Shown piece after piece: positions 1 to 64,000 of a DNA stretch of 64,000 nucleotides (the stretch's first letter is position 1; each line of letters starts with the position of its first letter). The stretch is taken from positions 186,001 to 250,000 of the forward strand of contig NZ_QZDU01000001.1 in NCBI RefSeq assembly GCF_009917525.1. The letters run 5' to 3'. The notes under the pieces were generated by a model. It saw only the letters and a list, made by a program, of their open reading frames with translations, was not told the DNA's origin and searched no databases. This DNA comes from Acutalibacter sp. 1XD8-36. Its GTDB lineage: Bacteria > Bacillota > Clostridia > Oscillospirales > Acutalibacteraceae. A program made the position numbers and the translations under genes.

Positions 1-147
1 TCTACCAGATTCACCGACGGCGGCGAGTTTGGTCTGGGCGCGGAGATAGGTATATCCACTCAAAAAATGCACGCCCGGGGGCCCCTGGGCCTTGAAGAAC
101 TGACAAGCAGTAAATATGTAGTATATGGGCAGGGACAGGTTCGTTAG
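1..147 (+). CDS. proA: Glutamate-5-semialdehyde dehydrogenase, C-terminal fragment
   Basis: Open from the window edge to a TAG at 145-147 (48 residues). It reads [17 protein letters not shown]...[12 protein letters not shown]...VVYGQGQVR, the typical C-terminus of ProA, which reduces gamma-glutamyl phosphate to glutamate semialdehyde in proline synthesis. It lies 14 bases before proC, so the two proline genes probably form one operon. The rest of the gene is outside the window. Confidence 0.88.
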
Positions 148-161
148 AAAAGGAGAAAATT

Positions 162-980
162 ATGTTAAATCAAAGAGATTGGCCCACATTCGGTTTTATT
201 GGCACCGGAAATATGGGGGGTGCTCTGGCGAGAGCTGTCTGCCGCAAGGTGCCGGGTGAAAAGGTATTTTTATCCAACTGCACATACTCGAAAGCGGAAG
301 CACTGGCTTCGGAGCTTGGCTGCGTAGCTGAGACAGATAATAGCACCGTGGCTCACAAGGCAAAGTACATATTTCTTGGAGTAAAACCCCAGGGTATGCC
401 TGAATTGCTTGAAGGCCTCTCCCCTATTTTCAAAGCCCGTGAGGACCGTTTTATCCTTGTTAATATTGCCGCCGGGCTGGATATTGCTAAAATACAGGTG
501 ATGTCTGGCGCTAATTATCCGGTGATACAGCTAAAGCCTAATACGCCTGCAGGTATTGGCGAGGGCATGAGCCTGTATCTCAGCAGCCCTGAGGTTGAAG
601 CAGAGGAAGAAGCTGTATTTCTGGAGGCGCTTGAGGCCTCAGGGCTGCTGTCCCCATTGCCGGAAAAACTTATGGATATAGGCGGCGTACTGGCGGGCTG
701 CGGGCCGGCGTTTGTAGACATGTTCATAGAGGCTCTTGCAGACGGCGGCGTGGTCTGCGGGCTGCCAAGAGCACAGGCTGTGGAGCTTGCGGCACAGATG
801 GTGGCTGGCTCGGCACGGCTGGTGCTGGAAAGCGGAAAGCATCCGGGACAGCTAAAGGATGAAGTTTGCTCCCCCGGCGGGGTCACCATCCAGGGAGTGA
901 GGAAGCTGGAGAGCCTTGGGTTTAGGAGCGCAGTGATGGAGGCTGTCATAGCGGCCTATGAGAAAAACCTGTCCATGTGA
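162..980 (+). CDS. proC: Pyrroline-5-carboxylate reductase
   Basis: 272 residues, normal for ProC, which catalyses the last step of proline synthesis (P5C to proline with NAD(P)H) in the cytosol. The N-terminal Rossmann motif GFIGTGNMG is near residues 11-19. The C-terminal dimerisation domain carries the family signature, here SPGGVTIQGV, near residues 236-245. A GGAG Shine-Dalgarno site stands 8 bases before the ATG. It directly follows proA and ends at a strong terminator hairpin. Confidence 0.95.
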   Translation: MLNQRDWPTFGFIGTGNMGGALARAVCRKVPGEKVFLSNCTYSKAEALASELGCVAETDNSTVAHKAKYIFLGVKPQGMPELLEGLSPIFKAREDRFILVNIAAGLDIAKIQVMSGANYPVIQLKPNTPAGIGEGMSLYLSSPEVEAEEEAVFLEALEASGLLSPLPEKLMDIGGVLAGCGPAFVDMFIEALADGGVVCGLPRAQAVELAAQMVAGSARLVLESGKHPGQLKDEVCSPGGVTIQGVRKLESLGFRSAVMEAVIAAYEKNLSM

Positions 981-988
981 CGGGGTAC

Positions 989-1022
989 AAAATGAGGAGC
1001 GCATAATGCGCTCCTCATTTTA
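989..1022. terminator. Bidirectional rho-independent terminator
   Basis: Near-perfect stem AAAATGAGGAGCGC / GCGCTCCTCATTTT with a short ATAAT loop. Stem ends rich in A and T on both sides let it end both proC (rightward) and rnpB (leftward). Confidence 0.85.
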
Positions 1023-1028
1023 ATGTGA

Positions 1029-1400
1029 CCAAGTCTATAAGCCGAGTTCTGTCTTGAGCAGTCATCTATCTTGGCCTGCCGTTACCAGCAGGCTCACGCC
1101 ACCTCCACAGAGCGCGCGGGCCACGCTTTCCCACTAAAGGGACGCTCCTCCACGGTGTTGCTTCGGATAGGGTTTACAGGGCCGCAGGGTTCCCCCTGCG
1201 CCGGTGAGCTCTTACCTCGCCTTTCCATCCTTACCAAAAACTTCGCTAACGCAGGCCTTTGGCGGTATATCTCTGTTGCACTTTCCCTGGGGTCGCCCCC
1301 GGCGGCGGTTAGCCGTTATCCTTGCCCTATGAAGCTCGGACTTTCCTCAGACACGCGCTTTCGCCTCGCGCCCGCAACTGCCCGGCTTGCTCACAGTCCT
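1029..1400 (-). ncRNA. rnpB: RNase P RNA (bacterial type A-like)
   Basis: On the minus strand the RNA begins GGACTGTGAGCAAGCCGGGC and carries the universal GAGGAAAGTCCGAGCTTC segment (P4/J3-4 core). It contains AGGGCAAGGATAACGG and ends with the conserved CAGAACTCGGCTTATAGACTTGG tail pairing region. The catalytic RNA of RNase P matures tRNA 5' ends. Length is about 372 nt and the ends are estimated from motifs. Open frames over this stretch are incidental. Confidence 0.95.
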
Positions 1401-1429
1401 ATTTTAGAGTAAAGCGTGCTCTCTGTCAA
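1401..1429 (-). promoter_or_regulatory. Sigma-A promoter of rnpB
   Basis: TTGACA (1424-1429) and TAAAAT (1401-1406) are separated by 17 bases, placing transcription start close to the GGACTG 5' end of RNase P RNA. The -35 box overlaps the last codon and stop of pncB, so the RNA gene has its own promoter inside the upstream coding end. Confidence 0.8.
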
Positions 1430-2904
1430 TAGTTTTTTTCCGAGAGCATACGGTTCTTCTCGTTCCAGAGCTCCTGGGACAGGTCAACATAGTAGCTATG
1501 TGGGTTTTCAAAGCGTGTGACCTCCTCCCATAGGGTGTCTACCTGGGCAGCGCAGTAGGCTTTAATGGCGTTAAGGGCCCTGGGGGTATAGACACACTCG
1601 CCATTCTTGAATATTTGCGTCAGCAGCGGCACCGCGTGAAAGTTTTCAACTGTCTTACGCTTCCAGGTGTGGTTTGGGTCAAAGAGCACGTAGGGCTGTT
1701 CTTCATCGATTATCTCATCGTGCATAGTAACAACATCCGCAATGGCCTTGTCTGTCTCCTTATCAAAGAGCCTCCACACATTTTTAAAACACGGAGTTGT
1801 AATCTTTACCACGTTTTCGCTTATCTTAATCTTAGGTTTGACCGTGCCATCAGGATTCTCTACTCCCACCAGCTTATACACACCGCCAAAAACCGGCTCG
1901 GATGAAGATGTTATCAGACGCTCGCCAACACCGAAGGAGTCCACCTTTGCGCCCTGTATAAGCATGTCTCTTATAATATATTCATCCAGAGAGTTTGAGG
2001 CGCATATCTGGCAGTCCTCAAATCCTGCGTCATCCAGAAGCTTGCGGGCCTTTCGGGACAGGTAGGTAATGTCGCCGCTGTCTATCCGTATACCCGACGG
2101 ACGGTATCCGTTGGGTACAAGCACCTCGTTGAAGACCTTTATAGCGTTGGGCACGCCGGACTTCAGCACATTATAGGTGTCAACCAGCAGTACACAGTTA
2201 TTTGGGTAAGCCTTTGCGTAAGCTTTAAAGGCCTCGTACTCACTATCGAACAACTGCACCCAGCTGTGGGCCATGGTACCCAGAGCGGGAACCCCGAAAA
2301 GCTGGTCGCTAATAGTACAGGCGGTGCCGGCACAGCCGCCGATATATGCTGCCCTAGCCCCGTGCACAGCGCCGTCGAAGCCTTGAGCCCGGCGGGAGCC
2401 GAACTCCATCACCGCCCTGCCATGGGAGGCACGTACTATGCGGTTTGCCTTTGTTGCAATAAGGCTCTGATGGTTGATACAGAGCAGCACCATGGTCTCG
2501 ATAAACTGGGCCTGTATTACCGGGCCCCGAACGGTAACAATAGGCTCACCGGGAAAAATCGGCGTTCCCTCCGGAATGGCCCACACATCGCAGGAAAACT
2601 TGAAATTCTGCAGATAATCCAGAAACTCCTCGCTGAACATATTCCGGCCGGAGAGATACGCAATATCCTCAGGGGAGAAATGCAGCCCCTTCAGGTATTC
2701 GACCAGCTGCTCAACGCCGGCCATTATAGCAAATCCGCCGTTATCTGGCAGTTTGCGGAAAAACATATCGAAATAGCATACGGTGTCTTTGAATCCCTCC
2801 AGAAAATATCCGTTCGCCATGGTAATCTCATAAAAATCCGTAAGCATTGTCAGCTCACGCTGGGAAAAGCTTTTGCTCAATTGAATCGCCCTCTCTGATT
2901 CCAC
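1426..2904 (-). CDS. pncB: Nicotinate phosphoribosyltransferase
   Basis: 492 residues as drawn. The enzyme joins nicotinate to PRPP in NAD salvage. Family features are LTDFYEITMANGYF near the N-terminus, FGSRRAQGFDGA near residue 168, and the IDSGD phosphate-binding segment near residue 275. The GTG at 2904 has no good ribosome site. A TTG at 2880 preceded by GAGAGGG may be the true start, giving about 484 residues. It is a single gene; a TATAAT-like box lies at 2920-2925. Confidence 0.92.
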   Translation of the reverse strand: MESERAIQLSKSFSQRELTMLTDFYEITMANGYFLEGFKDTVCYFDMFFRKLPDNGGFAIMAGVEQLVEYLKGLHFSPEDIAYLSGRNMFSEEFLDYLQNFKFSCDVWAIPEGTPIFPGEPIVTVRGPVIQAQFIETMVLLCINHQSLIATKANRIVRASHGRAVMEFGSRRAQGFDGAVHGARAAYIGGCAGTACTISDQLFGVPALGTMAHSWVQLFDSEYEAFKAYAKAYPNNCVLLVDTYNVLKSGVPNAIKVFNEVLVPNGYRPSGIRIDSGDITYLSRKARKLLDDAGFEDCQICASNSLDEYIIRDMLIQGAKVDSFGVGERLITSSSEPVFGGVYKLVGVENPDGTVKPKIKISENVVKITTPCFKNVWRLFDKETDKAIADVVTMHDEIIDEEQPYVLFDPNHTWKRKTVENFHAVPLLTQIFKNGECVYTPRALNAIKAYCAAQVDTLWEEVTRFENPHSYYVDLSQELWNEKNRMLSEKNY

Positions 2905-2998
2905 ATCTATTTTTGCCTTATTATAGCAGGCAACTTGAAAAAAGTACAGTCTTATTTTTCCATTTTAGCATATTAACAAATTTATTTCTTAAAAGGGG

Positions 2999-3027
2999 TT
3001 GATTTTTTACAAATGCGCTATTATAAT
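2999..3027 (+). promoter_or_regulatory. Sigma-A promoter of the HTH regulator
   Basis: TTGATT (2999-3004), a 17-base spacer and TATAAT (3022-3027), about 70 bases before the HTH gene at 3098. Confidence 0.65.
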
Positions 3028-3097
3028 ATGAAATAAAAGAAAATATCTTACGTAGAATTTGAAGTTAAAACTAACATATTCAGGGGAGTGAATATTA

Positions 3098-3352
3098 ATG
3101 AGACTGCGAGGGCAACCATTGGGTACGAAAAATTTGATTGGCGCGCGGGTGGAGGCTGCTCGCAGGAGCCAGGGTATGAAGCAAAAGGAGCTGCTGGCTC
3201 AGCTGCAGGTAAGAGGTGTGGATTTAAATGCCTCAGGCCTCTCGAAGCTGGAGGGGCAGATTCGGTACGTTACAGACACGGAACTTTTGGCTCTGTCCAG
3301 AATACTAAATGTCTCCGTCATGTGGCTGCTCACTGGTGAGGAGAGGCTGTAA
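3098..3352 (+). CDS. Small helix-turn-helix (XRE-type) regulator
   Basis: 84 residues, almost entirely a HTH_3/Cro-CI fold: helices around residues 12-30, a recognition segment near GLSKLEGQ (47-54), and the closing LSRILNVSVMWLLTG typical of XRE proteins. A GGGGAGTG ribosome site precedes the ATG. It is a stand-alone gene with its own promoter and terminator. The DNA target is unknown. Confidence 0.8.
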   Translation: MRLRGQPLGTKNLIGARVEAARRSQGMKQKELLAQLQVRGVDLNASGLSKLEGQIRYVTDTELLALSRILNVSVMWLLTGEERL

Positions 3353-3379
3353 TAATTTTATCTATAGCATAATAGCATT

Positions 3380-3417
3380 GAAGTCCAGCCCATGCACTAT
3401 CTGGCTGGGCTTCTTTT
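3380..3417 (+). terminator. Rho-independent terminator
   Basis: GAAGTCCAGCC ... GGCTGGGCTTC stem followed by TTTTT, directly after the HTH regulator. Confidence 0.8.
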
Positions 3418-3492
3418 TCGTGGATGCATTTTCACCGCATATTTTGCTCAAATACCTCCATATTACCAATTAGAACGGTTTTGGAGGCGCAA

Positions 3493-4572
3493 ATGTTTCA
3501 AATCAAAGAACTAAAACGTCTTGCCCCACTGGTGGTGTTTTTTGCGGCATACAGTCTAATTTTTCTGCTATGGAAGGCCACATTCCTCTACTCCCTCCCC
3601 TTCCTGTTAGGCCTGCTGATAGCTGCGGTGCTTCAGCCTGTCATAAAATGGGCAGAGGAAAAACTACATCTCAGCCGCGCTGCCGCCTCGGGTGTCATCA
3701 CAGTGACAGCGCTGATACTGCTGTTTGCCGGGCTCATATTTATTACCGTGCTTGGTGTGCGGGAGCTTGCAGGCTTTCTTATTAAGGCCACAAATGACGG
3801 GTTCCCGGAGTTTTCCCCACCTGTTAGAAGTTTTTTTAGCTGGCTCGGAGACACCTTTCGGCAGATAGACGCAGATTTCCTGGAGCGTAATAGAGAACAG
3901 TTGATAGAATTTCTGAAAAATAGCGCCGGTCTTGCTATGGCAGCTATAAACGGAGTTTTAGCGGTGCTTGCGTCACTGCCGCTGCTTTTGACAATGGCAC
4001 TGGTTACAGGCTTTTCAGCGTTCTTCATCGCCAAAGATTTTGATGTCCTGCGGAGCTGGGCCAGAGGGTTTATAAGCGACAAAGCCGCTGGTAAGCTCCG
4101 GCTTGCTGCCGCACACTCCTCCGGCACAGGGAAAAAGTACCTGCTCTCCTACGTATTCATATATTTCCTCGGCTTCTGCGAAGCTTTTATAATTCTTTCA
4201 ATTTTAAACGTACCATACCCTCTGATAACAGCGGTAATCACCTGTTTTGCAGATATACTGCCGGTGCTTGGACCTGGAATAGTCCTCGGTCCTGTGGCAG
4301 TATGGCAGGCGCTGACCGGCTCCTATGGCAGAGCGCTGGGGGTACTGGTGGGCTGGATGGTAATGGGCAGCGTACGCCAGGTTGTAGAGCCAAAGCTGGT
4401 GGCCTCAACTGCAAAGCTGCACCCACTGACTATGCTGGCAGCGGTGTATTTCTCGCTGACAGCGGGAAGCCTGTGGGTGCTGATATATACTGCCGGATTA
4501 TTTATGCTATACTCACTCTTTCGTAATGCTGGAATCCTGCCAGGTCTTATTTCGCCATCGTCTTCACCATGA
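3493..4572 (+). CDS. AI-2E family / YtvI-like multi-span permease
   Basis: 359 residues from the ATG at 3493, which has GGAGG five bases upstream; a longer frame to 3424 lacks a ribosome site. It has several hydrophobic spans at the N-terminus, a soluble middle, and the C-terminal spans with ADILPVLGPGIVLGP and VEPKLVAS, typical of the AI-2E transporter family (PF01594). In Firmicutes this group includes the sporulation protein YtvI. The substrate is unknown. Its 3' end overlaps the convergent argF by 26 bases, with no terminator visible between them. Confidence 0.82.
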   Translation: MFQIKELKRLAPLVVFFAAYSLIFLLWKATFLYSLPFLLGLLIAAVLQPVIKWAEEKLHLSRAAASGVITVTALILLFAGLIFITVLGVRELAGFLIKATNDGFPEFSPPVRSFFSWLGDTFRQIDADFLERNREQLIEFLKNSAGLAMAAINGVLAVLASLPLLLTMALVTGFSAFFIAKDFDVLRSWARGFISDKAAGKLRLAAAHSSGTGKKYLLSYVFIYFLGFCEAFIILSILNVPYPLITAVITCFADILPVLGPGIVLGPVAVWQALTGSYGRALGVLVGWMVMGSVRQVVEPKLVASTAKLHPLTMLAAVYFSLTAGSLWVLIYTAGLFMLYSLFRNAGILPGLISPSSSP

Positions 4573-5452
4573 CCGCCTTCTGCGCATGCAAGCGGTTTTC
4601 GGCCTCCTCAAAGATATACTGGGCATTTGCCTCAAATATCTCCTCGGTAATCTCCTCGCCTCTGTGGGCAGGCAGGCAGTGCTGGACCATAGCGTCGGGC
4701 TTGGCCTGGGCCATAAGGTTTTTGTCAATGCAGTAGCCCTCAAAGGCAGCCTCACGTTTCTGGCGCTCGTCCTCCTGGCCCATGGAGGTCCACACATCGG
4801 TAATGACAACATCAGCGTTTTTTGCCGCCTGCATGGGGTCATCAGTCAACTCAAAGCAGTCATAACTATTTGCAAAATCCAATATCTCCTGAGGTGGGCG
4901 GTAGCCTTCAGGACAAGCCACAGAAACACTCATGCCGACCTTCAGCCCACCTACAATAAGAGAGTTCATCATATTGTTGCCGTCTCCGATAAAGCACATT
5001 TTCAGGCCCTCAAAAGAGCCCTTGGACTCTCTAATAGTCATAAGGTCTGCCAGCACCTGGCAGGGATGGCAGAAGTCAGTAAGGCCATTTATTACCGGCA
5101 CGCTGCCGTACTTCGCCAGGTCCTCCACCTCCTGCTGCTCAAAGGTACGTATCATAATGCCGTCAACATATCTGGACAGCACTCGGGCGGTGTCCTGCAC
5201 CGGCTCGCCACGGCCTATCTGTGAGCCCTCCGACGCCAGCACCACCGCATAGCCCCCAAGCTGGTTTATGCCAACTTCAAAGGACACCCTTGTACGAGTC
5301 GAGGATTTTTCAAATATCATGCCTAAGCACTTGCCCTTAAGGTGATGGTGCTCAATGCCATGCTTTGTCTCGTATTTCAGCTGGTCGGCAAGGTTTAGTA
5401 CCTCGATTATCTCCTCGCCGCTCATATCCAAAAGTTTCAGTAAATGCTTCAT
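4547..5452 (-). CDS. argF: Ornithine carbamoyltransferase
   Basis: 301 residues, the usual length. It forms citrulline from ornithine and carbamoyl phosphate. The carbamoyl-phosphate motif STRTR is near residues 51-55, HPCQ near residue 129, and the ornithine-site HCLPAHRGEE near residue 258. It is the last gene of the arginine operon, 28 bases after argD. Confidence 0.96.
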   Translation of the reverse strand: MKHLLKLLDMSGEEIIEVLNLADQLKYETKHGIEHHHLKGKCLGMIFEKSSTRTRVSFEVGINQLGGYAVVLASEGSQIGRGEPVQDTARVLSRYVDGIMIRTFEQQEVEDLAKYGSVPVINGLTDFCHPCQVLADLMTIRESKGSFEGLKMCFIGDGNNMMNSLIVGGLKVGMSVSVACPEGYRPPQEILDFANSYDCFELTDDPMQAAKNADVVITDVWTSMGQEDERQKREAAFEGYCIDKNLMAQAKPDAMVQHCLPAHRGEEITEEIFEANAQYIFEEAENRLHAQKAVMVKTMAK

Positions 5453-5480
5453 TTCAGATTATCCTTTCTGGTTTCAGTTG

Positions 5481-6650
5481 TTATATAGATTCAAGGACCT
5501 TTGCGAATATCTCCAGTCCACGGTTTATCTCATCCTCGCTTATAGTCAGCGGAGGCAGGAACCGAACCAGCTCCTTTGCTGTGAGCACCAAAAGTCCATG
5601 TTGGGCGCATTTTATTAATACGTCATGTGCATCGCCGGATTTGAGCTTTATGCCCAGCATAAGCCCCATGCCCCGTACAAAGTCTACCTGAGGCAGAGCT
5701 TCCAGTCTCTCAGTCAAAATGCGCCCCTTTTCCTGCACACTCTGCAAAAACTCCGGGCAACGCACCCGTCTGACAACCTCTCTTGCTCCTGCACAGGCCA
5801 CCGGGTTGCCGCCGAAGGTAGAGCCCTGCTGTCCGGGATTTAATATGTTTCTGAGCTTTTCCGTAACTAAACATGCGCCTATAGGCAGGCCACCGGCCAA
5901 GCCTTTTGCGCTGGTAACAACATCCGGGCAGACTCCGTAGCCCTGATAGCTGTAGAAATGCCCTGTGCGGCCAACACCGGTCTGTACCTCGTCGATTATT
6001 AGCAGTACATCTCGCTCATCACAAAGCCGCCTCAGGCCGCTGAGAAACTCTGGGGCAATGGGTACAACCCCTCCCTCGCCCTGTACAGTCTCTATCATAA
6101 TGGCGCAGACGCTTCCGTCAAGAAGAGCATCTATTGCTTCAATTTCTCCAGACTGGGCGTACACAAACCCCTCGGTCAGCGGAAGAAAATCCTTATGAAA
6201 TCCCTCCTGACCGGTTGCGGCAAGAGTGGTCAGCGTTCGGCCGTGAAAGGAATTTTCCAGAGTGACTATCTTATGCGCACCGCGTTTCTCACCGTATTTA
6301 CGCGCTATCTTGATGGCGCACTCGTTGGCCTCAGCCCCAGAGTTGCAAAAAAATGCCTGGGCCATACCGGCGGCCTCACAGAGTTCCTCTGCCAGAGCAG
6401 TATTTTGCGGAGAGTAATAGTAGTTGCAAATATGCTGTATCTCCCCCGCCTGCTTAGAAACTGCCTCTGCCCAACCGGGGTCACTGTAGCCAAGGCTGTT
6501 TACCCCTATCCCTGAGGTAAAATCAATATACTCCCTGCCATCTATATCCCAGGCTGTGGCATTCCTTCCCTTTGTCAGGGCAACATCAACTCTGCCATAG
6601 GTGTGGATGATGTATTTCTGCTCCTGCTCTTTAATTTGCTGAAAAGTCAT
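5481..6650 (-). CDS. argD: Acetylornithine aminotransferase
   Basis: 389 residues, a class III PLP-dependent aminotransferase that converts N-acetylglutamate semialdehyde to N-acetylornithine. Visible motifs are CNSGAEANE (phosphate binding), DEVQTGVGRTG, and the PLP lysine in SAKGLAGGLPIGA. It sits between argB and argF, 12 and 28 bases apart, as in one transcript. Confidence 0.95.
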   Translation of the reverse strand: MTFQQIKEQEQKYIIHTYGRVDVALTKGRNATAWDIDGREYIDFTSGIGVNSLGYSDPGWAEAVSKQAGEIQHICNYYYSPQNTALAEELCEAAGMAQAFFCNSGAEANECAIKIARKYGEKRGAHKIVTLENSFHGRTLTTLAATGQEGFHKDFLPLTEGFVYAQSGEIEAIDALLDGSVCAIMIETVQGEGGVVPIAPEFLSGLRRLCDERDVLLIIDEVQTGVGRTGHFYSYQGYGVCPDVVTSAKGLAGGLPIGACLVTEKLRNILNPGQQGSTFGGNPVACAGAREVVRRVRCPEFLQSVQEKGRILTERLEALPQVDFVRGMGLMLGIKLKSGDAHDVLIKCAQHGLLVLTAKELVRFLPPLTISEDEINRGLEIFAKVLESI

Positions 6651-6662
6651 AAGATATCTCCT

Positions 6663-7514
6663 TTAATAGAACATGGTGCCAATGCCCTCGTCGGTGAACA
6701 GCTCCACCAGTATGGAGTGGGCAATGCGCCCGTCGATGATATGTGCCCGGCCCACTCCCCTGCGTACCGCGTCTACACAGCAGTCTATCTTCGGTATCAT
6801 CCCACCGTTTATTACGCCCTCCTTTTTCAGGCGCCGCACATCACTGACGTTCACCACCGGTATAAGCGTGCTCTCGTCGTCCCTATCCCGAAGCAGGCCG
6901 CAAACATCTGTCATGAGTATCAGCTTCATTGCCCCCAGCTCAGCGGCAATGCGGGCAGCGGCAATGTCTGCGTTGATATTGTACACCTCTCCGTGATAGC
7001 CAGCCGCAACGGTTGAGACAATGGGGATATAGCCGTTTTGCGCGGCATTACGCAGGATATCCACGTTGACCTCTCTAATCTCTCCCACAAACCCCAGGTC
7101 CTCCTCCAGTTTATCAGCCTTTAATAGGGAGCCGTCTAAACCGCAAAGGCCGATGGCTTTTCCTCCGGCACTCTCCAGAAGCTGCACCAGGTCCTTATTC
7201 ACCTTCCCTGCCAGTATCTGCTGCACAATACCGATGGTCTCCTCGTCTGTATAGCGCATTCCGCCAATGAACCTGCTCTCCTTGCCAATCTTATTCAGCA
7301 TGGCGTTTATCTCAGGCCCGCCGCCGTGGACCAGCACAACATTTATACCCACAAGCTGCATAAGCACTATGTCGCTCATAACAGCCGACTTCAGCTCGCC
7401 GTCCAGCATGGCATTGCCGCCGTACTTCACCACTACCGTAGCTCCCGCGTATTTTTTGATATATGGCAGGGCCTGTACAAGTATATTGGCCCGCTCACTG
7501 TTGGATACCTGCAT
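6663..7514 (-). CDS. argB: Acetylglutamate kinase
   Basis: 283 residues, amino-acid kinase fold. KYGGNAM (residues 29-35) and VHGGGPEI form the ATP/acetylglutamate site; GVINGGMIPK and the C-terminal DGR...LF-T--GIGT complete the family pattern. The long N-terminal helix (residues 5-25) is the kind found in arginine-inhibited hexameric enzymes, so feedback control is likely but inferred. It lies 12 bases before argD. Confidence 0.95.
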   Translation of the reverse strand: MQVSNSERANILVQALPYIKKYAGATVVVKYGGNAMLDGELKSAVMSDIVLMQLVGINVVLVHGGGPEINAMLNKIGKESRFIGGMRYTDEETIGIVQQILAGKVNKDLVQLLESAGGKAIGLCGLDGSLLKADKLEEDLGFVGEIREVNVDILRNAAQNGYIPIVSTVAAGYHGEVYNINADIAAARIAAELGAMKLILMTDVCGLLRDRDDESTLIPVVNVSDVRRLKKEGVINGGMIPKIDCCVDAVRRGVGRAHIIDGRIAHSILVELFTDEGIGTMFY

Positions 7515-7529
7515 TTTGATTCACCCTTT

Positions 7530-7856
7530 TTAGTTTATGGACTGGATATCTCCCCATGCTGAAATCATCATAAATACGACCAGCACAAAGAAAATAATCA
7601 GAAGAAAATTTGCCCCGATACCGCCCAACAACAGCCTGCGCCAGAGCTTACAGGCCCTGTGCCGGGTAATCAGGTGGGTTATTATGCCAGCGATAAGCAG
7701 TCCTGCTGTAAGCATAGATGGCACGGCATATAGCAGTAGCACCCCTGTAGCTGTAAAGAACAGCATAAGCATGACAATAAAATTAAGATACAGCAGCACT
7801 GAAAACACCGCCGGGGCTATATCCCACCGGCCTTTAATGCCCAGCTTTTCTAACAT
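7530..7856 (-). CDS. Small membrane protein in the arginine operon
   Basis: 108 residues with three hydrophobic segments (about 15-40, 45-62 and 80-103) and a basic loop RHRACKLWRR. No recognised family. It lies between argJ and argB with gaps of 10 and 15 bases, so it is co-transcribed with arginine genes. A role in transport or membrane anchoring would be speculation. Confidence 0.7.
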   Translation of the reverse strand: MLEKLGIKGRWDIAPAVFSVLLYLNFIVMLMLFFTATGVLLLYAVPSMLTAGLLIAGIITHLITRHRACKLWRRLLLGGIGANFLLIIFFVLVVFMMISAWGDIQSIN

Positions 7857-7866
7857 ATGACCCTCC

Positions 7867-9084
7867 TTAGGTGCGGTAGTCGGCGTTTATCTTTACATAG
7901 TCATAGGTCAGGTCGCATCCATAGGCCTCAGCGGATATGCTGCCCATATGCAGGTCTATCTGTGCCTCTATTTCAGACTCCTTGAGGACTTCAAGGGCAA
8001 GCTCCTCGGAAAACTCTATCCCCATACCTGCCCTGACTACCTCCACTCTCCCCTTTGCAGACTTAAAGGCTATGTCTATCTTTTCCACGTCCAAATCCGC
8101 TCCAGAATAGCCTATGGCGCACATAGCACGGCCTCCGGCATTGGCGTCAGCACCGAAGAAAGCGGCCTTCACAAGGGTGGAGCTGCTCACAGAGCGGGCA
8201 ACAGTGCGGGCGGTTTCCAAGTCAGGAGCGCCGTCTACACGGTAGACTATGAGCCTTGAGGCACCCTCACCGTCCTTTGCCATCATCATGGCAAGCTTGC
8301 GGCCCACAGCCTCCAGAGCAGCTACAAATGCGTCATAGTCTGTTCCCTCTAAAACTATTTCATCATTTCCGGCAGCTCCATTTGCCAGTACCACAAAGGT
8401 GTCGTTAGTGGAGGTGTCACCGTCCACATCTATCATGTTGAAGGTTGCGTCTGCGGCAGTCTTGACCGCCTTTTGCAGCATATCAGGCGCAATAGCACAG
8501 TCAGTAGTCACAAAGCATAGCATAGTTGCCATGTTTGGGTGTATCATGCCGCTGCCTTTTGATATGCCGCCTATGTTTACTGTCTTGCCGCCTATCGTGA
8601 ATTTAACTGCGGCTTCCTTTGGCACCGTATCCGTAGTCATTATGGCTGTGGCAGCAGAATGAGAGCCGTCCTCCTTCAGTGACGCCTTCAGCTCAGCCAT
8701 ACCCTCGGCAATGGGCTCAATAGGCAGCGACGGGCCAATAACCCCCGTTGACGCAACAACTATGTCCTCCGGCTTTAAATCCAGCGCCGAAGCTGCTACG
8801 CGGCACATCGCCTCTGCCTTTTCAATGCCATCCTGGGCGCAGGTATTTGCAATGCCCGAGTTGCAGATGATAGCCTGGGCTCTGCCGTCAGCTATATTCT
8901 TCCGGGTTACAGTAATGGGTGCGCCCTTCACCAGGTTGCGGGTATAGACCCCGGCGGCGGAACACGTGCGGTCGCTGAGTATCAGGGCCAAATCAGGCTT
9001 GGTCTTGTTCCTGCGGATGCCGCAGTGTATGCCGCTCGCAGAGAATCCTTTAGCGGCAGTTACGCCGCCTTTTATAAATTCCAT
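7867..9084 (-). CDS. argJ: Glutamate N-acetyltransferase / amino-acid acetyltransferase
   Basis: 405 residues. ArgJ transfers acetyl from acetylornithine to glutamate, giving the cyclic arginine pathway. The precursor self-cleaves before a threonine, visible here in HPNMATML near residue 185. KGSGMIHP and the C-terminal YVKINADYRT are typical. No argA is seen here. Whether this ArgJ is bifunctional cannot be told from sequence alone. Confidence 0.95.
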   Translation of the reverse strand: MEFIKGGVTAAKGFSASGIHCGIRRNKTKPDLALILSDRTCSAAGVYTRNLVKGAPITVTRKNIADGRAQAIICNSGIANTCAQDGIEKAEAMCRVAASALDLKPEDIVVASTGVIGPSLPIEPIAEGMAELKASLKEDGSHSAATAIMTTDTVPKEAAVKFTIGGKTVNIGGISKGSGMIHPNMATMLCFVTTDCAIAPDMLQKAVKTAADATFNMIDVDGDTSTNDTFVVLANGAAGNDEIVLEGTDYDAFVAALEAVGRKLAMMMAKDGEGASRLIVYRVDGAPDLETARTVARSVSSSTLVKAAFFGADANAGGRAMCAIGYSGADLDVEKIDIAFKSAKGRVEVVRAGMGIEFSEELALEVLKESEIEAQIDLHMGSISAEAYGCDLTYDYVKINADYRT

Positions 9085-9108
9085 TTCCTATTCTCCTAAA
9101 CTGATAAT

Positions 9109-10149
9109 TTAAAATGCCGGGGGTATAAGCCGCAGACCGGCAGTTTCGTCTATGCCAAATGCAAGGTTCATATTCTGTATCGCCTGTCCTGCTGCACCCT
9201 TAACCATATTGTCTATGGCTGAAACAGCTACAAATGTCCCGGTGCGCGGGTCGGCAAAAAGTGAGATATCACAGAAATTCGTATAGCGCACATTCTTCAC
9301 GTTAGCAGCTTGTCCCTCTGGCAGCAGCCGTAAAAAGAACTCTCCACTATACCTTTTTTCATAGGCCTCACGTATCTTTTCAAGCGTCGCGCCCGGGGTA
9401 AGCTTTGCATAGCAGGTAGCCAGTATACCGCGGTTAATTGGCAGCAGGTGCGGCACAAATGTCAGCTTCAGCCCTTGCCCAGCTATTTTTGACAGGGTCT
9501 GCTCCATCTCCGGGGTATGCCGGTGGCTGGCTACCTTATAGGCTGTAAAGCCCTCGTTCAACTCAGGGTAATGGTTGCCCTGAGTTGGCTTGCGCCCCGC
9601 GCCGGTCACACCGGACTTGCAGTCGGCAATTATGCCCTCCGGCTGAATAAATCCTGCCTCCAGAGCTGGCGCTATAGCCAACGGTACTGCCGTAGTATAG
9701 CAGCCGGGATTGGCGATAAGCCTTTTCCCTTTGATTTGCTCCCGGAACAGCTCTGGCAGGCCGTATACTGCCTCATTGTGCAGAGCCTTATCGGTAAAGC
9801 CGCCGCCGTACCACTCCAGATATTCGTCCTCACTCTCCAGCCTGAAATCTGCTCCCAGGTCGATAAAGACCTTCCCGGCTCTCATACATTCAGCCGCCAG
9901 CTCCTGGGAAAGTCCGTGGGGCAGCGCTGCGAAAATAACGTCACTTTGCTCTACCACCTGCTCCTGTGTCCCGCATATCATGTCACACATATGAAAGTAT
10001 GCCGGGTAGACCTCAGAGAGCGCCTTGCCCTCAAAGCTCACGGAGCTTATTGCTGACAGTTCCGCCTCAGGATGACCAATTATCAGCCGACAGAGCTCCG
10101 CTCCCGCGTAGCCGGTAGCGCCGACCACCCCGGCCTTTATCTTATCCAT
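9109..10149 (-). CDS. argC: N-acetyl-gamma-glutamyl-phosphate reductase
   Basis: 346 residues from the ATG at 10149, which follows an AGGAAAAAGGG-type ribosome site; the frame stays open upstream to 10185 within argH. N-terminal GATGYAGAEL binds NADP and ANPGCYTT holds the catalytic cysteine near residue 147. Reduces acetylglutamyl phosphate to the semialdehyde. It overlaps the end of argH by 8 bases, so the two are translationally linked. Confidence 0.95.
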   Translation of the reverse strand: MDKIKAGVVGATGYAGAELCRLIIGHPEAELSAISSVSFEGKALSEVYPAYFHMCDMICGTQEQVVEQSDVIFAALPHGLSQELAAECMRAGKVFIDLGADFRLESEDEYLEWYGGGFTDKALHNEAVYGLPELFREQIKGKRLIANPGCYTTAVPLAIAPALEAGFIQPEGIIADCKSGVTGAGRKPTQGNHYPELNEGFTAYKVASHRHTPEMEQTLSKIAGQGLKLTFVPHLLPINRGILATCYAKLTPGATLEKIREAYEKRYSGEFFLRLLPEGQAANVKNVRYTNFCDISLFADPRTGTFVAVSAIDNMVKGAAGQAIQNMNLAFGIDETAGLRLIPPAF

Positions 10150-11536
10150 GCCCTTTTTCCTCCTTATCCAGCAGATCCAACACACATGCCGCCTGGGCCC
10201 TCACATTCTCCGGTGCAGGCCCGCCAAGCACCTTACGGTCGCCCACGCACTTATCCAGGGATATAGCTTCATATACGCCTTCATCGAAGGCCGGATGTAC
10301 ACGCTTGTACTCCTCAAGAGGCAGGCTCTCAAGTGTCTCTCCCCGCTCAATGCACAGGGCTACCAATTCTCCGGTTATTTTGTATGCGTCTCTAAATGGC
10401 AAGCCCTTTGCAGCCACCAGCCAGTCCGCGCAGTCTGTAGCGTTTATAAAGCCTCCGGCTGCTGCCTTACGCATATTCTGCTCTAGGACTGTCATTGTAT
10501 CGAGCATCGGTATAAGGGGCGTAAGGCACAGCTTCAGCGTGTCCACCGCGTCGAACACGGCCTCCTTGTCCTCCTGCATGTCCTTGTTATAGGCCAATGG
10601 CAGCCCCTTCATCATAGTCAGTAGCGCAGTCAGGTCGCCAATCACACGCCCTGATTTCCCCCGGATTAACTCGGCTAAATCCGGGTTTTTCTTCTGTGGC
10701 ATAATGCTTGAGCCGGTGCAGTAAGCGTCATCCAGCTCGATGAACTTAAACTCCCATGAGCTCCAGAGTACCAGCTCCTCACAGAGCCTGGACAGGTGCA
10801 CCATACATAAAGATACTGCAAAGGCAATCTCCGCGCAGAAATCCCGGTCAGACACGCCGTCCAAACTGTTCTTTGTGGGCGCCGGGAAACCCAACAGCTC
10901 CGCAGTCAGCTCACGGTCCAGGGGGTACGTTGTCCCTGCCAGGGCGCCGCTGCCAAGGGGACACTTGTTCATACGCTTCAATGCGTCCTCAAATCTGGAA
11001 ATGTCCCGTATCAGCATCTCGGCATAGGCCAGCAGATGGTGCCCAAAGGTGACCGGCTGGGCGCGCTGCATGTGGGTATAGCCGGGCATAACTGCCGCAC
11101 TGTACTTCCCGGCTTTTTTGCAGAGCACCCGGAGCAGTCCTCGAAGCTGCTCTATTAGTGACAAACAGTCCTCCCGCAGAGTCAGCCGGATATCCAGAGC
11201 CACCTGGTCGTTGCGGCTTCGGCCGGTGTGCAGGCGCTTGCCGGTGTCGCCGAGCCTTGCGGTGAGCTCCTGTTCAACAAAGGTATGGATATCCTCAGCG
11301 TCCGGGTCAATAGCAAGCGCTCCGCTGTCTATATCATTCCGTATTTTCTTCAGCTCAGCACATATTTTTTCGCTCTCCTCAGCGCCGATAATACCCTGCC
11401 GCCCAAGCATTGTGGCATGGGCTATACTGCCCTCTATGTCATGCCTGTACATGCGGCTGTCAAAGGCGATACTGGAGTTGAAATCGTTGGTCCTTGGGTC
11501 AGCTTCCTTTTTGAAGCGCCCTTTCCATAGCTTCAT
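10142..11536 (-). CDS. argH: Argininosuccinate lyase
   Basis: 464 residues, fumarase/aspartase superfamily. It splits argininosuccinate to arginine and fumarate. The signature loop GSSIMPQKKNPD is near residue 276, with TGRSRNDQ near 105 and GYTHMQRAQP near 153. Its ATG overlaps the stop of the upstream NUDIX gene (ATGA). Confidence 0.96.
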   Translation of the reverse strand: MKLWKGRFKKEADPRTNDFNSSIAFDSRMYRHDIEGSIAHATMLGRQGIIGAEESEKICAELKKIRNDIDSGALAIDPDAEDIHTFVEQELTARLGDTGKRLHTGRSRNDQVALDIRLTLREDCLSLIEQLRGLLRVLCKKAGKYSAAVMPGYTHMQRAQPVTFGHHLLAYAEMLIRDISRFEDALKRMNKCPLGSGALAGTTYPLDRELTAELLGFPAPTKNSLDGVSDRDFCAEIAFAVSLCMVHLSRLCEELVLWSSWEFKFIELDDAYCTGSSIMPQKKNPDLAELIRGKSGRVIGDLTALLTMMKGLPLAYNKDMQEDKEAVFDAVDTLKLCLTPLIPMLDTMTVLEQNMRKAAAGGFINATDCADWLVAAKGLPFRDAYKITGELVALCIERGETLESLPLEEYKRVHPAFDEGVYEAISLDKCVGDRKVLGGPAPENVRAQAACVLDLLDKEEKGHG

Positions 11537-12087
11537 CTCTGTTCCTCCACCGTCAAGAAATCAAGTTCCCTGCTGCCTGAGCATCCGGCAAAGTCTAAAA
11601 ACGCTTCCCGGTAGTCGCGCATATGGTCCGTAAGAGAGGGGGCGAACTCTCCATCCCGGGCCATCGTGATGAACTCGTCAAAGGTCACCCACTTGGCGTC
11701 ACAAGTCTCGCCCTGCTGGAACCGTACATTGCTCAAATCCACATCCATGCGCACACCAAAATCCCGGCCTATATAAGGCCAGCTGCAGGAGCAGCCCAGC
11801 AGGGTTATCTGCTCCTCAGATACCGTCAGGCCGGTCTCCTCAAAGAGCTCACGAATAACCGCGTGCTCAGGGCCCTCTCCGGCCTGCACGTGCCCGGCGG
11901 GATTTTCCCATTTGCCGGGGGCATAGCTTTTGTCCATGCTGCGCTTGGTGAGGAATATATGCCCGCTGCTGTCCATTATCCAAATGCCCACAGCCATGCG
12001 GTATTCTTCAGGCCCTAGAGGTGCTTTCTTATCCTTTACTATGCCAGTAGCCCTTCCATCTTTATCATATATGTCTATCAGTTCCAT
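11533..12087 (-). CDS. NUDIX hydrolase
   Basis: 184 residues from the ATG at 12087 (AAAGGG eight bases upstream). A complete NUDIX box, GHVQAGEGPEHAVIRELFEETGL in two parts near residues 65-87, gives a metal-dependent pyrophosphohydrolase; N-terminal DIYDKDGRATG resembles IPP-isomerase/DUF4743-like NUDIX proteins. The substrate is unknown. It sits inside the arginine operon between argG and argH, overlapping argH by four bases, which is an unusual partner. Confidence 0.85.
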   Translation of the reverse strand: MELIDIYDKDGRATGIVKDKKAPLGPEEYRMAVGIWIMDSSGHIFLTKRSMDKSYAPGKWENPAGHVQAGEGPEHAVIRELFEETGLTVSEEQITLLGCSCSWPYIGRDFGVRMDVDLSNVRFQQGETCDAKWVTFDEFITMARDGEFAPSLTDHMRDYREAFLDFAGCSGSRELDFLTVEEQR

Positions 12088-12099
12088 TTGCAATACCCT

Positions 12100-13326
12100 T
12101 TACTTATCGTATGTCAAACCCTTCTTTGCCTGTACCTTGATGGGCAGTCCAAACAGGTTGATGAAACCTGCGGAGTCGGCCTGATTATATACCTCGTCCT
12201 CGTCAAAGGTAGCAATATCTTCATCATAAAGAGAATAAGCTGAGGTCACGCCAGCGTCAATGATATTGCCCTTATATAGCTTTAGCTTTACGTCACCGGT
12301 AACAGTTTCCTGGGTGCTGTCTACAAAAGCAGACAGGGCCTGACGCAATGGCGTGTACCACTGGCCGTTATATACCAAGTCGGCAAATTTCAGAGCAATC
12401 TGCTGCTTATAGTGATATGTCTCCTTATCAAGGCAGAGCTCCTCAAGCTTATTGTGGGCATGGTAGAGTATAGTGCCCCCGGGAGTTTCATAAACACCGC
12501 GGGATTTCATACCTACTAAGCGGTTTTCTATAATATCCGCAAGACCAATACCGTTCTTACCGCCCAACTCGTTGAGCTTCGTCACCATATCAGTGCAGGA
12601 GAGGGTCTCGCCGTCAAGCGAGGTGGGCACGCCCTTCTCAAAGTGGAGAGTGATGTAGGTGGGCTCGTCCGGGGCCTGTTCGGGAGATACTCCCAGCTCC
12701 AGGAATCCAGGCTTATTATACTGAGGCTCATTGGAGGGGTCCTCAAGGTCCAGGCCCTCATGGGACAGGTGCCAGAGGTTCTTGTCCTTAGAGTAGTTGG
12801 TCTCACGGTTTATCTTTAAGGGAATATTGTGGGCCTCGGCGTACTCTATCTCCTCCTCGCGGGACTTGATGTCCCAGATACGCCAGGGGGCGATAACAGT
12901 CATGTCCGGCGCATAGGCTTTTATTGCCAGCTCGAAACGCACCTGGTCGTTGCCCTTGCCGGTGCAGCCATGGCAGATGGCGTCGGCGCCCTCCTTCTTG
13001 GCTATTTCTACAATACCCTTGGCTATAATTGGCCTTGCAAAAGACGTACCAAGCAGATACTTGTTTTCATATACAGCTCCGGCCTTTACCGTGGGATATA
13101 CATAATCCTGTATAAACTCCTCTTTCAGGTCCAGTACATAGAGCTTTGAAGCACCGGTCTTCTTAGCCTTTTCCTCCAGGCCGTCCAGCTCGGTACCCTG
13201 CCCTACGTCACCTGAAACTGCAATAACCTCACAGTTGTTATAGTTCTCCTTTAGCCATGGAATGATGATAGATGTATCGAGACCGCCTGAGTATGCCAGC
13301 ACAACTTTTTTTATTTCCTTAGCCAT
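12100..13326 (-). CDS. argG: Argininosuccinate synthase
   Basis: 408 residues. It joins citrulline and aspartate using ATP. The PP-loop AYSGGLDTS is at residues 10-18; [15 protein letters not shown] and [13 protein letters not shown] are family hallmarks. It is the first gene of the arginine operon, with its own promoter and possible operator just upstream. The operon runs from here to argF. Confidence 0.97.
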
Positions 13327-13364
13327 AGTTAAAATCCCTTTCTCGTAGTTTTCTTTCTTACATT

Positions 13365-13392
13365 ATTATACAACGAAATTCCAAAAAATCAA
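13365..13392 (-). promoter_or_regulatory. Sigma-A promoter of the arginine operon
   Basis: TTGATT (13387-13392), 16-base spacer, TATAAT (13365-13370), about 40 bases before the argG ATG. The -35 box touches the large palindrome at 13391-13426. Confidence 0.7.
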
Positions 13393-13426
13393 GGGCCAAA
13401 ATGAATAATTATTCATTTTGGCCCTT
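13391..13426. promoter_or_regulatory. 36-bp perfect palindrome: terminator and candidate ARG box
   Basis: AAGGGCCAAAATGAATAA followed by its exact reverse complement. As RNA it is an 18-bp hairpin that can end the leftward hflX/13438 transcript. Its centre ATGAATAATTATTCAT fits the ArgR/AhrC consensus (TGAAT-A/T4-ATTCA) and abuts the argG -35 box, so it may also be the arginine repressor operator. The double role is inferred. Confidence 0.6.
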
Positions 13427-13437
13427 TTGACATACAC

Positions 13438-14010
13438 TTATTCAAGTCCGGCGGTAATTTCGGGAAACTTGCCCCTAAGGAAATGCCTGTATGTGGGGAT
13501 ATCCCGAGCCTCCTCATACTGCTCCTTGATGCAGCTGTCTATCCAGGCGAGCGTTTTCTCCGGAAGCTCCTCATACCGGCGTATAAGTATCCGCCCCTCC
13601 CCGGCGGCGGTAAGTATGGCCTCATAGGCGTCCGGCACGTATTCGCAGCCAAGGACCGGCACGGACTCTGAGGTAATCACAGCGTCCGGGATGTCCGGGA
13701 GCTCCTCCATGCCGGACACCTCGCCCGCGGCGTAGATATAGCCAGGAACCCCCTTATAGGTGTCCTCCAGAGCCCCCGGCCAGTATTCGTCCATGCGCAC
13801 AAGGCCGTTATAAAAGCCGTAGCTGCCCCACTTGCGCATGGTTCCTTCTATCGGAAAGCCCGTCTCCTTGCAGTACTTCTCGATGGCGTTGGAGAGGTAT
13901 GGCAGCACATTTTCTCTCTTTTTTGACAGATACACCAACGGTTTTCCATGATTTGAGACCCTGGGTTCCAGCACCTCAATACAGTGAACAGGGCTGGCGT
14001 GATAGAACAT
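13438..14010 (-). CDS. Conserved hypothetical protein
   Basis: 190 residues, soluble, no signal peptide. It starts MFYHASPVHCIEVLEPRVS and has YLSKKRENVLPYLSNAIEKY, a pattern seen in unnamed Firmicutes proteins; the YHAS start vaguely recalls ADP-ribosyltransferase-like folds but I see no catalytic signature. The start follows the hflX stop by two bases, with AGGAGGAG inside hflX as ribosome site, so it is co-transcribed with hflX. Confidence 0.7.
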   Translation of the reverse strand: MFYHASPVHCIEVLEPRVSNHGKPLVYLSKKRENVLPYLSNAIEKYCKETGFPIEGTMRKWGSYGFYNGLVRMDEYWPGALEDTYKGVPGYIYAAGEVSGMEELPDIPDAVITSESVPVLGCEYVPDAYEAILTAAGEGRILIRRYEELPEKTLAWIDSCIKEQYEEARDIPTYRHFLRGKFPEITAGLE

Positions 14011-14012
14011 GG

Positions 14013-15272
14013 CTACTCCTCCTCTCTTAAGTTCAGGTCATACTCCTTTACAGGACCGTACAGCCGCTCATCCACCCTAGCTGTCAGCCTTAGGCCGTCC
14101 TCCACATATTCCTCGCTTAGCACAGCTCCCTCCTCCCGGAGCCTTGCCGCAAGGCCGCTTTTTGCGAAGGGCAACAGCAACTCCACCTCGAAGGTCTTCT
14201 CGGGCAGGCTATCTTCAACAGCTTGTAGAAGCCTGTCAATACCGTCGCCGTTCAGCGCACTTATACGCACCGCCCCGGGCAGGCGCGGTGCCAGTTCCTC
14301 GTCCTTCACCGCGTCCCACTTGTTCAGCACCGGTACAACAGGACGCTCCCCAGAGCCCAGGCTGCGCAGAAGGTCCTCGGTCACTTGTAAATGCTCCCTA
14401 GCCTCGGGGCTGGACGCATCACAGATGTTCAGGAGTATATCCGCCGTTGCCGCCTGCTCAAGAGTTGACTTAAACGCCTCAACCAGGTGGTGCGGCAGCC
14501 GGCGTATAAGCCCAACCGTGTCAATGAGCATCACTGTCTTGCCGCAGGGCAGCTTTAGGGCCCTGGCAGTCGGGTCCAGCGTGGCGAACAGCTTATTCTC
14601 TGCCAACACCCCAGCCTGTGTAAGCCTGTTCATAAGGGTGCTCTTACCCGCGTTGGTATAGCCCACCAGCGCTACAGATACCACTGAATTTTTCTTTCTC
14701 CGCTTCCCGGTAACGACCCGGGCTGCCTCGGCCTCGTCGAGCTGCTCCTTTAGGCTGCCTATCCTGCGCCGTATATGCCTTCTGTCTGTCTCAAGCTTGG
14801 TCTCACCAGGGCCTCTGGTGCCAATGCCTCCGCCTAGCCTTGAGAGGGCAGTACCCCGGCCCGTGAGCCTTGGCAGCATATAGCGAAGCTGGGCAAGCTC
14901 AACTTGGAGCTTGCCCTCACGGCTTCTTGCCCGCTGGGCGAAGATGTCCAGAATCAGCATTGTGCGGTCAATCACCCGCACACCAAAAAGCTCCTCCAGG
15001 TTGCGTATCTGGGTGGGGCTCAGTTCTCTGTCGAAGATACACAGGTCCAGTTTTTCCCGCTTTATGAGCTCCGCGGCCTCCTGAGCCATGCCGGAGCCGA
15101 TACATGTAGCTGAATCCGGGGCCGGACGCTTCTGCATCAGGGTGAAGGCCGGGTCAGCTCCGGCGCTCTCAGTGAGCTCCCCAAGCTCTGCGAGAGAGGC
15201 CTCCGCGTCATACTCCCCAGTATCCAGGGCCACCAGCAGTGCCCGCTCCATAGCCTCCTCATTTTCAAACAT
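14013..15272 (-). CDS. hflX: GTPase HflX
   Basis: 419 residues, cytosolic ribosome-associated GTPase that splits or rescues stalled ribosomes. N-terminal HflX domain, then the glycine-rich linker GGGIGTRGPGETKLE near 155-170. The G domain has GYTNAGKS (G1), DTVGLIRRLPHHLV (G3) and NKWD (G4). Ribosome site AGGAGGGG before the ATG. Confidence 0.95.
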   Translation of the reverse strand: MFENEEAMERALLVALDTGEYDAEASLAELGELTESAGADPAFTLMQKRPAPDSATCIGSGMAQEAAELIKREKLDLCIFDRELSPTQIRNLEELFGVRVIDRTMLILDIFAQRARSREGKLQVELAQLRYMLPRLTGRGTALSRLGGGIGTRGPGETKLETDRRHIRRRIGSLKEQLDEAEAARVVTGKRRKKNSVVSVALVGYTNAGKSTLMNRLTQAGVLAENKLFATLDPTARALKLPCGKTVMLIDTVGLIRRLPHHLVEAFKSTLEQAATADILLNICDASSPEAREHLQVTEDLLRSLGSGERPVVPVLNKWDAVKDEELAPRLPGAVRISALNGDGIDRLLQAVEDSLPEKTFEVELLLPFAKSGLAARLREEGAVLSEEYVEDGLRLTARVDERLYGPVKEYDLNLREEE

Positions 15273-15298
15273 AATACCCCTCCTCTATAATAGGTATG

Positions 15299-16936
15299 TT
15301 ATTTTCCGTTCAGCTCCGCATACTGCAAGACATTGCGGCAAAGGAACATCACTAATAGCGCGATGGGTACATTGGCAGCTATCATACCCAGCAGCATTCC
15401 AACAGCCCCGGGCAGAAGCTCCATGCCCATGGCAAACGCACCCAAAATAATTCCGGGCACAGCCATCACCATCAGGGAGATGATATAGAAAAACAGTATC
15501 AACCCCTTGGAGCGCACCGTGCCGAACACCCTCTCCACCAGCATATTTCCAGATGTGAACAGCAGGGAGAAGGATATCCGCGCCAATATGCACAGAACTG
15601 TTTCCAGCGGGCTCATATTTAGAATCAGTCCGATGGGCACAAACAGGCATACCGCCTCTACACAGTCTGACACCAGGGTCTCGGCTGTAGCCCAGAGCAG
15701 CTTTTTAAGCGGAGGCTCCGGTATGAGATAAATATACGGCTTGGATATCTCCCAGTTAAATCTGCCCATGCTCTCAGAGAACATCTGCATATATGTGCTC
15801 ATGGTGAATACTGCCACAAACGCAGCGGTATTGCTCTCCTCGTCCGAGAACATAAAGCTGTACATCACCGCGCTGCCGATGATTATAAGCATGAATATCA
15901 TAGTCATTTTTGAGAACAGGAATACCCCTGAGCGCCGGTTTTCCAGCAAATGCTTGTAGAACAAGGCGCTGGAGCCGCTGCCTTTCCCCAGGCCGGTCTT
16001 GCCTACGCGCACCTTCTTGGGGGTAACCTCAGCAGGCTGGCCCTCTTTCTTGGCGGTGATGGCTGACTGGGCTACCTCTGCGGTCTGCAGCACATCCTCA
16101 TAATAGTTGTTTTTGTTCTTTATTACCAGCAGGAGTGCTGCGGCAAAGGCGGCTGCCATCAGCAGGGCGCAGATGCCTACCATGGCGTAATCCCCTGTAA
16201 AGATGCCGCCGATGACCCCCGCGGCCCAGCCGGACACCGGGAAGAACACGCCTATGCTGGAGAGGAAGTCAGCCCCGGCCTCCAATACCCCGTACAGCGC
16301 AAACGAGAACATATCGTCGGAGTTGGCTCCCACGGTGACCCGGGGAGCGCAGTTGTAGAGCAGCCAGGCCACAAAACCCACGGTCACGCCGTAAACGAAA
16401 TAACGCACCAATCGCCGGGCACTGTCATTACCGCTGGTGCGGGTATAGGCGGCCATGGCGCAGACCTGTCCCAAAAACAGGCACATGGCATAGCCCAGCA
16501 CTATCAGTATCAGGTGCACGTATTCAAGGCCGTAGGCCGCATGGAGCCAGCTGTACTGGAACAGCAGGAAAAAGCCCAGCAGCAGGGAAAGGCCCAGCTG
16601 CCGCGTGAGGCCATAGAAAAGGACCTTGTTGGGTTTTAGCGGCGACGGAAACAGCATACTCACGTCGGAAAGTGTGAACATTGGGTAATTTCCAGCCCCT
16701 CCATTTAGGCCGTTAATAAAGGTCATAAGGAACATAAGGCTGTAGAACAGGACCATAATTGCCGTCAGCTCATATAGAGGCCGGGGCTCCATGTGAGTGT
16801 CCCGCCCGCCTATAACTGTAATTGCCAGCATTGCCGCCAGAAATACCACATAAAACAGCTTCGCCGGGTGTTTTACTGCCTCTTTCAGCTGGTTTTTCAG
16901 CTTAACTACTGTGAGATATACCAGAGGGCTTCTCAT
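15299..16936 (-). CDS. ABC exporter permease (ABC-2-like)
   Basis: 545 residues, about ten to twelve hydrophobic segments with a soluble loop near 280-325. It overlaps the ATPase gene by four bases, so it is the membrane half of that exporter. The N-terminus FTLSDVSMLFPSPLKP matches the 'putative ABC exporter' permease group of Firmicutes. The substrate is unknown. Confidence 0.82.
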   Translation of the reverse strand: MRSPLVYLTVVKLKNQLKEAVKHPAKLFYVVFLAAMLAITVIGGRDTHMEPRPLYELTAIMVLFYSLMFLMTFINGLNGGAGNYPMFTLSDVSMLFPSPLKPNKVLFYGLTRQLGLSLLLGFFLLFQYSWLHAAYGLEYVHLILIVLGYAMCLFLGQVCAMAAYTRTSGNDSARRLVRYFVYGVTVGFVAWLLYNCAPRVTVGANSDDMFSFALYGVLEAGADFLSSIGVFFPVSGWAAGVIGGIFTGDYAMVGICALLMAAAFAAALLLVIKNKNNYYEDVLQTAEVAQSAITAKKEGQPAEVTPKKVRVGKTGLGKGSGSSALFYKHLLENRRSGVFLFSKMTMIFMLIIIGSAVMYSFMFSDEESNTAAFVAVFTMSTYMQMFSESMGRFNWEISKPYIYLIPEPPLKKLLWATAETLVSDCVEAVCLFVPIGLILNMSPLETVLCILARISFSLLFTSGNMLVERVFGTVRSKGLILFFYIISLMVMAVPGIILGAFAMGMELLPGAVGMLLGMIAANVPIALLVMFLCRNVLQYAELNGK

Positions 16937-17628
16937 TGTGCACCTCCCTCTGTTATCTGGAAGAACAAATCTTCAAGGCTCTCCCCTTCGCTGCCGTCGT
17001 TGAGCATGGTTGCGGCGAAGCGGCCGTTCATCATGATATTAGCCACGTCCCAATAGTCTTCGACACTGTCTATCATATGGGTGCTTATGAGCACGGAAAC
17101 GCCGTCATCCTTGAGCTCCCTGAAGATATTCTTCAGCTCCTTTATAGCGTGCGGGTCCAAGCCAACCATCGGCTCATCAAACACGGCAACGCGGGGCTTA
17201 TGGCAGAGGGCACAGCAGATAGACAGCTTCTGCTGCATACCTTTAGACAGCTCCTTACCCAGCTTATCCTTCTTGTCCCAGAGTTCCAGACGCTCTAGAA
17301 GCTGCTGGGAATAGGCCTCATCCTGCACCTTGTATGCCCTGCGGATGAACTCCAGATGCTCGGACACTGTGAGAAGGTCATACACCGCGGGCATTTCCGG
17401 GATATATCCCAGCTGACGCTTGGCCTCAACTGTATTATTCAGCGCGCCGTTTATCTCTATACGCCCGGTAAATCGCAGAAGGCCAGTTATACATTTAATA
17501 ATTGTGGACTTCCCCGCACCGTTAGGCCCCATTAAAATTCCTATCTGTCCGTCTCCAACAGCAAAGCTTATATTGTCGTTTGCTATGTTCTTACCGTACT
17601 TTTTTGTTACTCCGCTAATTGACAGCAT
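16933..17628 (-). CDS. ABC transporter ATP-binding protein
   Basis: 231 residues with one complete nucleotide-binding domain: Walker A GPNGAGKST near 35-43, signature LSKGMQQ near 128, Walker B VAVFDEP near 148, and switch histidine in STHMID. It powers the permease encoded next (four-base overlap). GLLRFTGRIEING is typical of the ABC-2 drug/lantibiotic exporter class. The ligand cannot be told. Confidence 0.92.
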   Translation of the reverse strand: MLSISGVTKKYGKNIANDNISFAVGDGQIGILMGPNGAGKSTIIKCITGLLRFTGRIEINGALNNTVEAKRQLGYIPEMPAVYDLLTVSEHLEFIRRAYKVQDEAYSQQLLERLELWDKKDKLGKELSKGMQQKLSICCALCHKPRVAVFDEPMVGLDPHAIKELKNIFRELKDDGVSVLISTHMIDSVEDYWDVANIMMNGRFAATMLNDGSEGESLEDLFFQITEGGAQ

Positions 17629-17683
17629 AAATAAACCCCTTTCTCTTATTCACAGACATCTAAGCCATATCTTAGCACAGTAA

Positions 17684-17708
17684 AAGGGCTCTAGGCAAGA
17701 GCCCTTAC
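17684..17708. terminator. Rho-independent terminator after the MATE gene
   Basis: AAGGGCTCT AGGCA AGAGCCCTT stem; on the minus strand it is followed by TTTTACTG. It lies between the MATE 3' end and the ABC ATPase start. Confidence 0.7.
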
Positions 17709-17765
17709 AAAATTGTAAGACATATGACAGATTTATGAATAGCATTAAATAAATAAGGTTTCCAA

Positions 17766-19148
17766 TCAGGTGTCCTTTTTAGGTTTATTCAGATTCTTGC
17801 GGGCCCATGTAATGAAGGCTATAGTTGTGACGATAGCGGCAAGTATATCCGCAATGGGCTCTGCAATGAAAACGCCAAACAGCTTGTTCTCAAAAAATAC
17901 CGGCATTATAAATATCAGCGGTATCAGCAGAACTATTTTCCGAAGCAGTGCCATCAATAGCGAGACCTTGGCCTGTCCCAGGGCCAGGAAGGAATTTTGA
18001 AATGACCCCTGAAACCCGAAAGCAAATACACCGGCAAGGAAAATACGCATTGCCCATACGGTCGTCTCTGTCAGCGCGGCGTCGCTCGTAAACATGCCCA
18101 CGAATACCTGAGGCACCAGCATAAGCGCCAGCCAGAACACAGTGCCGTAGGTAACGGCGGTGATGGTCAGCAGGCGGACTGATTTTTTTACGCGGTCAAA
18201 CTTCTGCGCGCCATAGTTGTAGCTTGTAATAGGCTGGGCGCCCTGAAAAAGTCCCTGCATCGGCAGATTGACAATTTGTATGACGCTCCCCAGCACGGTA
18301 TACGCCCCTACTGCAATATCTCCCCCATATTTGAGCAGGGATGTATTTAGCACAACGCTCAGCAGACTCTCAGTGCTCTGCATAATAAATGGCGATACCC
18401 CCAGCGCCAGTACCGGCAGCATTATCTGCGGGCTTATTCTCATGCAGTGCTTTTTTATATGCAGATTGGTTCTCTTCCCGGTCAAAAACCTGATGACCCA
18501 GGCCGCTGAAACTCCCTGGGAGATGATTGTCGCCAGAGCCGCACCCTGTACACCCATGTTAAACATGAAAATGAACACCGGGTCCAGGATTATGTTCAAC
18601 GCCGCGCCTATGACTACGGTTAGCATACTTGTCTTTGCAAAGCCCTGAGTGGTGATAAACATGTTCATGCCAAGGGCTATCTGCACAAAGACTGTTCCGA
18701 TTATATATATCTGCAGATAATCATTGGCATAGCCTATGGTGTTTTCACTGGCTCCAAAAGCCCACAGGATAGGCTCACCAAATATAAGAAATACTGCTGT
18801 TAGCGCAACTGCCACTATAAGCAGACTTGTAAAGCAGTTACCGAGTATCCTCTCTGCTTTCTCGTTATTCTGCTGGCCCATTGCTATAGCGGCCTGCGGA
18901 GCGCCGCCCATTGCCACCAGCGAGCTGAATGCCATTATCAGAATGATTATCGGAAAGCAGATTCCTACACCTGTCAGCGCATTTGAGCCTATTTCCGGGA
19001 TATGCCCGATATAGATGCGGTCCACAATATTATACAGCATATTCACCAGCTGGGCGGTTATCGCCGGAACAGCCAGGGTGAACATAAGCCGACCTATACT
19101 GTCAGAGCCAAGGTCCTGCTCCCTCTTAACCTTTGCCTGGTCTCTCAA
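17766..19148 (-). CDS. MATE family efflux transporter
   Basis: 460 residues, about twelve membrane spans. The start PAITAQLVNMLYNIVDRIYIGHI and the pseudo-repeated halves are typical of MATE pumps, which export cationic drugs with Na+ or H+. GAALNIILDPVFIF marks the first-half end. It begins two bases after the stop of the CorC-like gene, so both form one transcript. Confidence 0.93.
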   Translation of the reverse strand: MRDQAKVKREQDLGSDSIGRLMFTLAVPAITAQLVNMLYNIVDRIYIGHIPEIGSNALTGVGICFPIIILIMAFSSLVAMGGAPQAAIAMGQQNNEKAERILGNCFTSLLIVAVALTAVFLIFGEPILWAFGASENTIGYANDYLQIYIIGTVFVQIALGMNMFITTQGFAKTSMLTVVIGAALNIILDPVFIFMFNMGVQGAALATIISQGVSAAWVIRFLTGKRTNLHIKKHCMRISPQIMLPVLALGVSPFIMQSTESLLSVVLNTSLLKYGGDIAVGAYTVLGSVIQIVNLPMQGLFQGAQPITSYNYGAQKFDRVKKSVRLLTITAVTYGTVFWLALMLVPQVFVGMFTSDAALTETTVWAMRIFLAGVFAFGFQGSFQNSFLALGQAKVSLLMALLRKIVLLIPLIFIMPVFFENKLFGVFIAEPIADILAAIVTTIAFITWARKNLNKPKKDT

Positions 19149-19150
19149 GG

Positions 19151-20497
19151 CTATTCATCCTCCTCACTTTCGTCTTCATCCTTGGGCGGCAGTTTAATAA
19201 TAAGCAGCCTGGACAGCCGTCTGTCCTCTACTCCCAGTACCTTTATGCTCAGTCCGGCCACCTCCACCTGGGGCTGCTCCCCCTCTTTGGGGATGTACCC
19301 CAGCAGCTCTGTTACAAGTCCGCCGATGGTGTCATAATTTCCTTCAGGAAGCTCTACATCGGTCAGGTCCGATATCTCGTCAATAGACGCTGTACCGTCC
19401 ACAGTAAACTCGGTCTCACTGACCCGGTGTATTTCCTCCTCCTCGTTGTCATACTCATCCTGGATATTCCCTACTATGGACTCCATCAGGTCCTCAAGGG
19501 TTATCAGTCCGGCAGTACCGCCATATTCATCCACTATAATAGCTATCTGCACCTTGCGCTCAGTCATTTCGGTAAAGAGCTGGCTGCACTTTTTCGTCTC
19601 AGGAATAAAATATGCCGGGCGCATGAGCTTAGTAACGGAAACCACCTTGGGCACCGTTACTCCCACATACGGCAGCAGGTCCTTCACATAGCATATGCCC
19701 ACTACCGAGTCGATATCCTCATGGTACACAGGCACACGGGAACAGCCGTGCTCCAGGGCCACAGCTACAATTTGGGTGATGTCAGCGTCGTCAGGTACGG
19801 CGGCAATATCTGTGCGGTGAGTCATTATCTCTCCGGCGGCAGTATCGTTAAAGTCCAGGATATTGGCTATCATATCCTTCTCTGTCTCCTCAATAACGCC
19901 CTTCTCCTCGCCCTCGCCTACCATCTGCAGTATCTCCTCTTCGGTTACTGCGTCGTCAAGGCTATGTGGGTCTATGCGCAGCAGTCGCAGTATGCCGTTT
20001 ACAATGACATTAGTCGCCGCAAGGAACGGCATAGCAGCATATGACAACCTGCCGATGAGCTTAGCGTGCCGGTATGCAAAGTTCTGGGCCCAATGTCGGG
20101 CGATTTTCTTCGGAAGAAGGTCGCACAGCATAAAAAACAGCAGAATATATCCCAGCGCAGACAGCAGGCTGCCAAGGCACCAGCGCAGACCAGCCTGCAT
20201 CGTATCCGGGAATAGTCCGGCTATTGGACGCTGCAAGGCCGTAATACAAAAGGCAAGTCCAAAAAGCCCGCACAGGAGAAGGCCCGACTGCAAAGGCGAC
20301 ACAACGGTCTCTTGGGCCTCGATAATCTTTAAAAGAGCTTTCACCTTCTTATCCCCGGATTCGGCGTCGCGCTTCACCCTAGAAAATGACAAGCTGTATA
20401 CAGCCGAGGCTCCGGCAGCATAGAAAGCTGACAGGAACATAAAAATAATAGTCAGTATCAGTAATATGGCGGTAGTACCGTCAGGGTCTTCTGGCAT
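19151..20497 (-). CDS. HlyC/CorC (CNNM) family transporter-like protein
   Basis: 448 residues. An N-terminal CNNM (DUF21) membrane domain of about four spans (residues 1-190) is followed by two CBS repeats (EIMTHRTDIAAVP and RPAYFIPETKKCSQLF) and a C-terminal CorC/HlyC domain (FTVDGTASIDEISDL, GNYDTIGGLV). The family takes part in divalent cation efflux. The first ATG follows AAAGGAG at moderate spacing. Confidence 0.92.
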   Translation of the reverse strand: MPEDPDGTTAILLILTIIFMFLSAFYAAGASAVYSLSFSRVKRDAESGDKKVKALLKIIEAQETVVSPLQSGLLLCGLFGLAFCITALQRPIAGLFPDTMQAGLRWCLGSLLSALGYILLFFMLCDLLPKKIARHWAQNFAYRHAKLIGRLSYAAMPFLAATNVIVNGILRLLRIDPHSLDDAVTEEEILQMVGEGEEKGVIEETEKDMIANILDFNDTAAGEIMTHRTDIAAVPDDADITQIVAVALEHGCSRVPVYHEDIDSVVGICYVKDLLPYVGVTVPKVVSVTKLMRPAYFIPETKKCSQLFTEMTERKVQIAIIVDEYGGTAGLITLEDLMESIVGNIQDEYDNEEEEIHRVSETEFTVDGTASIDEISDLTDVELPEGNYDTIGGLVTELLGYIPKEGEQPQVEVAGLSIKVLGVEDRRLSRLLIIKLPPKDEDESEEDE

Positions 20498-20582
20498 GGT
20501 GGTGGAAACTCCTTTCCTTATTGGAAAATTTTATATATCACTATTATTGTACAGGAAAAGGTGTGTAATGTCAATCACAAAC

Positions 20583-21371
20583 TCATTTCTTTCGGAACAC
20601 ATCCAGCGTATGGTGCGACCAGCCCACCATATCCTGGCGCTCGCATATCGTCAGGTGATACCTTAGATACAGCTCATAGGTCTCATCATCCATCGCGTCT
20701 ACAGTTTCGCGCATATGCTCAGTAAATCCGTCGGCAGCAATGAAATGGATCTGCTCCACCGGCAGCATTTCACGCAGGCTGTCGATATGCTCCTTTCGGT
20801 ACAGCTGGAAGATATCCCATGGGTCCGAGCGGGGCGTAAAGGTTTCCATATCCAGCATACCCTTATCCATGAGTTGGCGTATATTGCCCTTGATAAATCC
20901 AAAACCAATAATGCTGGGGTCGCCCATACAGTATGCCGTAAATATCACTCCTCCAGGCTTTGTCACCCTGACCGCTTCAGCCAGGGCCTTCTCCTGGTCC
21001 TCCCGGGTGAACAGATGGTACATCGGCCCCAGCAGCAGGGTCACGTCATAGGTGCTGTCAGTATAATTTATCAGTTCCCTTGCGTCGCCCTGAGTAATTT
21101 TGACTGGCTCACCCGGCTGAGTATTGTTCTTGAATACCTCAATATTGCGCTCCAAAAGCTCCACCGCGTCAACCTCGTACCCATCCCGGGCCAGCGCATG
21201 GCTATATCGGCCTGTTCCCGCGCCAATTTCCAGCACGCGCATACCGGGATGCAGGTACTTATTAATGTACCTCATAGTGGTAATAAACTCAACCCTGCCG
21301 TGCTTTGGCTCCAGCCTGCTGTCTTCGTCATAGCCGCCATAGTACCTGTCAAGATAGTCCTTTGTCTGCAT
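20583..21371 (-). CDS. Class I SAM-dependent methyltransferase
   Basis: 262 residues from the ATG at 21371, which has GGAGG seven bases upstream. SAM-binding motif I VLEIGAGTGRYSHALA is near residues 47-62, then VDAVELLE, GDARELINY and LLGPMYHLF, a Methyltransf_11/25 type. The substrate is not predictable. It is preceded by a promoter, a short open frame and a strong hairpin with U tract, suggesting inducible expression by attenuation. Confidence 0.88.
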   Translation of the reverse strand: MQTKDYLDRYYGGYDEDSRLEPKHGRVEFITTMRYINKYLHPGMRVLEIGAGTGRYSHALARDGYEVDAVELLERNIEVFKNNTQPGEPVKITQGDARELINYTDSTYDVTLLLGPMYHLFTREDQEKALAEAVRVTKPGGVIFTAYCMGDPSIIGFGFIKGNIRQLMDKGMLDMETFTPRSDPWDIFQLYRKEHIDSLREMLPVEQIHFIAADGFTEHMRETVDAMDDETYELYLRYHLTICERQDMVGWSHHTLDVFRKK

Positions 21372-21401
21372 ATTAGCGCCTCCAATAAAATTTAAACCAA
21401 C

Positions 21402-21438
21402 AAAAAACAGTGCAGTGGGTATTACCCCGTCTGCACTG
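21402..21438 (-). terminator. Leader terminator (candidate attenuator)
   Basis: On the minus strand, CAGTGCAG ... CTGCACTG closes an 8-bp stem with a GC-rich 15-nt loop and is followed directly by TTTTTT (21407-21402). It stands inside the 5' leader, about 30 bases before the methyltransferase ATG and after the leader frame. Confidence 0.7.
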
Positions 21439-21460
21439 CTGGCTTTGCCTGGAAAATATA

Positions 21461-21565
21461 TCACCCGGCCAATAGCACACACAGCAACACAGACCTACTC
21501 CTGCACCAATAGGTGAAGGTAGGCCACTGGAACATGGCATTCAGTTTTGCCGTGAGTGATATCAT
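21461..21565 (-). CDS. Possible 34-residue leader peptide
   Basis: ATG at 21565 with GAGGAGC about nine bases upstream; reads MISLTAKLNAMFQWPTFTYW then CRSRSVLLCVLLAG. It begins about 25 bases after the predicted transcription start and stops 22 bases before the terminator stem. That position suits a ribosome-sensing leader. It resembles no peptide I can name, so coding status is inferred from context. Confidence 0.5.
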   Translation of the reverse strand: MISLTAKLNAMFQWPTFTYWCRSRSVLLCVLLAG

Positions 21566-21596
21566 CAGCAATAGCTCCTCAATGTTGATTTTTTGC

Positions 21597-21625
21597 ATTA
21601 TAGCACCATAGGCTGGCTATGTCAA
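21597..21625 (-). promoter_or_regulatory. Consensus sigma-A promoter for the methyltransferase leader
   Basis: TTGACA (21620-21625), 17-base spacer, TATAAT (21597-21602): a full consensus promoter. It leaves a leader of about 220 bases before the gene. The -35 box overlaps the stop region of the upstream membrane protein gene. Confidence 0.8.
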
Positions 21626-22353
21626 GTTTTTTCTCTCAGCTTCGGAACACCATACAGCACCGCCCAGCAGACAGCCGCTATTAGAGGTATTCCAATAAGA
21701 TAACCTGGGCTGCCCAGAAAGCGCTCAAACCAGCTTAGCGGGTTGCCCTCCCCCGCCCGTGCCAGGAACATAAAGTTTGTGCCAAAAGCCATGTTAAAAC
21801 AGGCTACAAGTACCGTCACAACCAGCGCTGCTGGAAGTGTACGAATAAACCTCTTAAAGCTGGGCTGAAATCCGCCTGATATCAGAAGAAGGGGATATAA
21901 AAGTAGCAGGATATGTGCCGTAAAGCTATGAATACACAGTGCGTTCCAAAGGGGCAGATAGTTCCAGCCAGGAAATGCAAGCGCAAAAAACGCTCCTGGC
22001 AGGCACACTGCATACAGCACCTCCTGCAGCAGTTCGTTTGGCTTTATAGCGTCAGCTGCTATGAGAAAAATGTTAATGCTGCACAGGTGCAGCGGCAGAA
22101 ACGAGGGCCGGAAGTCCCCGCTATATATGGCTATGCCATATTTGAACAATTCATCGCATATCAAAAGCACCGCCAGCACCTTGCGGAATGTCAGCCTCTC
22201 ATTTTCCCTAAGCCTTCTGTAAACGGCGCAAATGACTGCGCAAAGTAGCACAGCGCTTCCAAGCCAAACAATATGCCCCGGGCAGAAGTGGGAAAAACCC
22301 GGGGCATCAGGCGGCAAAGTGTATTCAGTTTCCCAAAAATATGAGGTCTCCAT
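21622..22353 (-). CDS. TIGR02206/YwaF-type integral membrane protein
   Basis: 243 residues, about seven hydrophobic segments. PLHLCSIN near residue 90 and the spacing of spans match the TIGR02206 (YwaF, TMEM164-like) family, of unknown function. It appears monocistronic. Confidence 0.78.
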   Translation of the reverse strand: METSYFWETEYTLPPDAPGFSHFCPGHIVWLGSAVLLCAVICAVYRRLRENERLTFRKVLAVLLICDELFKYGIAIYSGDFRPSFLPLHLCSINIFLIAADAIKPNELLQEVLYAVCLPGAFFALAFPGWNYLPLWNALCIHSFTAHILLLLYPLLLISGGFQPSFKRFIRTLPAALVVTVLVACFNMAFGTNFMFLARAGEGNPLSWFERFLGSPGYLIGIPLIAAVCWAVLYGVPKLREKT

Positions 22354-22429
22354 TTTTCACACTCATATGGGCATAGTGGCCCCACAGTTTATGTGTATTC
22401 TTGCCAGCCAAAGTATAAATATACAGTGT

Positions 22430-23281
22430 TTACGCGCAGCAGCAGTTCTTAGTCACTATGACCTCACCCCTGGAATTTGGATTATCTCTGATAATCTCTC
22501 CCACTCCGGGCACTGAAATATGCCCAGAAAGCGGATTCTTAATGCTGACGATAGGCGCCGTCAGAGTCGCTTCTACTTCGGAACGCTCGAAGCTCAGGTC
22601 TGTATCTATCATCTCACAGCCGATTAGCTTCAGGCACTTGCAGTAGCATAGAGGCTGAGTCCCGATTATCTTGCAGTTCTCAAAGGTGACGTTCTCACAA
22701 TACCAGGCCAAGTATTCTCCCTTTATAACGCTGTTGCGGACAGTGACGTTTTTCGCGTGCCAGAACGCATCCTTTGTGTCAAAGTTGCAATTCTCAAAAA
22801 CTGAATCCTCAATGTACTGGAAAGAATATTTCCCCTTGAGGGTCACGTTGTCGAAGCGGAGCTTATTTGAACGCATCATAAAGTATTCGCTCTCCGCAAA
22901 GCTGTCCTTCATCTCAATGCCATTGACAGACCAGCCAAATTCCGGCGAGACAATATGGCAATCCCGCATCTTGATGTCTGAGCATTCCCTAAGGGCCTTA
23001 ATACCATGGAGCTTGCTTTCGTTTATCTCCACATGATTGGAGTACCAGAGCGCTGCACGGCAGAGCTCCGTCATCTCACAGTTGTCAATAGACGCCCCTT
23101 CGTCATGCCAGAACGGATACCGCAGGTTGAAAAAGCAGTCTTCCACCCTAACATCACGGCACTCTTTAAAAGCGCTCTCGCCATCGGCGGGTCCGTCAAA
23201 CCTGCAGTGTTTTACCGTAACCTCTGCGCTCCCATAGAATGCGCGCTCCTCGTCGAATGTTTTGTTCTCAATTACTGTCAT
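22430..23281 (-). CDS. DUF3737 parallel beta-helix protein
   Basis: 283 residues built of repeated rungs of about 20 residues, such as VRVEDCFFNLRYPFWHDEG and VTFENCKIIGTQPLCYC, predicting a right-handed beta helix. Opening IENKTFDEERAFYG is characteristic of DUF3737 proteins. Function unknown. It ends in a Cys cluster CCCA. No signal peptide, so probably cytosolic. Confidence 0.85.
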   Translation of the reverse strand: MTVIENKTFDEERAFYGSAEVTVKHCRFDGPADGESAFKECRDVRVEDCFFNLRYPFWHDEGASIDNCEMTELCRAALWYSNHVEINESKLHGIKALRECSDIKMRDCHIVSPEFGWSVNGIEMKDSFAESEYFMMRSNKLRFDNVTLKGKYSFQYIEDSVFENCNFDTKDAFWHAKNVTVRNSVIKGEYLAWYCENVTFENCKIIGTQPLCYCKCLKLIGCEMIDTDLSFERSEVEATLTAPIVSIKNPLSGHISVPGVGEIIRDNPNSRGEVIVTKNCCCA

Positions 23282-23401
23282 ATTACTATACTCCTTTATG
23301 CCAAAAGCAGGTAGCTTTTCTAATGTCTACCATTATACTCCACTTTTCTAAAAAATGCAAATACCTTTGGCGCATAGGTTAATATGCCTATAGAGTATAG
23401 C

Positions 23402-24358
23402 TCACTCTTTTGAATTTTCACCAGAATTCTTCTGCTCATGCATAGTGCGTATCAGCTCCTTCTGCTGTCTGCGGCGTTCCCTAGCCTCACGGCGCTTTTT
23501 AGCCGTTGCCAGCAGGATTATAATAACTATTAAACCCAGCAGCATGAGCGTTGGCAGATGGGTCACAATAAACAGTCCCAGCTCCTGGAAGAACCTGCCG
23601 ATATCTTTAGCGTTGTCCTTCATGCCCCGGATAGCCCTGCTGCCCCAGCTCTCCGGCTCCGGCTCGGTGAGCTCACCCACTTCATGTACAGACAGATGTA
23701 CAGTGCTGTAGTTTATCTGATTATCAAAAACCCGCAGCGTCGACTCATAGTTTTGCAACTGATACCGCACAGTCGTAAGCCTGTCCTCAATGCTCATAAT
23801 ATCCGTCAGGTTATCAGCTTCCTCCAGGAGCTCCATAAGGCGCTCCTGTTCCACCAGCAAGGCGTCTCTATAGCTCTCCGCGTCCACATAGCTGAGGGTA
23901 ACGTCCTCCTCCTGTACTGAGCGCTGGAGGACATTGCAGGTCTCGCCTATCTCCTGTAAAAAGCCGCTCAGCTTGTCCGCAGGGATGCGCAGGGTCAAAT
24001 CGCTGCTGCGCTCATGCTGGCTATAGGCATACATATTCGATGACTCAATATACCCTCCTGTCCCGGCTACATGGGACTCCAGCCAGGACATAAAGGAATC
24101 ATATTCCCTGGTCTCGGCCTGCATGTCAACTGTGGTTATCAGCTTCCTGTCCTGAGGACGTACCACCTCTATGCCACCAGGCTCAGCCGCCTCATCAAAG
24201 CCCTCCTCAGACATCTCCATATCGGCTGAAGTACTCTCACCAGAAGATGTGGAGTTGCTGGCTGAGTAGCTTTTATTGCCTCCGCCGCAGGCCCCAAGAC
24301 TCAGCAAAATTACTACTGCAAGGCTGAGGGCTAAAACTATTTTTCCTGTGTGCTTCAT
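23402..24358 (-). CDS. DUF4349 lipoprotein
   Basis: 318 residues. Signal peptide with lipobox LGAC near residue 24, then a Ser/Gly-rich linker. The DUF4349 domain (about 70-245) contains a coiled coil around YRDALLVEQERLMELLEEAD, and a transmembrane helix lies near residues 260-283 with a basic tail. It is anchored at the membrane; the family's function is unknown. Confidence 0.88.
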   Translation of the reverse strand: MKHTGKIVLALSLAVVILLSLGACGGGNKSYSASNSTSSGESTSADMEMSEEGFDEAAEPGGIEVVRPQDRKLITTVDMQAETREYDSFMSWLESHVAGTGGYIESSNMYAYSQHERSSDLTLRIPADKLSGFLQEIGETCNVLQRSVQEEDVTLSYVDAESYRDALLVEQERLMELLEEADNLTDIMSIEDRLTTVRYQLQNYESTLRVFDNQINYSTVHLSVHEVGELTEPEPESWGSRAIRGMKDNAKDIGRFFQELGLFIVTHLPTLMLLGLIVIIILLATAKKRREARERRRQQKELIRTMHEQKNSGENSKE

Positions 24359-24464
24359 ATCCTGACCTCCTGTTCTAATATAGTTTACTATATTATATCA
24401 AGAGATATTGTATATTTCAACGGATATATCGCAACTGTAACCTGTGGTTACAGGATTGTAAGCC

Positions 24465-24842
24465 TCAGAATTTCACCTTGCTTTTCCTGTTTGCCCCAAG
24501 TACCCCGCCGATGGCTCCGCTGAGCAGCAGCGCGGCAATTTTTCCCGCGCTGGCAGGGCCTAATTCCACCTGAAAAACCAGCACAGATACGGCTCCCGCG
24601 CATATAAGAAATACCGCTCCCGCTCCCAGGCCTAGCAGCAGACCCTTCTCGCGCACAGATATCGTGGACAGAAAGCCTCCCAAAAACACCGCGGCGCAGG
24701 TGGCAATCGTGGTGATAATCGTAACTGAGCCTCTGGGCAATGACCCGGAACGGCACACAAAAAAGGCTATAGCCGACAGAAGCACAAGGCTGGCTCCGGT
24801 GGTGACAACCGTGGAAAGTATCAAAGCTCTTACCCATTTCAT
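24465..24842 (-). CDS. TIGR04086 family membrane protein
   Basis: 125 residues with four hydrophobic spans and a basic C-terminus RKSKVKF. Size, topology and placement beside yajC fit the TIGR04086 family common in Clostridia. Function unknown. Confidence 0.8.
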   Translation of the reverse strand: MKWVRALILSTVVTTGASLVLLSAIAFFVCRSGSLPRGSVTIITTIATCAAVFLGGFLSTISVREKGLLLGLGAGAVFLICAGAVSVLVFQVELGPASAGKIAALLLSGAIGGVLGANRKSKVKF

Positions 24843-24925
24843 AACAAAAAGACCTCTCAGCTCTTAGTATGTGTAATACATAATATGGGCTGCGAAGTCT
24901 TTTTATTCTAGAATATTGCCAAAAA

Positions 24926-25261
24926 TCAGGCGTCGTCCTCATGCACGGTGTCAACGCTGCCGATAGCCCAGCGCTTGACACGGAGCTTGGACTTGTCGCT
25001 GCCTGTCTCAATAATGACCGACTCGGACTCGTCCTTTACCGCAACGATACGCCCGCAAATACCGCCGATAGTGGTAATCTCGTCACCGACCTGGGCGTTC
25101 TTGCGCATTTCTGCTTCCTTTTTCTTCTTCTTACTCTGAGGACGGAAGAAAATAAAGTACAGCGCCACGAAGAAAAGGCCGTAGACTAAAAGCATTACAA
25201 TAAGGCTCATGCCACCGCCGCCCTGGGCTGCTGAAGCGTCCAGTAAATTAAGGTTGTACAT
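24926..25261 (-). CDS. yajC: Preprotein translocase subunit YajC
   Basis: 111 residues from the ATG at 25261; an ATG at 25276 next to GGAAGGG is an alternative. One membrane helix (about 16-38), then FFRPQSKKKKKEAEMRKNAQVGDEITTIGG in two parts, the classic YajC hallmark. It joins SecDF at the translocon. It lies downstream of tgt, a usual tgt-yajC pairing. Confidence 0.93.
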   Translation of the reverse strand: MYNLNLLDASAAQGGGGMSLIVMLLVYGLFFVALYFIFFRPQSKKKKKEAEMRKNAQVGDEITTIGGICGRIVAVKDESESVIIETGSDKSKLRVKRWAIGSVDTVHEDDA

Positions 25262-25343
25262 TGTTTGTGAACACATCCCTTCCAATGATTACTACTGATT
25301 ATATCAGGAAACCCGCAAACTTGCAAGCATTTATTTTTTAGGG

Positions 25344-26474
25344 CTATATCCTTCGGCTGAGCGCCTCGATATTCTCCGCATAAAACGCCTCAAAACGGTC
25401 CTCGTCCAAAGCACCGCGTATCTTTTTTAGCAGGTTATTGTAGAAATACAGGTTGTGCATAACCGTAAGGCGCATGGCGAGCATCTCTCCGGCTTTGAAC
25501 AAGTGGTGGATATAAGCCCTGGTGAATCTTTGGCAGACCGGGCAGCCGCACTGTTCGTCCAGCGGGGACTCGTCCAGGGTATACTTGGCGTTAAGCATAT
25601 TCCGGCAGCCCTCCATGGTAAATGCGTGCCCATGCCTGGCATTCCTGGTTGGCATAACACAGTCAAACAAATCCACGCCCCGGCGCACGCCCTCAAGAAT
25701 GTTTGCCGGTGTGCCCACGCCCATTAAATAACGTATCTTATCCTTTGGCATATGAGGCTCTATTTCCTCGATAACCGCGTACATCTCCTGGGCAGGCTCT
25801 CCCACCGCAAGGCCTCCTATGCCGTAGCCGTCCAGGTCCATACTGGCTATCTGTTTCATATGCTCCACCCGCAGGTCGCGGTAGGTACAGCCCTGGTTTA
25901 TGCCAAAGAGCATTTGCTTTGGATTAAGCGTGTCCTCCCGGGCATTGAGCCTTGTCATTTCAGCCTTACATCTTTCCAGCCACCGGGTTGTCCTGGCACA
26001 GGACATCTTTGCATAGCTATACTCTGCCGGGTTTTCCACACATTCGTCGAAAGCCATTGCAATGGTTGAGCCCAGATTAGACTGTATGCGCATACTTTCT
26101 TCCGGTCCCATAAATATCTTGTGCCCATCGATATGGGAGGCAAAGGTAACTCCCTCCTCCCTGATATTGCGAAGTTTGGCAAGGGAAAACACCTGGAACC
26201 CTCCGCTGTCCGTAAGCACCGGACCCTCCCAGCCGGTAAACTTCCTTATGCCGCCGAGCTTCTTTACAGTTTCGTCTCCCGGGCGCAGGTGCAGGTGATA
26301 GGTATTGCAGAGCTGCACCTGGCAGTCCAGCTCCTTTAAATCCCAGGCTGAGACAGCGCCTTTTATGGCCCCTGCCGTTGCAACATTCATAAATCCAGGG
26401 GTCTGCACCGTGCCGTGCACAGTGACAAATTCCCCCCGGCGGGCAGCGCCCTCAGTTTTTATCAGTCGGTACAT
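25344..26474 (-). CDS. tgt: tRNA-guanine transglycosylase
   Basis: 376 residues from the ATG at 26474 (GGAGG upstream). It exchanges guanine-34 in tRNAs for a queuine precursor. Visible features are LTDSGGFQVFSL, GGLAVGEP, YLMGVGTP, the nucleophile region DLFDCVMPTRNARHG, and the zinc site CGCPVC with the later H. queA, the next step of the queuosine pathway, was about 5 kb away before the prophage separated them. Confidence 0.96.
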   Translation of the reverse strand: MYRLIKTEGAARRGEFVTVHGTVQTPGFMNVATAGAIKGAVSAWDLKELDCQVQLCNTYHLHLRPGDETVKKLGGIRKFTGWEGPVLTDSGGFQVFSLAKLRNIREEGVTFASHIDGHKIFMGPEESMRIQSNLGSTIAMAFDECVENPAEYSYAKMSCARTTRWLERCKAEMTRLNAREDTLNPKQMLFGINQGCTYRDLRVEHMKQIASMDLDGYGIGGLAVGEPAQEMYAVIEEIEPHMPKDKIRYLMGVGTPANILEGVRRGVDLFDCVMPTRNARHGHAFTMEGCRNMLNAKYTLDESPLDEQCGCPVCQRFTRAYIHHLFKAGEMLAMRLTVMHNLYFYNNLLKKIRGALDEDRFEAFYAENIEALSRRI

Positions 26475-26622
26475 TGAAACCTCCATCTGTTTTTTCTCTG
26501 GCTATTATACACGTTATTCCAGCTTATTTCAACTATTTATTGAAATAAGCATATATGTCTGATAAAATAAGCTAAGGCAAAATTAAGCTTTATGGCCTAT
26601 AATACAGGATGAGGTGATAGCT

Positions 26623-27297
26623 ATGAGGCTACTTTACGCAGAGGACGAGCCTGCCATGTCCGAGGCCGTAGTCGATATCCTGACCTACCATAAGTACATC
26701 GTCGAGCCGGTATATGACGGACAGTCTGCCCTGGACTATGCCCTTAGCGGGCAGTATGACGGCATAATACTCGATATTATGATGCCTGTTCTCAGCGGGC
26801 TTGAGGTGCTTCAAAAGCTCAGAAGCGCCGGGTGTCAGACTCCGGTACTGCTTCTCACAGCCAAGTCCGAGACAGAGGACCAAATCCAGGGCCTGGACCT
26901 TGGCGCAGACGACTATCTTCCCAAGCCCTTCCCTATGGAGCTGCTTTTAGCCAGGGTACGCGCCCTTCTCCGGCGCAGGGCCGGGTATACTCCAAGCCTG
27001 CTAAACTGCGGTAACATTACCTTGAATCAGAAAAGCTGCGAGCTTTCCTGCAACGGACAGTCATTTGTATTGTCAAAGCTTGAGTACCGATTAATGGAGC
27101 TTTTGATGCTGAACAGAAGCATATACCTCTCCACAGAAGACATATTGTGCAGGGTATGGGGCTATGATACCAACGCAGAGCTGGGCGTTGTGTGGGTATA
27201 TATATCATACCTGCGCAAGCGGCTTTCAGCTCTGGGCGCAAATGTCGCCATAACCGCCAAGCGCGGCGTGGGTTACACCCTGGAGGTGCCGGAATGA
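26623..27297 (+). CDS. OmpR-family response regulator
   Basis: 224 residues from the ATG at 26623 (GAGGTG upstream). The receiver domain has the acidic pair (YAEDEP), phospho-Asp in LDIMMP near residue 50, and the K in PKPF near 100. The C-terminal winged helix (about 125-224) ends GVGYTLEVPE. It overlaps the kinase start by four bases, so the two form a two-component pair. Confidence 0.94.
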   Translation: MRLLYAEDEPAMSEAVVDILTYHKYIVEPVYDGQSALDYALSGQYDGIILDIMMPVLSGLEVLQKLRSAGCQTPVLLLTAKSETEDQIQGLDLGADDYLPKPFPMELLLARVRALLRRRAGYTPSLLNCGNITLNQKSCELSCNGQSFVLSKLEYRLMELLMLNRSIYLSTEDILCRVWGYDTNAELGVVWVYISYLRKRLSALGANVAITAKRGVGYTLEVPE

Positions 27298-28553
27298 TAA
27301 GGTCACTCCAAAGGAGATTTGTAATCGCTGCAATGATTGCCATAACCGGGCTGATACTCCTACTGCTCGGGGCAATAAACGCCGCAAACCTGGTACTTAT
27401 AAGCCAGCGCGTAGACCGCACCCTGGAGCTGCTCTGTGATACCGTCGGCGATACCGGCAGCCCGCCGCCTATGCCGAAGCCCGCGCCAGACGGCAGACCA
27501 TTCCCCTTCGGAGCGCATAATGACCGCAATGGCGATTACAACGCCTTTATATCCTCAAACTTCTTTGTGGTACGCTTCGGGGCAGATAGGGAGCCTATAT
27601 TCGTGGATGTAAGCAGCCTCTATGCTATCAGTGAGAATGAAGCCCTGGAGCTTGCCAGCGAAGTGTTGGACCGGGGCTGCAGCCGGGGCGAATACAGACA
27701 GTTTCGCTACCTCATTAAGGATGTGCCAATGCACAATACTGTGGCGGTATTTCTTGATACGTCCAGAGAAAGCGGCTCATTCTGGCGTGTGCTTTTGCTT
27801 TCAGCAGGTATTGGTCTTGCGGGATGGGGACTGATGCTGGCGTTTGTGGTGCTGCTGTCAAAAAGGGCCATCCGACCAATCGCTGAAAATATTCAACGTC
27901 AGAAACAGTTTGTAACAAACGCGGGACACGAGATTAAAACTCCTCTGGCTATCATACAGTCCAACACCGAGGCCATGGAGCTATATAACGGCGAAAACAA
28001 ATGGAGCCGAAATATCAAGGAGCAGACCTCTAGGCTGAGCGGCCTGGTAAAAGACCTGCTATTGCTGGCCCGAATGGACGAGGGCACAGTACAGGTAGAG
28101 CCCAGCGATTTCTCCCTCAGTGAGCTGTTTGAGAGCTCGCTTGATGGCTTCTTTCAACCTATAGATGATAAAAGTATCATGCTTAACAGAAATATTCCTG
28201 GAGGTATCACCATTCATGCCGACCGAAAGCAGACGCGCCAGCTTATTTCGATTCTACTTGACAACGCCGTAAAATATACAAATGACGGAGGCGAAATCAC
28301 CGTAGCTCTAGAAAAAGCTGAGAGCCGGGTGATTCTGCGCCTGCAAAATACCTGCACCACACTGCCAGACGTGCCGCCTGACAAACTCTTCGACCGCTTT
28401 TACCGCGCCGACACTGCACGCACACAGAAAAGCGGCGGGTACGGTATCGGGCTGGCTGTGGCACGCTCTTTGGCAGAGGCAAGCCGCGCGGTTATTTCTG
28501 CAAAGTATATCATGCCGAACAAGGTCTGTTTTACAGTAAAGTTTAGACATTAG
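27294..28553 (+). CDS. Sensor histidine kinase
   Basis: 419 residues from the ATG at 27294. It has a first membrane helix (about 10-33), an extracytoplasmic sensor region of about 140 residues with a Pro-rich patch, and a second helix (about 178-202). The H-box is NAGHEIKTPLAII near residue 223. N box DNAVKYT and G box GYGIGLAVA follow. It phosphorylates the response regulator encoded just upstream. The signal is unknown. Confidence 0.93.
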   Translation: MIRSLQRRFVIAAMIAITGLILLLLGAINAANLVLISQRVDRTLELLCDTVGDTGSPPPMPKPAPDGRPFPFGAHNDRNGDYNAFISSNFFVVRFGADREPIFVDVSSLYAISENEALELASEVLDRGCSRGEYRQFRYLIKDVPMHNTVAVFLDTSRESGSFWRVLLLSAGIGLAGWGLMLAFVVLLSKRAIRPIAENIQRQKQFVTNAGHEIKTPLAIIQSNTEAMELYNGENKWSRNIKEQTSRLSGLVKDLLLLARMDEGTVQVEPSDFSLSELFESSLDGFFQPIDDKSIMLNRNIPGGITIHADRKQTRQLISILLDNAVKYTNDGGEITVALEKAESRVILRLQNTCTTLPDVPPDKLFDRFYRADTARTQKSGGYGIGLAVARSLAEASRAVISAKYIMPNKVCFTVKFRH

Positions 28554-28577
28554 CAGGGGTATTCACATATTTTTCAC

Positions 28578-28615
28578 AGAAGCGTCCCGGAATGTTCACT
28601 GGGCGCTTCTCTTTT
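28578..28615 (+). terminator. Rho-independent terminator after the two-component genes
   Basis: AGAAGCGTCCC ... GGGCGCTTCT stem followed by CTTTTT. Confidence 0.75.
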
Positions 28616-28682
28616 TCTAAATCTGCTCTAAGGTTCAGCTGTTATTATTTTATGGAACTAAACACGAAAGAGGTGAAACAAA

Positions 28683-29354
28683 ATGGATTTTCGTCATGAA
28701 TGGAAGCATGAAATATCCCTTGGAGACGTGCAGTATCTAAGGTCAAGGCTGTCAGCTGTAATGTGCATAGATTCATATGCACAAAATGGAAGCTATACCG
28801 TGAACAGTCTGTATTTCGACACTCCCGACAACAGGGCTCTGAGAGAGAAAATCAACGGTATTAGCCGCAGGGAGAAATTTCGGCTCAGGTATTATAACAG
28901 TGACACATCGGTGGTTCTGCTTGAGAAAAAGTTAAAAACAGGCGGTCTCTGCGCAAAGCTCCAAACTGAATTAACATTGGAAGACACTTTGGCGCTGGTA
29001 CATGGTAAGTACAAGGTTTTTGAGAGGAATAGCCCGCCACTTTTGCTTGAGCTGTACCAAAAGATGGCCATGCATGGGCTGAGGCCCAGGACTATTGTGC
29101 AGTATACCCGCGAGCCGTTTGTGTACGCTCCGGGTAACGTGCGGGTAACCCTCGACTACCACATCCGAACTGGAACTATCTCCAACGAATTCCTTAACCC
29201 AGACTGTTGTACGATACCTATTCCCAACAATCCGGCAGTGCTGGAGGTAAAATGGGATAGCTTCCTCCCCTCTATTATCAAGGACCTGGTGCAAAATCCC
29301 GGCACACGTACCGCAGCTTTTTCAAAATATGCCGCCTGCCGGATATATGGTTAA
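28683..29354 (+). CDS. VTC-domain polyphosphate polymerase-like protein
   Basis: 223 residues, nearly all a VTC (CYTH-like triphosphate tunnel) domain: SLYFDTPDNRALREKINGIS near 40-60, REKFRLRYY, EKKLK and late EVKWDSFLP. VTC proteins in yeast make polyphosphate, but the role of bacterial homologues in cotH operons is not settled. First gene of a three-gene operon with DUF4956 and CotH. Confidence 0.85.
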   Translation: MDFRHEWKHEISLGDVQYLRSRLSAVMCIDSYAQNGSYTVNSLYFDTPDNRALREKINGISRREKFRLRYYNSDTSVVLLEKKLKTGGLCAKLQTELTLEDTLALVHGKYKVFERNSPPLLLELYQKMAMHGLRPRTIVQYTREPFVYAPGNVRVTLDYHIRTGTISNEFLNPDCCTIPIPNNPAVLEVKWDSFLPSIIKDLVQNPGTRTAAFSKYAACRIYG

Positions 29355-29383
29355 AATACTAATTTCAAAAAAGGAGCAGATTT

Positions 29384-30055
29384 ATGTCGTTTCAGGATAT
29401 ATTCAAGTCAAGCTTTCTGGAAAAGGTCTCCAGCGTAAGTATTCTCGATATGGCCCTTGCCCTTGTACTTGCCTTTGGTATCGGTATGCTTATATTTCTA
29501 GTCTACAAAAAAACTTTTGCAGGGGTAATGTACTCCTCCAGCTTCGGCGTATCCCTTGTTGCAATGACTATGATAACAACCCTGGTAATACTCGCGGTCA
29601 CCTCTAACGTGGTTCTTTCCCTGGGTATGGTTGGCGCGCTGTCTATTGTGCGCTTTAGAGCGGCTATAAAGGAGCCGCTGGACATAGCGTTCCTGTTCTG
29701 GGCCATAGGAGCCGGTATTGTTTTAGCCGCCGGACTAATACCTCTGGCGGTGTTCGGAAGCGTTGTCATCGGTGCGGTGCTGCTGGTGTTTGCCAATGCC
29801 AAACCACATATGAACCCCTTCATCCTTGTCCTGCACTGCCGGGACCACGAGAGTGAGAGGCAGGCCATGAGCTTTATACAGGGCCAGGTCAAGCGCTGTG
29901 TGGTAAAGAGCAAGACCGCGCAGCAAGGGGCCATAGAGCTTAATCTTGAGGTCCGTATGAAAGATGAAAGCACCGAACTTGTAAATATTCTCTCCGAGAT
30001 GAACGGCATCGACCATGCGGTGCTGGTGAGCTATAACGGGGATTATATGGGCTGA
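29384..30055 (+). CDS. DUF4956 membrane protein
   Basis: 223 residues with three or four hydrophobic spans in the first 140 residues and a soluble C-terminal domain. GMVGALSIVRFRAAIKEP is the DUF4956 hallmark. It lies between the VTC and CotH genes, a conserved trio in Clostridia. Function unknown. Confidence 0.85.
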   Translation: MSFQDIFKSSFLEKVSSVSILDMALALVLAFGIGMLIFLVYKKTFAGVMYSSSFGVSLVAMTMITTLVILAVTSNVVLSLGMVGALSIVRFRAAIKEPLDIAFLFWAIGAGIVLAAGLIPLAVFGSVVIGAVLLVFANAKPHMNPFILVLHCRDHESERQAMSFIQGQVKRCVVKSKTAQQGAIELNLEVRMKDESTELVNILSEMNGIDHAVLVSYNGDYMG

Positions 30056-30070
30056 GAAAGGAGAAGCCGC

Positions 30071-31813
30071 ATGTCTACACATAGAAATATTGACAGGATA
30101 TGCTGTATCATACTGGCCCTAACCCTAATCCTGACAGTCCTCTTTGTAAGCGCGAAGGGAATGAGCTCAGAAAATACCCCTCAACCTATGGGCTACGAGA
30201 ACCGGCTTTTTGATACCGGCATAGTCCACACTCTTGATATCGTAATGGACGACTGGGACAGCTTTATCAGCACCTGTACTAACGAGGAATACTCTCCCTG
30301 CTCTGTCGCTATCGACGGTGAGTCCTTCAGGAACGTGGGCATACGCGCCAAGGGCAACACCTCTCTTACCCAGGTTGAGAGCTATGGCAATAACCGGTAC
30401 AGCTTTAAAATAGAATTTGACCACTACGAAAACAGCCAGAGCTACTACGGACTTGATAAGCTTAGCCTTAACAATATCATTCAAGATAACACATACATGA
30501 AGGATTATTTGTCCTATCAGATGATGGCCGAGTTTGGGGCGGTCTCCCCTCTTTGCAGCTATGTATATATTCGCGTTAACGGCGAAGACTGGGGATTATA
30601 TTTAGCTGTTGAGGGCGTGGAGGAATCCTTTTTGCAGCGCAATTACGGCGCTGACTATGGAGAGCTTTATAAGCCCGAAAGCCAGAACTTCGGCGGCAGA
30701 GATATTCAAGGAAACAAAGAAGGCTTTAAGCAGCGACCTGAAAACGCCGAATTTGGCATACCCGACATGCCTGAAGATGACATGGAATTCGGTGATGCTC
30801 CTGACACGGGGGATTTTAAGGTTCCCGGAAACTTTGATGGTTTCGGCGGCTTTGGCGGCTCGGCAAGCAGCGACGTGTCGCTTATCTATACAGATGATGA
30901 CTACTCCAGCTACAGCAACATTTTCGATAATGCAAAAACAGATATCACAAACCAGGATAAAGACCGGCTCATCTCCTCCCTGGAAAGCCTAAATCTTTGC
31001 CGGGATATCGACAGTACAGTTGATGTTGAGAACGTGATACGCTACTTTGTTGTACACAATTTTGTATGCAATTTTGACAGTTATACTGGCTCAATAGTAC
31101 ACAACTATTATTTGTATGAAGCTGACGGTAAACTCTCTATGATACCATGGGATTACAATCTGGCATTCGGCGGCTTTATGGGCGCCCAAGACGCAACTGC
31201 TCTGATAAACTATCCCATTGACACGCCTGTCTCCGGCGGGACAGTTGACAGCAGGCCTATGCTGGCCTGGATATTTTCAAATGATGAATATACACGGCTG
31301 TATCACCAGTATTTTGCGGAGTTTATCTCAAGCTATTTCGACAGCGGCACATTTTCCAGCGAGCTTGAGCGCGTCCAAGCTCTTATCGCCCCATATGTCG
31401 AGAAGGACCCCACCAGCTTCTGCACCTATGAGGACTTCCAGAAGGGAGTGGCGGCACTCAAGGATTTCTGCTTGCTGCGCGCTCAGAGTGTCAGCGGTCA
31501 GTTGGACGGCTCAATACCGTCAACCTCTGATGAGCAGGCTGAAAATACGTCCGCGCTTGTGGATGGTTCTAATGTCAATATCGCTGATATGGGTACTATG
31601 AACAACGACTTTGGAGGCAGGAACCAGGGCGGGCCGCCAGATATCCCGGAAGGCGGCGAAGCCCCAGACATCAGACAGCAGATAGGGGTTGAAGAACGAC
31701 ATCCGGGCGAGGCCGACACGCTTGACACAAGCGGATTGGCTATGGTTGGAGTGTGTGCTTTGGTGCTTATTATGGCTATTGTTGCCGTGATGGTATATAG
31801 AAAAAAGGCATAA
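30071..31813 (+). CDS. CotH-family kinase-like protein
   Basis: 580 residues: N-terminal membrane anchor (about 10-30), CotH kinase domain (about 50-440), C-terminal helix (about 555-577) with basic end. RAKGNTSL, NNIIQDNTYMKDYLSYQMM, YLAVEGVEESFL and IPWDYNLAFGG (metal-binding Asp) match CotH, an atypical kinase that phosphorylates spore coat proteins in Bacillus. A Gly/Phe/Asp-rich insert lies near 200-265. It is the last host gene before the prophage. Confidence 0.88.
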   Translation: MSTHRNIDRICCIILALTLILTVLFVSAKGMSSENTPQPMGYENRLFDTGIVHTLDIVMDDWDSFISTCTNEEYSPCSVAIDGESFRNVGIRAKGNTSLTQVESYGNNRYSFKIEFDHYENSQSYYGLDKLSLNNIIQDNTYMKDYLSYQMMAEFGAVSPLCSYVYIRVNGEDWGLYLAVEGVEESFLQRNYGADYGELYKPESQNFGGRDIQGNKEGFKQRPENAEFGIPDMPEDDMEFGDAPDTGDFKVPGNFDGFGGFGGSASSDVSLIYTDDDYSSYSNIFDNAKTDITNQDKDRLISSLESLNLCRDIDSTVDVENVIRYFVVHNFVCNFDSYTGSIVHNYYLYEADGKLSMIPWDYNLAFGGFMGAQDATALINYPIDTPVSGGTVDSRPMLAWIFSNDEYTRLYHQYFAEFISSYFDSGTFSSELERVQALIAPYVEKDPTSFCTYEDFQKGVAALKDFCLLRAQSVSGQLDGSIPSTSDEQAENTSALVDGSNVNIADMGTMNNDFGGRNQGGPPDIPEGGEAPDIRQQIGVEERHPGEADTLDTSGLAMVGVCALVLIMAIVAVMVYRKKA

Positions 31814-31818
31814 ATTAT

Positions 31819-31846
31819 GACCCGGGCTGTGAAGCCTGGGCCGATT
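31819..31846. terminator. Host terminator between cotH and the original queA end
   Basis: CCCGGGCT GTGA AGCCTGGG hairpin with T/A-rich flanks, directly after cotH and just past the displaced queA 3' terminus. In the uninterrupted chromosome it would stand between two convergent genes. Confidence 0.55.
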
Positions 31847-31857
31847 TATGTCAGGAT

Positions 31858-31874
31858 ATAAACATTGCATCCCC
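31858..31874. repeat. Left attachment site, with relict queA terminus
   Basis: ATAAACATTGCATCCCC matches the right copy ATAAACATCGCATCCCC at 16 of 17 positions. Read leftward it encodes GDAMFIS and a stop, a typical QueA C-terminus, so it is the original end of queA displaced by integration. The exact crossover within the repeat is unknown. Confidence 0.75.
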
Positions 31875-32006
31875 CATGACCACGGGAGACCCGATACCAC
31901 CCCGGCAAGCACCCTAAAAAGTGCTACAAATCAAGGGCTTAGAAGCCCCTGAAGGCTGCGGGACGCCGCCCAATACCTTCGGGTGGGAAAAGTATTGTCT
32001 CAGTAA

Positions 32007-32029
32007 AAAAGCCCCTTATAGGGGCTTTT
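32007..32029 (-). terminator. Terminator of the leftmost prophage operon
   Basis: AAAGCCCC TATAA GGGGCTTTTTT read on the minus strand, just after the DUF2442 gene. The 130 bases between it and the left att site hold short hairpins (for example 31934-31949) but no gene that I can see. Confidence 0.8.
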
Positions 32030-32035
32030 GGTCGG

Positions 32036-32290
32036 TTAGGCCGGGGCGCTGCACTCATACAACTCATGGGGAGCGATGTCCTGACCGTTGCTCCACTCGA
32101 TGCCCGTTCCGCCCGGAAGCATACGGACCGTTCTAAAGTAGGACTCGTCTCTCAGCTCGCCATACCAAGGGCCGCTGGCATAAGGGGAAACGTCAAATAG
32201 CTTGACCTCCCCAGTCTCGTAGGTGAGTCGGAGCTTCAGGTGGTCTACCGGCTCCGCTTTCACCAATCTCGGCTGCAACATGGACGCCAC
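32036..32290 (-). CDS. DUF2442 protein
   Basis: 84 residues. LRLTYETGEVKLFDVSPY and the late GTGIEWSNGQDIAPHELY fit DUF2442, a small domain frequently encoded next to DUF4160, as here (five bases apart). The pair is discussed as toxin-antitoxin-like by gene context only; no activity can be read from sequence. Last gene of the prophage's left operon. Confidence 0.8.
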   Translation of the reverse strand: MASMLQPRLVKAEPVDHLKLRLTYETGEVKLFDVSPYASGPWYGELRDESYFRTVRMLPGGTGIEWSNGQDIAPHELYECSAPA

Positions 32291-32295
32291 CTCCT

Positions 32296-32568
32296 TTACT
32301 TCAGCGGGTCAATGCGGAAGAACTGCTCACCGTTGGACAGCAACTTCCAGTTCGCTTCAAGGTCCTCATGGTGTATATCCATCCAGACTTCCAGCATCTT
32401 CAGCTTATTCCTCGGAAAATTCTTTTCTCCTTCGAGAACCGTCCCATCCAGAGCGACCACGACCTCCTCGCCGGAATACTCAGCGTGGATGTGGGGCATA
32501 TTGTGTTTCCCGCCCTGCTCCCGATACATACGGACGATGATTCCGAAGAACATACTCAACACTGGCAT
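32296..32568 (-). CDS. DUF4160 protein
   Basis: 90 residues from the ATG at 32568. FFGIIVRMY then NMPHIHAEYSGEEVVVALDG is the DUF4160 core with its conserved PHIHA. Adjacent DUF2442 is its usual partner. Function unknown. Confidence 0.8.
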   Translation of the reverse strand: MPVLSMFFGIIVRMYREQGGKHNMPHIHAEYSGEEVVVALDGTVLEGEKNFPRNKLKMLEVWMDIHHEDLEANWKLLSNGEQFFRIDPLK

Positions 32569-32651
32569 ATCAAACACCCCGCTTTCTATTCTTATTCTAT
32601 CAGATTTTCGCCCGATATGCAATCAGATTTTGGGACAGCCTGATAAGATTT

Positions 32652-33005
32652 TTACTTCTTCTGCCCGTATGTGATTTCTGGCAGCCATTCGTACCGCTTC
32701 TCAAACGGCACGAAGTCGCCGCTCTTACCGCAGATACGCTTCATGGCTGCGTCCATCTTCTCTCGTGCGTAGTCCGCCTCCGGGTTCCTCGTCAGGGCGT
32801 CGAAGAAGTCATCGTAATATCTGCCCCACGCTTCCAGCACCTTCTTCAGCCGCTCATATCCGAACACATCCTTCCCCATGACCTCCGGGTCATTCAATGT
32901 TAGGATGAGCGTGTCCGTCATGTACTGCTGGTAGGTTTGGCGGGTGGCGTCCTGAAGAACACTGTCCCGAACCTTCCGCCGGGCAAGGTAGCCGTTCTTT
33001 GCCAT
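32652..33005 (-). CDS. Phage-type hypothetical protein
   Basis: 117 residues, mostly helical and polar: MAKNGYLARRKVRDSV, then WGRYYDDFFDAL. No family recognised; similar small proteins occur in gut Firmicutes phages and plasmids. It starts four bases after the upstream stop. Confidence 0.65.
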   Translation of the reverse strand: MAKNGYLARRKVRDSVLQDATRQTYQQYMTDTLILTLNDPEVMGKDVFGYERLKKVLEAWGRYYDDFFDALTRNPEADYAREKMDAAMKRICGKSGDFVPFEKRYEWLPEITYGQKK

Positions 33006-33009
33006 GGTA

Positions 33010-33546
33010 TCATCCTCCGCTGCTAATCATAATCCCGGTGAAGTCGCTCTGGCCGATGACCACCTCCCCGTTCTCCCACATCTCCCGCACTCTCTCCTCG
33101 GCCTCAGCCCAGCTCGCCGCCAGCACCGGCACCAGTTTCTTCCGATGCTCAACGATGACCACGTTGTACCGGCGCACCGTGGGAGGGATGACCCTCTCCG
33201 CCTTCGTCAGCAGGGTCTCCAGAATGAGCGTGTCCTTCCGAAGTTCGAGCTGGTCGTCATAGTCCGGGGACTCTTCGGAGTAGCTGTCCAGCAGCATCTT
33301 CTCGTTCAGCTCCTTGCACAGCTCCACGATGTCCCGGACTGTCTGAGGTTCATCGTGGCTATTGTCCTCACCGGCGCTCTCGTCGTGCAGGTAGAGCTTG
33401 TAGTCATCGTCCGTCAGCAGCTCATACCCGTGGACTTTGATGTAGGCAAGGACTATCTCGGCCTCCGTGCCGCAGATGGTCACGCCCTGACGGGCGGAAG
33501 AAGCTACCAGAGCCTCAGTCGATTTGATTCTCTTCACAGTCTTCAT
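33010..33546 (-). CDS. Hypothetical protein with DpnD/PcfM-like C-terminus
   Basis: 178 residues from the ATG at 33546 (GGAG six bases upstream). The middle is acidic. The C-terminal part RRYNVVIVEHRKKLVPVLAA...AEERVREMWENGE resembles the DpnD/PcfM-like domain of unknown function on mobile elements. It overlaps the upstream small gene. Confidence 0.65.
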   Translation of the reverse strand: MKTVKRIKSTEALVASSARQGVTICGTEAEIVLAYIKVHGYELLTDDDYKLYLHDESAGEDNSHDEPQTVRDIVELCKELNEKMLLDSYSEESPDYDDQLELRKDTLILETLLTKAERVIPPTVRRYNVVIVEHRKKLVPVLAASWAEAEERVREMWENGEVVIGQSDFTGIMISSGG

Positions 33547-33667
33547 CCTCCTCTCCGTTCTCCACCGGCATATCGCAGGTGTTGCAGTAGCCGTCATAGA
33601 ACATGGCGGCCCATCCCTTGTTCGGGCGTAGCTTCTCGCCGCATACGGGCAGGTCATCCCTCCTCAC
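33515..33667 (-). CDS. Small Cys-containing hypothetical protein
   Basis: About 50 residues if the GTG at 33667 is the start; start uncertain. It reads KGWAAMFYDGYCNTCDMPVENG, a CxxC motif with acidic tail ending ENQID, of a kind seen in short phage zinc-ribbon-like proteins. Confidence 0.4.
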   Translation of the reverse strand: MRRDDLPVCGEKLRPNKGWAAMFYDGYCNTCDMPVENGEEDEDCEENQID

Positions 33668-33908
33668 CCCCTTGACCGAGCTGGCGACCGCACTCAGGAC
33701 AAAACTTCGGGTAGTAGTGGTCCGTCTCGCCGTCTCCAACCGCCGCCATAAACAGTCGTCCATCGGCCTCAGCCCCGAAGTACAGCCCAGACCATCCACC
33801 CTCAGCGATGAGGGTTTGGCTATCGCTCTGGTAGTAGCTTCCGTCTCCGAGGATGGATGTCTTGATGCTGCACAGTTTGCACGGCGTTCTGGGTTCCATC
33901 ATAATCAC
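33654..33908 (-). CDS. Small zinc-ribbon-like hypothetical protein
   Basis: 84 residues from GTG 33908 (or ATG 33902). Two cysteine pairs, CKLC near residue 11 and CPEC near 70, can form a zinc ribbon. The GTG overlaps the previous stop (GTGA), indicating coupled translation. Function unknown. Confidence 0.6.
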   Translation of the reverse strand: MIMMEPRTPCKLCSIKTSILGDGSYYQSDSQTLIAEGGWSGLYFGAEADGRLFMAAVGDGETDHYYPKFCPECGRQLGQGGEEG

Positions 33909-34081
33909 GGGTCATCCCTCTCATTCTGCTCGCAGAACTCCTTCCACGCCTCCTCGCAATAATCTCCCTCGCAGGCGCCGAGCCGGGAAGTCTCGCCCCG
34001 CATATACGGGCAATACTGCGGGTCGCAAAGGGTGCCATCTTCACAGGCCGCCGCAAACCTTTTCTCCTCGTCTACGTTCAC
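33905..34081 (-). CDS. 58-residue Cys-rich acidic protein
   Basis: GTG at 34081 overlaps the stop of the upstream gene by four bases, and its own TGA overlaps the next start. It has six cysteines (CEDGTLC, CPYM, CEGDYC, FC) and many Glu/Asp. Tight packing on both sides supports a real gene. Probably metal-binding or disulphide-bearing; function unknown. Confidence 0.6.
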   Translation of the reverse strand: MNVDEEKRFAAACEDGTLCDPQYCPYMRGETSRLGACEGDYCEEAWKEFCEQNERDDP

Positions 34082-34518
34082 TCCCCCTCACCTCCCGTCA
34101 GGAAGAAACCCACGTTGTCCTCGAACTCGTCCACCGCTTCCGGCAGATACCGCCGATAGGTGGAGCCGTTCTTCTCAAACCAGACGTGCGTGGCAAGGAA
34201 GTTGAAATCCCCGCCGATGTCATCGTCTGGATTCAGGAGGCGGAGGGCATCCAGCTCCTCGGCCTCCTCCGGCTCCAGCTTGCCGTGGATGCTCTCTTCC
34301 GCCTCCAGCACGAGAATCCTCTCGCTGACCGCTTTCTTCAGGTTGATGATGCCGATGCTGACAGCGCCCCTCAGCACATCGTTGAAGTCGAGGCCCTCAC
34401 GGGGCCAATCCATCTGGTCCAGAATCTCGTCCCAGCCGTAGCCGATGCGGTCGATAATCTCCAAATCCATGCTGCCGCAGGACAGCATCTCGCACAGCAG
34501 GCTTTGCGCTCCGCTCAT
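34078..34518 (-). CDS. Acidic hypothetical phage protein
   Basis: 146 residues from the ATG at 34518 (GAGGAGG upstream). Strongly acidic, with ILDQMDWPREGLDFNDVLRG and a C-terminal YLPEAVDEFEDNVGFF. No family recognised. Confidence 0.6.
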   Translation of the reverse strand: MSGAQSLLCEMLSCGSMDLEIIDRIGYGWDEILDQMDWPREGLDFNDVLRGAVSIGIINLKKAVSERILVLEAEESIHGKLEPEEAEELDALRLLNPDDDIGGDFNFLATHVWFEKNGSTYRRYLPEAVDEFEDNVGFFLTGGEGE

Positions 34519-34531
34519 TCTCTTCCCCTCC

Positions 34532-34915
34532 TCACACCAAATACCTACACATGAACCGCTCAAAATCATCGAAGTCGGCCCACTCAGATGTACCATCGCC
34601 GGTCTCCTGCAACCGCTTCCACAGCTCCATCAAGTAGCAGTCGTAGACGTGGGTGTCAGCGTCAAGGTCGTGGTGCAGGCAGAACGCCGTCCACAGCATC
34701 CGCAGGCGGTCCCGGCAGATTTCCTCATCGAAGCAGCTCTCGGCCACATAGCCGGTAAGAAACTCGAACTCAGCCAAAATCGGAATGCTGTTATTCAGAT
34801 GTTCAATGGCATCAGCAGCCTCATCCATGAGCCCCATATGCCGACCGATAGATGAGCCGTTTTGCAACCCATACAGACGCAACTCTTTCTGAAGAGTATC
34901 GTACTTATCATGCAT
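34532..34915 (-). CDS. Hypothetical phage protein
   Basis: 127 residues from the ATG at 34915, nine bases after AAGGAGG. Helical, acidic; C-terminus WADFDDFERFMCRYLV. It overlaps the start region of the upstream gene by eight bases. Function unknown. Confidence 0.6.
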   Translation of the reverse strand: MHDKYDTLQKELRLYGLQNGSSIGRHMGLMDEAADAIEHLNNSIPILAEFEFLTGYVAESCFDEEICRDRLRMLWTAFCLHHDLDADTHVYDCYLMELWKRLQETGDGTSEWADFDDFERFMCRYLV

Positions 34916-35297
34916 TAGCATGTTCCTCCTTCCATTTGGGCCAGTTTTCGTCCTCACATTCTCCGGGGATGTCTCGAATGGGGCATCCCTCACAAAGAGG
35001 GAACCGACCGCAAAACTCGTCGAAGCCCACATCCTCCATCCACCTTGGCTTGCCGTCAACTCCCTGCTGAGGACAATCTCCGTTCAAAGAACAGGAATCG
35101 CAATTATACGTTTCATTCTCGCAGTTGTCTTCCTCTTCTTCCACATCCGGCTCCTCAATGTACCCTTCGTCCACAAGGTGTCCGAAGAATCCATCATCAA
35201 GTAGCTGATCACCATGCCAGTCAGTGAACAGGCGAGCCACCGTCTCACCATTGAGTTTGGTCAACACGTTATACATTTCCTTTTGGCGTTCGTCCAT
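34908..35297 (-). CDS. Cys-rich hypothetical protein
   Basis: 129 residues. The N-terminal 50 residues are helical (LTKLNGETVARLFTDWHG), followed by an EEEED stretch and eight or more cysteines (CENETYNCDSCSLNGDC, CGRFPLCEGC). A metal-binding tail is likely. Unknown function. Confidence 0.6.
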   Translation of the reverse strand: MDERQKEMYNVLTKLNGETVARLFTDWHGDQLLDDGFFGHLVDEGYIEEPDVEEEEDNCENETYNCDSCSLNGDCPQQGVDGKPRWMEDVGFDEFCGRFPLCEGCPIRDIPGECEDENWPKWKEEHANA

Positions 35298-35298
35298 G

Positions 35299-35550
35299 TT
35301 ACGCCCCCTCCTTCTTCCCGACTTTTATAAAATACGGGGTGTAAGCGAAAGCACAATCAAACATTGGCCTATTGGTCACTTGGTCTCTGAATATCGGACA
35401 GTGCCAATGGAGACTATACCCATTTTCCTTGCACCACTCGTCCACTACTCGCTTCGTGAGCGGCGTCACGAAAACGTAGAGGTCGGACTCATGGCTGAAT
35501 ATCTGGTCTCTCGGATAACCGGCGGCCAGCAGTCGCTCCATCAGGGTCAC
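35299..35550 (-). CDS. Hypothetical phage protein
   Basis: 83 residues from a GTG at 35550 that sits nine bases after AAGGAGG. It reads ERLLAAGYPRDQIFSHESDLYVFVTPLTKR, a compact alpha/beta protein common in Firmicutes phages but unnamed. It overlaps the upstream stop. Confidence 0.55.
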   Translation of the reverse strand: MTLMERLLAAGYPRDQIFSHESDLYVFVTPLTKRVVDEWCKENGYSLHWHCPIFRDQVTNRPMFDCAFAYTPYFIKVGKKEGA

Positions 35551-35554
35551 GTTT

Positions 35555-36070
35555 CTATTCCTCCTTCTCTGCCAAATGCGGGAGTTCGCCCCACTGCACA
35601 TCAACGTATTGCGGACTGTTCATCACAATGAAATAGTAGAGGCCATCCCGGAATTCTTTCATAGCAAGCCGAAGTGGGTCCTTGTAGGTGGCGTCCTCCG
35701 CTGTCTGGTAGAGCCAGCAGTCGAGGAGCTTTGCGAGTTGGTAGTGCCACGGGCAGACAGCAAAGCCGTGCTCCCGGTACTCCGGTCTATGGTGTACGAT
35801 GTACTTGCTGCCATCAATAGTCGGGGCCTCCTCGTCGGCGGGTTCCTCATGTCCCGCATAGCGCCCATTGTAGGCGCGAATGTTGACTGCGTAGAGCCTG
35901 CGGTAGATGTCCTCCGCGTAGTAGGTACAGGAGATTTTGCAGTCGGTCAGCTCTCTGTAGAGACTGTCCGGAGCCTCAAAGCCCCAATAGTTGTAGTCGC
36001 AGTTGAGCCGGGTTTCGACGGCGTTTGCCAGCGCCGCCAGCGGCTCCGGGTTCATTACAATGCAGGACAT
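35555..36070 (-). CDS. Hypothetical phage protein
   Basis: 171 residues from the ATG at 36070 (AAGGGGGT upstream). N-terminal half helical with aromatic residues (NYWGFEAPDSLYRELTDCK); C-terminal half WHYQLAKLLDCWLYQTAE. No family recognised. Confidence 0.6.
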   Translation of the reverse strand: MSCIVMNPEPLAALANAVETRLNCDYNYWGFEAPDSLYRELTDCKISCTYYAEDIYRRLYAVNIRAYNGRYAGHEEPADEEAPTIDGSKYIVHHRPEYREHGFAVCPWHYQLAKLLDCWLYQTAEDATYKDPLRLAMKEFRDGLYYFIVMNSPQYVDVQWGELPHLAEKEE

Positions 36071-36074
36071 TGTT

Positions 36075-36506
36075 TTACCCCCTTTCCCAAATCGCTCTGC
36101 GGGCTTTCTCAAAGCCGTGCAGGAGCCTTGCGTCTGCCTGTATCTGCTCCATCGTGTAGCCGAGCGCGTCCAGAGTGTCCTCGCTGTCCCCGGTGTAGCC
36201 ATACTCATGGTCGGCCAGCTCCGCAAGAAACATCTGGTAGATGAAGTCGTCCCCGGTCTTGTCCTCCGCAATGGCAGCCGTCATCTCCGCGCTGTGGCGC
36301 TCTGTCGTCTGGTGGAGCAGGTCAGCGTCCTTTTTCTGGACGTAACCTCCTGCTCCGATGGAGTAGATTTTGCCCACGTCCTTATCGGGGTCGAGGCCCC
36401 ATTCTCTCATCATCTCGTCGAACTGTTTCCGGCTGAAGGCGAAGCCCAGCGGCAGGGCATTGAACTCCTTCTGCTGGCGCTGGCGCATCTCTGCGTACTT
36501 ATTCAT
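36075..36506 (-). CDS. Hypothetical phage protein
   Basis: 143 residues from the ATG at 36506 (GAGGAGG upstream). It starts MNKYAEMRQRQQKEFNALPL and has HEYGYTGDSEDTLDALGYT, a conserved pattern in gut phage and plasmid proteins of unknown function. It overlaps the upstream gene by eight bases. Confidence 0.65.
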   Translation of the reverse strand: MNKYAEMRQRQQKEFNALPLGFAFSRKQFDEMMREWGLDPDKDVGKIYSIGAGGYVQKKDADLLHQTTERHSAEMTAAIAEDKTGDDFIYQMFLAELADHEYGYTGDSEDTLDALGYTMEQIQADARLLHGFEKARRAIWERG

Positions 36507-36708
36507 GGTCTGTGTCCTCCTCACATAAGAAATATTTTCCGGCTTCTTCGTAACCAATTAGTTTCCTGCCGTCCTTTAAGAAAAACAATGTTGTGTATGG
36601 GTGGGAAAGTCCACAAGTAAAAGGTTTTTTTGGCTCCTTTATCTCTAACATTACATTGAGAGGGCCTATCTTTTCGTAGAACTCCTCGCTCGTGACTTGC
36701 TTCTTCAT
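36499..36708 (-). CDS. Small hypothetical protein
   Basis: 69 residues, AT-richer than its neighbours, with FTCGLSHPYTTLFFLKDGRKLIGYEE suggesting a small beta-rich fold. The base composition hints at a different origin from adjacent genes. Unknown function. Confidence 0.5.
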   Translation of the reverse strand: MKKQVTSEEFYEKIGPLNVMLEIKEPKKPFTCGLSHPYTTLFFLKDGRKLIGYEEAGKYFLCEEDTDHE

Positions 36709-36720
36709 ATAAGCCTCCAG

Positions 36721-36918
36721 TTACATAAATTCCGGCATTGTACCGATGATTTTGCGAATCCGGGTCTCGCTGACCTGAAACGGTTTCTTACGGGTACTGT
36801 TGTCCATCATAATCTGCGTGTATATCATCATGGGAAGCTCGAAAAGGGCTATGCACTTCGGGTACAGACGGACAGCCTGATTCCTGATTTCAAGGTCGAT
36901 TTCCTCGTTCCGTGTCAT
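36721..36918 (-). CDS. Small hypothetical protein
   Basis: 65 residues, basic/helical with C-terminal VSETRIRKIIGTMPEFM. No family recognised. Ribosome site AAGGAGGACAAAG before the ATG. Confidence 0.5.
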   Translation of the reverse strand: MTRNEEIDLEIRNQAVRLYPKCIALFELPMMIYTQIMMDNSTRKKPFQVSETRIRKIIGTMPEFM

Positions 36919-36929
36919 CTTTGTCCTCC

Positions 36930-37427
36930 TTACGCAATATACCCGAACAGGTCTTCCAGCTCTTTCAAGCTCTTGTCGTGCCAGTCGGCCCGGTAGCTCT
37001 GAAACTCGGCGCTCGGCAGCAGTCCGTAGCCCGTGATTTCAGTGTCAATCCGCTTACCGTTGCACCAGAACTCGTACAGAACGACCGACCGGCCGTTGAT
37101 GGCCTTGACTTCCCGAATCTCGAAGCAGTTTCCGCACTCGGAAACGTACACGAAGTTCTTTCGGAAGTAGTCGGCCTTCTCGCTCATGCCCCGAATAAAG
37201 GCAGCGGCGGGGATGATGTTCTGCATCACCCACGCCAGCTCGTCCTCTCGTGCCTTTTCCATTCTTGCCTCATACTGTGCCACCGTCTCGACCTTTGCCA
37301 TGCGGTAGACATCCTCTTTGGTCATACCGTCGCAGGCCATGTAGAACGCTTCCACCCGCTTGTACTCATCATAGGAAGCCTGATTGTCAACAGCGCCGGT
37401 GCCTTCCAAAAACTCGTGATACAGCAT
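36930..37427 (-). CDS. Hypothetical phage protein, first gene after operator-promoter A
   Basis: 165 residues from the ATG at 37427 (TGGAGGT upstream). Helical N-terminal half (YDEYKRVEAFYMACDGMTKEDVYRMA), beta-rich C-terminal half, ending EDLFGYIA. It starts about 55 bases after a promoter carrying the phage operator, so it heads the left operon and should be repressed in the lysogen. Confidence 0.6.
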   Translation of the reverse strand: MLYHEFLEGTGAVDNQASYDEYKRVEAFYMACDGMTKEDVYRMAKVETVAQYEARMEKAREDELAWVMQNIIPAAAFIRGMSEKADYFRKNFVYVSECGNCFEIREVKAINGRSVVLYEFWCNGKRIDTEITGYGLLPSAEFQSYRADWHDKSLKELEDLFGYIA

Positions 37428-37480
37428 AATCAATACCTCCAAAAACTGACCGTCTGGGTAACTTTCTTGTCTACATTCTC

Positions 37481-37509
37481 ATTCTAACTTACCGGCTTGG
37501 TAGTGTCAA
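37481..37509 (-). promoter_or_regulatory. Operator-promoter A
   Basis: TTGACA (37504-37509), 17-base spacer, TAGAAT (37481-37486). The spacer is filled by CTACC-AAGCC-GGTAA (37489-37503), the prophage operator palindrome. The same composite is found at 50141-50169 and 57506-57535. The 125 bases further right hold no gene that I can see. Confidence 0.8.
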
Positions 37510-37634
37510 GTCAAAATCGAATATTTTCAAAAAATTTTTTGCTGTCCGTGAAACGCTTGATTTCAGCCACTTTTGGAGGTTCTCGGTGCCTGTGCTGGCT
37601 CATAACAGCCTAACAATCACGCTGACCAGAACGG

Positions 37635-38108
37635 TCACTTCATCTCGCTCTCAGGAAGTCCGCTGTAACGGCCCCAGAACTTCGCTGAGGCGCTTTTGGT
37701 CATGGGGGATATGGAATTATAGCCGCCATCCCAAAGCTGGAAATAGGCCATGAAATAGGCCCCTGACGGGTCTTTGAACAGCTCCATGTAAAACTCGCCA
37801 CCAGTCTCCGCACGGCTGGAGCAAAGGGACTCCGCCTTGCTGGTGTCATAGGTCACGCCGTCCACCATCTGCACCAGCCGGGGGCTGCTGCTGTTCCCCA
37901 GCTCCGGCAGCTCCTCGCCGGTTGATTCCACCATCTTGACCTCGTACCCAGCAAAGCTCAGGGCCTTCGCCAGCTCATCAAAGGTGAGAGTTCCAGCCTT
38001 CAGCCGGTAGCTTAGGTTCTGCTGGCTCCAACCCATGAACTCTGCCAACTCCTTCTGTGTCCGCTTCTTGGCAGACAGAGCCGCCCGCACCATGTCGCTT
38101 GCGTTCAT
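37635..38108 (-). CDS. HTH-domain protein
   Basis: 157 residues. The N-terminal XRE-like helix-turn-helix (about 1-55: KRTQKELAEFMGWSQQNLSYRLK) precedes a C-terminal region of unknown type with FYMELFKDPSGAYFMAYFQL. It overlaps the upstream gene by four bases. Probably a phage regulator; target unknown. Confidence 0.7.
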   Translation of the reverse strand: MNASDMVRAALSAKKRTQKELAEFMGWSQQNLSYRLKAGTLTFDELAKALSFAGYEVKMVESTGEELPELGNSSSPRLVQMVDGVTYDTSKAESLCSSRAETGGEFYMELFKDPSGAYFMAYFQLWDGGYNSISPMTKSASAKFWGRYSGLPESEMK

Positions 38109-38422
38109 CGCTCCTCCTCCTCATTATTTTGAGATGCCTGTCGCCGCATTTCCGACAAATCAACAGTGATGGTATGAGTATGGCTGACCAGATTTTCGAC
38201 AAGCTCACGACCGCTATCTGACAGAATCGGCATCATAGCGGATGCTGCTATCTGCATGGTAGCAATCACCAAAGGCAGGTCAACGCTGTCGTATTCATGT
38301 GCTATTGCCAGAAACTTCTTTGTCATGGTAACAAAGCACTCATCCACAACCCTACTGGCTTCCTTGTTGTTTCCGGCCATTTGCGCCAGCATCAGCCGGA
38401 TGGAGTATGGCATACCTTTCAT
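38105..38422 (-). CDS. Hypothetical phage protein
   Basis: 105 residues, helical, with conserved-looking LVIATMQIAASAMMPILSDSGRELVENL. No signal peptide. ATGA overlap with the HTH gene. Unknown function. Confidence 0.55.
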   Translation of the reverse strand: MKGMPYSIRLMLAQMAGNNKEASRVVDECFVTMTKKFLAIAHEYDSVDLPLVIATMQIAASAMMPILSDSGRELVENLVSHTHTITVDLSEMRRQASQNNEEEER

Positions 38423-38425
38423 AAG

Positions 38426-38914
38426 TTAGTCATCTCCCTCCCGATAGTCGTAGTCGATGCAGCCGTCATCATCGGTGATGCGGGGCTTCCGCTCATGGAC
38501 CAAAGCGAACCGGCACTCACCACCGTGATTGAACTGGCAGGTCTGTGATTCGCACTCAAAACAGGACCTTCTCAGACCATAGAGCCGTTTCGTCTCAGGC
38601 ACATAGTCCTCAGCACCCCCGTATAGCAGATAGGCGACCCCTTTGCTATGCCGTTCGTCGAACCAGTGCCAAATTTCCTCACGATGGATACCCGGCCCCC
38701 AGCCCATGAATCGCTCCTCAATGCACTCCGTATCTGGATTCATGGGGACATCCGCAAACTGCCCCCACAGCTCCTCCAGAACTTCGTCCCGGTCTCTCAG
38801 GGTCTCCATTTCATCCAGTCCGTCGTGGATGTCAAGGTAGTCCTGATAGCCGATGCGGTTCTCTTTGTGCAGTCGGTCGATTATATCAATCGCCTGCTTC
38901 TTGTACTCGCTCAT
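38426..38914 (-). CDS. Hypothetical phage protein
   Basis: 162 residues from the ATG at 38914 (AGAGGAGGT upstream). Helical N-terminus, then WFDERHSKGVAYLLYGG and a Cys cluster (CFECESQTCQFNHGGEC) that may bind metal. A recurrent small protein of gut phages and plasmids; function unknown. Confidence 0.65.
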   Translation of the reverse strand: MSEYKKQAIDIIDRLHKENRIGYQDYLDIHDGLDEMETLRDRDEVLEELWGQFADVPMNPDTECIEERFMGWGPGIHREEIWHWFDERHSKGVAYLLYGGAEDYVPETKRLYGLRRSCFECESQTCQFNHGGECRFALVHERKPRITDDDGCIDYDYREGDD

Positions 38915-38930
38915 TAGGTTTAACCTCCTC

Positions 38931-39173
38931 TCATCGAATGCTGGAGCGGAAGATGTTCCACTCGTAGTAGATGTCGCTATCAGCAACGTAAACATCAACG
39001 CCATCGCAAGCGTCCCGCAGGGTTGTCGGCTCATATCCTTCTTCAGTCAGAGACTTCACCACCGTTGCCACATCTTCGTTGATGCTCTTCTTGGCGTCAT
39101 CCTCGCTCCAATAGGCGTAGGCATCAGCGCCCTCGGCGAAGTTTCTGTGAACCACAATGAAACAGTCTTTCAT
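38931..39173 (-). CDS. Small hypothetical phage protein
   Basis: 80 residues; CFIVVHRNFAEGADAYAYWSE then alternating helix and strand. Overlaps the upstream gene by four bases (ATGA). Unknown function. Confidence 0.55.
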   Translation of the reverse strand: MKDCFIVVHRNFAEGADAYAYWSEDDAKKSINEDVATVVKSLTEEGYEPTTLRDACDGVDVYVADSDIYYEWNIFRSSIR

Positions 39174-39547
39174 CCAAAGACCACCTCCCCAAACACGGCG
39201 AACTGGATGATGCAGTCAGCATCATTGGCGTCAATGTCGCAGGTGTCGATGGCGTTGTCCTCGACATTCACATGGCAGCCCTGCTCAAAGTAGAGCTTCA
39301 CACCCTTTAGGAATTTCTCCAGCGTCAACTCCCACGTCTGAGCGCTCTCTGCATCGTGCAGGATGAGGGCACCGCCACGGGAAATCTGGTCGCTCGCATA
39401 CTCGCCGAGGCACTCGCCGACCACCTCAGCCTTCCGGCACCAGTAGCAAATTCCGCCATCCAGCGCCACCGCCATGATGTCGTCGATGTCCTGCTGGCTG
39501 AGGTTGACATCAATCTGCGGCCGGACAGTGTACTTCTTCTCGTTCAT
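39170..39547 (-). CDS. Hypothetical protein of phages and plasmids
   Basis: 125 residues from the ATG at 39547 (GAGGAG nine bases upstream). The N-terminus VRPQIDVNLSQQDIDDIM and late DANDADCIIQFAVFGEVVFG are a pattern I have seen in many gut Firmicutes mobile elements, always unnamed. ATGA overlap with the upstream stop. Confidence 0.7.
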   Translation of the reverse strand: MNEKKYTVRPQIDVNLSQQDIDDIMAVALDGGICYWCRKAEVVGECLGEYASDQISRGGALILHDAESAQTWELTLEKFLKGVKLYFEQGCHVNVEDNAIDTCDIDANDADCIIQFAVFGEVVFG

Positions 39548-39879
39548 ACCAAGCACTCCTCTTTTTTGATTCTGCCGGATGTCCACGCCCCGGTCCTGAT
39601 ACCGACACCCGGCAGCCGGTTCAGCAGAGCCTTCTTCATGCCGTCAAGGTACTTCTGGTAGAGCTGTTTCTGGAGGTTCTCCATCCACGGGAGGCCCCAC
39701 GGTTCCTCCTTCTGGACCAGCTCCACCGCCAGCGACCACTCGTTGTCCTCTACGCAGACGTAGAACAGCTTGCTCTCCAGAATGACCCGGCGACTCAAAT
39801 CGCCATACGGCCCATTCCTGAGCCACTCATTCGTTCCGGCCCTCTCGAAACCGGGGAACATCTGGCAGAAATCCGCCAT
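39544..39879 (-). CDS. Hypothetical phage protein next to a deletion junction
   Basis: 111 residues from the ATG at 39879 (GGAG upstream). Reads ADFCQMFPGFERAGTNEWLR...VEDNEWSLAVELVQKE. Unknown function. Its ribosome site lies where the truncated amidase reading frame ends, so the DNA just upstream was probably replaced by deletion. Confidence 0.6.
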   Translation of the reverse strand: MADFCQMFPGFERAGTNEWLRNGPYGDLSRRVILESKLFYVCVEDNEWSLAVELVQKEEPWGLPWMENLQKQLYQKYLDGMKKALLNRLPGVGIRTGAWTSGRIKKEECLV

Positions 39880-40099
39880 GAAGCACTCCATCGGATTTCG
39901 GGGTGTAGGCCAATGTTTTGTCCTTATCTCCGAACCACAGCAGTTTGCTTTTGCCGTTCCGCCTGCAGATGTCCACGCACAGCTTGATGAGCGTGGCGTA
40001 CGCCTTGTCGTTTACAGCATAGGGGTGTGTAGTATCGCTGGCGCACTCGATGGTGACAGCCCGGTGGTCATTGGCCCCGGACGATGTACACCAACACAT
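39827..40099 (-). pseudogene. Internal fragment of an amidase-type endolysin
   Basis: Only about 60 residues (WCTSSGANDHRAVTIECASD, then YATLIKLCVDICRRNGKSKLLW and KTLAYTPKSD) match the middle of phage N-acetylmuramoyl-L-alanine amidases of the PGRP type. The N-terminal zinc region and C-terminal catalytic part are missing. The 3' end runs out of frame into the next gene. Phage lysis by this enzyme is therefore not possible, and no holin is seen. Confidence 0.7.
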
Positions 40100-41849
40100 G
40101 GTTTACCCCGTTCTTTGCCGCCGTGGTAGCATCCTCCCAGACGGGGGAGCTGTCCTTGCCGTTGTTCGTGACCTTCACGGAAAATGCGGCATCTGCCGGG
40201 ATGGACCCCATGACGTTGATGGCGCAGATGGTGATTTGAGCATCCGCTTCCATCGGTGTCTCCAATGTGATGACCGCCCTTGTGACCTTCTTCGTGAACC
40301 TAAGCGTCCTGGTCACAGTGACCTTGCCGTCCGTGACCTGAATGACCATCGTGTGCTGGCCGTTCAGGAGTTTCTGGAAGTAGTCGCCAGTCACGGCAAA
40401 GCTGTTGTTGGTCTTCCTCGTCGCTGTGAAGGTGCGCTTCACCGCCCCGTCCATTTTCTCTGTCACGGTCAGGGTGTCGGCGGTGTCCACATCGTCCACT
40501 GAGTAGGTGATGGAGAACCCACTGGCCTTCATGCCGAGGTCGGCGCCGTCTGCGCTGGAGCAGGTGATGGTGGGCGGCGTGTTGTTGTCTACCGTGCGCT
40601 CGGCGGAGGTCGTGTAGCCGGATGCCGCATTGTAGGCGTCATACGCCTTGACCCGGTACTTCACCTTCGTCCAACCCTTCGTGATGGTGTCAGTGTAGCT
40701 AAGGGCGTTCCCTTTGTAAACCTGCGTCCACTCCGTTCCGCCGTTGATGCACCGCTCCAGAATGTACCCGCTTAGGTTGCCATCGCTGTCGCTGGCCGCC
40801 GACCATGACACAATCAGCGAGGCCCCTCCCTTCACTTCGTTCGGGACGGAGATTGCCGGGGGCGCACCGGGGGCCACGTTGTTCACCACCGTCACCTGCG
40901 AGCTGGTCTTATAGCCAGAGTGCAGGCCGTCACTATCGTAAGCACGAACTCGGTACATCACCGACGCCGTGCCGAACGCCACGGCGTCGGTGGTCTGGGT
41001 GGCGGTTCCCTGATATATCTGGCTCCATGTGCTGCCGCCGTTGGTACTCTTCTCCACCTTGTACCCCGACAAATTATTCTCTTTATCGGTACTGGTCCCC
41101 CACTTTACGGTGATGGTGCTGCCGCCCATGATGGAGCCAGGGACGGTGATGCTGCTGGGGACGGTTGGCGCTGTGTTAGTCGAGATGCTACCATCATCAG
41201 AGACCAAGAGAGAAGAGGGAAGTACCAAAGCGGGGCGGACGCCATAAGAGTTGGAGCAGTTGTTGCCGCCCCAGTCGCCATTGGTGTAGACGTACAGGGC
41301 GCGCGTGGCGCCGTAGTTGGAGCTGCAGTAGGGAGAGCGGAGCCACCAGCCCACGGCCGAACCGTTCAGCTTCGCAATCCGCTTTGCATCCGTCTGAGCA
41401 CAGCCGGAGAAGTATGACAGGCAAGCACCGTCATTAGGAATATAGGAATGGGTGCTTGATGTCCAGTTCACCTCCGGGCCGGACAGCAGGAAAATCTTTG
41501 TTGACAGGCCATTAGCCCCGCTGGTGATAGTCGTTCCGTAGCCGGAGCCTGCCCGGTACGGGAGCTTGACCTGCTTGATAGCCGACTTGATGTTGGCATC
41601 GAACAGGTTCAGGAACGTGCTGTTGAGGTAACTGCGGATTTCGCTGTTGGCATAGTCGTTGACGTTGGAGCTGTGCCACCGCTTACTTTCGTAGCAGTCC
41701 TCCATCAACAGCCATGTTCCATCGCAGCTCGTGTCGTACAGCGAGGACGGCCGCCCTTGATGTACGACGATAAAGTTCTTGTCTGCTCCGCCTACCTTCA
41801 GCTTCACGATAGAGCCGACGGCTTTGGAGCTGAGAGCCACATTTGCCAT
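40068..41849 (-). CDS. DGR target protein: variable DUF6273-like domain with FN3-like repeats
   Basis: 593 residues. N-terminal DUF6273-like domain (1-210) has the hallmark WWLRSP near 168 and GVRPAL near 204. The variable repeat covers residues about 163-207. Two FN3/Ig-like domains (about 225-320 and 322-420) and a third beta domain follow. Probably a phage receptor-binding or adhesion protein. It starts 24 bases after the RT, AAGGAGG upstream. The last nine residues (VLVYIVRGQ) are amidase DNA read out of frame, so the true C-terminus is lost. Confidence 0.85.
   Translation of the reverse strand: MANVALSSKAVGSIVKLKVGGADKNFIVVHQGRPSSLYDTSCDGTWLLMEDCYESKRWHSSNVNDYANSEIRSYLNSTFLNLFDANIKSAIKQVKLPYRAGSGYGTTITSGANGLSTKIFLLSGPEVNWTSSTHSYIPNDGACLSYFSGCAQTDAKRIAKLNGSAVGWWLRSPYCSSNYGATRALYVYTNGDWGGNNCSNSYGVRPALVLPSSLLVSDDGSISTNTAPTVPSSITVPGSIMGGSTITVKWGTSTDKENNLSGYKVEKSTNGGSTWSQIYQGTATQTTDAVAFGTASVMYRVRAYDSDGLHSGYKTSSQVTVVNNVAPGAPPAISVPNEVKGGASLIVSWSAASDSDGNLSGYILERCINGGTEWTQVYKGNALSYTDTITKGWTKVKYRVKAYDAYNAASGYTTSAERTVDNNTPPTITCSSADGADLGMKASGFSITYSVDDVDTADTLTVTEKMDGAVKRTFTATRKTNNSFAVTGDYFQKLLNGQHTMVIQVTDGKVTVTRTLRFTKKVTRAVITLETPMEADAQITICAINVMGSIPADAAFSVKVTNNGKDSSPVWEDATTAAKNGVNHVLVYIVRGQ
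41230..41361 (-). repeat. DGR variable repeat (VR)
   Basis: 132 bases aligned without gaps to the template at 43303-43434. By my count it differs at 14 sites (41240, 41266, 41267, 41269, 41270, 41276, 41288, 41294, 41302, 41303, 41315, 41323, 41350, 41351), all adenines in the coding-strand template. Nine Asn codons and one Ile codon are changed, giving G, S, Y, R, Y, Y, D, G, G and V. Confidence 0.95.
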
Positions 41850-41872
41850 GGTTCATTTCCTCCTTGTAGGTA

Positions 41873-43063
41873 TTACATCCACGGCGGAAGGTCGTCATCG
41901 AATGGCTCAGAACGGGAGATTGGGACAGGGCTGACTGTCTCACCTCTCTTCCTTTGGATGTTCCGATACTGCCTTGCTCTCCGCTTGTTCCTTGCCTCTA
42001 AGGTGGAATTGATTTTTCGGTGGACCTCTGGCATCACACCGATAATCTCCTTCACCTGACCAGCGAACTTCTGCCGTAGTGCGTAGGTGTCACCGTGGGC
42101 TGCGTAAGCATCCCACGCTTGGAACTTTCCGAGGGTTTTCTCCTTCGTGATAGTCCCCTCTGCATAAGCCTTCCTCCAGAACTTGACACGAGAACTCATG
42201 CGGTCTATGTTGCTCTGTCGGAGCTTCTGCACACAGGCCCCGGTCTCTGTAAGGTAGGAGTGGAAGCCGAGGAAGTCGATACCGTTCCGCAGCGGGAAGA
42301 TACCGGTCTTCTGGTTCAGCTCCAGACCGAGGCAGTCCATCCACTCATCAATCTCCTTCAAGAGCCGCTGAAGCTCTCGCTTTGTACGGGCGATAATGTA
42401 GAAGTCATCCATATACCGTCCATAATACCGATAACGCTTGACTTCTTTGATGTGGTGGTCAAACTCATCGAGGAACAGCAGGGCGAGTAGCTGAGAGGTC
42501 TGGTAGCCCAGCGGAAGGCCCTCTGAGGCGTCGATGTAGATACACAGCAGGTCGTAGACCTGCATATCGAGGACCCGGCGCTCAAATACCTTCCTGAGCT
42601 TGGCTTTCAGTTTGTTGTGGTCTATGGATGCGAAAAAATGCCTGACATCGCACTTCAGCACCCACCCGTCTGCACTACCGTTTCGCCGGTAATACTCGAC
42701 CATGTGATACTTCAGGCGCATCAGGCCGTCATGTGTTCCTTTTTGCTTTTGGCTGGCGAAGTTGTCTCGGATGAAGCTCTTGCAGATGGCGTCGTACAAG
42801 ATGTTATCCACGACAGCATGGAGAACCACCTTGTCCACGAACGCCGGAGCCTGCACCAGCCGTTCCTTCGGCTCATAGACCTTGAATATTTCAAACTTGC
42901 TGGGAGTATAGACCTTCTTGCTCAGGATGGCAGACAGCTTCGCTGTACAGACCAAAGCGTTCGCTTCATACTGAGCGGTGGAAACCTTGCTTCGTTTTCC
43001 TTTTCTCGCTGTCAGGTACGCTTCGTAGAGCGTCTCAAAGGAACACATCTCTTCATAGGTCAA
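41873..43063 (-). CDS. DGR reverse transcriptase
   Basis: 396 residues from a TTG at 43063 with AAAGGCGG six bases before it; the frame is open upstream to a GTG at 43291 but that part reads through template-flanking DNA. RT fingers/palm: KCDVRHFFASIDH, then the DGR-specific LGYQTSQ (42491-42508; retrons and group II introns have QGxxxSP), catalytic YMDD (42404-42415), and KTGIFPLRNGIDFLGF. It copies the template RNA with adenine errors for retrohoming into VR. Confidence 0.93.
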   Translation of the reverse strand: MTYEEMCSFETLYEAYLTARKGKRSKVSTAQYEANALVCTAKLSAILSKKVYTPSKFEIFKVYEPKERLVQAPAFVDKVVLHAVVDNILYDAICKSFIRDNFASQKQKGTHDGLMRLKYHMVEYYRRNGSADGWVLKCDVRHFFASIDHNKLKAKLRKVFERRVLDMQVYDLLCIYIDASEGLPLGYQTSQLLALLFLDEFDHHIKEVKRYRYYGRYMDDFYIIARTKRELQRLLKEIDEWMDCLGLELNQKTGIFPLRNGIDFLGFHSYLTETGACVQKLRQSNIDRMSSRVKFWRKAYAEGTITKEKTLGKFQAWDAYAAHGDTYALRQKFAGQVKEIIGVMPEVHRKINSTLEARNKRRARQYRNIQRKRGETVSPVPISRSEPFDDDLPPWM

Positions 43064-43302
43064 AGCGCACCGCCTTTCAACATAGGCTGGCCGGGTTAGT
43101 AGGAGAAGCTCCGGCCAGAAAAGCCTAACACCGGTCCCCTTCTCCAAGGTAGCAGACTGCGCCCCTTGTGGGGCGGCCTGCCTCGGTGTGATGTGTTTAT
43201 CGTCAGCCCATGCACAGGCTTCCGACAGGATGTGACCCCCTTTGATGATGGTGTACCGCTTTCGCTCCCATTTGGGAGCTACTCGTCTCACTTTCCATCA
43301 GA

Positions 43303-43434
43303 GCGGGGCGGATGCCATAAGAGTTGGAGCAGTTGTTGTTGTTCCAGTTGCCATTGGTGTTGACGTTCAGGGCGTTCGTGGCGCCGTTGTTGGAGTTGCA
43401 GTAGGGAGAGCGGAGCCACCAGTTCACGGCCGAA
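43303..43434 (-). ncRNA. DGR template repeat (TR) RNA region
   Basis: Lies between the Avd-like gene and the RT, about 240 bases before the RT start. It holds 33 coding-strand adenines, mostly in 14 Asn codons (13 AAC, one AAT) where VR is varied, so mutable positions are concentrated at ligand-facing codons. A GCTCCC AAAT GGGAGC hairpin (43264-43279) follows downstream. The RNA probably extends beyond these limits into the spacer. Confidence 0.93.
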
Positions 43435-43487
43435 AAATACGGGTCACACCCTAATACAAGGCGGATGCCTCCGCCGGGTATCTGAAA

Positions 43488-44096
43488 TTATGTCTGCTGG
43501 ACCTTCTTCTCGGCGTTGTACTGCCGTATGGCCGTCTTCACGACCTCGACTTGCCGGGCGTCCTGCTTTGCCTCCTCATCGGAGCGCAGCTTGTTCGCCC
43601 GTGCGCCGTCGTTCTTCTTCCACGATGCCGTCATGTACTTAACATCCAGCACTTTTTTGGTCCATATCTCGCTCTTCTTCAGGGAGATGACGCCCATGTC
43701 CTGCACAATCTGGATATACTCCAGCAGCAGAGAACATCCGTCCAGCACTTTCCCTATCAGCCGCAAGCGCTCATTGTACTCCGTGGCGAACATCTTGCCG
43801 TTGGCGGCATGAATGTCCCGAACGATTCCCTTCGCTATCAGACGCATATCCTCGCCATAGCATCGGTACATCGCCTTCGTGAAGCCGTCTTTTTCCTTGC
43901 GGTCGAGCTGGCCGATAGTTGTCTGGCAGATGCTCTTGACCTCACGGATGTCATCCAGAGCAGCGATTTTCTGGAGGATGACCCGGACATCCTTCTGGCT
44001 CACATCATCGGTCACGACTTTCGTGGCCTGATTGGTGTACTTCAGAAGCTCCCTTGCACGGTTCCCCAGCAGGTATTCCTTGTCAGCCATGCTCAC
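43488..44096 (-). CDS. Avd-like DGR accessory protein
   Basis: 202 residues, almost all helical: about four long helices from residue 15 to 160, basic C-terminal tail. It sits directly upstream of TR, the usual avd place (avd-TR-RT). Avd forms a helical-barrel pentamer that binds RT and RNA. The core VKSICQTTIGQLDRK...LLLEYIQIVQDMGVISLKKSE fits that type, but it is longer than the about 130-residue prototype. Assignment from position and predicted fold. Confidence 0.65.
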   Translation of the reverse strand: MSMADKEYLLGNRARELLKYTNQATKVVTDDVSQKDVRVILQKIAALDDIREVKSICQTTIGQLDRKEKDGFTKAMYRCYGEDMRLIAKGIVRDIHAANGKMFATEYNERLRLIGKVLDGCSLLLEYIQIVQDMGVISLKKSEIWTKKVLDVKYMTASWKKNDGARANKLRSDEEAKQDARQVEVVKTAIRQYNAEKKVQQT

Positions 44097-44331
44097 ACCT
44101 TCTTTCTAAACAGGGACCGCTTCTTGCCGCCTCTAAATCGCAAACAGGGCCATTGTAGAGGCAGCGGTCTCCAAGTATCACAAGCTGGGCGTCCACCCCG
44201 CTGTGCGTGGTGCCTGTTATGGTCAGATGGTCGCTGCGGGGAGCATCACAGGGAGGCCGTATCTCAGCGAACAGGTTTCCGATGATGCAGGACAGCTCCG
44301 ATGGGGCGCAGGCAAATACAATCTCTTCCAT
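44083..44331 (-). CDS. Small protein between tail fibre and Avd-like gene
   Basis: 82 residues. Its ATG overlaps the fibre gene's TGA (ATGA), and its own end overlaps the Avd-like gene by 14 bases, so all three are translationally coupled. It has four cysteines and reads ITGTTHSGVDAQLVILGDRCLYNGPVCDLE, possibly beta-rich. No family recognised. Confidence 0.6.
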   Translation of the reverse strand: MEEIVFACAPSELSCIIGNLFAEIRPPCDAPRSDHLTITGTTHSGVDAQLVILGDRCLYNGPVCDLEAARSGPCLERRCEHG

Positions 44332-45062
44332 CAGAACTCAATCCTCTTTGCCGTCTCGTTCCAGACACCCTCAACCACCACGCCGGTCAGCGTGGCGAAG
44401 GTGACGGTGAACGGGTTGCCGGAAACATCGGTGTTATACATCAGCTCCATCAGCGCCAACCGAGAATCAAGGTCTGAGATGATACCCTGAATATACGGGT
44501 GCGCCGTAATGGAGCTGTCGTGGGTGTTGATAAGCTCCTGCGCTGCGCTCAGGAACAAGGGGAGCATGACGACGTTGCAATACTCCGATACGTCCTCCGC
44601 CGTCATCCACGCCTCGCACTTGTAGTCCACCGACACGCCGAGGTCTTCGCCGATGACGATGCAGACCGGGAACCGGCGTACATCGACGCCCTGTGGGGAG
44701 TAGGCGCTCACATACTGCGGGTAGATGCCAAGGCAGCCGTAGTAAATCATCACCTCGCCTTTGTCCGGGTCGTAGGCGTACACGCCGAACTCCCTCAGCC
44801 AAAAGCCGTGGTCCAGACCGCCATTCAGGTCGGACCGATACTCCACAATCATCCTCACCGTGTTCTGGTCGTAGACCGGCTCAGTGGAGGTCGCCAGCGC
44901 CACCGGCTCCGACAAGTCCTCCATTTCTCTCGGATTTCCGAAGTCAGGCACCCCGCCGGTCCCGACCATGATTTTTGAGAGTTGGAGCTGCTGCCCGGCG
45001 GTCAGCTTCGCTATCAGCTCCCGGCCATTTCTCGTGACCACGAATCCATAGAAATCTTCCAT
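44331..45062 (-). CDS. Tail fibre, N-terminal baseplate-attachment type
   Basis: 243 residues. N-terminus FYGFVVTRNGRELIAKLTAG and DHGFWLREFGVYAYDPDKGEVMIYYG follow the phage tail-collar/DUF3751 fibre pattern, where the N-terminus docks on the baseplate. It is short for a full fibre, so the distal part may be the DGR target protein encoded downstream. Confidence 0.75.
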   Translation of the reverse strand: MEDFYGFVVTRNGRELIAKLTAGQQLQLSKIMVGTGGVPDFGNPREMEDLSEPVALATSTEPVYDQNTVRMIVEYRSDLNGGLDHGFWLREFGVYAYDPDKGEVMIYYGCLGIYPQYVSAYSPQGVDVRRFPVCIVIGEDLGVSVDYKCEAWMTAEDVSEYCNVVMLPLFLSAAQELINTHDSSITAHPYIQGIISDLDSRLALMELMYNTDVSGNPFTVTFATLTGVVVEGVWNETAKRIEF

Positions 45063-45065
45063 GCG

Positions 45066-45740
45066 TCATTCCTCCATTTCTGGCAGTTTTGTCTGCGTGA
45101 TATTCCTGAAGGCCGGGATGGGCCTTACCGTGTCCTCCATGCTCTCGGCCACCGGGATTTCCGGCAGGACGGTCGAGGTGTACCCCCGGCCCATCAGCCC
45201 TTCAACGGTGAGCAAATCCATCATCTCCGGCGATGCTGTCCGGGCGATGACCTTGATGCCGACGCCAGCCGCCTTGATGAGTGGGGCATTCAGCAGCTTC
45301 GGCACATCGTCCTCCGGGGAGAGCATATCGGTCTCAAATACCATCGTCGCCGGTTCCGCCGGGTCCTCCCGATAGTACAGAGGCTTGGGCCAGAACATCC
45401 GCAGGGCCTTGATTACGTCGTGATAAGTGCAGTTGTTCGTGTTCTTCCAGACCTTGAAAATCAGGTATCGCCGGTAACTCTCGTCATCCAGCACATACAC
45501 CGATTCGTTGATACAGGCCAGCGCCCCGGCTTCCAACCGGCTCAGGACAACGATGTCCCCTACCCCGTCGAGCTGCTGGCCCATCGAAGTCTGGAGGCCC
45601 CGTCGGTCCCGCAGGTCTTCGTAGAACCGCCGCACATCGTTAAGCTGCTCCCCGATAGCTGAGACCAGAGCGTCGATGACCGGCTTTTCCTTGAACTGTT
45701 CAACAAGGTCTCCCCTCAGCAGCTCCACATAGTCAGGCAT
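45066..45740 (-). CDS. Baseplate wedge protein (DUF2612 / tail protein I-like)
   Basis: 224 residues. N-terminal helices with QLNDVRRFYEDLRDRRGLQTSMGQQLDGVGDIV and YRRYLIFKVWKNTNNCTYHDVIKALR match DUF2612 proteins, which take the place of gpI between gpJ and the fibre. It overlaps gpJ by eight bases. Confidence 0.78.
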   Translation of the reverse strand: MPDYVELLRGDLVEQFKEKPVIDALVSAIGEQLNDVRRFYEDLRDRRGLQTSMGQQLDGVGDIVVLSRLEAGALACINESVYVLDDESYRRYLIFKVWKNTNNCTYHDVIKALRMFWPKPLYYREDPAEPATMVFETDMLSPEDDVPKLLNAPLIKAAGVGIKVIARTASPEMMDLLTVEGLMGRGYTSTVLPEIPVAESMEDTVRPIPAFRNITQTKLPEMEE

Positions 45741-47169
45741 CTATGACCACCTCGATTCTGTTCTCATCGGTCACAGCCCTTTCTCTGGGGGAAACTGAGA
45801 CGCTGCGCTGCGTGTACTCCTCCGGCATCTCCCCGTCCTCAGTGGTCGAGAACATCCAAACGTCGATGTAGTCAATGCCCGACACCTGTAAATTGAACTT
45901 CTGTGGGATGACGCTCTCGCCGGACTCCAGCTTACCCACCCTCTCCAAAATCTGCTCTTTGATAAGTTCAGCATAGTTGATGGGCGGGTTGGTGTTCCGG
46001 CTTAGGGTGATGCCGACCTTGAACCAGACCTTGACATAGGTGGGCCGATTGAAGCGCACCACGATTGGCTCCCCGTACTCTCCGGGGAGCGTGACCTCCA
46101 CGGAACCGAAGCTACTGATACCCCCGGATTTCTTGTCGAGTATCTGACGGGCTATCTCCGTGGCGTCTCCTCCGTCCACTACCACCTCGACGCTGTGCGG
46201 CCAGCGTCCCATACTGTCCACCTCGTTGCTGTCATTCTCATAGGGGGCAACGCTCAGGACACCTTGCACGTTCTCCAAAATGGCGCTCTTGATGCTCTCC
46301 AGCATGGAGGATGAGCGGTTATAGATTTTGTCGGCATAGGACCTACGGAACTCCACGTCCGTTTCTGCGAGCTGTCCGGCGATGTGGTCCCCTACATTGA
46401 CCACCTCCATCAGACCGGCCACAGCCTTCACGACCTTCGTGACAACCCCGTTCGGAATCAGGATGTCCCCGTCATCCACGGTCGCAAACGTGATGACGCT
46501 GCCGACCGAGGCCGTGGTCAGGTTTTCCGACAGCACCATCACGTTTGAGCTGGTGGGGTCAGTAGCCTCGATGTGGAGAGCATCCTCCTTCATGCTCACC
46601 CTGAAGTCCGGGTCAGTGATGACCTCCCCTAATGCCGCTAAATTCTCGCTTACGCTCTTTGCGGCATCGGGGGTGATGGTATATAGGGTTCCGTTCAAAG
46701 CCACCCCCAGCGCCGCCGTAGCCCCCGGAGATGCCAAAATAATAGCCGCCTTGTTGAAGGCGGCACGGGTAATCATGGAATCGCTCGGCAACGTCAGGTT
46801 CGTGGCCGGGCTGGTGTCTGTCGCAATCAGGGTCCCCGCCGGAATCACTGTACCGTCTTGGCCGGTGCAGAGTATGCGGTAGTAGGATTTCGCTGGCATC
46901 TCACGGGTGGAGCCGCCAAACTGAGCGGCGTTGTCCAGGCTGACGCCGGTGGCGCTGGATGGGTACTGCGAGTAATAGACTTCCTCGCCGAACTCCCACA
47001 GCTCCGCTATCCTGTCCGCAGCGTTGGTCAGCAGGTGATTCAGGAAAGACTGCGTGTTCTGCCCGATGTTGACGCCCAGCTTCTTCGTCATGCTCTCCTG
47101 CATCTCCGCAAGGATGACATCCAGCCGCTTGATATTCGGGCCTCTGTCTGTCAATCCGTACTCTGGCAT
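45733..47169 (-). CDS. Baseplate J-like (gp47) protein
   Basis: 478 residues. Start YGLTDRGPNIKRLDVILAEMQESM, then YYRILCTGQDGTVIPAGTLIATDTS and ETDVEFRRSYADK near residue 270, typical of gpJ/gp47 wedge proteins. It builds the baseplate arms with gp25 and the gpI analogue. Confidence 0.9.
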   Translation of the reverse strand: MPEYGLTDRGPNIKRLDVILAEMQESMTKKLGVNIGQNTQSFLNHLLTNAADRIAELWEFGEEVYYSQYPSSATGVSLDNAAQFGGSTREMPAKSYYRILCTGQDGTVIPAGTLIATDTSPATNLTLPSDSMITRAAFNKAAIILASPGATAALGVALNGTLYTITPDAAKSVSENLAALGEVITDPDFRVSMKEDALHIEATDPTSSNVMVLSENLTTASVGSVITFATVDDGDILIPNGVVTKVVKAVAGLMEVVNVGDHIAGQLAETDVEFRRSYADKIYNRSSSMLESIKSAILENVQGVLSVAPYENDSNEVDSMGRWPHSVEVVVDGGDATEIARQILDKKSGGISSFGSVEVTLPGEYGEPIVVRFNRPTYVKVWFKVGITLSRNTNPPINYAELIKEQILERVGKLESGESVIPQKFNLQVSGIDYIDVWMFSTTEDGEMPEEYTQRSVSVSPRERAVTDENRIEVVIDA

Positions 47170-47516
47170 AGTTTCACCTCCTCCCTAAAGGTATCTTCAT
47201 CCGTCGTGAACGTGACGGCGATAGCCGCCTGCCGGGTCTTCTTGTCTATCTGGAAGGTGATTTCTGTGACATCGGTGACGCCTTCCACCTCCATCACGGT
47301 CTCACGAATCAGATGCCGCAGCTTCATCTCGTTCGGGTTCTTCACGAAGAGATACTCGAAGTACGGAAAGCCCAGCTCAGGTCCCAGCCTCCACTCCTCG
47401 AAAAACCACAGCAGGCGGATTCTCACCGCCTGAGCGATGCTGTCCGTGGGGATAACGTCTCCCGCTGCTGACAGCTCCAAATCGCCGTTGCTATCGAGTT
47501 TCAGGTCTACCATCAC
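47151..47516 (-). CDS. Baseplate wedge gp25/W-like protein
   Basis: 121 residues. WFFEEWRLGPELGFPYFEYLF and LIRETVMEVEGVTDV are hallmarks of gp25-like/DUF2634 sheath initiators. It overlaps the start of gpJ by 19 bases, as in other contractile tails. Confidence 0.88.
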   Translation of the reverse strand: MMVDLKLDSNGDLELSAAGDVIPTDSIAQAVRIRLLWFFEEWRLGPELGFPYFEYLFVKNPNEMKLRHLIRETVMEVEGVTDVTEITFQIDKKTRQAAIAVTFTTDEDTFREEVKLCQSTD

Positions 47517-47517
47517 A

Positions 47518-47808
47518 TCACCCTCCTATGAACACATCCCCGCTCCCGCCTTGGACCGCCCCGCTTATGGAAACGGCGTCGCCAACACGGGCAGCAGGCT
47601 TTCCATTGATAAAAACCGTACTGCTCCCGGTGGCAATCACATCTTGGTGGCTGGAATGGGTCACGCACCCATGCGCCGAGTAGTGGTCGCCCATGCGCCC
47701 GGCGCCCCGCCCGTTTATCTTCACATCCGGGCTGCACTCCACCAACGGAACGGGCGGACAGGCATCATGCCCGGTACAGTTGTCTCCTTGTCGTGTGGCC
47801 TGCGCCAT
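47518..47808 (-). CDS. PAAR-domain spike tip protein
   Basis: 96 residues made of PAAR repeats: ARQGDNCTGHDAC, DVKINGRGAGRMGDH, TVFINGKPAARVGDAVS, with conserved His/Cys for metal. It caps the membrane-puncturing spike encoded next upstream. Confidence 0.92.
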   Translation of the reverse strand: MAQATRQGDNCTGHDACPPVPLVECSPDVKINGRGAGRMGDHYSAHGCVTHSSHQDVIATGSSTVFINGKPAARVGDAVSISGAVQGGSGDVFIGG

Positions 47809-47820
47809 TCTTCTCCCCTC

Positions 47821-48327
47821 CTAATTTAGATTCACGATACCGCCGCTCACGGTAAGGTTGCCGGTAATAAACACGCCGTCCGCCCTCACCTTCAGCACCG
47901 TACTCCCAGCTTTCACGACGGCTGCATCCTCGGCGCAGGCTGTTTGCATGGCGTCCCGCCCTTTGGGAGAGATGCCAGGGATAGCAATAGCATTACTCAG
48001 GTCGAACTTCAAAGCCGTGTCCGTCTCTTTCCCGTACATCCAGTAATCAAGGGCGGACTCAGCGAACACCAGCAGACAGCCATCGCCCTCTTTGATGGGC
48101 CATGCAATAGCGACATTGGCGCTCTGAGGGAATATCACAGGGACGCCGGAAACGACCGGGAAATCCATCGTCTCGCCGTTCGGTTTTTTGAACTTCGCCA
48201 CCGGCTTCACCGTGGCAAGGCCGGTTCCGGGGTCGAACTTTTCAATCCTTCCGGGAAGGGCTGTGTGCATTCCCTCTGTCGCCTTCCTCGCCGTCCTGTT
48301 TATCTGGTCTACAAGCTCCTGCATCAT
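47821..48327 (-). CDS. Gp138-type membrane-puncturing spike
   Basis: 168 residues. ALPGRIEKFDPGTGLATVKPV (OB fold) and GDGCLLVFAESALDYW, then a C-terminal beta-helix ending VRADGVFITGNLTVSGG. Matches the gp138 spike family (PF18352). Forms the central needle under the hub. Confidence 0.9.
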   Translation of the reverse strand: MMQELVDQINRTARKATEGMHTALPGRIEKFDPGTGLATVKPVAKFKKPNGETMDFPVVSGVPVIFPQSANVAIAWPIKEGDGCLLVFAESALDYWMYGKETDTALKFDLSNAIAIPGISPKGRDAMQTACAEDAAVVKAGSTVLKVRADGVFITGNLTVSGGIVNLN

Positions 48328-48328
48328 C

Positions 48329-49168
48329 TCAGCTCACCTCCAGCAGCCGGGCCGTGCAGGTCCACGACCCTTCCATGTTGTCGCCTTCCACCACCACCGA
48401 GTAGACCCGGAAATATCCCCGGACGTACTTGCTATTCAGGTACACAAAATCGTCTATGTTGATAGCAGCGTTCATCAGGTACTCCACGTCCCAGCCATAG
48501 CTGAAACTGCCGTTCTCCTCCGAGATTTGCACCCGCTCAGGAGTGCCGACGAGACCTGTCTCAGCAGACAGCTCATAGACCTCCCGGCTCATGGTGTCTC
48601 CCGGCTTCTTCACCTGAAGCACCCCGTTGTTGATGCTCCAGACAAGGCCGCTGGTCTCGCAAGCCTTCGTCAACACATTCCGAGCCGGGCCGACGTAGCT
48701 GTACCCGTTCGGAATATCCTTGAAGGTAGCATTGTAGGCGAACGAGACCGTCACACCCATCTGGTCGGCGGTGTCCTGAATGAGCGTCTTGCAGTTGACG
48801 GCGCCGGTGTAGCTGACGGATACGTAGGTATCTCTCAGCTCTATGCGGTTGTCTACCAGCTCCAGCTCCGTCAGCTCATCGCTGCCGTCCAGCTTCGTCT
48901 TGGCAAACGTCACCACGCCAGCAAAGATGAGTGGCATGACTGAGCCGTACCCCGCCCGGAGAGCCACCACACAGTCATCCTTGTTCAGTTCCGCCTTGTG
49001 AGCCGGACTAAGGTTCCACAGGGAGACCTTGGCGGTGTTGGCGCTGTCCGTGTCCGCTTTCTCCACCGAGAACGAGATATGCAGGGGGCGGGAGTCTCCG
49101 CCTATCTCGAATCCCTGCGACCCGGCTTTCCCGGCGGCCAGCCTGTACTGCCTGTCAAAATTTTTCAC
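48329..49168 (-). CDS. Baseplate hub protein
   Basis: 279 residues, beta-rich with VSLWNLSPAHKAELNKDD near residue 49, GVVTFAKTKLDG near 84, and a LysM-free middle. Order (hub-spike-PAAR-gp25-gpJ) and pattern fit simple-myophage hubs such as Pam3. It starts the baseplate block. Confidence 0.82.
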   Translation of the reverse strand: MKNFDRQYRLAAGKAGSQGFEIGGDSRPLHISFSVEKADTDSANTAKVSLWNLSPAHKAELNKDDCVVALRAGYGSVMPLIFAGVVTFAKTKLDGSDELTELELVDNRIELRDTYVSVSYTGAVNCKTLIQDTADQMGVTVSFAYNATFKDIPNGYSYVGPARNVLTKACETSGLVWSINNGVLQVKKPGDTMSREVYELSAETGLVGTPERVQISEENGSFSYGWDVEYLMNAAINIDDFVYLNSKYVRGYFRVYSVVVEGDNMEGSWTCTARLLEVS

Positions 49169-49242
49169 TCAGGGTCCTCCTTCCGCATAAGCACGAAAAA
49201 AGAGTCGCATCGCTGCGACTCTCTTCCCATGATGTATTCAGT

Positions 49243-49770
49243 TTATCTCGTTTGGAGCAACTCCCTCTTCAGGAGCGCACATTCAAGGATGATGGCATCC
49301 AGCCGGTCCAGTGCCGAGCTTCTGGCCGAGGCTTTCACTTCCGGGAAGTCTCTGGGCGGCTGGACCGGCTGGGCTTCCACCTGCTTCTGGGGCTTGTCAG
49401 GCCATTTCATGTAGCCTCTGGCTACCTCTTCGCCCATTTCCTTGACTTTCGGAATCACTTCGTCCTCAAACCAGCGAATCGCCGAATACGGGGCCGGTCT
49501 CCTGCACAGGAACTTGACGGCGTTCTCGGCGCTGAAGCAGGTATGCTCACACCGCCCTCTCTTCATGCCGTTGTCCCACGGCACTTTCCTGAGAACCGTC
49601 TCGATACGGTTCACTCCCTGATTGCCGCCGGTGACTGCCTTCCTCGGCATCTCATATCCGGCAATCACGGCGAGGTCTGACCCGCAGAAAAAGGCCACGC
49701 CGTCCGGGTCAAAAACGACCCGCAACTCCTGCCGGTCGGCGGTAGTGAAGATAGCGCAGTTGTCACGCAT
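49243..49770 (-). CDS. Bro-N domain protein, candidate antirepressor
   Basis: 175 residues from the ATG at 49770. Bro-N features: VVFDPDGVAFFCGSDLAVIAGY, then FLCRRPAPYSAIRWFEDEVIPKV. Such proteins act as phage antirepressors or DNA-binding regulators. It lies in a small insert within the tail genes and is driven by operator-promoter B, hence a regulatory moron. C-terminal Pro-rich linker and coiled segment. Confidence 0.8.
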   Translation of the reverse strand: MRDNCAIFTTADRQELRVVFDPDGVAFFCGSDLAVIAGYEMPRKAVTGGNQGVNRIETVLRKVPWDNGMKRGRCEHTCFSAENAVKFLCRRPAPYSAIRWFEDEVIPKVKEMGEEVARGYMKWPDKPQKQVEAQPVQPPRDFPEVKASARSSALDRLDAIILECALLKRELLQTR

Positions 49771-49960
49771 CCCGACCACCTCCCCCATAGAGGCAGGACC
49801 TCAGCCCCTCATACCTGCTACTGAAAATCTCCTTCAGGATGATGACAGCCCTTTCCACCTTGTCGCCGTCCATGTCGGCGATGCAGGCGTCCATCATGTC
49901 AATGGCTGTGCCAACGTCGCCCATGCGAACTACTTCCGTCTCAATGCTTGCTCTGTTCAT
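49763..49960 (-). CDS. Small helical protein upstream of the Bro-N gene
   Basis: 65 residues from the ATG at 49960, overlapping both the upstream small gene (ATGA) and the Bro-N gene. It reads TAIDMMDACIADMDGDKVERAVIILKEIF, a two-helix acidic protein, then GLRSCLYGGG. Unknown function. Confidence 0.55.
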   Translation of the reverse strand: MNRASIETEVVRMGDVGTAIDMMDACIADMDGDKVERAVIILKEIFSSRYEGLRSCLYGGGGRDA

Positions 49961-50112
49961 CTGTCGAAACGCCCTTTCGTAAAAAGTCTCTTGCGATGTT
50001 CCGGCAGATATGCTACAATGGGAATCGTTAAGGCACCCTTCTTGCCAGAACACGCTTCGCAAGGCTGGGTGGACAATTCGGGAACGATGCTTGCTTTCTG
50101 AGGGCGGGGCAT
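49957..50112 (-). CDS. Small basic CxxC protein, first gene of the Bro-N operon
   Basis: 51 residues from the ATG at 50112, about 22 bases after the expected transcription start of promoter B. It contains CEAC, then a basic C-terminus AYLPEHRKRLFTKGRFDR. Its stop overlaps the next start (ATGA). Unknown function. Confidence 0.5.
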   Translation of the reverse strand: MPRPQKASIVPELSTQPCEACSGKKGALTIPIVAYLPEHRKRLFTKGRFDR

Positions 50113-50128
50113 CGTTCCCTTTTTTCCT
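50077..50128 (+). terminator. Hairpin with U tract on the plus strand
   Basis: GGGAACGATGC ... GCATCGTTCCC with TTTTTT on the plus strand. No rightward gene ends here, so it may stop antisense transcription; on the minus strand the same hairpin lies in the Bro-N operon leader and overlaps its first codons. Confidence 0.5.
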
Positions 50129-50140
50129 GTCCACATTCTC

Positions 50141-50169
50141 ATTCTAACTTACCGTCTTGGTAATGTCAA
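50141..50169 (-). promoter_or_regulatory. Operator-promoter B
   Basis: TTGACA (50164-50169), 17-base spacer, TAGAAT (50141-50146). Spacer holds the palindrome TTACC-AAGAC-GGTAA (50149-50163). It drives the small-protein/Bro-N operon. The stretch from 50170 to 50370 holds short direct repeats (GGTACGGTAC, GGTTTAGGTACGG) but no gene that I can see. Confidence 0.85.
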
Positions 50170-50370
50170 TTCAAGTTACCAATGACATCACGCCTTTTTT
50201 ATAGCTCAACCGCAACGGTAAGTCTGAGCGTAGCGAAGACTTACAAAAAGGTCTTTTAAGGTATTGGTACGGTACGGTTTAGGTACGGTACGGTTACGCT
50301 GAACATTTCGCACACGGTTCTTTACACTGTGCGTCTTTTGTGCGGCGCACAGTGTTTGAACAATGCGCTC

Positions 50371-50679
50371 TCACGCTGGAATGAACACAAACTGCACTGT
50401 GCCATTTTGGAAATCAGCACGTCCAATGCTTTCCTTCTCGGTAAGTGCTGCAAACACGCCCACAGGAAGTTCCTGCGTCCCATAGAACAGGTTGAGCGGG
50501 AACTGCGGTACAATCCTCACTCCGATAAGCAGAGGCGCTCCAAGGGCGTCTGAGAGGCCGAAGGTCCAGAATCCGCCGGTGTCGTTCCATGTGAAGCGAA
50601 TCTGGTACTGCTTGCCTCGCAGGGTGATTCTGGAGGTGCTGTCGTTCATGTCCGGCACCTCAATGATGATGTAGTCCAT
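50371..50679 (-). CDS. Baseplate plug protein (Pam3 gp18-like)
   Basis: 102 residues, beta-rich. ITLRGKQYQIRFTWNDTGGFWTFGLSD and LIGVRIVPQFPLNLFY match the plug domain of cyanophage Pam3 gp18, which seals the tail tube. It lies between the Dit-like gene and the hub, as expected. Confidence 0.82.
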   Translation of the reverse strand: MDYIIIEVPDMNDSTSRITLRGKQYQIRFTWNDTGGFWTFGLSDALGAPLLIGVRIVPQFPLNLFYGTQELPVGVFAALTEKESIGRADFQNGTVQFVFIPA

Positions 50680-50690
50680 GCTGCACCTCC

Positions 50691-51317
50691 TTACAGCAGT
50701 CCGAAGCTGCTGGCTGCGTTATAGAGGATGGAGCCGCTCTTTCCTGAGCCGCTGGATTTTCCAGAGCCTCCGCCTCCTGAACTGCTTGACCCGCCGCCAG
50801 AGCTGCCAGAGCCGGAACCCCCGCCGGACGAACCAGACCTTGTGTTGGCTGTTCCGCCGGAGGCCCCGGTTTTGCCTGACTTGCCATAGCTGGCCGGGAT
50901 GGTGACGGTCTTGCTCTCCGTCACCACAATCTCTTTGAATGAGATGGGGATTTCACGAGCATAGCCGACCTCGGCGGTTTTCTTGATGCTGAGGCTGGTG
51001 ACGGCCATGTTGGAGTAGACCGCATCGGACGTGATAACCTCGACCGGCAGCTTTTTGAAATACATCTCCTTCAGCCGCTTCACGACTGCCTCGGTCTTGC
51101 CGGGACCGGAACCGAGGCGGCCTTTCCATGTTACGGGGGTATCAGTGACAAACAGCGTCATGTTCAGGACGGTCGCCTTCAGCACGATGGTATCGCTGAC
51201 CTTGAAGCCCTTCTCCGTAGGGTACTCAGGGACCTCGGACTCATAGTTCTCCTCGGAATCTATGAGAGCGTCGAACTCGATGCCGCCGACGCTGACTGGC
51301 TGCTTTGCTCTTGCCAT
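50691..51317 (-). CDS. Dit-like baseplate/tail protein
   Basis: 208 residues from the ATG at 51317; the upstream extension lies inside the tape measure gene. The N-terminal domain VSVGGIEFDALIDSEENYESE...GFKVSDTIVLK...TDTPVTWK follows the Dit-like phage tail N-terminal family. The C-terminal 60 residues are an extreme Gly/Ser tract (SGSSGGGSGSGSSGGG) before GSILYNAASSFGLL. Confidence 0.82.
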   Translation of the reverse strand: MARAKQPVSVGGIEFDALIDSEENYESEVPEYPTEKGFKVSDTIVLKATVLNMTLFVTDTPVTWKGRLGSGPGKTEAVVKRLKEMYFKKLPVEVITSDAVYSNMAVTSLSIKKTAEVGYAREIPISFKEIVVTESKTVTIPASYGKSGKTGASGGTANTRSGSSGGGSGSGSSGGGSSSSGGGGSGKSSGSGKSGSILYNAASSFGLL

Positions 51318-51321
51318 CCTA

Positions 51322-52862
51322 TCACCTCGCTGTCGCCAACGCCCGTGCCATGGCGCTGGTGGAATCCTCCGAAGCCTTATCCATGGCCTCAGCACTCTTC
51401 TCCTGCCCAGCACGGTCGCCGTTGAATGTGTTGTTGATTTCTACCTTCTGCGTCACGGTCCGGCTGGAAACGCCGGTGCCACTGGCAGTCTGAGCGGTGC
51501 CTCTGGACACCACACTTGACTTGGCGATGACGGACATATCGCCCGTCACCAACTCCAGAGCGCCCTTGACCTTCTCCTTACCTGCTGTGATACCCTTGGT
51601 CATCAGGTCTATCATGTCCGGCATATAGGTATGGAAATCGCTAAGGGGGCCGACCTCCGGCTCAGAGAATCCAAGGAACCCCTTTATAGTGCTTGCCACA
51701 CCAGATACAGCGTCACCTATCCAGCCAACGGCGCTCTTGATGCCATCCACAATTCCTTGGATGATGTCTTGGCCCCACTTGACCGCCTGAGCTGGCAGCG
51801 CCAAAATCCAGTCGATTGCTACTTGGAAGCCGTTGACGATGGCGTCCTTTATCCCCGTGACCTTCTCGACGATGACATCCCACGCCGCTTGGAAGAATCC
51901 ACCGAAAATCTCGGCCAGCTTATTCCAGACGGCGCAGATGTTATCCCATGCGGTACTGAGGATGGTCGTTATCATCTCCCAGATGGCGGAGGCGATGTCC
52001 TTAATGGCGTTCCATGCGCCTTCCCAATTACCTGTGAAGACGTTTGCGAGAAAGTCGATAATACCGGCTATGGCGTCCAGAAACGGCTGAATCAGCGAGA
52101 TGAGCATATTCCAGATGTTGCTGAACACCGTGATGATGGTCTCGCCCCACACGTCCCAGAACGCTTTCAACGCACTAAAGATGGTCTCTGCTGCGCTCTT
52201 CAGGGCGTTCCACAGAACCTCGCAGATGGTCTTGATGCCCTCCCATATCTTGGAGAAGGATTCCTTGACCTGCTCTCCGTTCTCAGCCCACCATGCGGAC
52301 AGAGCGCCGAAGATGGCCTGCGCTGCGCCTTTGATGACCTCCCACACATTCAGCAGGAACGACTTGATGGTATTCCATGCGTTCAATATGGTCTGCCTTG
52401 CGTTGTCTGCCCCGATACCTGCCTTGTCGAACAAAGCTCCGATGACGCTGTTGTCTCCACGCATGAACGCTATGAAGTCCTGAATTATCAGGGCAATCAG
52501 CAGGAAAATGGCAAAGAACAGTAGCGCCTTTCCTGCTCCCGCTCCAAGCGCCTTCGCCAGCTTTTGGAATCCCTCCACCGCCCCCATGATTTTCTTCACG
52601 TTCATCACTAAGAACGTGGCGGCGAGAGCTGCGGCCAGTACCTTCAAGATTCGTTCCGCTCCGCCTACTTTGGCGGCGAAGTCGGAGATTTTCTGGATGA
52701 TGTTTCGCAGCGAGGTCAGGCCCCGTGTGCCGTAGCTTATGACCTTCTGGAACGTCGGCATGAAGAACTGGCCGATGAGCTGCTTGACCTCCTTCAGTTT
52801 GGAGTTGAATCGCCGGACCGTACTCTCATAGGAGCCGAGACTGCGCTCACAGTCTCCAATCG
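51322..52862 (-). pseudogene. Tape measure protein, 5'-truncated
   Basis: In-frame tape-measure sequence runs from about 52862 (IGDCERSLGSYESTVRRF) to the stop at 51322; the first ATG in frame is at 52761 (479 residues). Membrane-prone segment near 40-85, then tryptophan-rich 20-40 residue repeats such as FSKIWEGIKTICEVLWNALKS, typical of tape measures. The N-terminal part is missing, fused to the tail tube gene. Confidence 0.8.
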
Positions 52863-52939
52863 GCGATGCCGGTCACGATATGCGGACCGGCAGAGATGAC
52901 CACTTCTTTCGGGTTATAGGTCTTGATTTTGGAAGACAT
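52847..52939 (-). pseudogene. Tail tube protein, truncated to 30 residues
   Basis: ATG at 52939 with GGGAGGT upstream, just after the sheath gene. SSKIKTYNPKEVVISAGPHI is the N-terminus of the XkdM-like tube protein (about 150 residues when whole). After residue 27 the frame enters tape-measure DNA out of register and stops. No functional tube can be made. Confidence 0.78.
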
Positions 52940-52953
52940 TTATGCTACCTCCC

Positions 52954-54111
52954 TTACAGATTCTCATAGGTCAGGCACCCAGAGATGTTGACCACATGGA
53001 TTGCCCCGGCCAGCCGTGCGGAGAACCGACAATCGCTCAGAACACGGGACGCCTTCTGGACGCTGGTGAGTTCGGAGGCCAGCGGCACAGATGTAACATA
53101 GCCGGGGTTGGCGTTGCCGTCGGCGTCGTACTCAGTAGGAGCGATGCCGCCGTACTTCTGCCCGTCTTTCAGTGAGGCAAGCATCTGATTATCCACCAGA
53201 CCTATGCCCCCGTCTGTGTACGGGATTTTCGGATTCACCACCAGCAGGTTGACCACCCGAACCTGCATATCGTTCTGGAGCCAGTCACGGAAGCGGATGA
53301 CATCAATCCACTCCCCAGCGTTGGTCTTGCCGCCCTGCGTCAGATTCTTCGACGCAACGGTGGTCAGATAGGTGATGTTAGCCGCCTCCAACTTCTTGAT
53401 GAACGTGGACTTCAGCTTGGCCGGGTACACGGCGGCGAGCTGCTTCAGCGCCCACGTTTCCTCCCCTGCGTGGTAGTGCATGGCCTTTGACGCCAGAGCG
53501 ACCGCCATGCCGTACTGGTTCTCCACCGGCACTTCATGGTCGGGCTGGTCGGCGGTCTCCTTGGCGAAGAGGGGAAAACTGCGGAAATAGAGGCCGGGCT
53601 GCACCATGGGGTCATCCGGGTCGTTGTCGATGTACCCGCAGATTTTGTTCTGCGTCTCGGTCCACTGGATGACCTCCACCACCTGCGACCTCTCCAAACC
53701 GGCGGGGCAGATGCAGTACCAGCCGTTGATGCTGAGGGCGTTGTCCAGCGTCTCGGACACGCTCCACGGCTTGCCTTCAGCGACGGCCTGCTCCAGCTCC
53801 TCGTCCGTAGGCTCTTCAGGGACGGGAACGGTGTCGGCTATGACCGCCACATACACCTCATGCGGCCGGGGACTCTGGGAAAAGGCCACCCGTGCCGCCA
53901 CGCCAACGGGGTCGGCATCTGCGCCGGTGGCAACAAAGCCCAGCTCCGTCAGTTCGTTCAGACTGCGGTACACACCCACAGCGGGGATGTCCTCCTTCTG
54001 GACTTTGGGGGCCGGGCCGAGAATCAGGATGTTGTCAAAGCTGGCCTCGTTCGCAATCGGGCTGGCAAGCGAGATGTCAACCGTACAAATCCTGTCAAGA
54101 TTTGCGCTCAT
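52954..54111 (-). CDS. Contractile tail sheath (DUF3383-type)
   Basis: 385 residues, apparently complete. ICTVDISLASPIANEASFDN and SVQKASRVLSDCRF...GAIHVVNISGCLTYENL fit DUF3383 sheath proteins of simple myophages. It surrounds the tube and contracts on adsorption. It stands after the terminator gene, in the normal order. Confidence 0.85.
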   Translation of the reverse strand: MSANLDRICTVDISLASPIANEASFDNILILGPAPKVQKEDIPAVGVYRSLNELTELGFVATGADADPVGVAARVAFSQSPRPHEVYVAVIADTVPVPEEPTDEELEQAVAEGKPWSVSETLDNALSINGWYCICPAGLERSQVVEVIQWTETQNKICGYIDNDPDDPMVQPGLYFRSFPLFAKETADQPDHEVPVENQYGMAVALASKAMHYHAGEETWALKQLAAVYPAKLKSTFIKKLEAANITYLTTVASKNLTQGGKTNAGEWIDVIRFRDWLQNDMQVRVVNLLVVNPKIPYTDGGIGLVDNQMLASLKDGQKYGGIAPTEYDADGNANPGYVTSVPLASELTSVQKASRVLSDCRFSARLAGAIHVVNISGCLTYENL

Positions 54112-54112
54112 A

Positions 54113-54832
54113 CTAATTTTCCTCCTTCACGGGTTTATCATTGATTTCGACGTTGGAGAAGTAGCCACCCTCATCGGCAGCCATGTCCTCGTTGCCGCCG
54201 CCGCTGGGCGTCGGCTTGATGGCAGGCACCAGCTCCGAAACGTCGTCCGCTTGGATGTCGCCACCCTCGTACTCATACGGCTTTTCCTCGCCGGTCTCAG
54301 GGTCAACGGTAGTTCCGCTGTGCTTCACGCTCCCCGCCTCCAGCGTCCCAGTGTAGCCGATGGCCGTCATGGTGAAGTAGACCATTATCTCCATCATGGC
54401 ACGAAACTGGAAGTTGCTATCATGGATGAGGCCGGTAAGGTCCTGCACCGTCGGCGGCACCACAATGGCGATGTCCCGCTCATGGCACCACTGGACAACG
54501 TACTCCGAGTTTAGGAAGCTCGCAAAAGCAAGCATATCGTCCTCTGCGGTATTCTCTGCTATGGGTGTAAAGCCCTGCTCCACCTCTTCCTGCGCCCCAT
54601 TCGTGAACAGGTCTATCTGTATTGACGTGGAGGCTGGATAGAAGGCGACAGGGCGCCCGTCAATGATTTTGACAGGCGGATTCATGGGTCTGGACACAGG
54701 GGCCATAGAGAGCGTCACAAGCGACCCTGTGGGCTTTGCCCGGAAGCTCTGTTTTGTAAACGTCACTTCTGCCCTGTTGAAATACAGCTTGGTCAGTTGG
54801 CGGAGTGCCACCTTTAGCTCACTCAGCGTCAT
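54113..54832 (-). CDS. Neck/tail terminator protein (gp12-like)
   Basis: 239 residues from the ATG at 54832 (the frame continues upstream inside the previous gene). NRAEVTFTKQSFRAKP...LVTLS and VPPTVQDLTGLIHDSNFQFRAMMEI are typical of the phage neck terminator family. An acidic C-terminal extension follows. It overlaps the upstream gene by 14 bases. Confidence 0.75.
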   Translation of the reverse strand: MTLSELKVALRQLTKLYFNRAEVTFTKQSFRAKPTGSLVTLSMAPVSRPMNPPVKIIDGRPVAFYPASTSIQIDLFTNGAQEEVEQGFTPIAENTAEDDMLAFASFLNSEYVVQWCHERDIAIVVPPTVQDLTGLIHDSNFQFRAMMEIMVYFTMTAIGYTGTLEAGSVKHSGTTVDPETGEEKPYEYEGGDIQADDVSELVPAIKPTPSGGGNEDMAADEGGYFSNVEINDKPVKEEN

Positions 54833-55166
54833 CAGCAGCCTCCTCCTTTCCGTCCGGACCAATTTTCGGCCGGGGGACCCGCCTCGCCTCAGCCTCCGAC
54901 ACGATGACAAACTCGCTTCGGCAATGACTGAGCATCGTATGGTCCCAGCCGAGAGAACTCACGCACTCGTACCAGTGGCCCTCCGGGTCCATCTTCCCAT
55001 GATAAAACAGCCAGTCTCCCCGGCGGCCGGTAGACTGGTCTGCGGTAGTGAACACAAGGTCTCCAAACGCCTTCATGCGTTTGACCCGTTGCTCGCCTTC
55101 GGGGAGGGCTTGAATCTCATCCTTTGACAAGGGCTGCACATTCAGGTGTGCTAGCCTGTTCAGCAT
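54819..55166 (-). CDS. Head-tail connector-like protein, 5' end altered
   Basis: 115 residues from the ATG at 55166 (GGAG eight bases upstream), but the first ten or so codons are portal DNA read in another frame. TTADQSTGRRGDWLFYHGK...YECVSSLGWDHTMLSHCRSEFV is an unnamed phage structural pattern next to terminator genes. Native start probably deleted. Confidence 0.6.
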   Translation of the reverse strand: MLNRLAHLNVQPLSKDEIQALPEGEQRVKRMKAFGDLVFTTADQSTGRRGDWLFYHGKMDPEGHWYECVSSLGWDHTMLSHCRSEFVIVSEAEARRVPRPKIGPDGKEEAADDAE

Positions 55167-55983
55167 CGCTCATACTCCACAGCGGGTTGAACTTCAGCTT
55201 GTAATCTGGCTCCTCGTCGATTTCCCCGGAGGCGATGCCTGCCCGAAAAATCACGTCCAGCAGATTCCGCAGGTTCCGTTTCAGCATGAGCTTCTGGATG
55301 CGCTCGACGAAGCTGTACCAGTTCTCCATGTCGCTCTCGCCGGTGGAGTTCTCCCCGGCTGGGGACCGGCCGAACAGGATGGTCTGCGGGATGTTCGTTA
55401 GGGCCGACAGCATATTGCAGGTCGAGTCTATGACATCCTTCACCCCGCTGAACTGAGCCACCTTGAAGTCATAGTTCTCGCCCTCACTGTCAATGGCGAT
55501 GCTGTTCAGCAGGCCACGTGCCATGTCGATGACCTGCAACCGCTTCAGGACGGCGTTCTCGCCATCGTCGGTGGTCAAGAGGGCGGCAAGGCCCTTCATG
55601 GAGTAGATTGCCTGCACTGACCGCTCCAGCATCTTCGTGGCGTCCGTGTGGGACGTGATAGTCTCCCGTAGTGCCCGGCGGATGCGGACGTACTCCGGCA
55701 TACCCCAGAACAGGTAGGTTGAATCCGTGGTCTGCTCAGGAAGGACTCCGTTGCGGAACACGAGGCACCGGCTCTCATGCACTTGGAAGCTGCCGTAGAT
55801 GCTGGACACATAGTAGAACTCAGGCTGTCCGAACTTGGACAGGCGGAACTTCTCCATAGGCCCGATGAACTTCTCCAGCGTGAAGTTGCCGGAGCAGCCG
55901 ACGTAGATGTCGGTCACATCCCACGCCTTCACTATCTTGTTCATGATGGCCTGAGCTTCCGCCGGTACTGAGCCGTAGAACAT
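55117..55983 (-). pseudogene. Chimera: unrelated N-terminus fused to a portal protein C-terminal half
   Basis: 288 residues. Residues 1-40 (MFYGSVPAEAQ...IYVGCSGNF) belong to a different phage gene with its own ribosome site (AGGAGGG). From about residue 42 it is a DUF1073-type portal: DSTCNMLSALTNIPQTILFG, then MENWYSFVERIQKLMLKRNL. The portal N-terminal half and its end after SMSDAEQA are gone. Terminase and capsid genes that normally flank it are absent. Confidence 0.75.
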
Positions 55984-56052
55984 AAGCTACCCTCCTCGAA
56001 GTTATAACAAAAGAGCGGCTGCGCTATCGCAACCGCTCTTCTGCCGGTGATA

Positions 56053-56125
56053 TGGAGCGAAGTGCAGGGTTCGGACCTGCGCCTCCGGGCGGGTAGCCCG
56101 GCGTCCTCCGTTAGACTAACTTCGC
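56053..56125 (-). tRNA. tRNA-Gly (anticodon ACC by loop position)
   Basis: 73 nt with encoded CCA. Acceptor GCGAAGT/ACTTCGC, D stem GTCT/GGAC, anticodon stem CCGGG/CCCGG with loop CTACCCG, T stem GCAGG/CCTGC. G1-C72, C2-G71 and U73 are bacterial glycine identity elements. The loop is odd: C at position 37 and C at 55. It sits between the DUF488-like gene and the portal chimera. Confidence 0.8.
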
Positions 56126-56158
56126 ATTGAAAGGGCCGTGGTTCGGCCCTGTGGCCGC

Positions 56159-56701
56159 TTAGAACAGCGTGAGCTGCTCCATGTGGAAAGTGGTAGGGGG
56201 AGTCTCTTGAATCCGCTTAGAGACCGCCTGACGGGGCTTGGACGGGTCTGGCGTCGGGTCGAAGAGTTCGGGGAGTGCCTCCCCGGTGTTCTTTAGCCAC
56301 CAATCAGCGAACGTGCGCCGGTGGCACCAATCGTCCGGGCCTTTGCGGATGTCTTCGTAGCAAAGCAGTACAACATCTTTGCCGAGCCGCTCAAAGCGTT
56401 GGAGCTCTCTGGTTCGTTCCAAAAGCTCAGGATTGTCATAAATATTGCCGACGACTTCATGCTCACGAAATTCTGTCATCTCCGGGCAATCGTCAAAGAA
56501 TATTGTTGCTGTCCTCAAGAATCTGGAGGTTTTTTGATGCCAAAACACTTTTTCATGTTGTTCACATTCCTTTCTCACCGGCGACACGCAGGCACCGATG
56601 TTCACCTTTGGGTTGTTCTTCAGAGCGTCATGCAGCTCTTTGTCTGAGTGGATTCCGTACTCTTCTGCCAGAATCCGCCGGAGGGTCGCAATATCCGCCA
56701 T
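56159..56701 (-). CDS. DUF488-like protein
   Basis: 180 residues. The first 45 residues resemble a common phage protein start (LRRILAEEYGIHSDKELHDAL); the C-terminal part LLCYEDIRKGPDDWCHRRTFADWW carries the CYE...CHR motif of DUF488. Function unknown. It might itself be a two-gene chimera, but the reading frame is smooth. Confidence 0.65.
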   Translation of the reverse strand: MADIATLRRILAEEYGIHSDKELHDALKNNPKVNIGACVSPVRKECEQHEKVFWHQKTSRFLRTATIFFDDCPEMTEFREHEVVGNIYDNPELLERTRELQRFERLGKDVVLLCYEDIRKGPDDWCHRRTFADWWLKNTGEALPELFDPTPDPSKPRQAVSKRIQETPPTTFHMEQLTLF

Positions 56702-56704
56702 CGC

Positions 56705-57202
56705 TCAACCTCCGTTCATGGCCTTCAGGCCAATCAGCCGAAGCTCTCCGGCCGCCTTGATGAGACCGTCGAGATAGCTCAGGATTTGCTGAAGGTCCAC
56801 CCGTTCGTCCTCTGAGATGACTCCATCTGCCGTGATGTCGATGAGCTTTTCCTTGACTTCCTCTACATCCTCCTGCCGGAGCTGCCTCAGCAGATTCAGT
56901 GTTGTGCGCTCTACTGACGAAAGCTCCGAGGACGGCATCGGAAAGCTCTTTCCGATGGGACACTCCGACGTACAGTACCAAGCCTTCAGCTCCGGGGCGT
57001 TGTAGAGGTCCGCCATCAGCACCACCTTGTCAACCGGGATGACCTTTGTGATTCCCAGCTCGTAGTCGGCAAGGCTGGATGCAGACACGCCGAGAGCTTC
57101 CGCTGCTCCTTCCCGGCTGGATAGCTTGTCGTTGTACTTTGCGGCCTCTTTCCTACACCGAAAGCATGGATTCTCACCGGCTTTCATAGCGTCACGCCCC
57201 AT
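56705..57202 (-). CDS. XRE-family helix-turn-helix protein
   Basis: 165 residues with AGGAGGT upstream. HTH near residues 25-75 (SSREGAAEALGVSASSLADYE), a CTSECPIG pair, then a helical C-terminal region (about 95-160). It is the second HTH protein of the leftward early region and is four bases from the next gene. Confidence 0.75.
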   Translation of the reverse strand: MGRDAMKAGENPCFRCRKEAAKYNDKLSSREGAAEALGVSASSLADYELGITKVIPVDKVVLMADLYNAPELKAWYCTSECPIGKSFPMPSSELSSVERTTLNLLRQLRQEDVEEVKEKLIDITADGVISEDERVDLQQILSYLDGLIKAAGELRLIGLKAMNGG

Positions 57203-57259
57203 TTTCTTTACCTCCTCTCTGCGGTAAAATGACCATGTGAATGATTCCTGTGCAGATGC

Positions 57260-57274
57260 TTACCAACTCGGTAA
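57260..57274. promoter_or_regulatory. Fourth copy of the operator palindrome
   Basis: TTACC-AACTC-GGTAA overlaps the last codons and stop of the Cro-like gene. A TTGACG 17 bases before TAAGCA on the minus strand could be a weaker promoter for the next gene. Confidence 0.55.
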
Positions 57275-57478
57275 GCTACCGTCAAAAAAAATAGTGTTGA
57301 ACTGCTCAGGGGTAAGGTCAAGCTCCCTAACGATGACGAGCTTCTCATCGTCATTGAAGCTAATCTCGCCTCGCTCCTTCTTGCCATAGGAGACCACGGA
57401 CTTCCCGATGGCAGCCGCCATGTCCTCTTTGGACTTGCCCTTCCTCTTTCTGGCGTACTCCAGTTCCAGTTGGTTCAT
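57260..57478 (-). CDS. Small Cro-like HTH protein
   Basis: 72 residues, AAGGAGGTGA upstream. KGKSKEDMAAAIGKSVVSYGKKERG is an XRE helix-turn-helix. It is the first leftward gene, divergent from the repressor, in the classical cro position, behind operator-promoter C. Confidence 0.78.
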   Translation of the reverse strand: MNQLELEYARKRKGKSKEDMAAAIGKSVVSYGKKERGEISFNDDEKLVIVRELDLTPEQFNTIFFDGSLPSW

Positions 57479-57505
57479 TCTGCGTTCACCTCCTTCAGTA
57501 TCTTC

Positions 57506-57535
57506 ATTCTAACATACCGTTTCGGTAACTGTCAA
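57506..57535 (-). promoter_or_regulatory. Operator-promoter C (early leftward promoter)
   Basis: TTGACA (57530-57535), 18-base spacer, TAGAAT (57506-57511), with TTACC-GAAAC-GGTAT (57514-57528) in the spacer. It lies between the divergent Cro-like and repressor genes. Confidence 0.8.
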
Positions 57536-57564
57536 TAGGTATTTTATAATTTTGGTCAGTTTTG

Positions 57565-57593
57565 TTTACTGGGCGTTTGAGATGATATATAAT
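57565..57593 (+). promoter_or_regulatory. Promoter of the repressor gene
   Basis: TTTACT (57565-57570), 17-base spacer, TATAAT (57588-57593) followed by a GGTAA half-site, which may allow self-control. Confidence 0.6.
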
Positions 57594-57625
57594 TGGTAAG
57601 TCATCACTTTCAGGAGGTAGCTATT

Positions 57626-58021
57626 ATGTACGAAAAGGCCATGTTTGCGGAAAATCTGAAGAAAATCATATCACAACGCGGCACTACTCAGCGGGAGATT
57701 GCGGAAAAGCTCGGTGTCACCGAGACTACCATCTCCCGCTACGTCACCACCGGGCCGAAGGGTCGCACTCCCAACGTGGAGTCTCTGGTGGCACTGGCAC
57801 AGGTCTTGAACGTCAGCCTTGACACTTTGGTAGGGGTGGAGCCTCCGGCTACAGCTCGGCAGGCCCCGGACGTGAAGATTCTGGTCTCCGCCTACGAAAA
57901 GGCGGCACTCGAACAACGAGAGGCAATCTGGTCTATGATGACCGCTTTCATGCTCCTCACGCCTGAGCAGAAGGTAGTCATCGAGGCCATCAACAATCAA
58001 GAAAAGACAGAAGCCGTTTAA
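57626..58021 (+). CDS. CI-like phage repressor
   Basis: 131 residues from the ATG at 57626 (AGGAGGT eight bases upstream). XRE helix-turn-helix at about 5-65 (TTQREIAEKLGVTETTISRYVTT), then a short helical C-terminus without a LexA-like protease fold. Its position opposite the Cro-like gene and near four identical palindromes makes it the likely binder of TTACC-N5-GGTAA. Binding is inferred. Confidence 0.8.
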   Translation: MYEKAMFAENLKKIISQRGTTQREIAEKLGVTETTISRYVTTGPKGRTPNVESLVALAQVLNVSLDTLVGVEPPATARQAPDVKILVSAYEKAALEQREAIWSMMTAFMLLTPEQKVVIEAINNQEKTEAV

Positions 58022-58066
58022 CACAGGTCAAAGTTATTTTCTTCGACAAATTCAAGAGGTGATGAC

Positions 58067-58726
58067 ATGAGTACGCTAAAAACAGGCGATGAGCATATCC
58101 GCTTTGACGGGATGCCGACTGGCTATCTTCTCAGTGACTTCTGGAGGTGGAGTTCCTCCGACCTACTCGACAACACCCTGCGTGGGACGTTCAGCGAGTT
58201 CATCGTGGGAACGGCGCTCGACCTTGACCTGTCTACCGGTTTTGAAAACTGGCTGCCGTGGGACCTGACCTATCCTTTCCAGTGGCAGGATTCTTTGGGC
58301 CAGACTTACGACGAGGTTCGCATCGAGGTCAAGAGCGCCTCCTACATACAGCCATGGGAGCAGAAGAAGCTCTCCAACATCATTTTCAGCATCCGCCCAA
58401 CGGTGAAATGGGAGCCGGATGGCCTCCGCTCCGGCCAGCGCCAGCGCCAGTCGGATGTCTACGTGTTCTGTCTCTACGCCGAGACCAACCGGCGTACGGC
58501 CGACCCCCTCATACTCGATGGGTGGGAGTTCTACATCGTCCCGACATGGAAGCTGGACGAAATCTGCGGACCCCAGAAGACCATCTCTCTCAATTCCCTC
58601 CGCCAGCTCGACCCTATTCGGGCCGATTATTCCGGCATCCAAGCTGCTATTGTGCAATGTGTACAAGGTGATGAGTGTACCCCCCCCCCGGCATATTGCA
58701 TAGTTTTTGTGCATTTTGCCACGTGA
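58067..58726 (+). CDS. Putative PD-(D/E)xK-like phage protein
   Basis: 219 residues; AGAGGTGATGAC upstream. DEVRIEVKSASYIQPWEQKK contains an ExK pattern of restriction-nuclease-like folds, and the surrounding FSEFIVGTALDLD is typical of a common but unnamed phage protein between repressor and integrase. A C10 tract at 58680-58689 is 37 bases before the stop, so the C-terminus may vary. Confidence 0.6.
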   Translation: MSTLKTGDEHIRFDGMPTGYLLSDFWRWSSSDLLDNTLRGTFSEFIVGTALDLDLSTGFENWLPWDLTYPFQWQDSLGQTYDEVRIEVKSASYIQPWEQKKLSNIIFSIRPTVKWEPDGLRSGQRQRQSDVYVFCLYAETNRRTADPLILDGWEFYIVPTWKLDEICGPQKTISLNSLRQLDPIRADYSGIQAAIVQCVQGDECTPPPAYCIVFVHFAT

Positions 58727-58742
58727 TACTTGTATATTATTA

Positions 58743-58776
58743 CAAGGCAGCTCACGATAGCCGAGCTGCCTTGTTT
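58743..58776 (+). terminator. Terminator between the repressor unit and integrase
   Basis: Perfect 11-bp stem CAAGGCAGCTC / GAGCTGCCTTG with a nine-base loop and TTT tail, 35 bases before the integrase start. Confidence 0.65.
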
Positions 58777-58810
58777 GCTACTTATTTTCGCTTTTTCTGG
58801 AGGTCTGACC

Positions 58811-60553
58811 ATGAGGAAACCAGCTAAAAAGGCAGCCGATGCCGTGACTACGCTGAAGGCTGCCATCTACATTCGGGTATCGACGCAGTATCAGGTGGAC
58901 CGGGCCAGCCTGCCGGTTCAGAGGGAAGAGCTTATCAACTACGCCAAGTACGCCCTCGACATTACCGACTGCGTGGTCTTTGAGGATGCAGGCTATTCCG
59001 CCAAGAATACAGACCGGCCGGACTACCAGCGCATGATGGCCCGTGTCCGCACAGGGGAGTTTTCCCATCTGCTGGTCTGGAAGATTGACCGAATCAGCCG
59101 GAACCTTCTCGACTTTGCCGCCATGTATGCGGAGCTGAAGAAGCTGGGCATTGTCTTCGTCTCCAAGAACGAACAGTTTGACACCTCCTCGGCGATGGGC
59201 GAGGCCATGCTGAAAATCATCCTCGTCTTTGCGGAGCTGGAGCGCAACATGACCTCAGAGCGGGTCAGCGCCGTCATGCTCTCTCGTGCTAATGACGGGA
59301 TATGGAATGGCGGCAAAGTCCCTTTCGGATATGCCTACGACAAGGACTCCAAGCAGTTCTCCATCATCGAGGACGAGGCTCAGGTAGTGCTGCATATCTA
59401 TGACCTCTACGAATCTGTGAAGTCTCTCACTACAGTTGCCAAGGCTCTCAACGAGAAGGGCGTACGCTCCCGCACCGGCAAACCATGGAATCCCACCACC
59501 GTCCGCACGATGCTCACCAACCCCTTCTACGCTGGGACATACCGCTACAACTACCGGGACGAAAGCAGCAAGAGCTTCACCGTCAAGGACAAGGACGAAT
59601 GGGTGCTTGTTCTCGACCACCACCCGGCTATCGTCACCCCTGAACAGCAGGAAATAATCGCAGGCATACTCCAAAGCAAGCAACGAGGATGGGCCGGGGC
59701 TGGGATGACCTACCAGCGTAAGAACATCCACATCTTTGCTGGTCTGCTTAAATGCGGATGCTGCGGCTACACTATGATTGCTTCCCCTGACCGAGAACGC
59801 TCCGACGGCTGGCGCCCGTCAGTATACAAATGCTCCCGGCAGCGTCGCTTCGGGGACTGTGACAACAAATACGTATCTGATGTCACTCTCGGACCCTTTG
59901 CCCTGAACTTCATCGCCAACCTCATCCGGGCCTCCAACTCCTTCGGCAAAAGCACCTCCATCGAGACGCTGGAGAAAAAGCTCCTGCGGGGGGATATGTT
60001 CTCTCAGGTGGACCACATCGAACGTCCCGGTCTCGAAGAGCTTTACACCCATCTCAGGAGTGGTTTTGACCCGCTGGCCTTTGAGACCCGCACAGTTGAC
60101 GCCGCCGAGTCCGGCGCCGCCCTTCAGGAGCGTGACCTGCTGCTCTCCGAGAAGCGCAGGCTGGAGAGGGCGCTAAACCGGCTGAAGTCGCTCTTCCTCT
60201 ACGGTGAGGAAGCGATGGCTGAGAAAGACTATCTTGTGGAGCGCAAGCAACTCATGGACGCTCTGGAGGAAAAGGATGCCCGGCTCGAAGAGCTGGAAGC
60301 CGAAGTAGCATCCTCCATCACCATGTCCGATGATGAGTTCATGGCGAAAGCCAGCTACTTCATCCTGAGCCAACAGCTTCAGGACAAACGGTTCGTGGAC
60401 TATGAGAAATTCATCCGCAAAATCGACCCACAAATCGTCAAGGATTTCCTCAACTCCGTCGTCACAAACTTTTGTATAAAAAACGGGCTTACCACCTCGA
60501 TTCTCTTCAAAAACGGACTCGAAGTCCAATTTTCTTACAAGGCTCAGGAATAA
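58811..60553 (+). CDS. Large serine recombinase (phage integrase)
   Basis: 580 residues from the ATG at 58811 (TGGAGG upstream). Resolvase domain: nucleophile Ser24 in YIRVSTQYQ, DRISRN near 97, GEAMLKIILVFAELERNMTSERV near 130. Recombinase domain near 165-265, zinc ribbon CGCCGYTM with later KCSRQRRFGDC, then coiled coil and C-terminal region. It sits at the right end, next to attR, and should catalyse integration into queA. Confidence 0.94.
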   Translation: MRKPAKKAADAVTTLKAAIYIRVSTQYQVDRASLPVQREELINYAKYALDITDCVVFEDAGYSAKNTDRPDYQRMMARVRTGEFSHLLVWKIDRISRNLLDFAAMYAELKKLGIVFVSKNEQFDTSSAMGEAMLKIILVFAELERNMTSERVSAVMLSRANDGIWNGGKVPFGYAYDKDSKQFSIIEDEAQVVLHIYDLYESVKSLTTVAKALNEKGVRSRTGKPWNPTTVRTMLTNPFYAGTYRYNYRDESSKSFTVKDKDEWVLVLDHHPAIVTPEQQEIIAGILQSKQRGWAGAGMTYQRKNIHIFAGLLKCGCCGYTMIASPDRERSDGWRPSVYKCSRQRRFGDCDNKYVSDVTLGPFALNFIANLIRASNSFGKSTSIETLEKKLLRGDMFSQVDHIERPGLEELYTHLRSGFDPLAFETRTVDAAESGAALQERDLLLSEKRRLERALNRLKSLFLYGEEAMAEKDYLVERKQLMDALEEKDARLEELEAEVASSITMSDDEFMAKASYFILSQQLQDKRFVDYEKFIRKIDPQIVKDFLNSVVTNFCIKNGLTTSILFKNGLEVQFSYKAQE

Positions 60554-60554
60554 G

Positions 60555-60589
60555 AAAAAGCCCAGAAACCGCTTGGCTTCTGGGCTTTT
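60555..60589. terminator. Bidirectional terminator at the prophage right end
   Basis: AAAAGCCCAGAA ... TTCTGGGCTTTT stem directly after the integrase. It also stands downstream of the leftward queA, so it now replaces the host terminator. Confidence 0.85.
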
Positions 60590-60609
60590 CAGCGTCCCGC
60601 TGATGATAT

Positions 60610-61659
60610 TCACTTCAGGTCTCCAATAAACATCGCATCCCCAAAACTAAAAAAGCGATACTTTTCTTGCACCGCCTCCTTATAAGCCCTCAGCACATTC
60701 TCCCTACCCGCCAGCGCGGACACCAGCATAATAAGCGTGCTCTCCGGCAGATGGAAGTTGGTTATAAGCGCGTCCACGCCTCTAAACTCATAGCCGGGAT
60801 AAATAAAAATATCGGTCCAGCCTGAACTCTCTTTAAAGCAGCCCTCTCTCTGGGCCACAGATTCTATTGTACGGCAGCTGGTCGTGCCCACTGCTATCAC
60901 CCTGCCGCCCCTCTCTTTCGTGTGGTTTATCAGTTCAGCCGTACTTGCGGGCATGTAGTAATGCTCAGCGTGCATTTTGTGGTCTGTTATCCTATCCACA
61001 CTTACCGGACGGAAAGTGCCAAGGCCTACGTGTAAAGTCACATAGCCCAGTTCCACCCCTTTTCCCTTCAGCTTGTCCAACAGCCCAGGCGTAAAATGCA
61101 GTCCGGCTGTGGGCGCTGCGGCAGAGCCTATCTCCTTTGAATACACTGTCTGATAGCGTTCCTTATCCTCCAGCTTCTCTTTGATATATGGCGGCAGGGG
61201 CATCTGCCCTATTTCATCCAGCAGCGCGAAGAATACCCCTTCATAGCTGAAGTGCACCAGCCTGTTTCCGTCCTCCTTAACGCCTACTATCTCACCTGTA
61301 AAGAGTCCTCCCCCAAAGGCAAATCTGCTTCCCTCTTTGGCCCGCTTGCCGGGCTTACATAGGACCTCCCAGGTGTCATTGCCCTTGTTCTCCAATAGCA
61401 AGAACTCCACATGGGCACCGGTGTCCTCCTTTACGCCGTATATCCTGGCGGGCAGTACCCGGGAATCGTTTAATATAAGGCAGTCCCCAGGCCGTATTAA
61501 ATCTGCAATATCATAAAAGTGCCTGTGACAAGTCTCTCCGGTGTGCTTATCAAGAGTCATAAGCCTGGATGAATCCCTGGGCTCTATGGGAGTTTGGGCT
61601 ATGAGCTCCTGGGGCAGGTCATAGGAAAAATCACTGGTCTTCATGGGTGACGCGTCCAT
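60610..61659 (-). CDS. queA: S-adenosylmethionine:tRNA ribosyltransferase-isomerase, prophage-modified C-terminus
   Basis: 349 residues from the ATG at 61659 (GGAG nine bases before); ATG 61644 is an alternative. QueA adds the epoxycyclopentane part of queuosine. Features: [62 protein letters not shown]. The usual end would be FGDAMFIS; here it is [11 protein letters not shown], supplied by the integrated phage. Activity probably kept. Confidence 0.95.
60626..60642. repeat. Right attachment site inside queA
   Basis: ATAAACATCGCATCCCC, 16/17 identical to 31858-31874. It encodes the GDAMFI end of QueA; the codons after it (GDLK) are phage-derived. Confidence 0.75.
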
Positions 61660-61708
61660 TTATTCACTCTCCATACGAAAAAATCATAGTATATGCTGGC
61701 TGAAAAAA

Positions 61709-61737
61709 TTGACAAGCGGCACATACTAGGGTATAAT
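61709..61737 (+). promoter_or_regulatory. Consensus promoter of asd-dapA
   Basis: TTGACA (61709-61714), 17-base spacer, TATAAT (61732-61737), about 85 bases before asd. A small hairpin AATAGAC/GTCTATT in the leader follows. Confidence 0.8.
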
Positions 61738-61821
61738 AGACGGGATAATTGAGTCTATTATATATGATTGCCGGAGATTTTTCAACTGGTTTTCTAGTTT
61801 AGGCATGAAAGGAAGAAGAAA

Positions 61822-62901
61822 ATGAAACAGTATCGTGTAGGTATAATTGGATGTACAGGAATGGTAGGCCAGCGCTTCACTACTATTTTGAAAAACCACC
61901 CCTGGTTTAAGGTAACTGCCCTTGCCGCCAGCGCCAGCTCTGCCGGCAAGACCTATGAAGAGGCTGTATCAGGCCGCTGGGCCATGAATGAGCCTATCCC
62001 CTCTGATATTGCGAAGCTTACGGTTTTTGACGCCAAGGCTGATATGGAGAAAATAGTATCTCTGGTGGACTTTGTGTTCTGCGCCGTAAATATGAAGTCT
62101 GATGAGATAATAGCCCTCGAGGAGGCCTACGCCAAGCTGGAGTGCCCTGTTATCTCCAACAATAAGGAGCATCGCAGCACACCTGATGTACCCATGATAA
62201 TTCCCGAGCTTAATGCCAGCCATCATGAGGTTATTGCGCACCAAAGGGAGCGTCTGGGCACAAAGCGCGGCTTTATTGCCGTGAAGTGCAACTGCTCCCT
62301 GCAGAGCTATGTGCCTGCTATACATCCACTAATGGATTTGGGGGTCACAAAGGTACTTGCCTGTACCTACCAGGCAATTTCCGGCGCCAGCAAGACCTTT
62401 GAGACCATGCCGGAGATTCTTGACAACGTGATACCCTATATCGGCGGCGAGGAGGAGAAATCCGAGCGTGAGCCATTGAAAATATGGGGCCATGTGGAGA
62501 ACGGCGTAATTGTCAATGCCACAGCACCTTCCATCACCTCGCAGTGCCTGAGGGTGCCGGTAAGTGACGGGCATATGGCAGCAGTGTTCTTCTCTCTGGA
62601 GAACAAGGTCAGCAAGGATGAGATAATCCGGCGCTGGAAGGAGTTCAGGGGCCTCGCCCAGGAGCTGGAGCTGCCCAGCGCCCCAAAGCAGTTCATCCAC
62701 TACTTTGATGAGGATAACCGTCCCCAGCCAAAGCTGGACAGGGATATTGAAGGCGGCATGGCTATCTCCGCGGGCCGGCTTCGTCCTGACACCCAGTACA
62801 ATTACAAGTTTGTCTGCCTCTCTCACAACACTCTGCGGGGCGCGGCAGGCGGCGGGCTGCTCATGGCCGAGCTGCTCTGCAAGCTGGGGTATTTCGACTG
62901 A
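61822..62901 (+). CDS. asd: Aspartate-semialdehyde dehydrogenase
   Basis: 359 residues, of the archaeal/fungal-like class. GCTGMVGQRF binds NADP near residues 10-19; catalytic cysteine in KCNCSLQ near 157; GASKTFE and the late histidine of SDGHMAAVF follow. It reduces aspartyl phosphate on the way to lysine, threonine and methionine. Its neighbour dapA lies 43 bases downstream, forming a lysine/DAP operon. Confidence 0.95.
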   Translation: MKQYRVGIIGCTGMVGQRFTTILKNHPWFKVTALAASASSAGKTYEEAVSGRWAMNEPIPSDIAKLTVFDAKADMEKIVSLVDFVFCAVNMKSDEIIALEEAYAKLECPVISNNKEHRSTPDVPMIIPELNASHHEVIAHQRERLGTKRGFIAVKCNCSLQSYVPAIHPLMDLGVTKVLACTYQAISGASKTFETMPEILDNVIPYIGGEEEKSEREPLKIWGHVENGVIVNATAPSITSQCLRVPVSDGHMAAVFFSLENKVSKDEIIRRWKEFRGLAQELELPSAPKQFIHYFDEDNRPQPKLDRDIEGGMAISAGRLRPDTQYNYKFVCLSHNTLRGAAGGGLLMAELLCKLGYFD

Positions 62902-62944
62902 GATACGCTAAACCTTTCACTTTAATATTTGGAGGAATCCTTAT

Positions 62945-63841
62945 ATGAAACATACCGTTTTTACCGGCGTAGGCACCGCTTTAATCACCCCTTTCAACCA
63001 TCGCGGCGAAGTTGCCTGGGATGAGCTTGAAAAGCTAATTGAGCTGCAGATAAGCGGCGGGGTTGACGCCATAATTGCCTGCGGCACTACCGGCGAAGCC
63101 GCCACTATGAATACAGAGGAGCACCTGAAAGTAACCGCCTTTATTATTGAGAAGGTCAAGGGCCGCGTGCCGGTTATCGCCGGCACCGGCAGTAATGATA
63201 CATGCTTCTGTGTAGACTTGTCTTTAAAAGCAAAGGAACTGGGCGCGGATGGCCTGCTCCTGGTGACCCCATACTACAATAAGACCTCGCAGAAAGGTCT
63301 TATTGAGAGCTTTAACTATATTGCCGACTGCGTTGAAATGCCCTGTATTCTCTATAATGTCCCCAGCCGTACGGGCTGCAATATCCAGCCTACAACCTAT
63401 AAGGAGCTATCCAAAAACCCCTATATCGTGGCTACTAAGGAGGCCAACGGCGACACCACCTCTGTTGCCCGCACCATTGCCCTCTGCGGCGATGACCTGG
63501 ATGTATACTCTGGGGAGGACAGCCAGGCTCTGGCTATAATGGCACTGGGTGGCAAGGGGGTCATCTCCGTTTTCTCAAACGCCATGCCCGGGGAGATGCA
63601 CCAGCTGACCGAGGCCGTGCTAAAAAGTGATTTAGACACTGCCCGTGGGCTCAGCAACAGGTATATTGACTTGATGGACGGCTTCTTCATGGATGTAAAC
63701 CCCATTCCAATCAAGGAAGCCCTCTGGCAGATGGGCCTCATTTCCACAAACTTCTGCCGTATGCCCCTTACTACTATGCCAGTTGAAAAACAGGCTGTTT
63801 TGCGTGAGCTGCTCAAAAAGCATGAACTGATAAAGGATTGA
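62945..63841 (+). CDS. dapA: 4-hydroxy-tetrahydrodipicolinate synthase
   Basis: 298 residues, TIM barrel. ACGTTGEAATM near residue 41, VTPYYNKTSQKGL near 106, YNVPSRTGCNI with the catalytic Tyr near 137, Schiff-base Lys in ATKEANGD near 164. It joins pyruvate with aspartate semialdehyde made by the upstream Asd. GGAGG precedes the ATG. Confidence 0.96.
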   Translation: MKHTVFTGVGTALITPFNHRGEVAWDELEKLIELQISGGVDAIIACGTTGEAATMNTEEHLKVTAFIIEKVKGRVPVIAGTGSNDTCFCVDLSLKAKELGADGLLLVTPYYNKTSQKGLIESFNYIADCVEMPCILYNVPSRTGCNIQPTTYKELSKNPYIVATKEANGDTTSVARTIALCGDDLDVYSGEDSQALAIMALGGKGVISVFSNAMPGEMHQLTEAVLKSDLDTARGLSNRYIDLMDGFFMDVNPIPIKEALWQMGLISTNFCRMPLTTMPVEKQAVLRELLKKHELIKD

Positions 63842-63887
63842 CACGGAAAATATAAACCATGAGAATTGGAATGCGAGATATCTGCTC

Positions 63888-63962
63888 GGTGCAGTTATGC
63901 AGCGGATTGTGCCGGGCTGAATACAGTTTGAAATAAGCGCTGCTCTATAACTGCACCTTTTT
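63888..63962 (+). terminator. Terminator-like long hairpin after dapA
   Basis: GGTGCAGTTATGCAGCG pairs with CGCTGCTCTATAACTGCACC with small bulges, followed by TTTTT. The 33-base loop is long, so it may be a structured leader or attenuator instead of a simple terminator. The remaining bases to 64000 show no gene. Confidence 0.5.
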
Positions 63963-64000
63963 CACCCAATTATATATATAAATGGAAGAGGTATAGTTAT

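Follow-up and report, generated by a model that had tools for sequence, protein, structure and literature searches.

A probable FP_Brigit/tentaclin-type diversity-generating retroelement in a degraded prophage of Acutalibacter sp. 1XD8-36

The BPP-1-type target site for diversity-generating retroelements (DGRs) contains a GC-rich hairpin of 7-10 bp with a GRNA loop, 4-34 bp after the variable repeat (VR), and this 3' hairpin was put forward as a conserved, general DGR requirement (PMC3240598). The accessible part of a 2026 paper (PMC12875486) describes the BPP-1 spacer as structured and the route of mutated cDNA into VR as incompletely understood. In the available part of PMC5883640, the VRs of phage DGRs lie at the 3' ends of genes, and Avd is given only for Mushu and Lagaffe. 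The tentaclin phages nd4 and nd12 are reported to have two DGR targets, and the DUF6273 domain of relatives of the target discussed here has been modelled as a C-lectin fold with VR exposed (PMC10743442). DUF6273 targets also occur in Lelie and candidate prophage CP11, and an Ig target in Mushu, with phage induction reported for Lelie and Mushu and not for CP11 (PMC11792537).

The window, by which is meant the whole stretch of 64,000 nucleotides of Acutalibacter sp. 1XD8-36 that was analysed, carries what we are confident is a DGR of the FP_Brigit/tentaclin type (order Avd-TR-RT-target, with template repeat TR and reverse transcriptase RT) in a degraded prophage, the confidence extending to the mechanism inferred below. 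Its features are collected in Table 1.

Table 1. Features of the DGR locus and prophage (positions in the window)
Feature	Coordinates	Strand	Evidence
Template repeat (TR), 33 adenines	43303..43434	minus	Repeat search, ungapped alignment
Variable repeat (VR), inside target gene	41230..41361	minus	Repeat search, ungapped alignment
DGR reverse transcriptase, 396 aa, TTG start, LGYQTSQ and YMDD	41873..43063	minus	Motifs, profile matches, FP_Brigit alignment, tree
avd gene, 202-aa ORF, ATG at 44090	43488..44096	minus	PHROG 3206 'Avd protein of DGR' (E 1.7e-29); 65% to FP_Brigit ORF named Avd by RefSeq
Target gene, DUF6273 domain then Ig-like (Hoc-like) region	40068..41849	minus	Pfam PF19789 (E 7.7e-37); PHROG 10993 Hoc-like
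Structured template-RNA element 'Sp' (TR 3' end and spacer), six helices	43147..43306	minus	Covariation, model matches
Terminal hairpin GCTCCC-AAAT-GGGAGC, Sp helix 3	43264..43279	minus	Structure alignment
ATCAAAG strand of Sp helix 1, predicted cDNA-priming strand	43240..43246	minus	Conservation, pairing with VR flank
Pyrimidine-rich CCCTCTTCTCTCTTGGTCTCT, codons 211-217, 3' of VR; candidate target-site element	41199..41219	minus	Synonymous-site comparison of relatives
ORF over amidase-type endolysin fragment, between two deletion junctions	39827..40099	minus	PHROG 20388 endolysin (E 2.2e-28); Pfam Amidase_2 below cut-off
Remnant tail module: fibre, baseplate, hub, tape measure, tube, sheath, head-completion, portal	44331..55983	minus	FP_Brigit alignment, profile matches
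Large serine recombinase (integrase)	58730..60553	plus	Sequence analysis

The cassette and its prophage

A repeat search of 38000-46000 gave the TR/VR pair as its longest direct repeat. On the coding (minus) strand, TR 43434-43303 and VR 41361-41230 align over 132 positions with 14 differences, which fall on 14 of the 33 TR adenines and on none of the 99 non-A positions (A>G 10, A>T 3, A>C 1); the probability that 14 random differences would all lie on the 33 adenines is 3e-10. This program alignment bears out the gapless 132-base pair with 14 adenine-only differences counted in the initial annotation. A search of the strain's own genome with TR at E 0.01 returned TR itself and the window VR, with no second VR.

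Reading of the ORFs likewise upheld the claim of an RT with LGYQTSQ and YMDD between VR and TR; LGYQTSQ has the G-x3-SQ form of DGR RT motif 4. The best solved-structure relative of this RT is 8ub7 (E 6e-26), which we take to be BPP-1 bRT. In a tree that took in two group II RTs as contrast, with retrons, L128, L049 and L052 left out, 17 DGR RTs (BPP-1 bRT, 15 others and that of the window) formed one clade with support of 100/100, so that the phylogeny suggested earlier as a check, run here without retrons, groups the window RT with DGR RTs and apart from group II. The RT start is most likely the TTG at 43063 rather than the first GTG of the ORF at 43291, since the 396-aa FP_Brigit RT aligns over 1-396 from there and, in most of the listed relatives, stops interrupt the upstream frame. 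The idea that the TR-RT spacer encodes the N-terminus of the RT was rejected on those same stops and on conservation at the RNA level. Accessory Avd is found in many DGRs, not all. The span of the locus as first annotated reaches 44096 through inclusion of the avd gene, which was not named there.

The initial annotation spoke of a complete DGR in a prophage tail region. The cassette is intact, but its output is a target that lacks the C-terminus, and the prophage is a deleted remnant, very likely incapable of forming virions as it stands. The Brigit terminase and capsid genes have no match in the window prophage. The tape measure retains Brigit residues 205-713 of 724 (the first 204 are gone), the tube 1-27 of 139, the head-completion protein 25-135 of 141 and the portal 186-429 of 828. 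In the assembly, deletion junctions lie near 39889, 40093, 52866 and 55123-55178. The amidase ORF is longer in L008, a metagenomic relative with 97.2% identity to the window over 7.1 kb. Codon changes between the RTs of L008 and the window number 8 synonymous and 9 nonsynonymous, from which selection is not evident.

The FP_Brigit Hoc-like protein aligns to the window target over 1-581 of 617; a deletion near 40093 cuts the C-terminus, whereas the L008 copy continues to a longer one. Set against the tentaclin layout of an N-terminal C-lectin domain and Ig domains, the C-terminal one conserved (PMC10743442), the window target has DUF6273 followed by the Hoc-like/Ig part, with the end of the last domain missing and, in L008, present. 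This architecture fits a putative surface-binding protein of the phage, and on the published model of relatives the DUF6273 of the window would be a C-lectin domain with VR residues exposed. Because head-gene matches are absent and the tube, portal and amidase are cut, the varied target may have no use in the window prophage. The decay looks recent; RT, Avd, TR and Sp RNA are intact and TR and VR differ at no non-A site. As the window copy shows, a prophage may lose much of its head and tail and yet keep its DGR core intact.

Comparison of relatives provides the evidence on copying. The VRs of L008 and the window differ at 17 TR-A sites and at one other site, which is mirrored in the TRs; the remaining TR difference (position 18, G vs A) is unmirrored, with G in both VRs. 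Across nine close loci, 117 of 274 adenines are changed as against 2 of 788 non-A positions, and 152 of 161 non-A TR differences, taken pairwise, are mirrored in both VRs. A first mirror test gave 441/451 but held L009, with a TR offset by an indel; 152/161 is the repeat without that locus. The same bias holds at 60 loci (840/1799 A, 41/5386 non-A), which were drawn from 90 sources after exclusion of 28 without a pair, of the window copy L007 and of the ambiguous L050. By this comparison, information passes one way among the relatives, from TR to VR. The VR of L007, another record of the same stretch and probably of the same strain, is identical to that of the window. The initial identification of a DGR is thus sustained by the adenine-only changes, the DGR-clade RT, the 8ub7 match, Avd and copying in relatives.

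Spacer RNA and the site 3' of VR

An RNA of ~150 nt with strong covariation is common to the TR-RT spacers of FP_Brigit/tentaclin-type DGRs. Double-change cells number 195 in a model-fitted alignment, against 51.5 when shuffled and 21-33 when slid, and 56 in an unfitted alignment, against 19.4 and 2-6, respectively. No Rfam family matches Sp at gathering score, and the one sub-threshold hit is a CRISPR repeat on the other strand. Among target-found loci outside model building, the RNA is present at 10/10 tested loci with RT (those on contigs new to the analysis, out of 27) and at 0/25 without RT. The model has no match at E 1 in 31 of 72 sources, including most VR-before-RT cassettes, and none to the BPP-1 spacer RNA, even unfiltered. 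It locates DGR templates without needing a VR, and marks RT-adjacent sites where the repeat search gave no pair (e.g. L033, L036, L080 and L083). TCAAAGG is invariant in 16 aligned relatives, while among 45 the priming strand varies (AACAAAG, ATCCAAG and others); by analogy to BPP-1, the priming adenine would lie at about 43241.

Hairpin scans, which scored perfect stems only, showed the first 64 nt after VR to be free of stems of at least 6 bp at all 37 loci tested, the window included, so that by this measure the window has no BPP-1-type hairpin; the BPP-1 control gave 8 bp. Within 95 nt, a stem occurs in one of 44 VR-after-RT loci, where it is not GC-rich, as against 11 of 12 VR-before-RT cassettes. 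The 44 were scanned out of 49 VR-after-RT pairs, leaving out L012 and L016 (which end at VR), L013 (a partial pair) and the near-copies L039 and L046. The reported second VRs of nd4, nd12 and Lelie were not found within 9 kb by an A-tolerant scan.

In the stretch that follows VR, relatives show no or almost no synonymous change at codons 211, 212, 214 and 217. The first Ser after VR is TCT in 36/36 genes (the window and 35 of 61 target matches, 19 from the target-domain set and a further 16 chosen for an alignable flank peptide), although TCT accounts for 88 of 1911 other Ser codons of the same genes; the second Ser is TCT in only 24/36. VR-after-RT loci with other flanks (e.g. L041, L044, L045 and L047) lie outside this count, and the tract was rejected as a universal mark of internal-VR cassettes, L044, L045 and L047 being without it (0.57-0.63 pyrimidine). 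Ser-TCT is found in 26/27 homologues with RT in reach and in 2/24 without; L150 and L153 retain it though RT and spacer RNA are absent within reach. Both the hairpin absence and the fixed codons, which come from sequence comparison, are exploratory findings.

The complementarity of the spacer to VR is exploratory as well, the tests having been designed after the sequences had been viewed. When anchored, the Sp priming strand pairs with VR 3' flank positions 1-4 in 29/29 loci and with the TR flank in 7/29, the pairs being Sp AAAG with VR CTTT in 24 loci and Sp CAAG with VR CTTG in five, which are related. From base five on the VR match declines: bases 5-8 pair in 18, 24, 16 and 2 of the 29 loci, compared with 29, 26, 27 and 25 for TR. 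In a looser test of 45 VR-after-RT loci the mean run length is 5.58 with VR and 5.20 with TR, against 4.44 in shuffles, and TR equals VR in the frequency of runs of at least 6 (TR 24, VR 22). With Watson-Crick pairing in 32 VR-after-RT loci, the mean is reached by 0/200 shuffles, VR beating TR in 18 and losing in 14, whereas with G-T pairs allowed 115/200 shuffles match it. For 14 VR-before-RT loci including BPP-1, 33/200 shuffles are as good (112/200 with G-T). BPP-1 itself has a 9-nt match, in which spacer strand AGGTGGTCA complements the junction on its VR side and ends at Sp position 56, which we take to be the published BPP-1 priming adenine. The VR side of the BPP-1 IMH reads TGACCACCT. 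With the looser tests mixed, complementarity was rejected as a rule for all DGRs; it holds for four bases in the FP_Brigit/tentaclin-type family and is suggested in BPP-1, where the 9-nt match would, on the non-hairpin reading set out below, turn it into a general principle of TR/VR discrimination.

Proposed mechanism and alternatives

In the mechanism proposed, the avd-TR-Sp transcript would fold and bind RT-Avd, and an adenine in AUCAAAG would prime cDNA on the TR 3' end. The RT would misread template adenines, and the joined RNA and cDNA, a chimera that stays collinear with the antisense strand of VR through the junction, would then replace VR and alter residues of the target DUF6273 (C-lectin) domain. 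It may be, at somewhat less than even weight, that internal-VR DGRs recognize their target by a non-hairpin route, in which AUCAAAG is antisense to the first bases 3' of VR, the cDNA-RNA strand is collinear with VR through the junction, TR is mismatched there in most loci, and a coding pyrimidine tract replaces the hairpin. That the fixed codons instead have their cause in translation, in the folding of the protein or in an overlapping promoter is also a serious contender, if a rather doubtful one: the stretch is coding, its peptide is conserved too, the element was defined through comparison alone, and homologues without RT are also more distant proteins, whereas the use of TCT at the first Ser in all 36 genes, compared with its rarity elsewhere in them, and its association with an RT in reach speak against this reading. 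A standard BPP-1-type DGR acting via a DNA hairpin or cruciform 3' of VR would have the same core parts as BPP-1, but is very improbable given the stem counts at both distances.

Whether the window cassette still works is a separate matter. We give an even chance to its being a fossil, once active in the phage lineage and now idle or without effect in the remnant prophage of this strain; the missing terminase and capsid matches, the truncated portal, tube, tape measure and target, and the identical VR in L007 favour such a history, and the intact RT, Avd, TR and spacer RNA, with no change at non-A sites, weigh against it. The host might have kept the remnant (tail genes, DGR and integrase) for its own use, e.g. 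as a tail-like particle or adhesin, and the open state of several tail and baseplate ORFs and of the entire DGR core would fit this; with 27 of 139 tube residues left, a tape measure short of its start and an amidase fragment, the idea deserves little credence. Finally, duplication of a gene segment followed by ordinary mutation would account for the repeat itself and for nothing else, and is contradicted by A>N changes in several directions at template adenines only, by the adjacent RT and Avd and by the mirrored evolution of TR and VR, to the point of being negligible. Together with its relatives, the FP_Brigit/tentaclin-type DGR of the window represents a hairpin-less family whose fixed sequence and VR-matched spacer strand offer concrete, removable bases for testing cDNA entry into VR.

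Relation to described DGRs

With BPP-1 (PMC3240598) the window shares Avd, TR, RT, A-specific change and a structured spacer; in BPP-1, unlike the window, VR is at the 3' end of the gene, the target lies upstream and a GC-rich hairpin follows VR. Lelie and Mushu share with the window the order TR-RT-VR and a VR internal to the target gene, and Mushu, as FP_Brigit, has the full order Avd-TR-RT-target, although its spacer RNA is distant from the Sp model (24 bits). The window TR has one VR, in contrast to the two targets of nd4 and nd12. The closest likeness in gene order, tail fibre-Avd-TR-RT-Hoc-like target, is with FP_Brigit (MG711465; PMC5883640), whose identity to the window is 67.7% for RT, 65% for Avd and 67.6% for the N-terminal domain of the target. 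In departure from the available part of PMC5883640, the Brigit VR is here internal and RefSeq now names Avd in Brigit. The Brigit record has terminase, capsid, endolysin and holin genes, whereas the window copy is a remnant. FP_Brigit has the same spacer RNA as the window (128.5 bits) and no stem of at least 5 bp within 95 nt after VR.

The cassette and copying of TR into VR

The diversity-generating retroelement (DGR) of the window couples a template repeat (TR) and a reverse transcriptase (RT) to a target gene carrying the variable repeat (VR), all in one orientation. The initial annotation had claimed an ungapped TR/VR alignment in which 14 sites differ, each of them a TR adenine, and none of the 99 other positions does, and an RT with both motifs listed below; alignment and the RT ORF bear this out. 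The best solved relative of the RT is 8ub7 (E 6e-26; the entry is labelled 'Reverse transcriptase'), which we take to be the BPP-1 bRT, and a group II RT follows at 6e-12. In the tree for which that annotation had called, built without retrons, the RT falls in one group of 17 DGR RTs (itself and that of the Bordetella prototype BPP-1 counted), separate from two group II RTs (100/100).

Features of the window DGR region and of the second DGR (L108, own coordinates)
Feature	Position	Strand	Remarks
Tail fibre	44331-45062	minus	first in DGR-region order
Small ORF	44083-44331	minus	between tail fibre and avd
avd	43488-44096	minus	PHROG 3206, E 1.7e-29
TR	43303-43434	minus	132 bases, follows avd
Spacer	between TR and RT	minus	239 bases
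RT	41873-43063	minus	LGYQTSQ and YMDD
Target	40068-41849	minus	Pfam DUF6273 and PHROG 'Hoc-like head decoration' family
VR	41230-41361	minus	within target
L108 VR	4935-5055
L108 TR	5765-5885
L108 RT ORF	5967-7286

Copying can be followed in relatives. The locus L008 (IMG/VR 3300006213_000165) is 97.2% identical to the window across 7.1 kb, and the two VRs differ at 18 positions, of which 17 are template adenines; the eighteenth (position 114, 0-based; T vs G) recurs identically between the TRs, whose sole other difference, at position 18, is absent from the VRs. L100 and L097, two contigs of one metagenome (83-88% identity) that we infer to be one phage, carry a TR and a VR with a T in common at position 33. 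Among nine close loci the changed sites are 117/274 A vs 2/788 non-A. Pairwise comparison of their TRs gives 161 non-A differences in 11 columns, and 152 of these have their counterpart in both VRs. Over 60 loci the differing sites are 840/1799 A vs 41/5386 non-A, with no non-A TR/VR difference in 34; the most decayed pair of the 60 (L074, 47-180 and 2146-2279) has 10 non-A differences among its 19, 10 of all 41. Directly after a shared CCCGC, one and the same fixed step in 9/9 close loci (TR TCTGATGG, VR TTTG) marks the 3' limit of transfer.

PMC11792537 describes DGRs of the Faecalibacterium phages Lelie and Mushu and of the candidate prophage CP11, with DUF6273 targets in Lelie and CP11, VR variation among cognate genomes of Roos, Lagaffe_CP and CP11, and VR variation in reads of Roos and Pioen, with a shifted peak in Mushu and none in Lelie. 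Other reports describe Hoc-like targets in Brigit and Mushu with VR read variation in Mushu (PMC5883640), tentaclins (PMC10743442) and cassettes with a relocated VR (PMC6642488).

In the window's own genome (G000), the same contig carries a second, distant DGR (G000:C11:52000-62000, L108), in which 15/15 TR/VR differences lie at template A and the order is opposite to that of the window DGR: target, Avd-sized ORF, TR, RT. At G000:C11:3000-13000 (L109) an RT ORF with GFHTSQ and YMDD (4663-5853, plus strand) apparently has no standard N-terminal part; it reads in frame with a different N-terminus, and a TR/VR pair was not found near it. An RT-like ORF of another kind, with PQGSP and YSDD, lies on G000:C5 (L110, 4947-6128, minus strand).

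State of the prophage

Judged by sequence against 40 FP_Brigit proteins, the prophage, as assembled, is a remnant. In this comparison the window has no match to the terminase, major capsid, adaptor and neck proteins of Brigit. The same is true of Brigit's endolysin and holins, where the two phages may just carry different modules. Present are Brigit residues 186-429 of 828 of the portal, 25-135 of 141 of the head-completion protein, 1-27 of 139 of the tube, 205-713 of 724 of the tape measure and 1-581 of 617 of the Hoc-like target; the sheath, the baseplate J protein and the RT are complete or almost so. Relative to the window, L008 has extra DNA of ~1.57 kb at 40093 and ~2.25 kb at 39889, a longer target C-terminus and an amidase ORF of 261 codons; of L008 7330-9112, all that the window's genome has is the 206 bases still present at the site, plus a 69% match next to the second DGR. 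L007, identical to the window (100%) across 12 kb, is probably from the same strain.

The portal fragment (55117-55983) has a short DAM-like phage segment fused at its N-terminus, and a CotH-kinase ORF (30071-31813) lies left of the prophage genes. Identity between window and L008 changes abruptly from one gene to the next (Avd 99.5%, RT 98.4%, baseplate J 93%; target 92% before and 99.6% after VR), a pattern as in mosaic phages.

A structured RNA between TR and RT

The 253-nt strand that leads from the 3' end of TR up to RT folds better than its shuffles (z -2.67; 1/200 as good). An alignment of 16 relatives' spacers, made by sequence alone, gives a consensus with six helices and 30 pairs, in which 96.6% of cells are paired; double changes number 56, against 19.4 after shuffling and 2-6 after sliding. 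A covariance model, R1, matched 41/72 sources at E<=1, a second match in L021 bringing the total to 42; both the window and L103 (a record of L078) belong to the model itself. Matches start within -9 to +2 bases of the TR end in 17 of the 19 loci with a located TR end, L016 and L086 being the exceptions. In a realignment (45 sequences) guided by the model and hence biased towards it, 25/29 pairs show a double change (195 cells vs 51.5 shuffled). Long insertions occur in helix loops of L021 (3378-3653) and L016 (5785-5972).

In a scan of 295 genomes from the order, R1 matched eight, the window's own counted. In the seven others an A-only TR/VR pair adjoins the match in six and an RT in six, L138 having neither; L132 (= L069) and L133 (= L081, in the model) were already counted, so the independent tally is 4/5. 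Where loci were found via the target protein rather than RT, the RNA was present in 10/10 tested with RT and 0/25 without. The R1 score is 24 bits for Mushu, at the expected position, and 12 bits for the second DGR of the window's genome; BPP-1 has no match to R1, and Rfam 15 has nothing for the spacer at gathering score. BPP-1 spacer structure apart, no such RNA family appeared in the literature searched, a search that key BPP-1 papers lay outside.

The candidate target site 3' of VR and its match to the spacer

In BPP-1 a hairpin after VR is, according to PMC3240598, required and proposed as a conserved requirement, and, according to PMC12875486, important though not strictly needed. A search for perfect stems of at least 6 bp in the 95 nt after VR finds one in 1/44 cassettes with VR after RT vs 11/12 with VR before RT (1/27 vs 11/12 minus near-copies); the BPP-1 control recovered its 8-bp stem. 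Roos (VR before RT) has the stem GCCCACGGAAGTGGGC, and Mushu (VR after RT) a 6-bp stem, TCTCTG/CAGAGA. VR-to-stop distances, limited by contig reach and with frames picked mechanically, are 9-158 nt in cassettes that have VR before RT, compared with 182-3416 nt where VR comes after RT.

On sequence grounds, a pyrimidine-rich stretch stands in the hairpin's place in the window's DGR family. Across 20 aligned targets, near-copies being included here and in all codon and Ser-TCT counts, codon entropy is 0 at P211, S212 and L214 and 0.29 bits at S217, compared with a mean of 1.23 (minimum 0.30) over 35 upstream conserved sites; within this stretch the codons of L210 and G220 are variable. The first Ser after VR is TCT in 36/36 targets of two divergent groups and the second in 24/36, TCT making up 88/1911 of the other Ser codons of these genes. 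At the aligned site, Ser-TCT is found in 26/27 homologues with RT in reach (the remaining one has Thr-ACT) and 2/24 without, a comparison confounded by relatedness, 8 further homologues being not judgeable. L150 and L153, which keep TCT codons after the VR position with no RT or spacer RNA in reach, are possible DGR losses.

The ATCAAAG strand of helix 1, the predicted cDNA-priming strand, pairs with the 3' end of TR, but imperfectly in 22/29 loci, where one or more of the first four positions are mismatched. Over these four bases the strand is fully complementary to the VR flank in 29/29 loci, compared with 7/29 for the TR flank. CAAG stands with VR CTTG in five loci and AAAG with CTTT in 24. 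Beyond base 4, TR pairing is better than VR pairing, and looser tests of spacer-VR complementarity had a mixed outcome. A limited literature search found neither the hairpin-free class, the fixed codons nor the spacer-VR match in print. According to PMC12875486, an internal spacer adenine primes the cDNA and stays attached; read with this mechanism, the spacer-VR match suggests an RNA-cDNA product that would run collinear with the antisense strand of VR. In BPP-1, too, a sequence within the spacer, AGGTGGTCA, is complementary to the VR side of the junction, the TR side matching over 4 nt.
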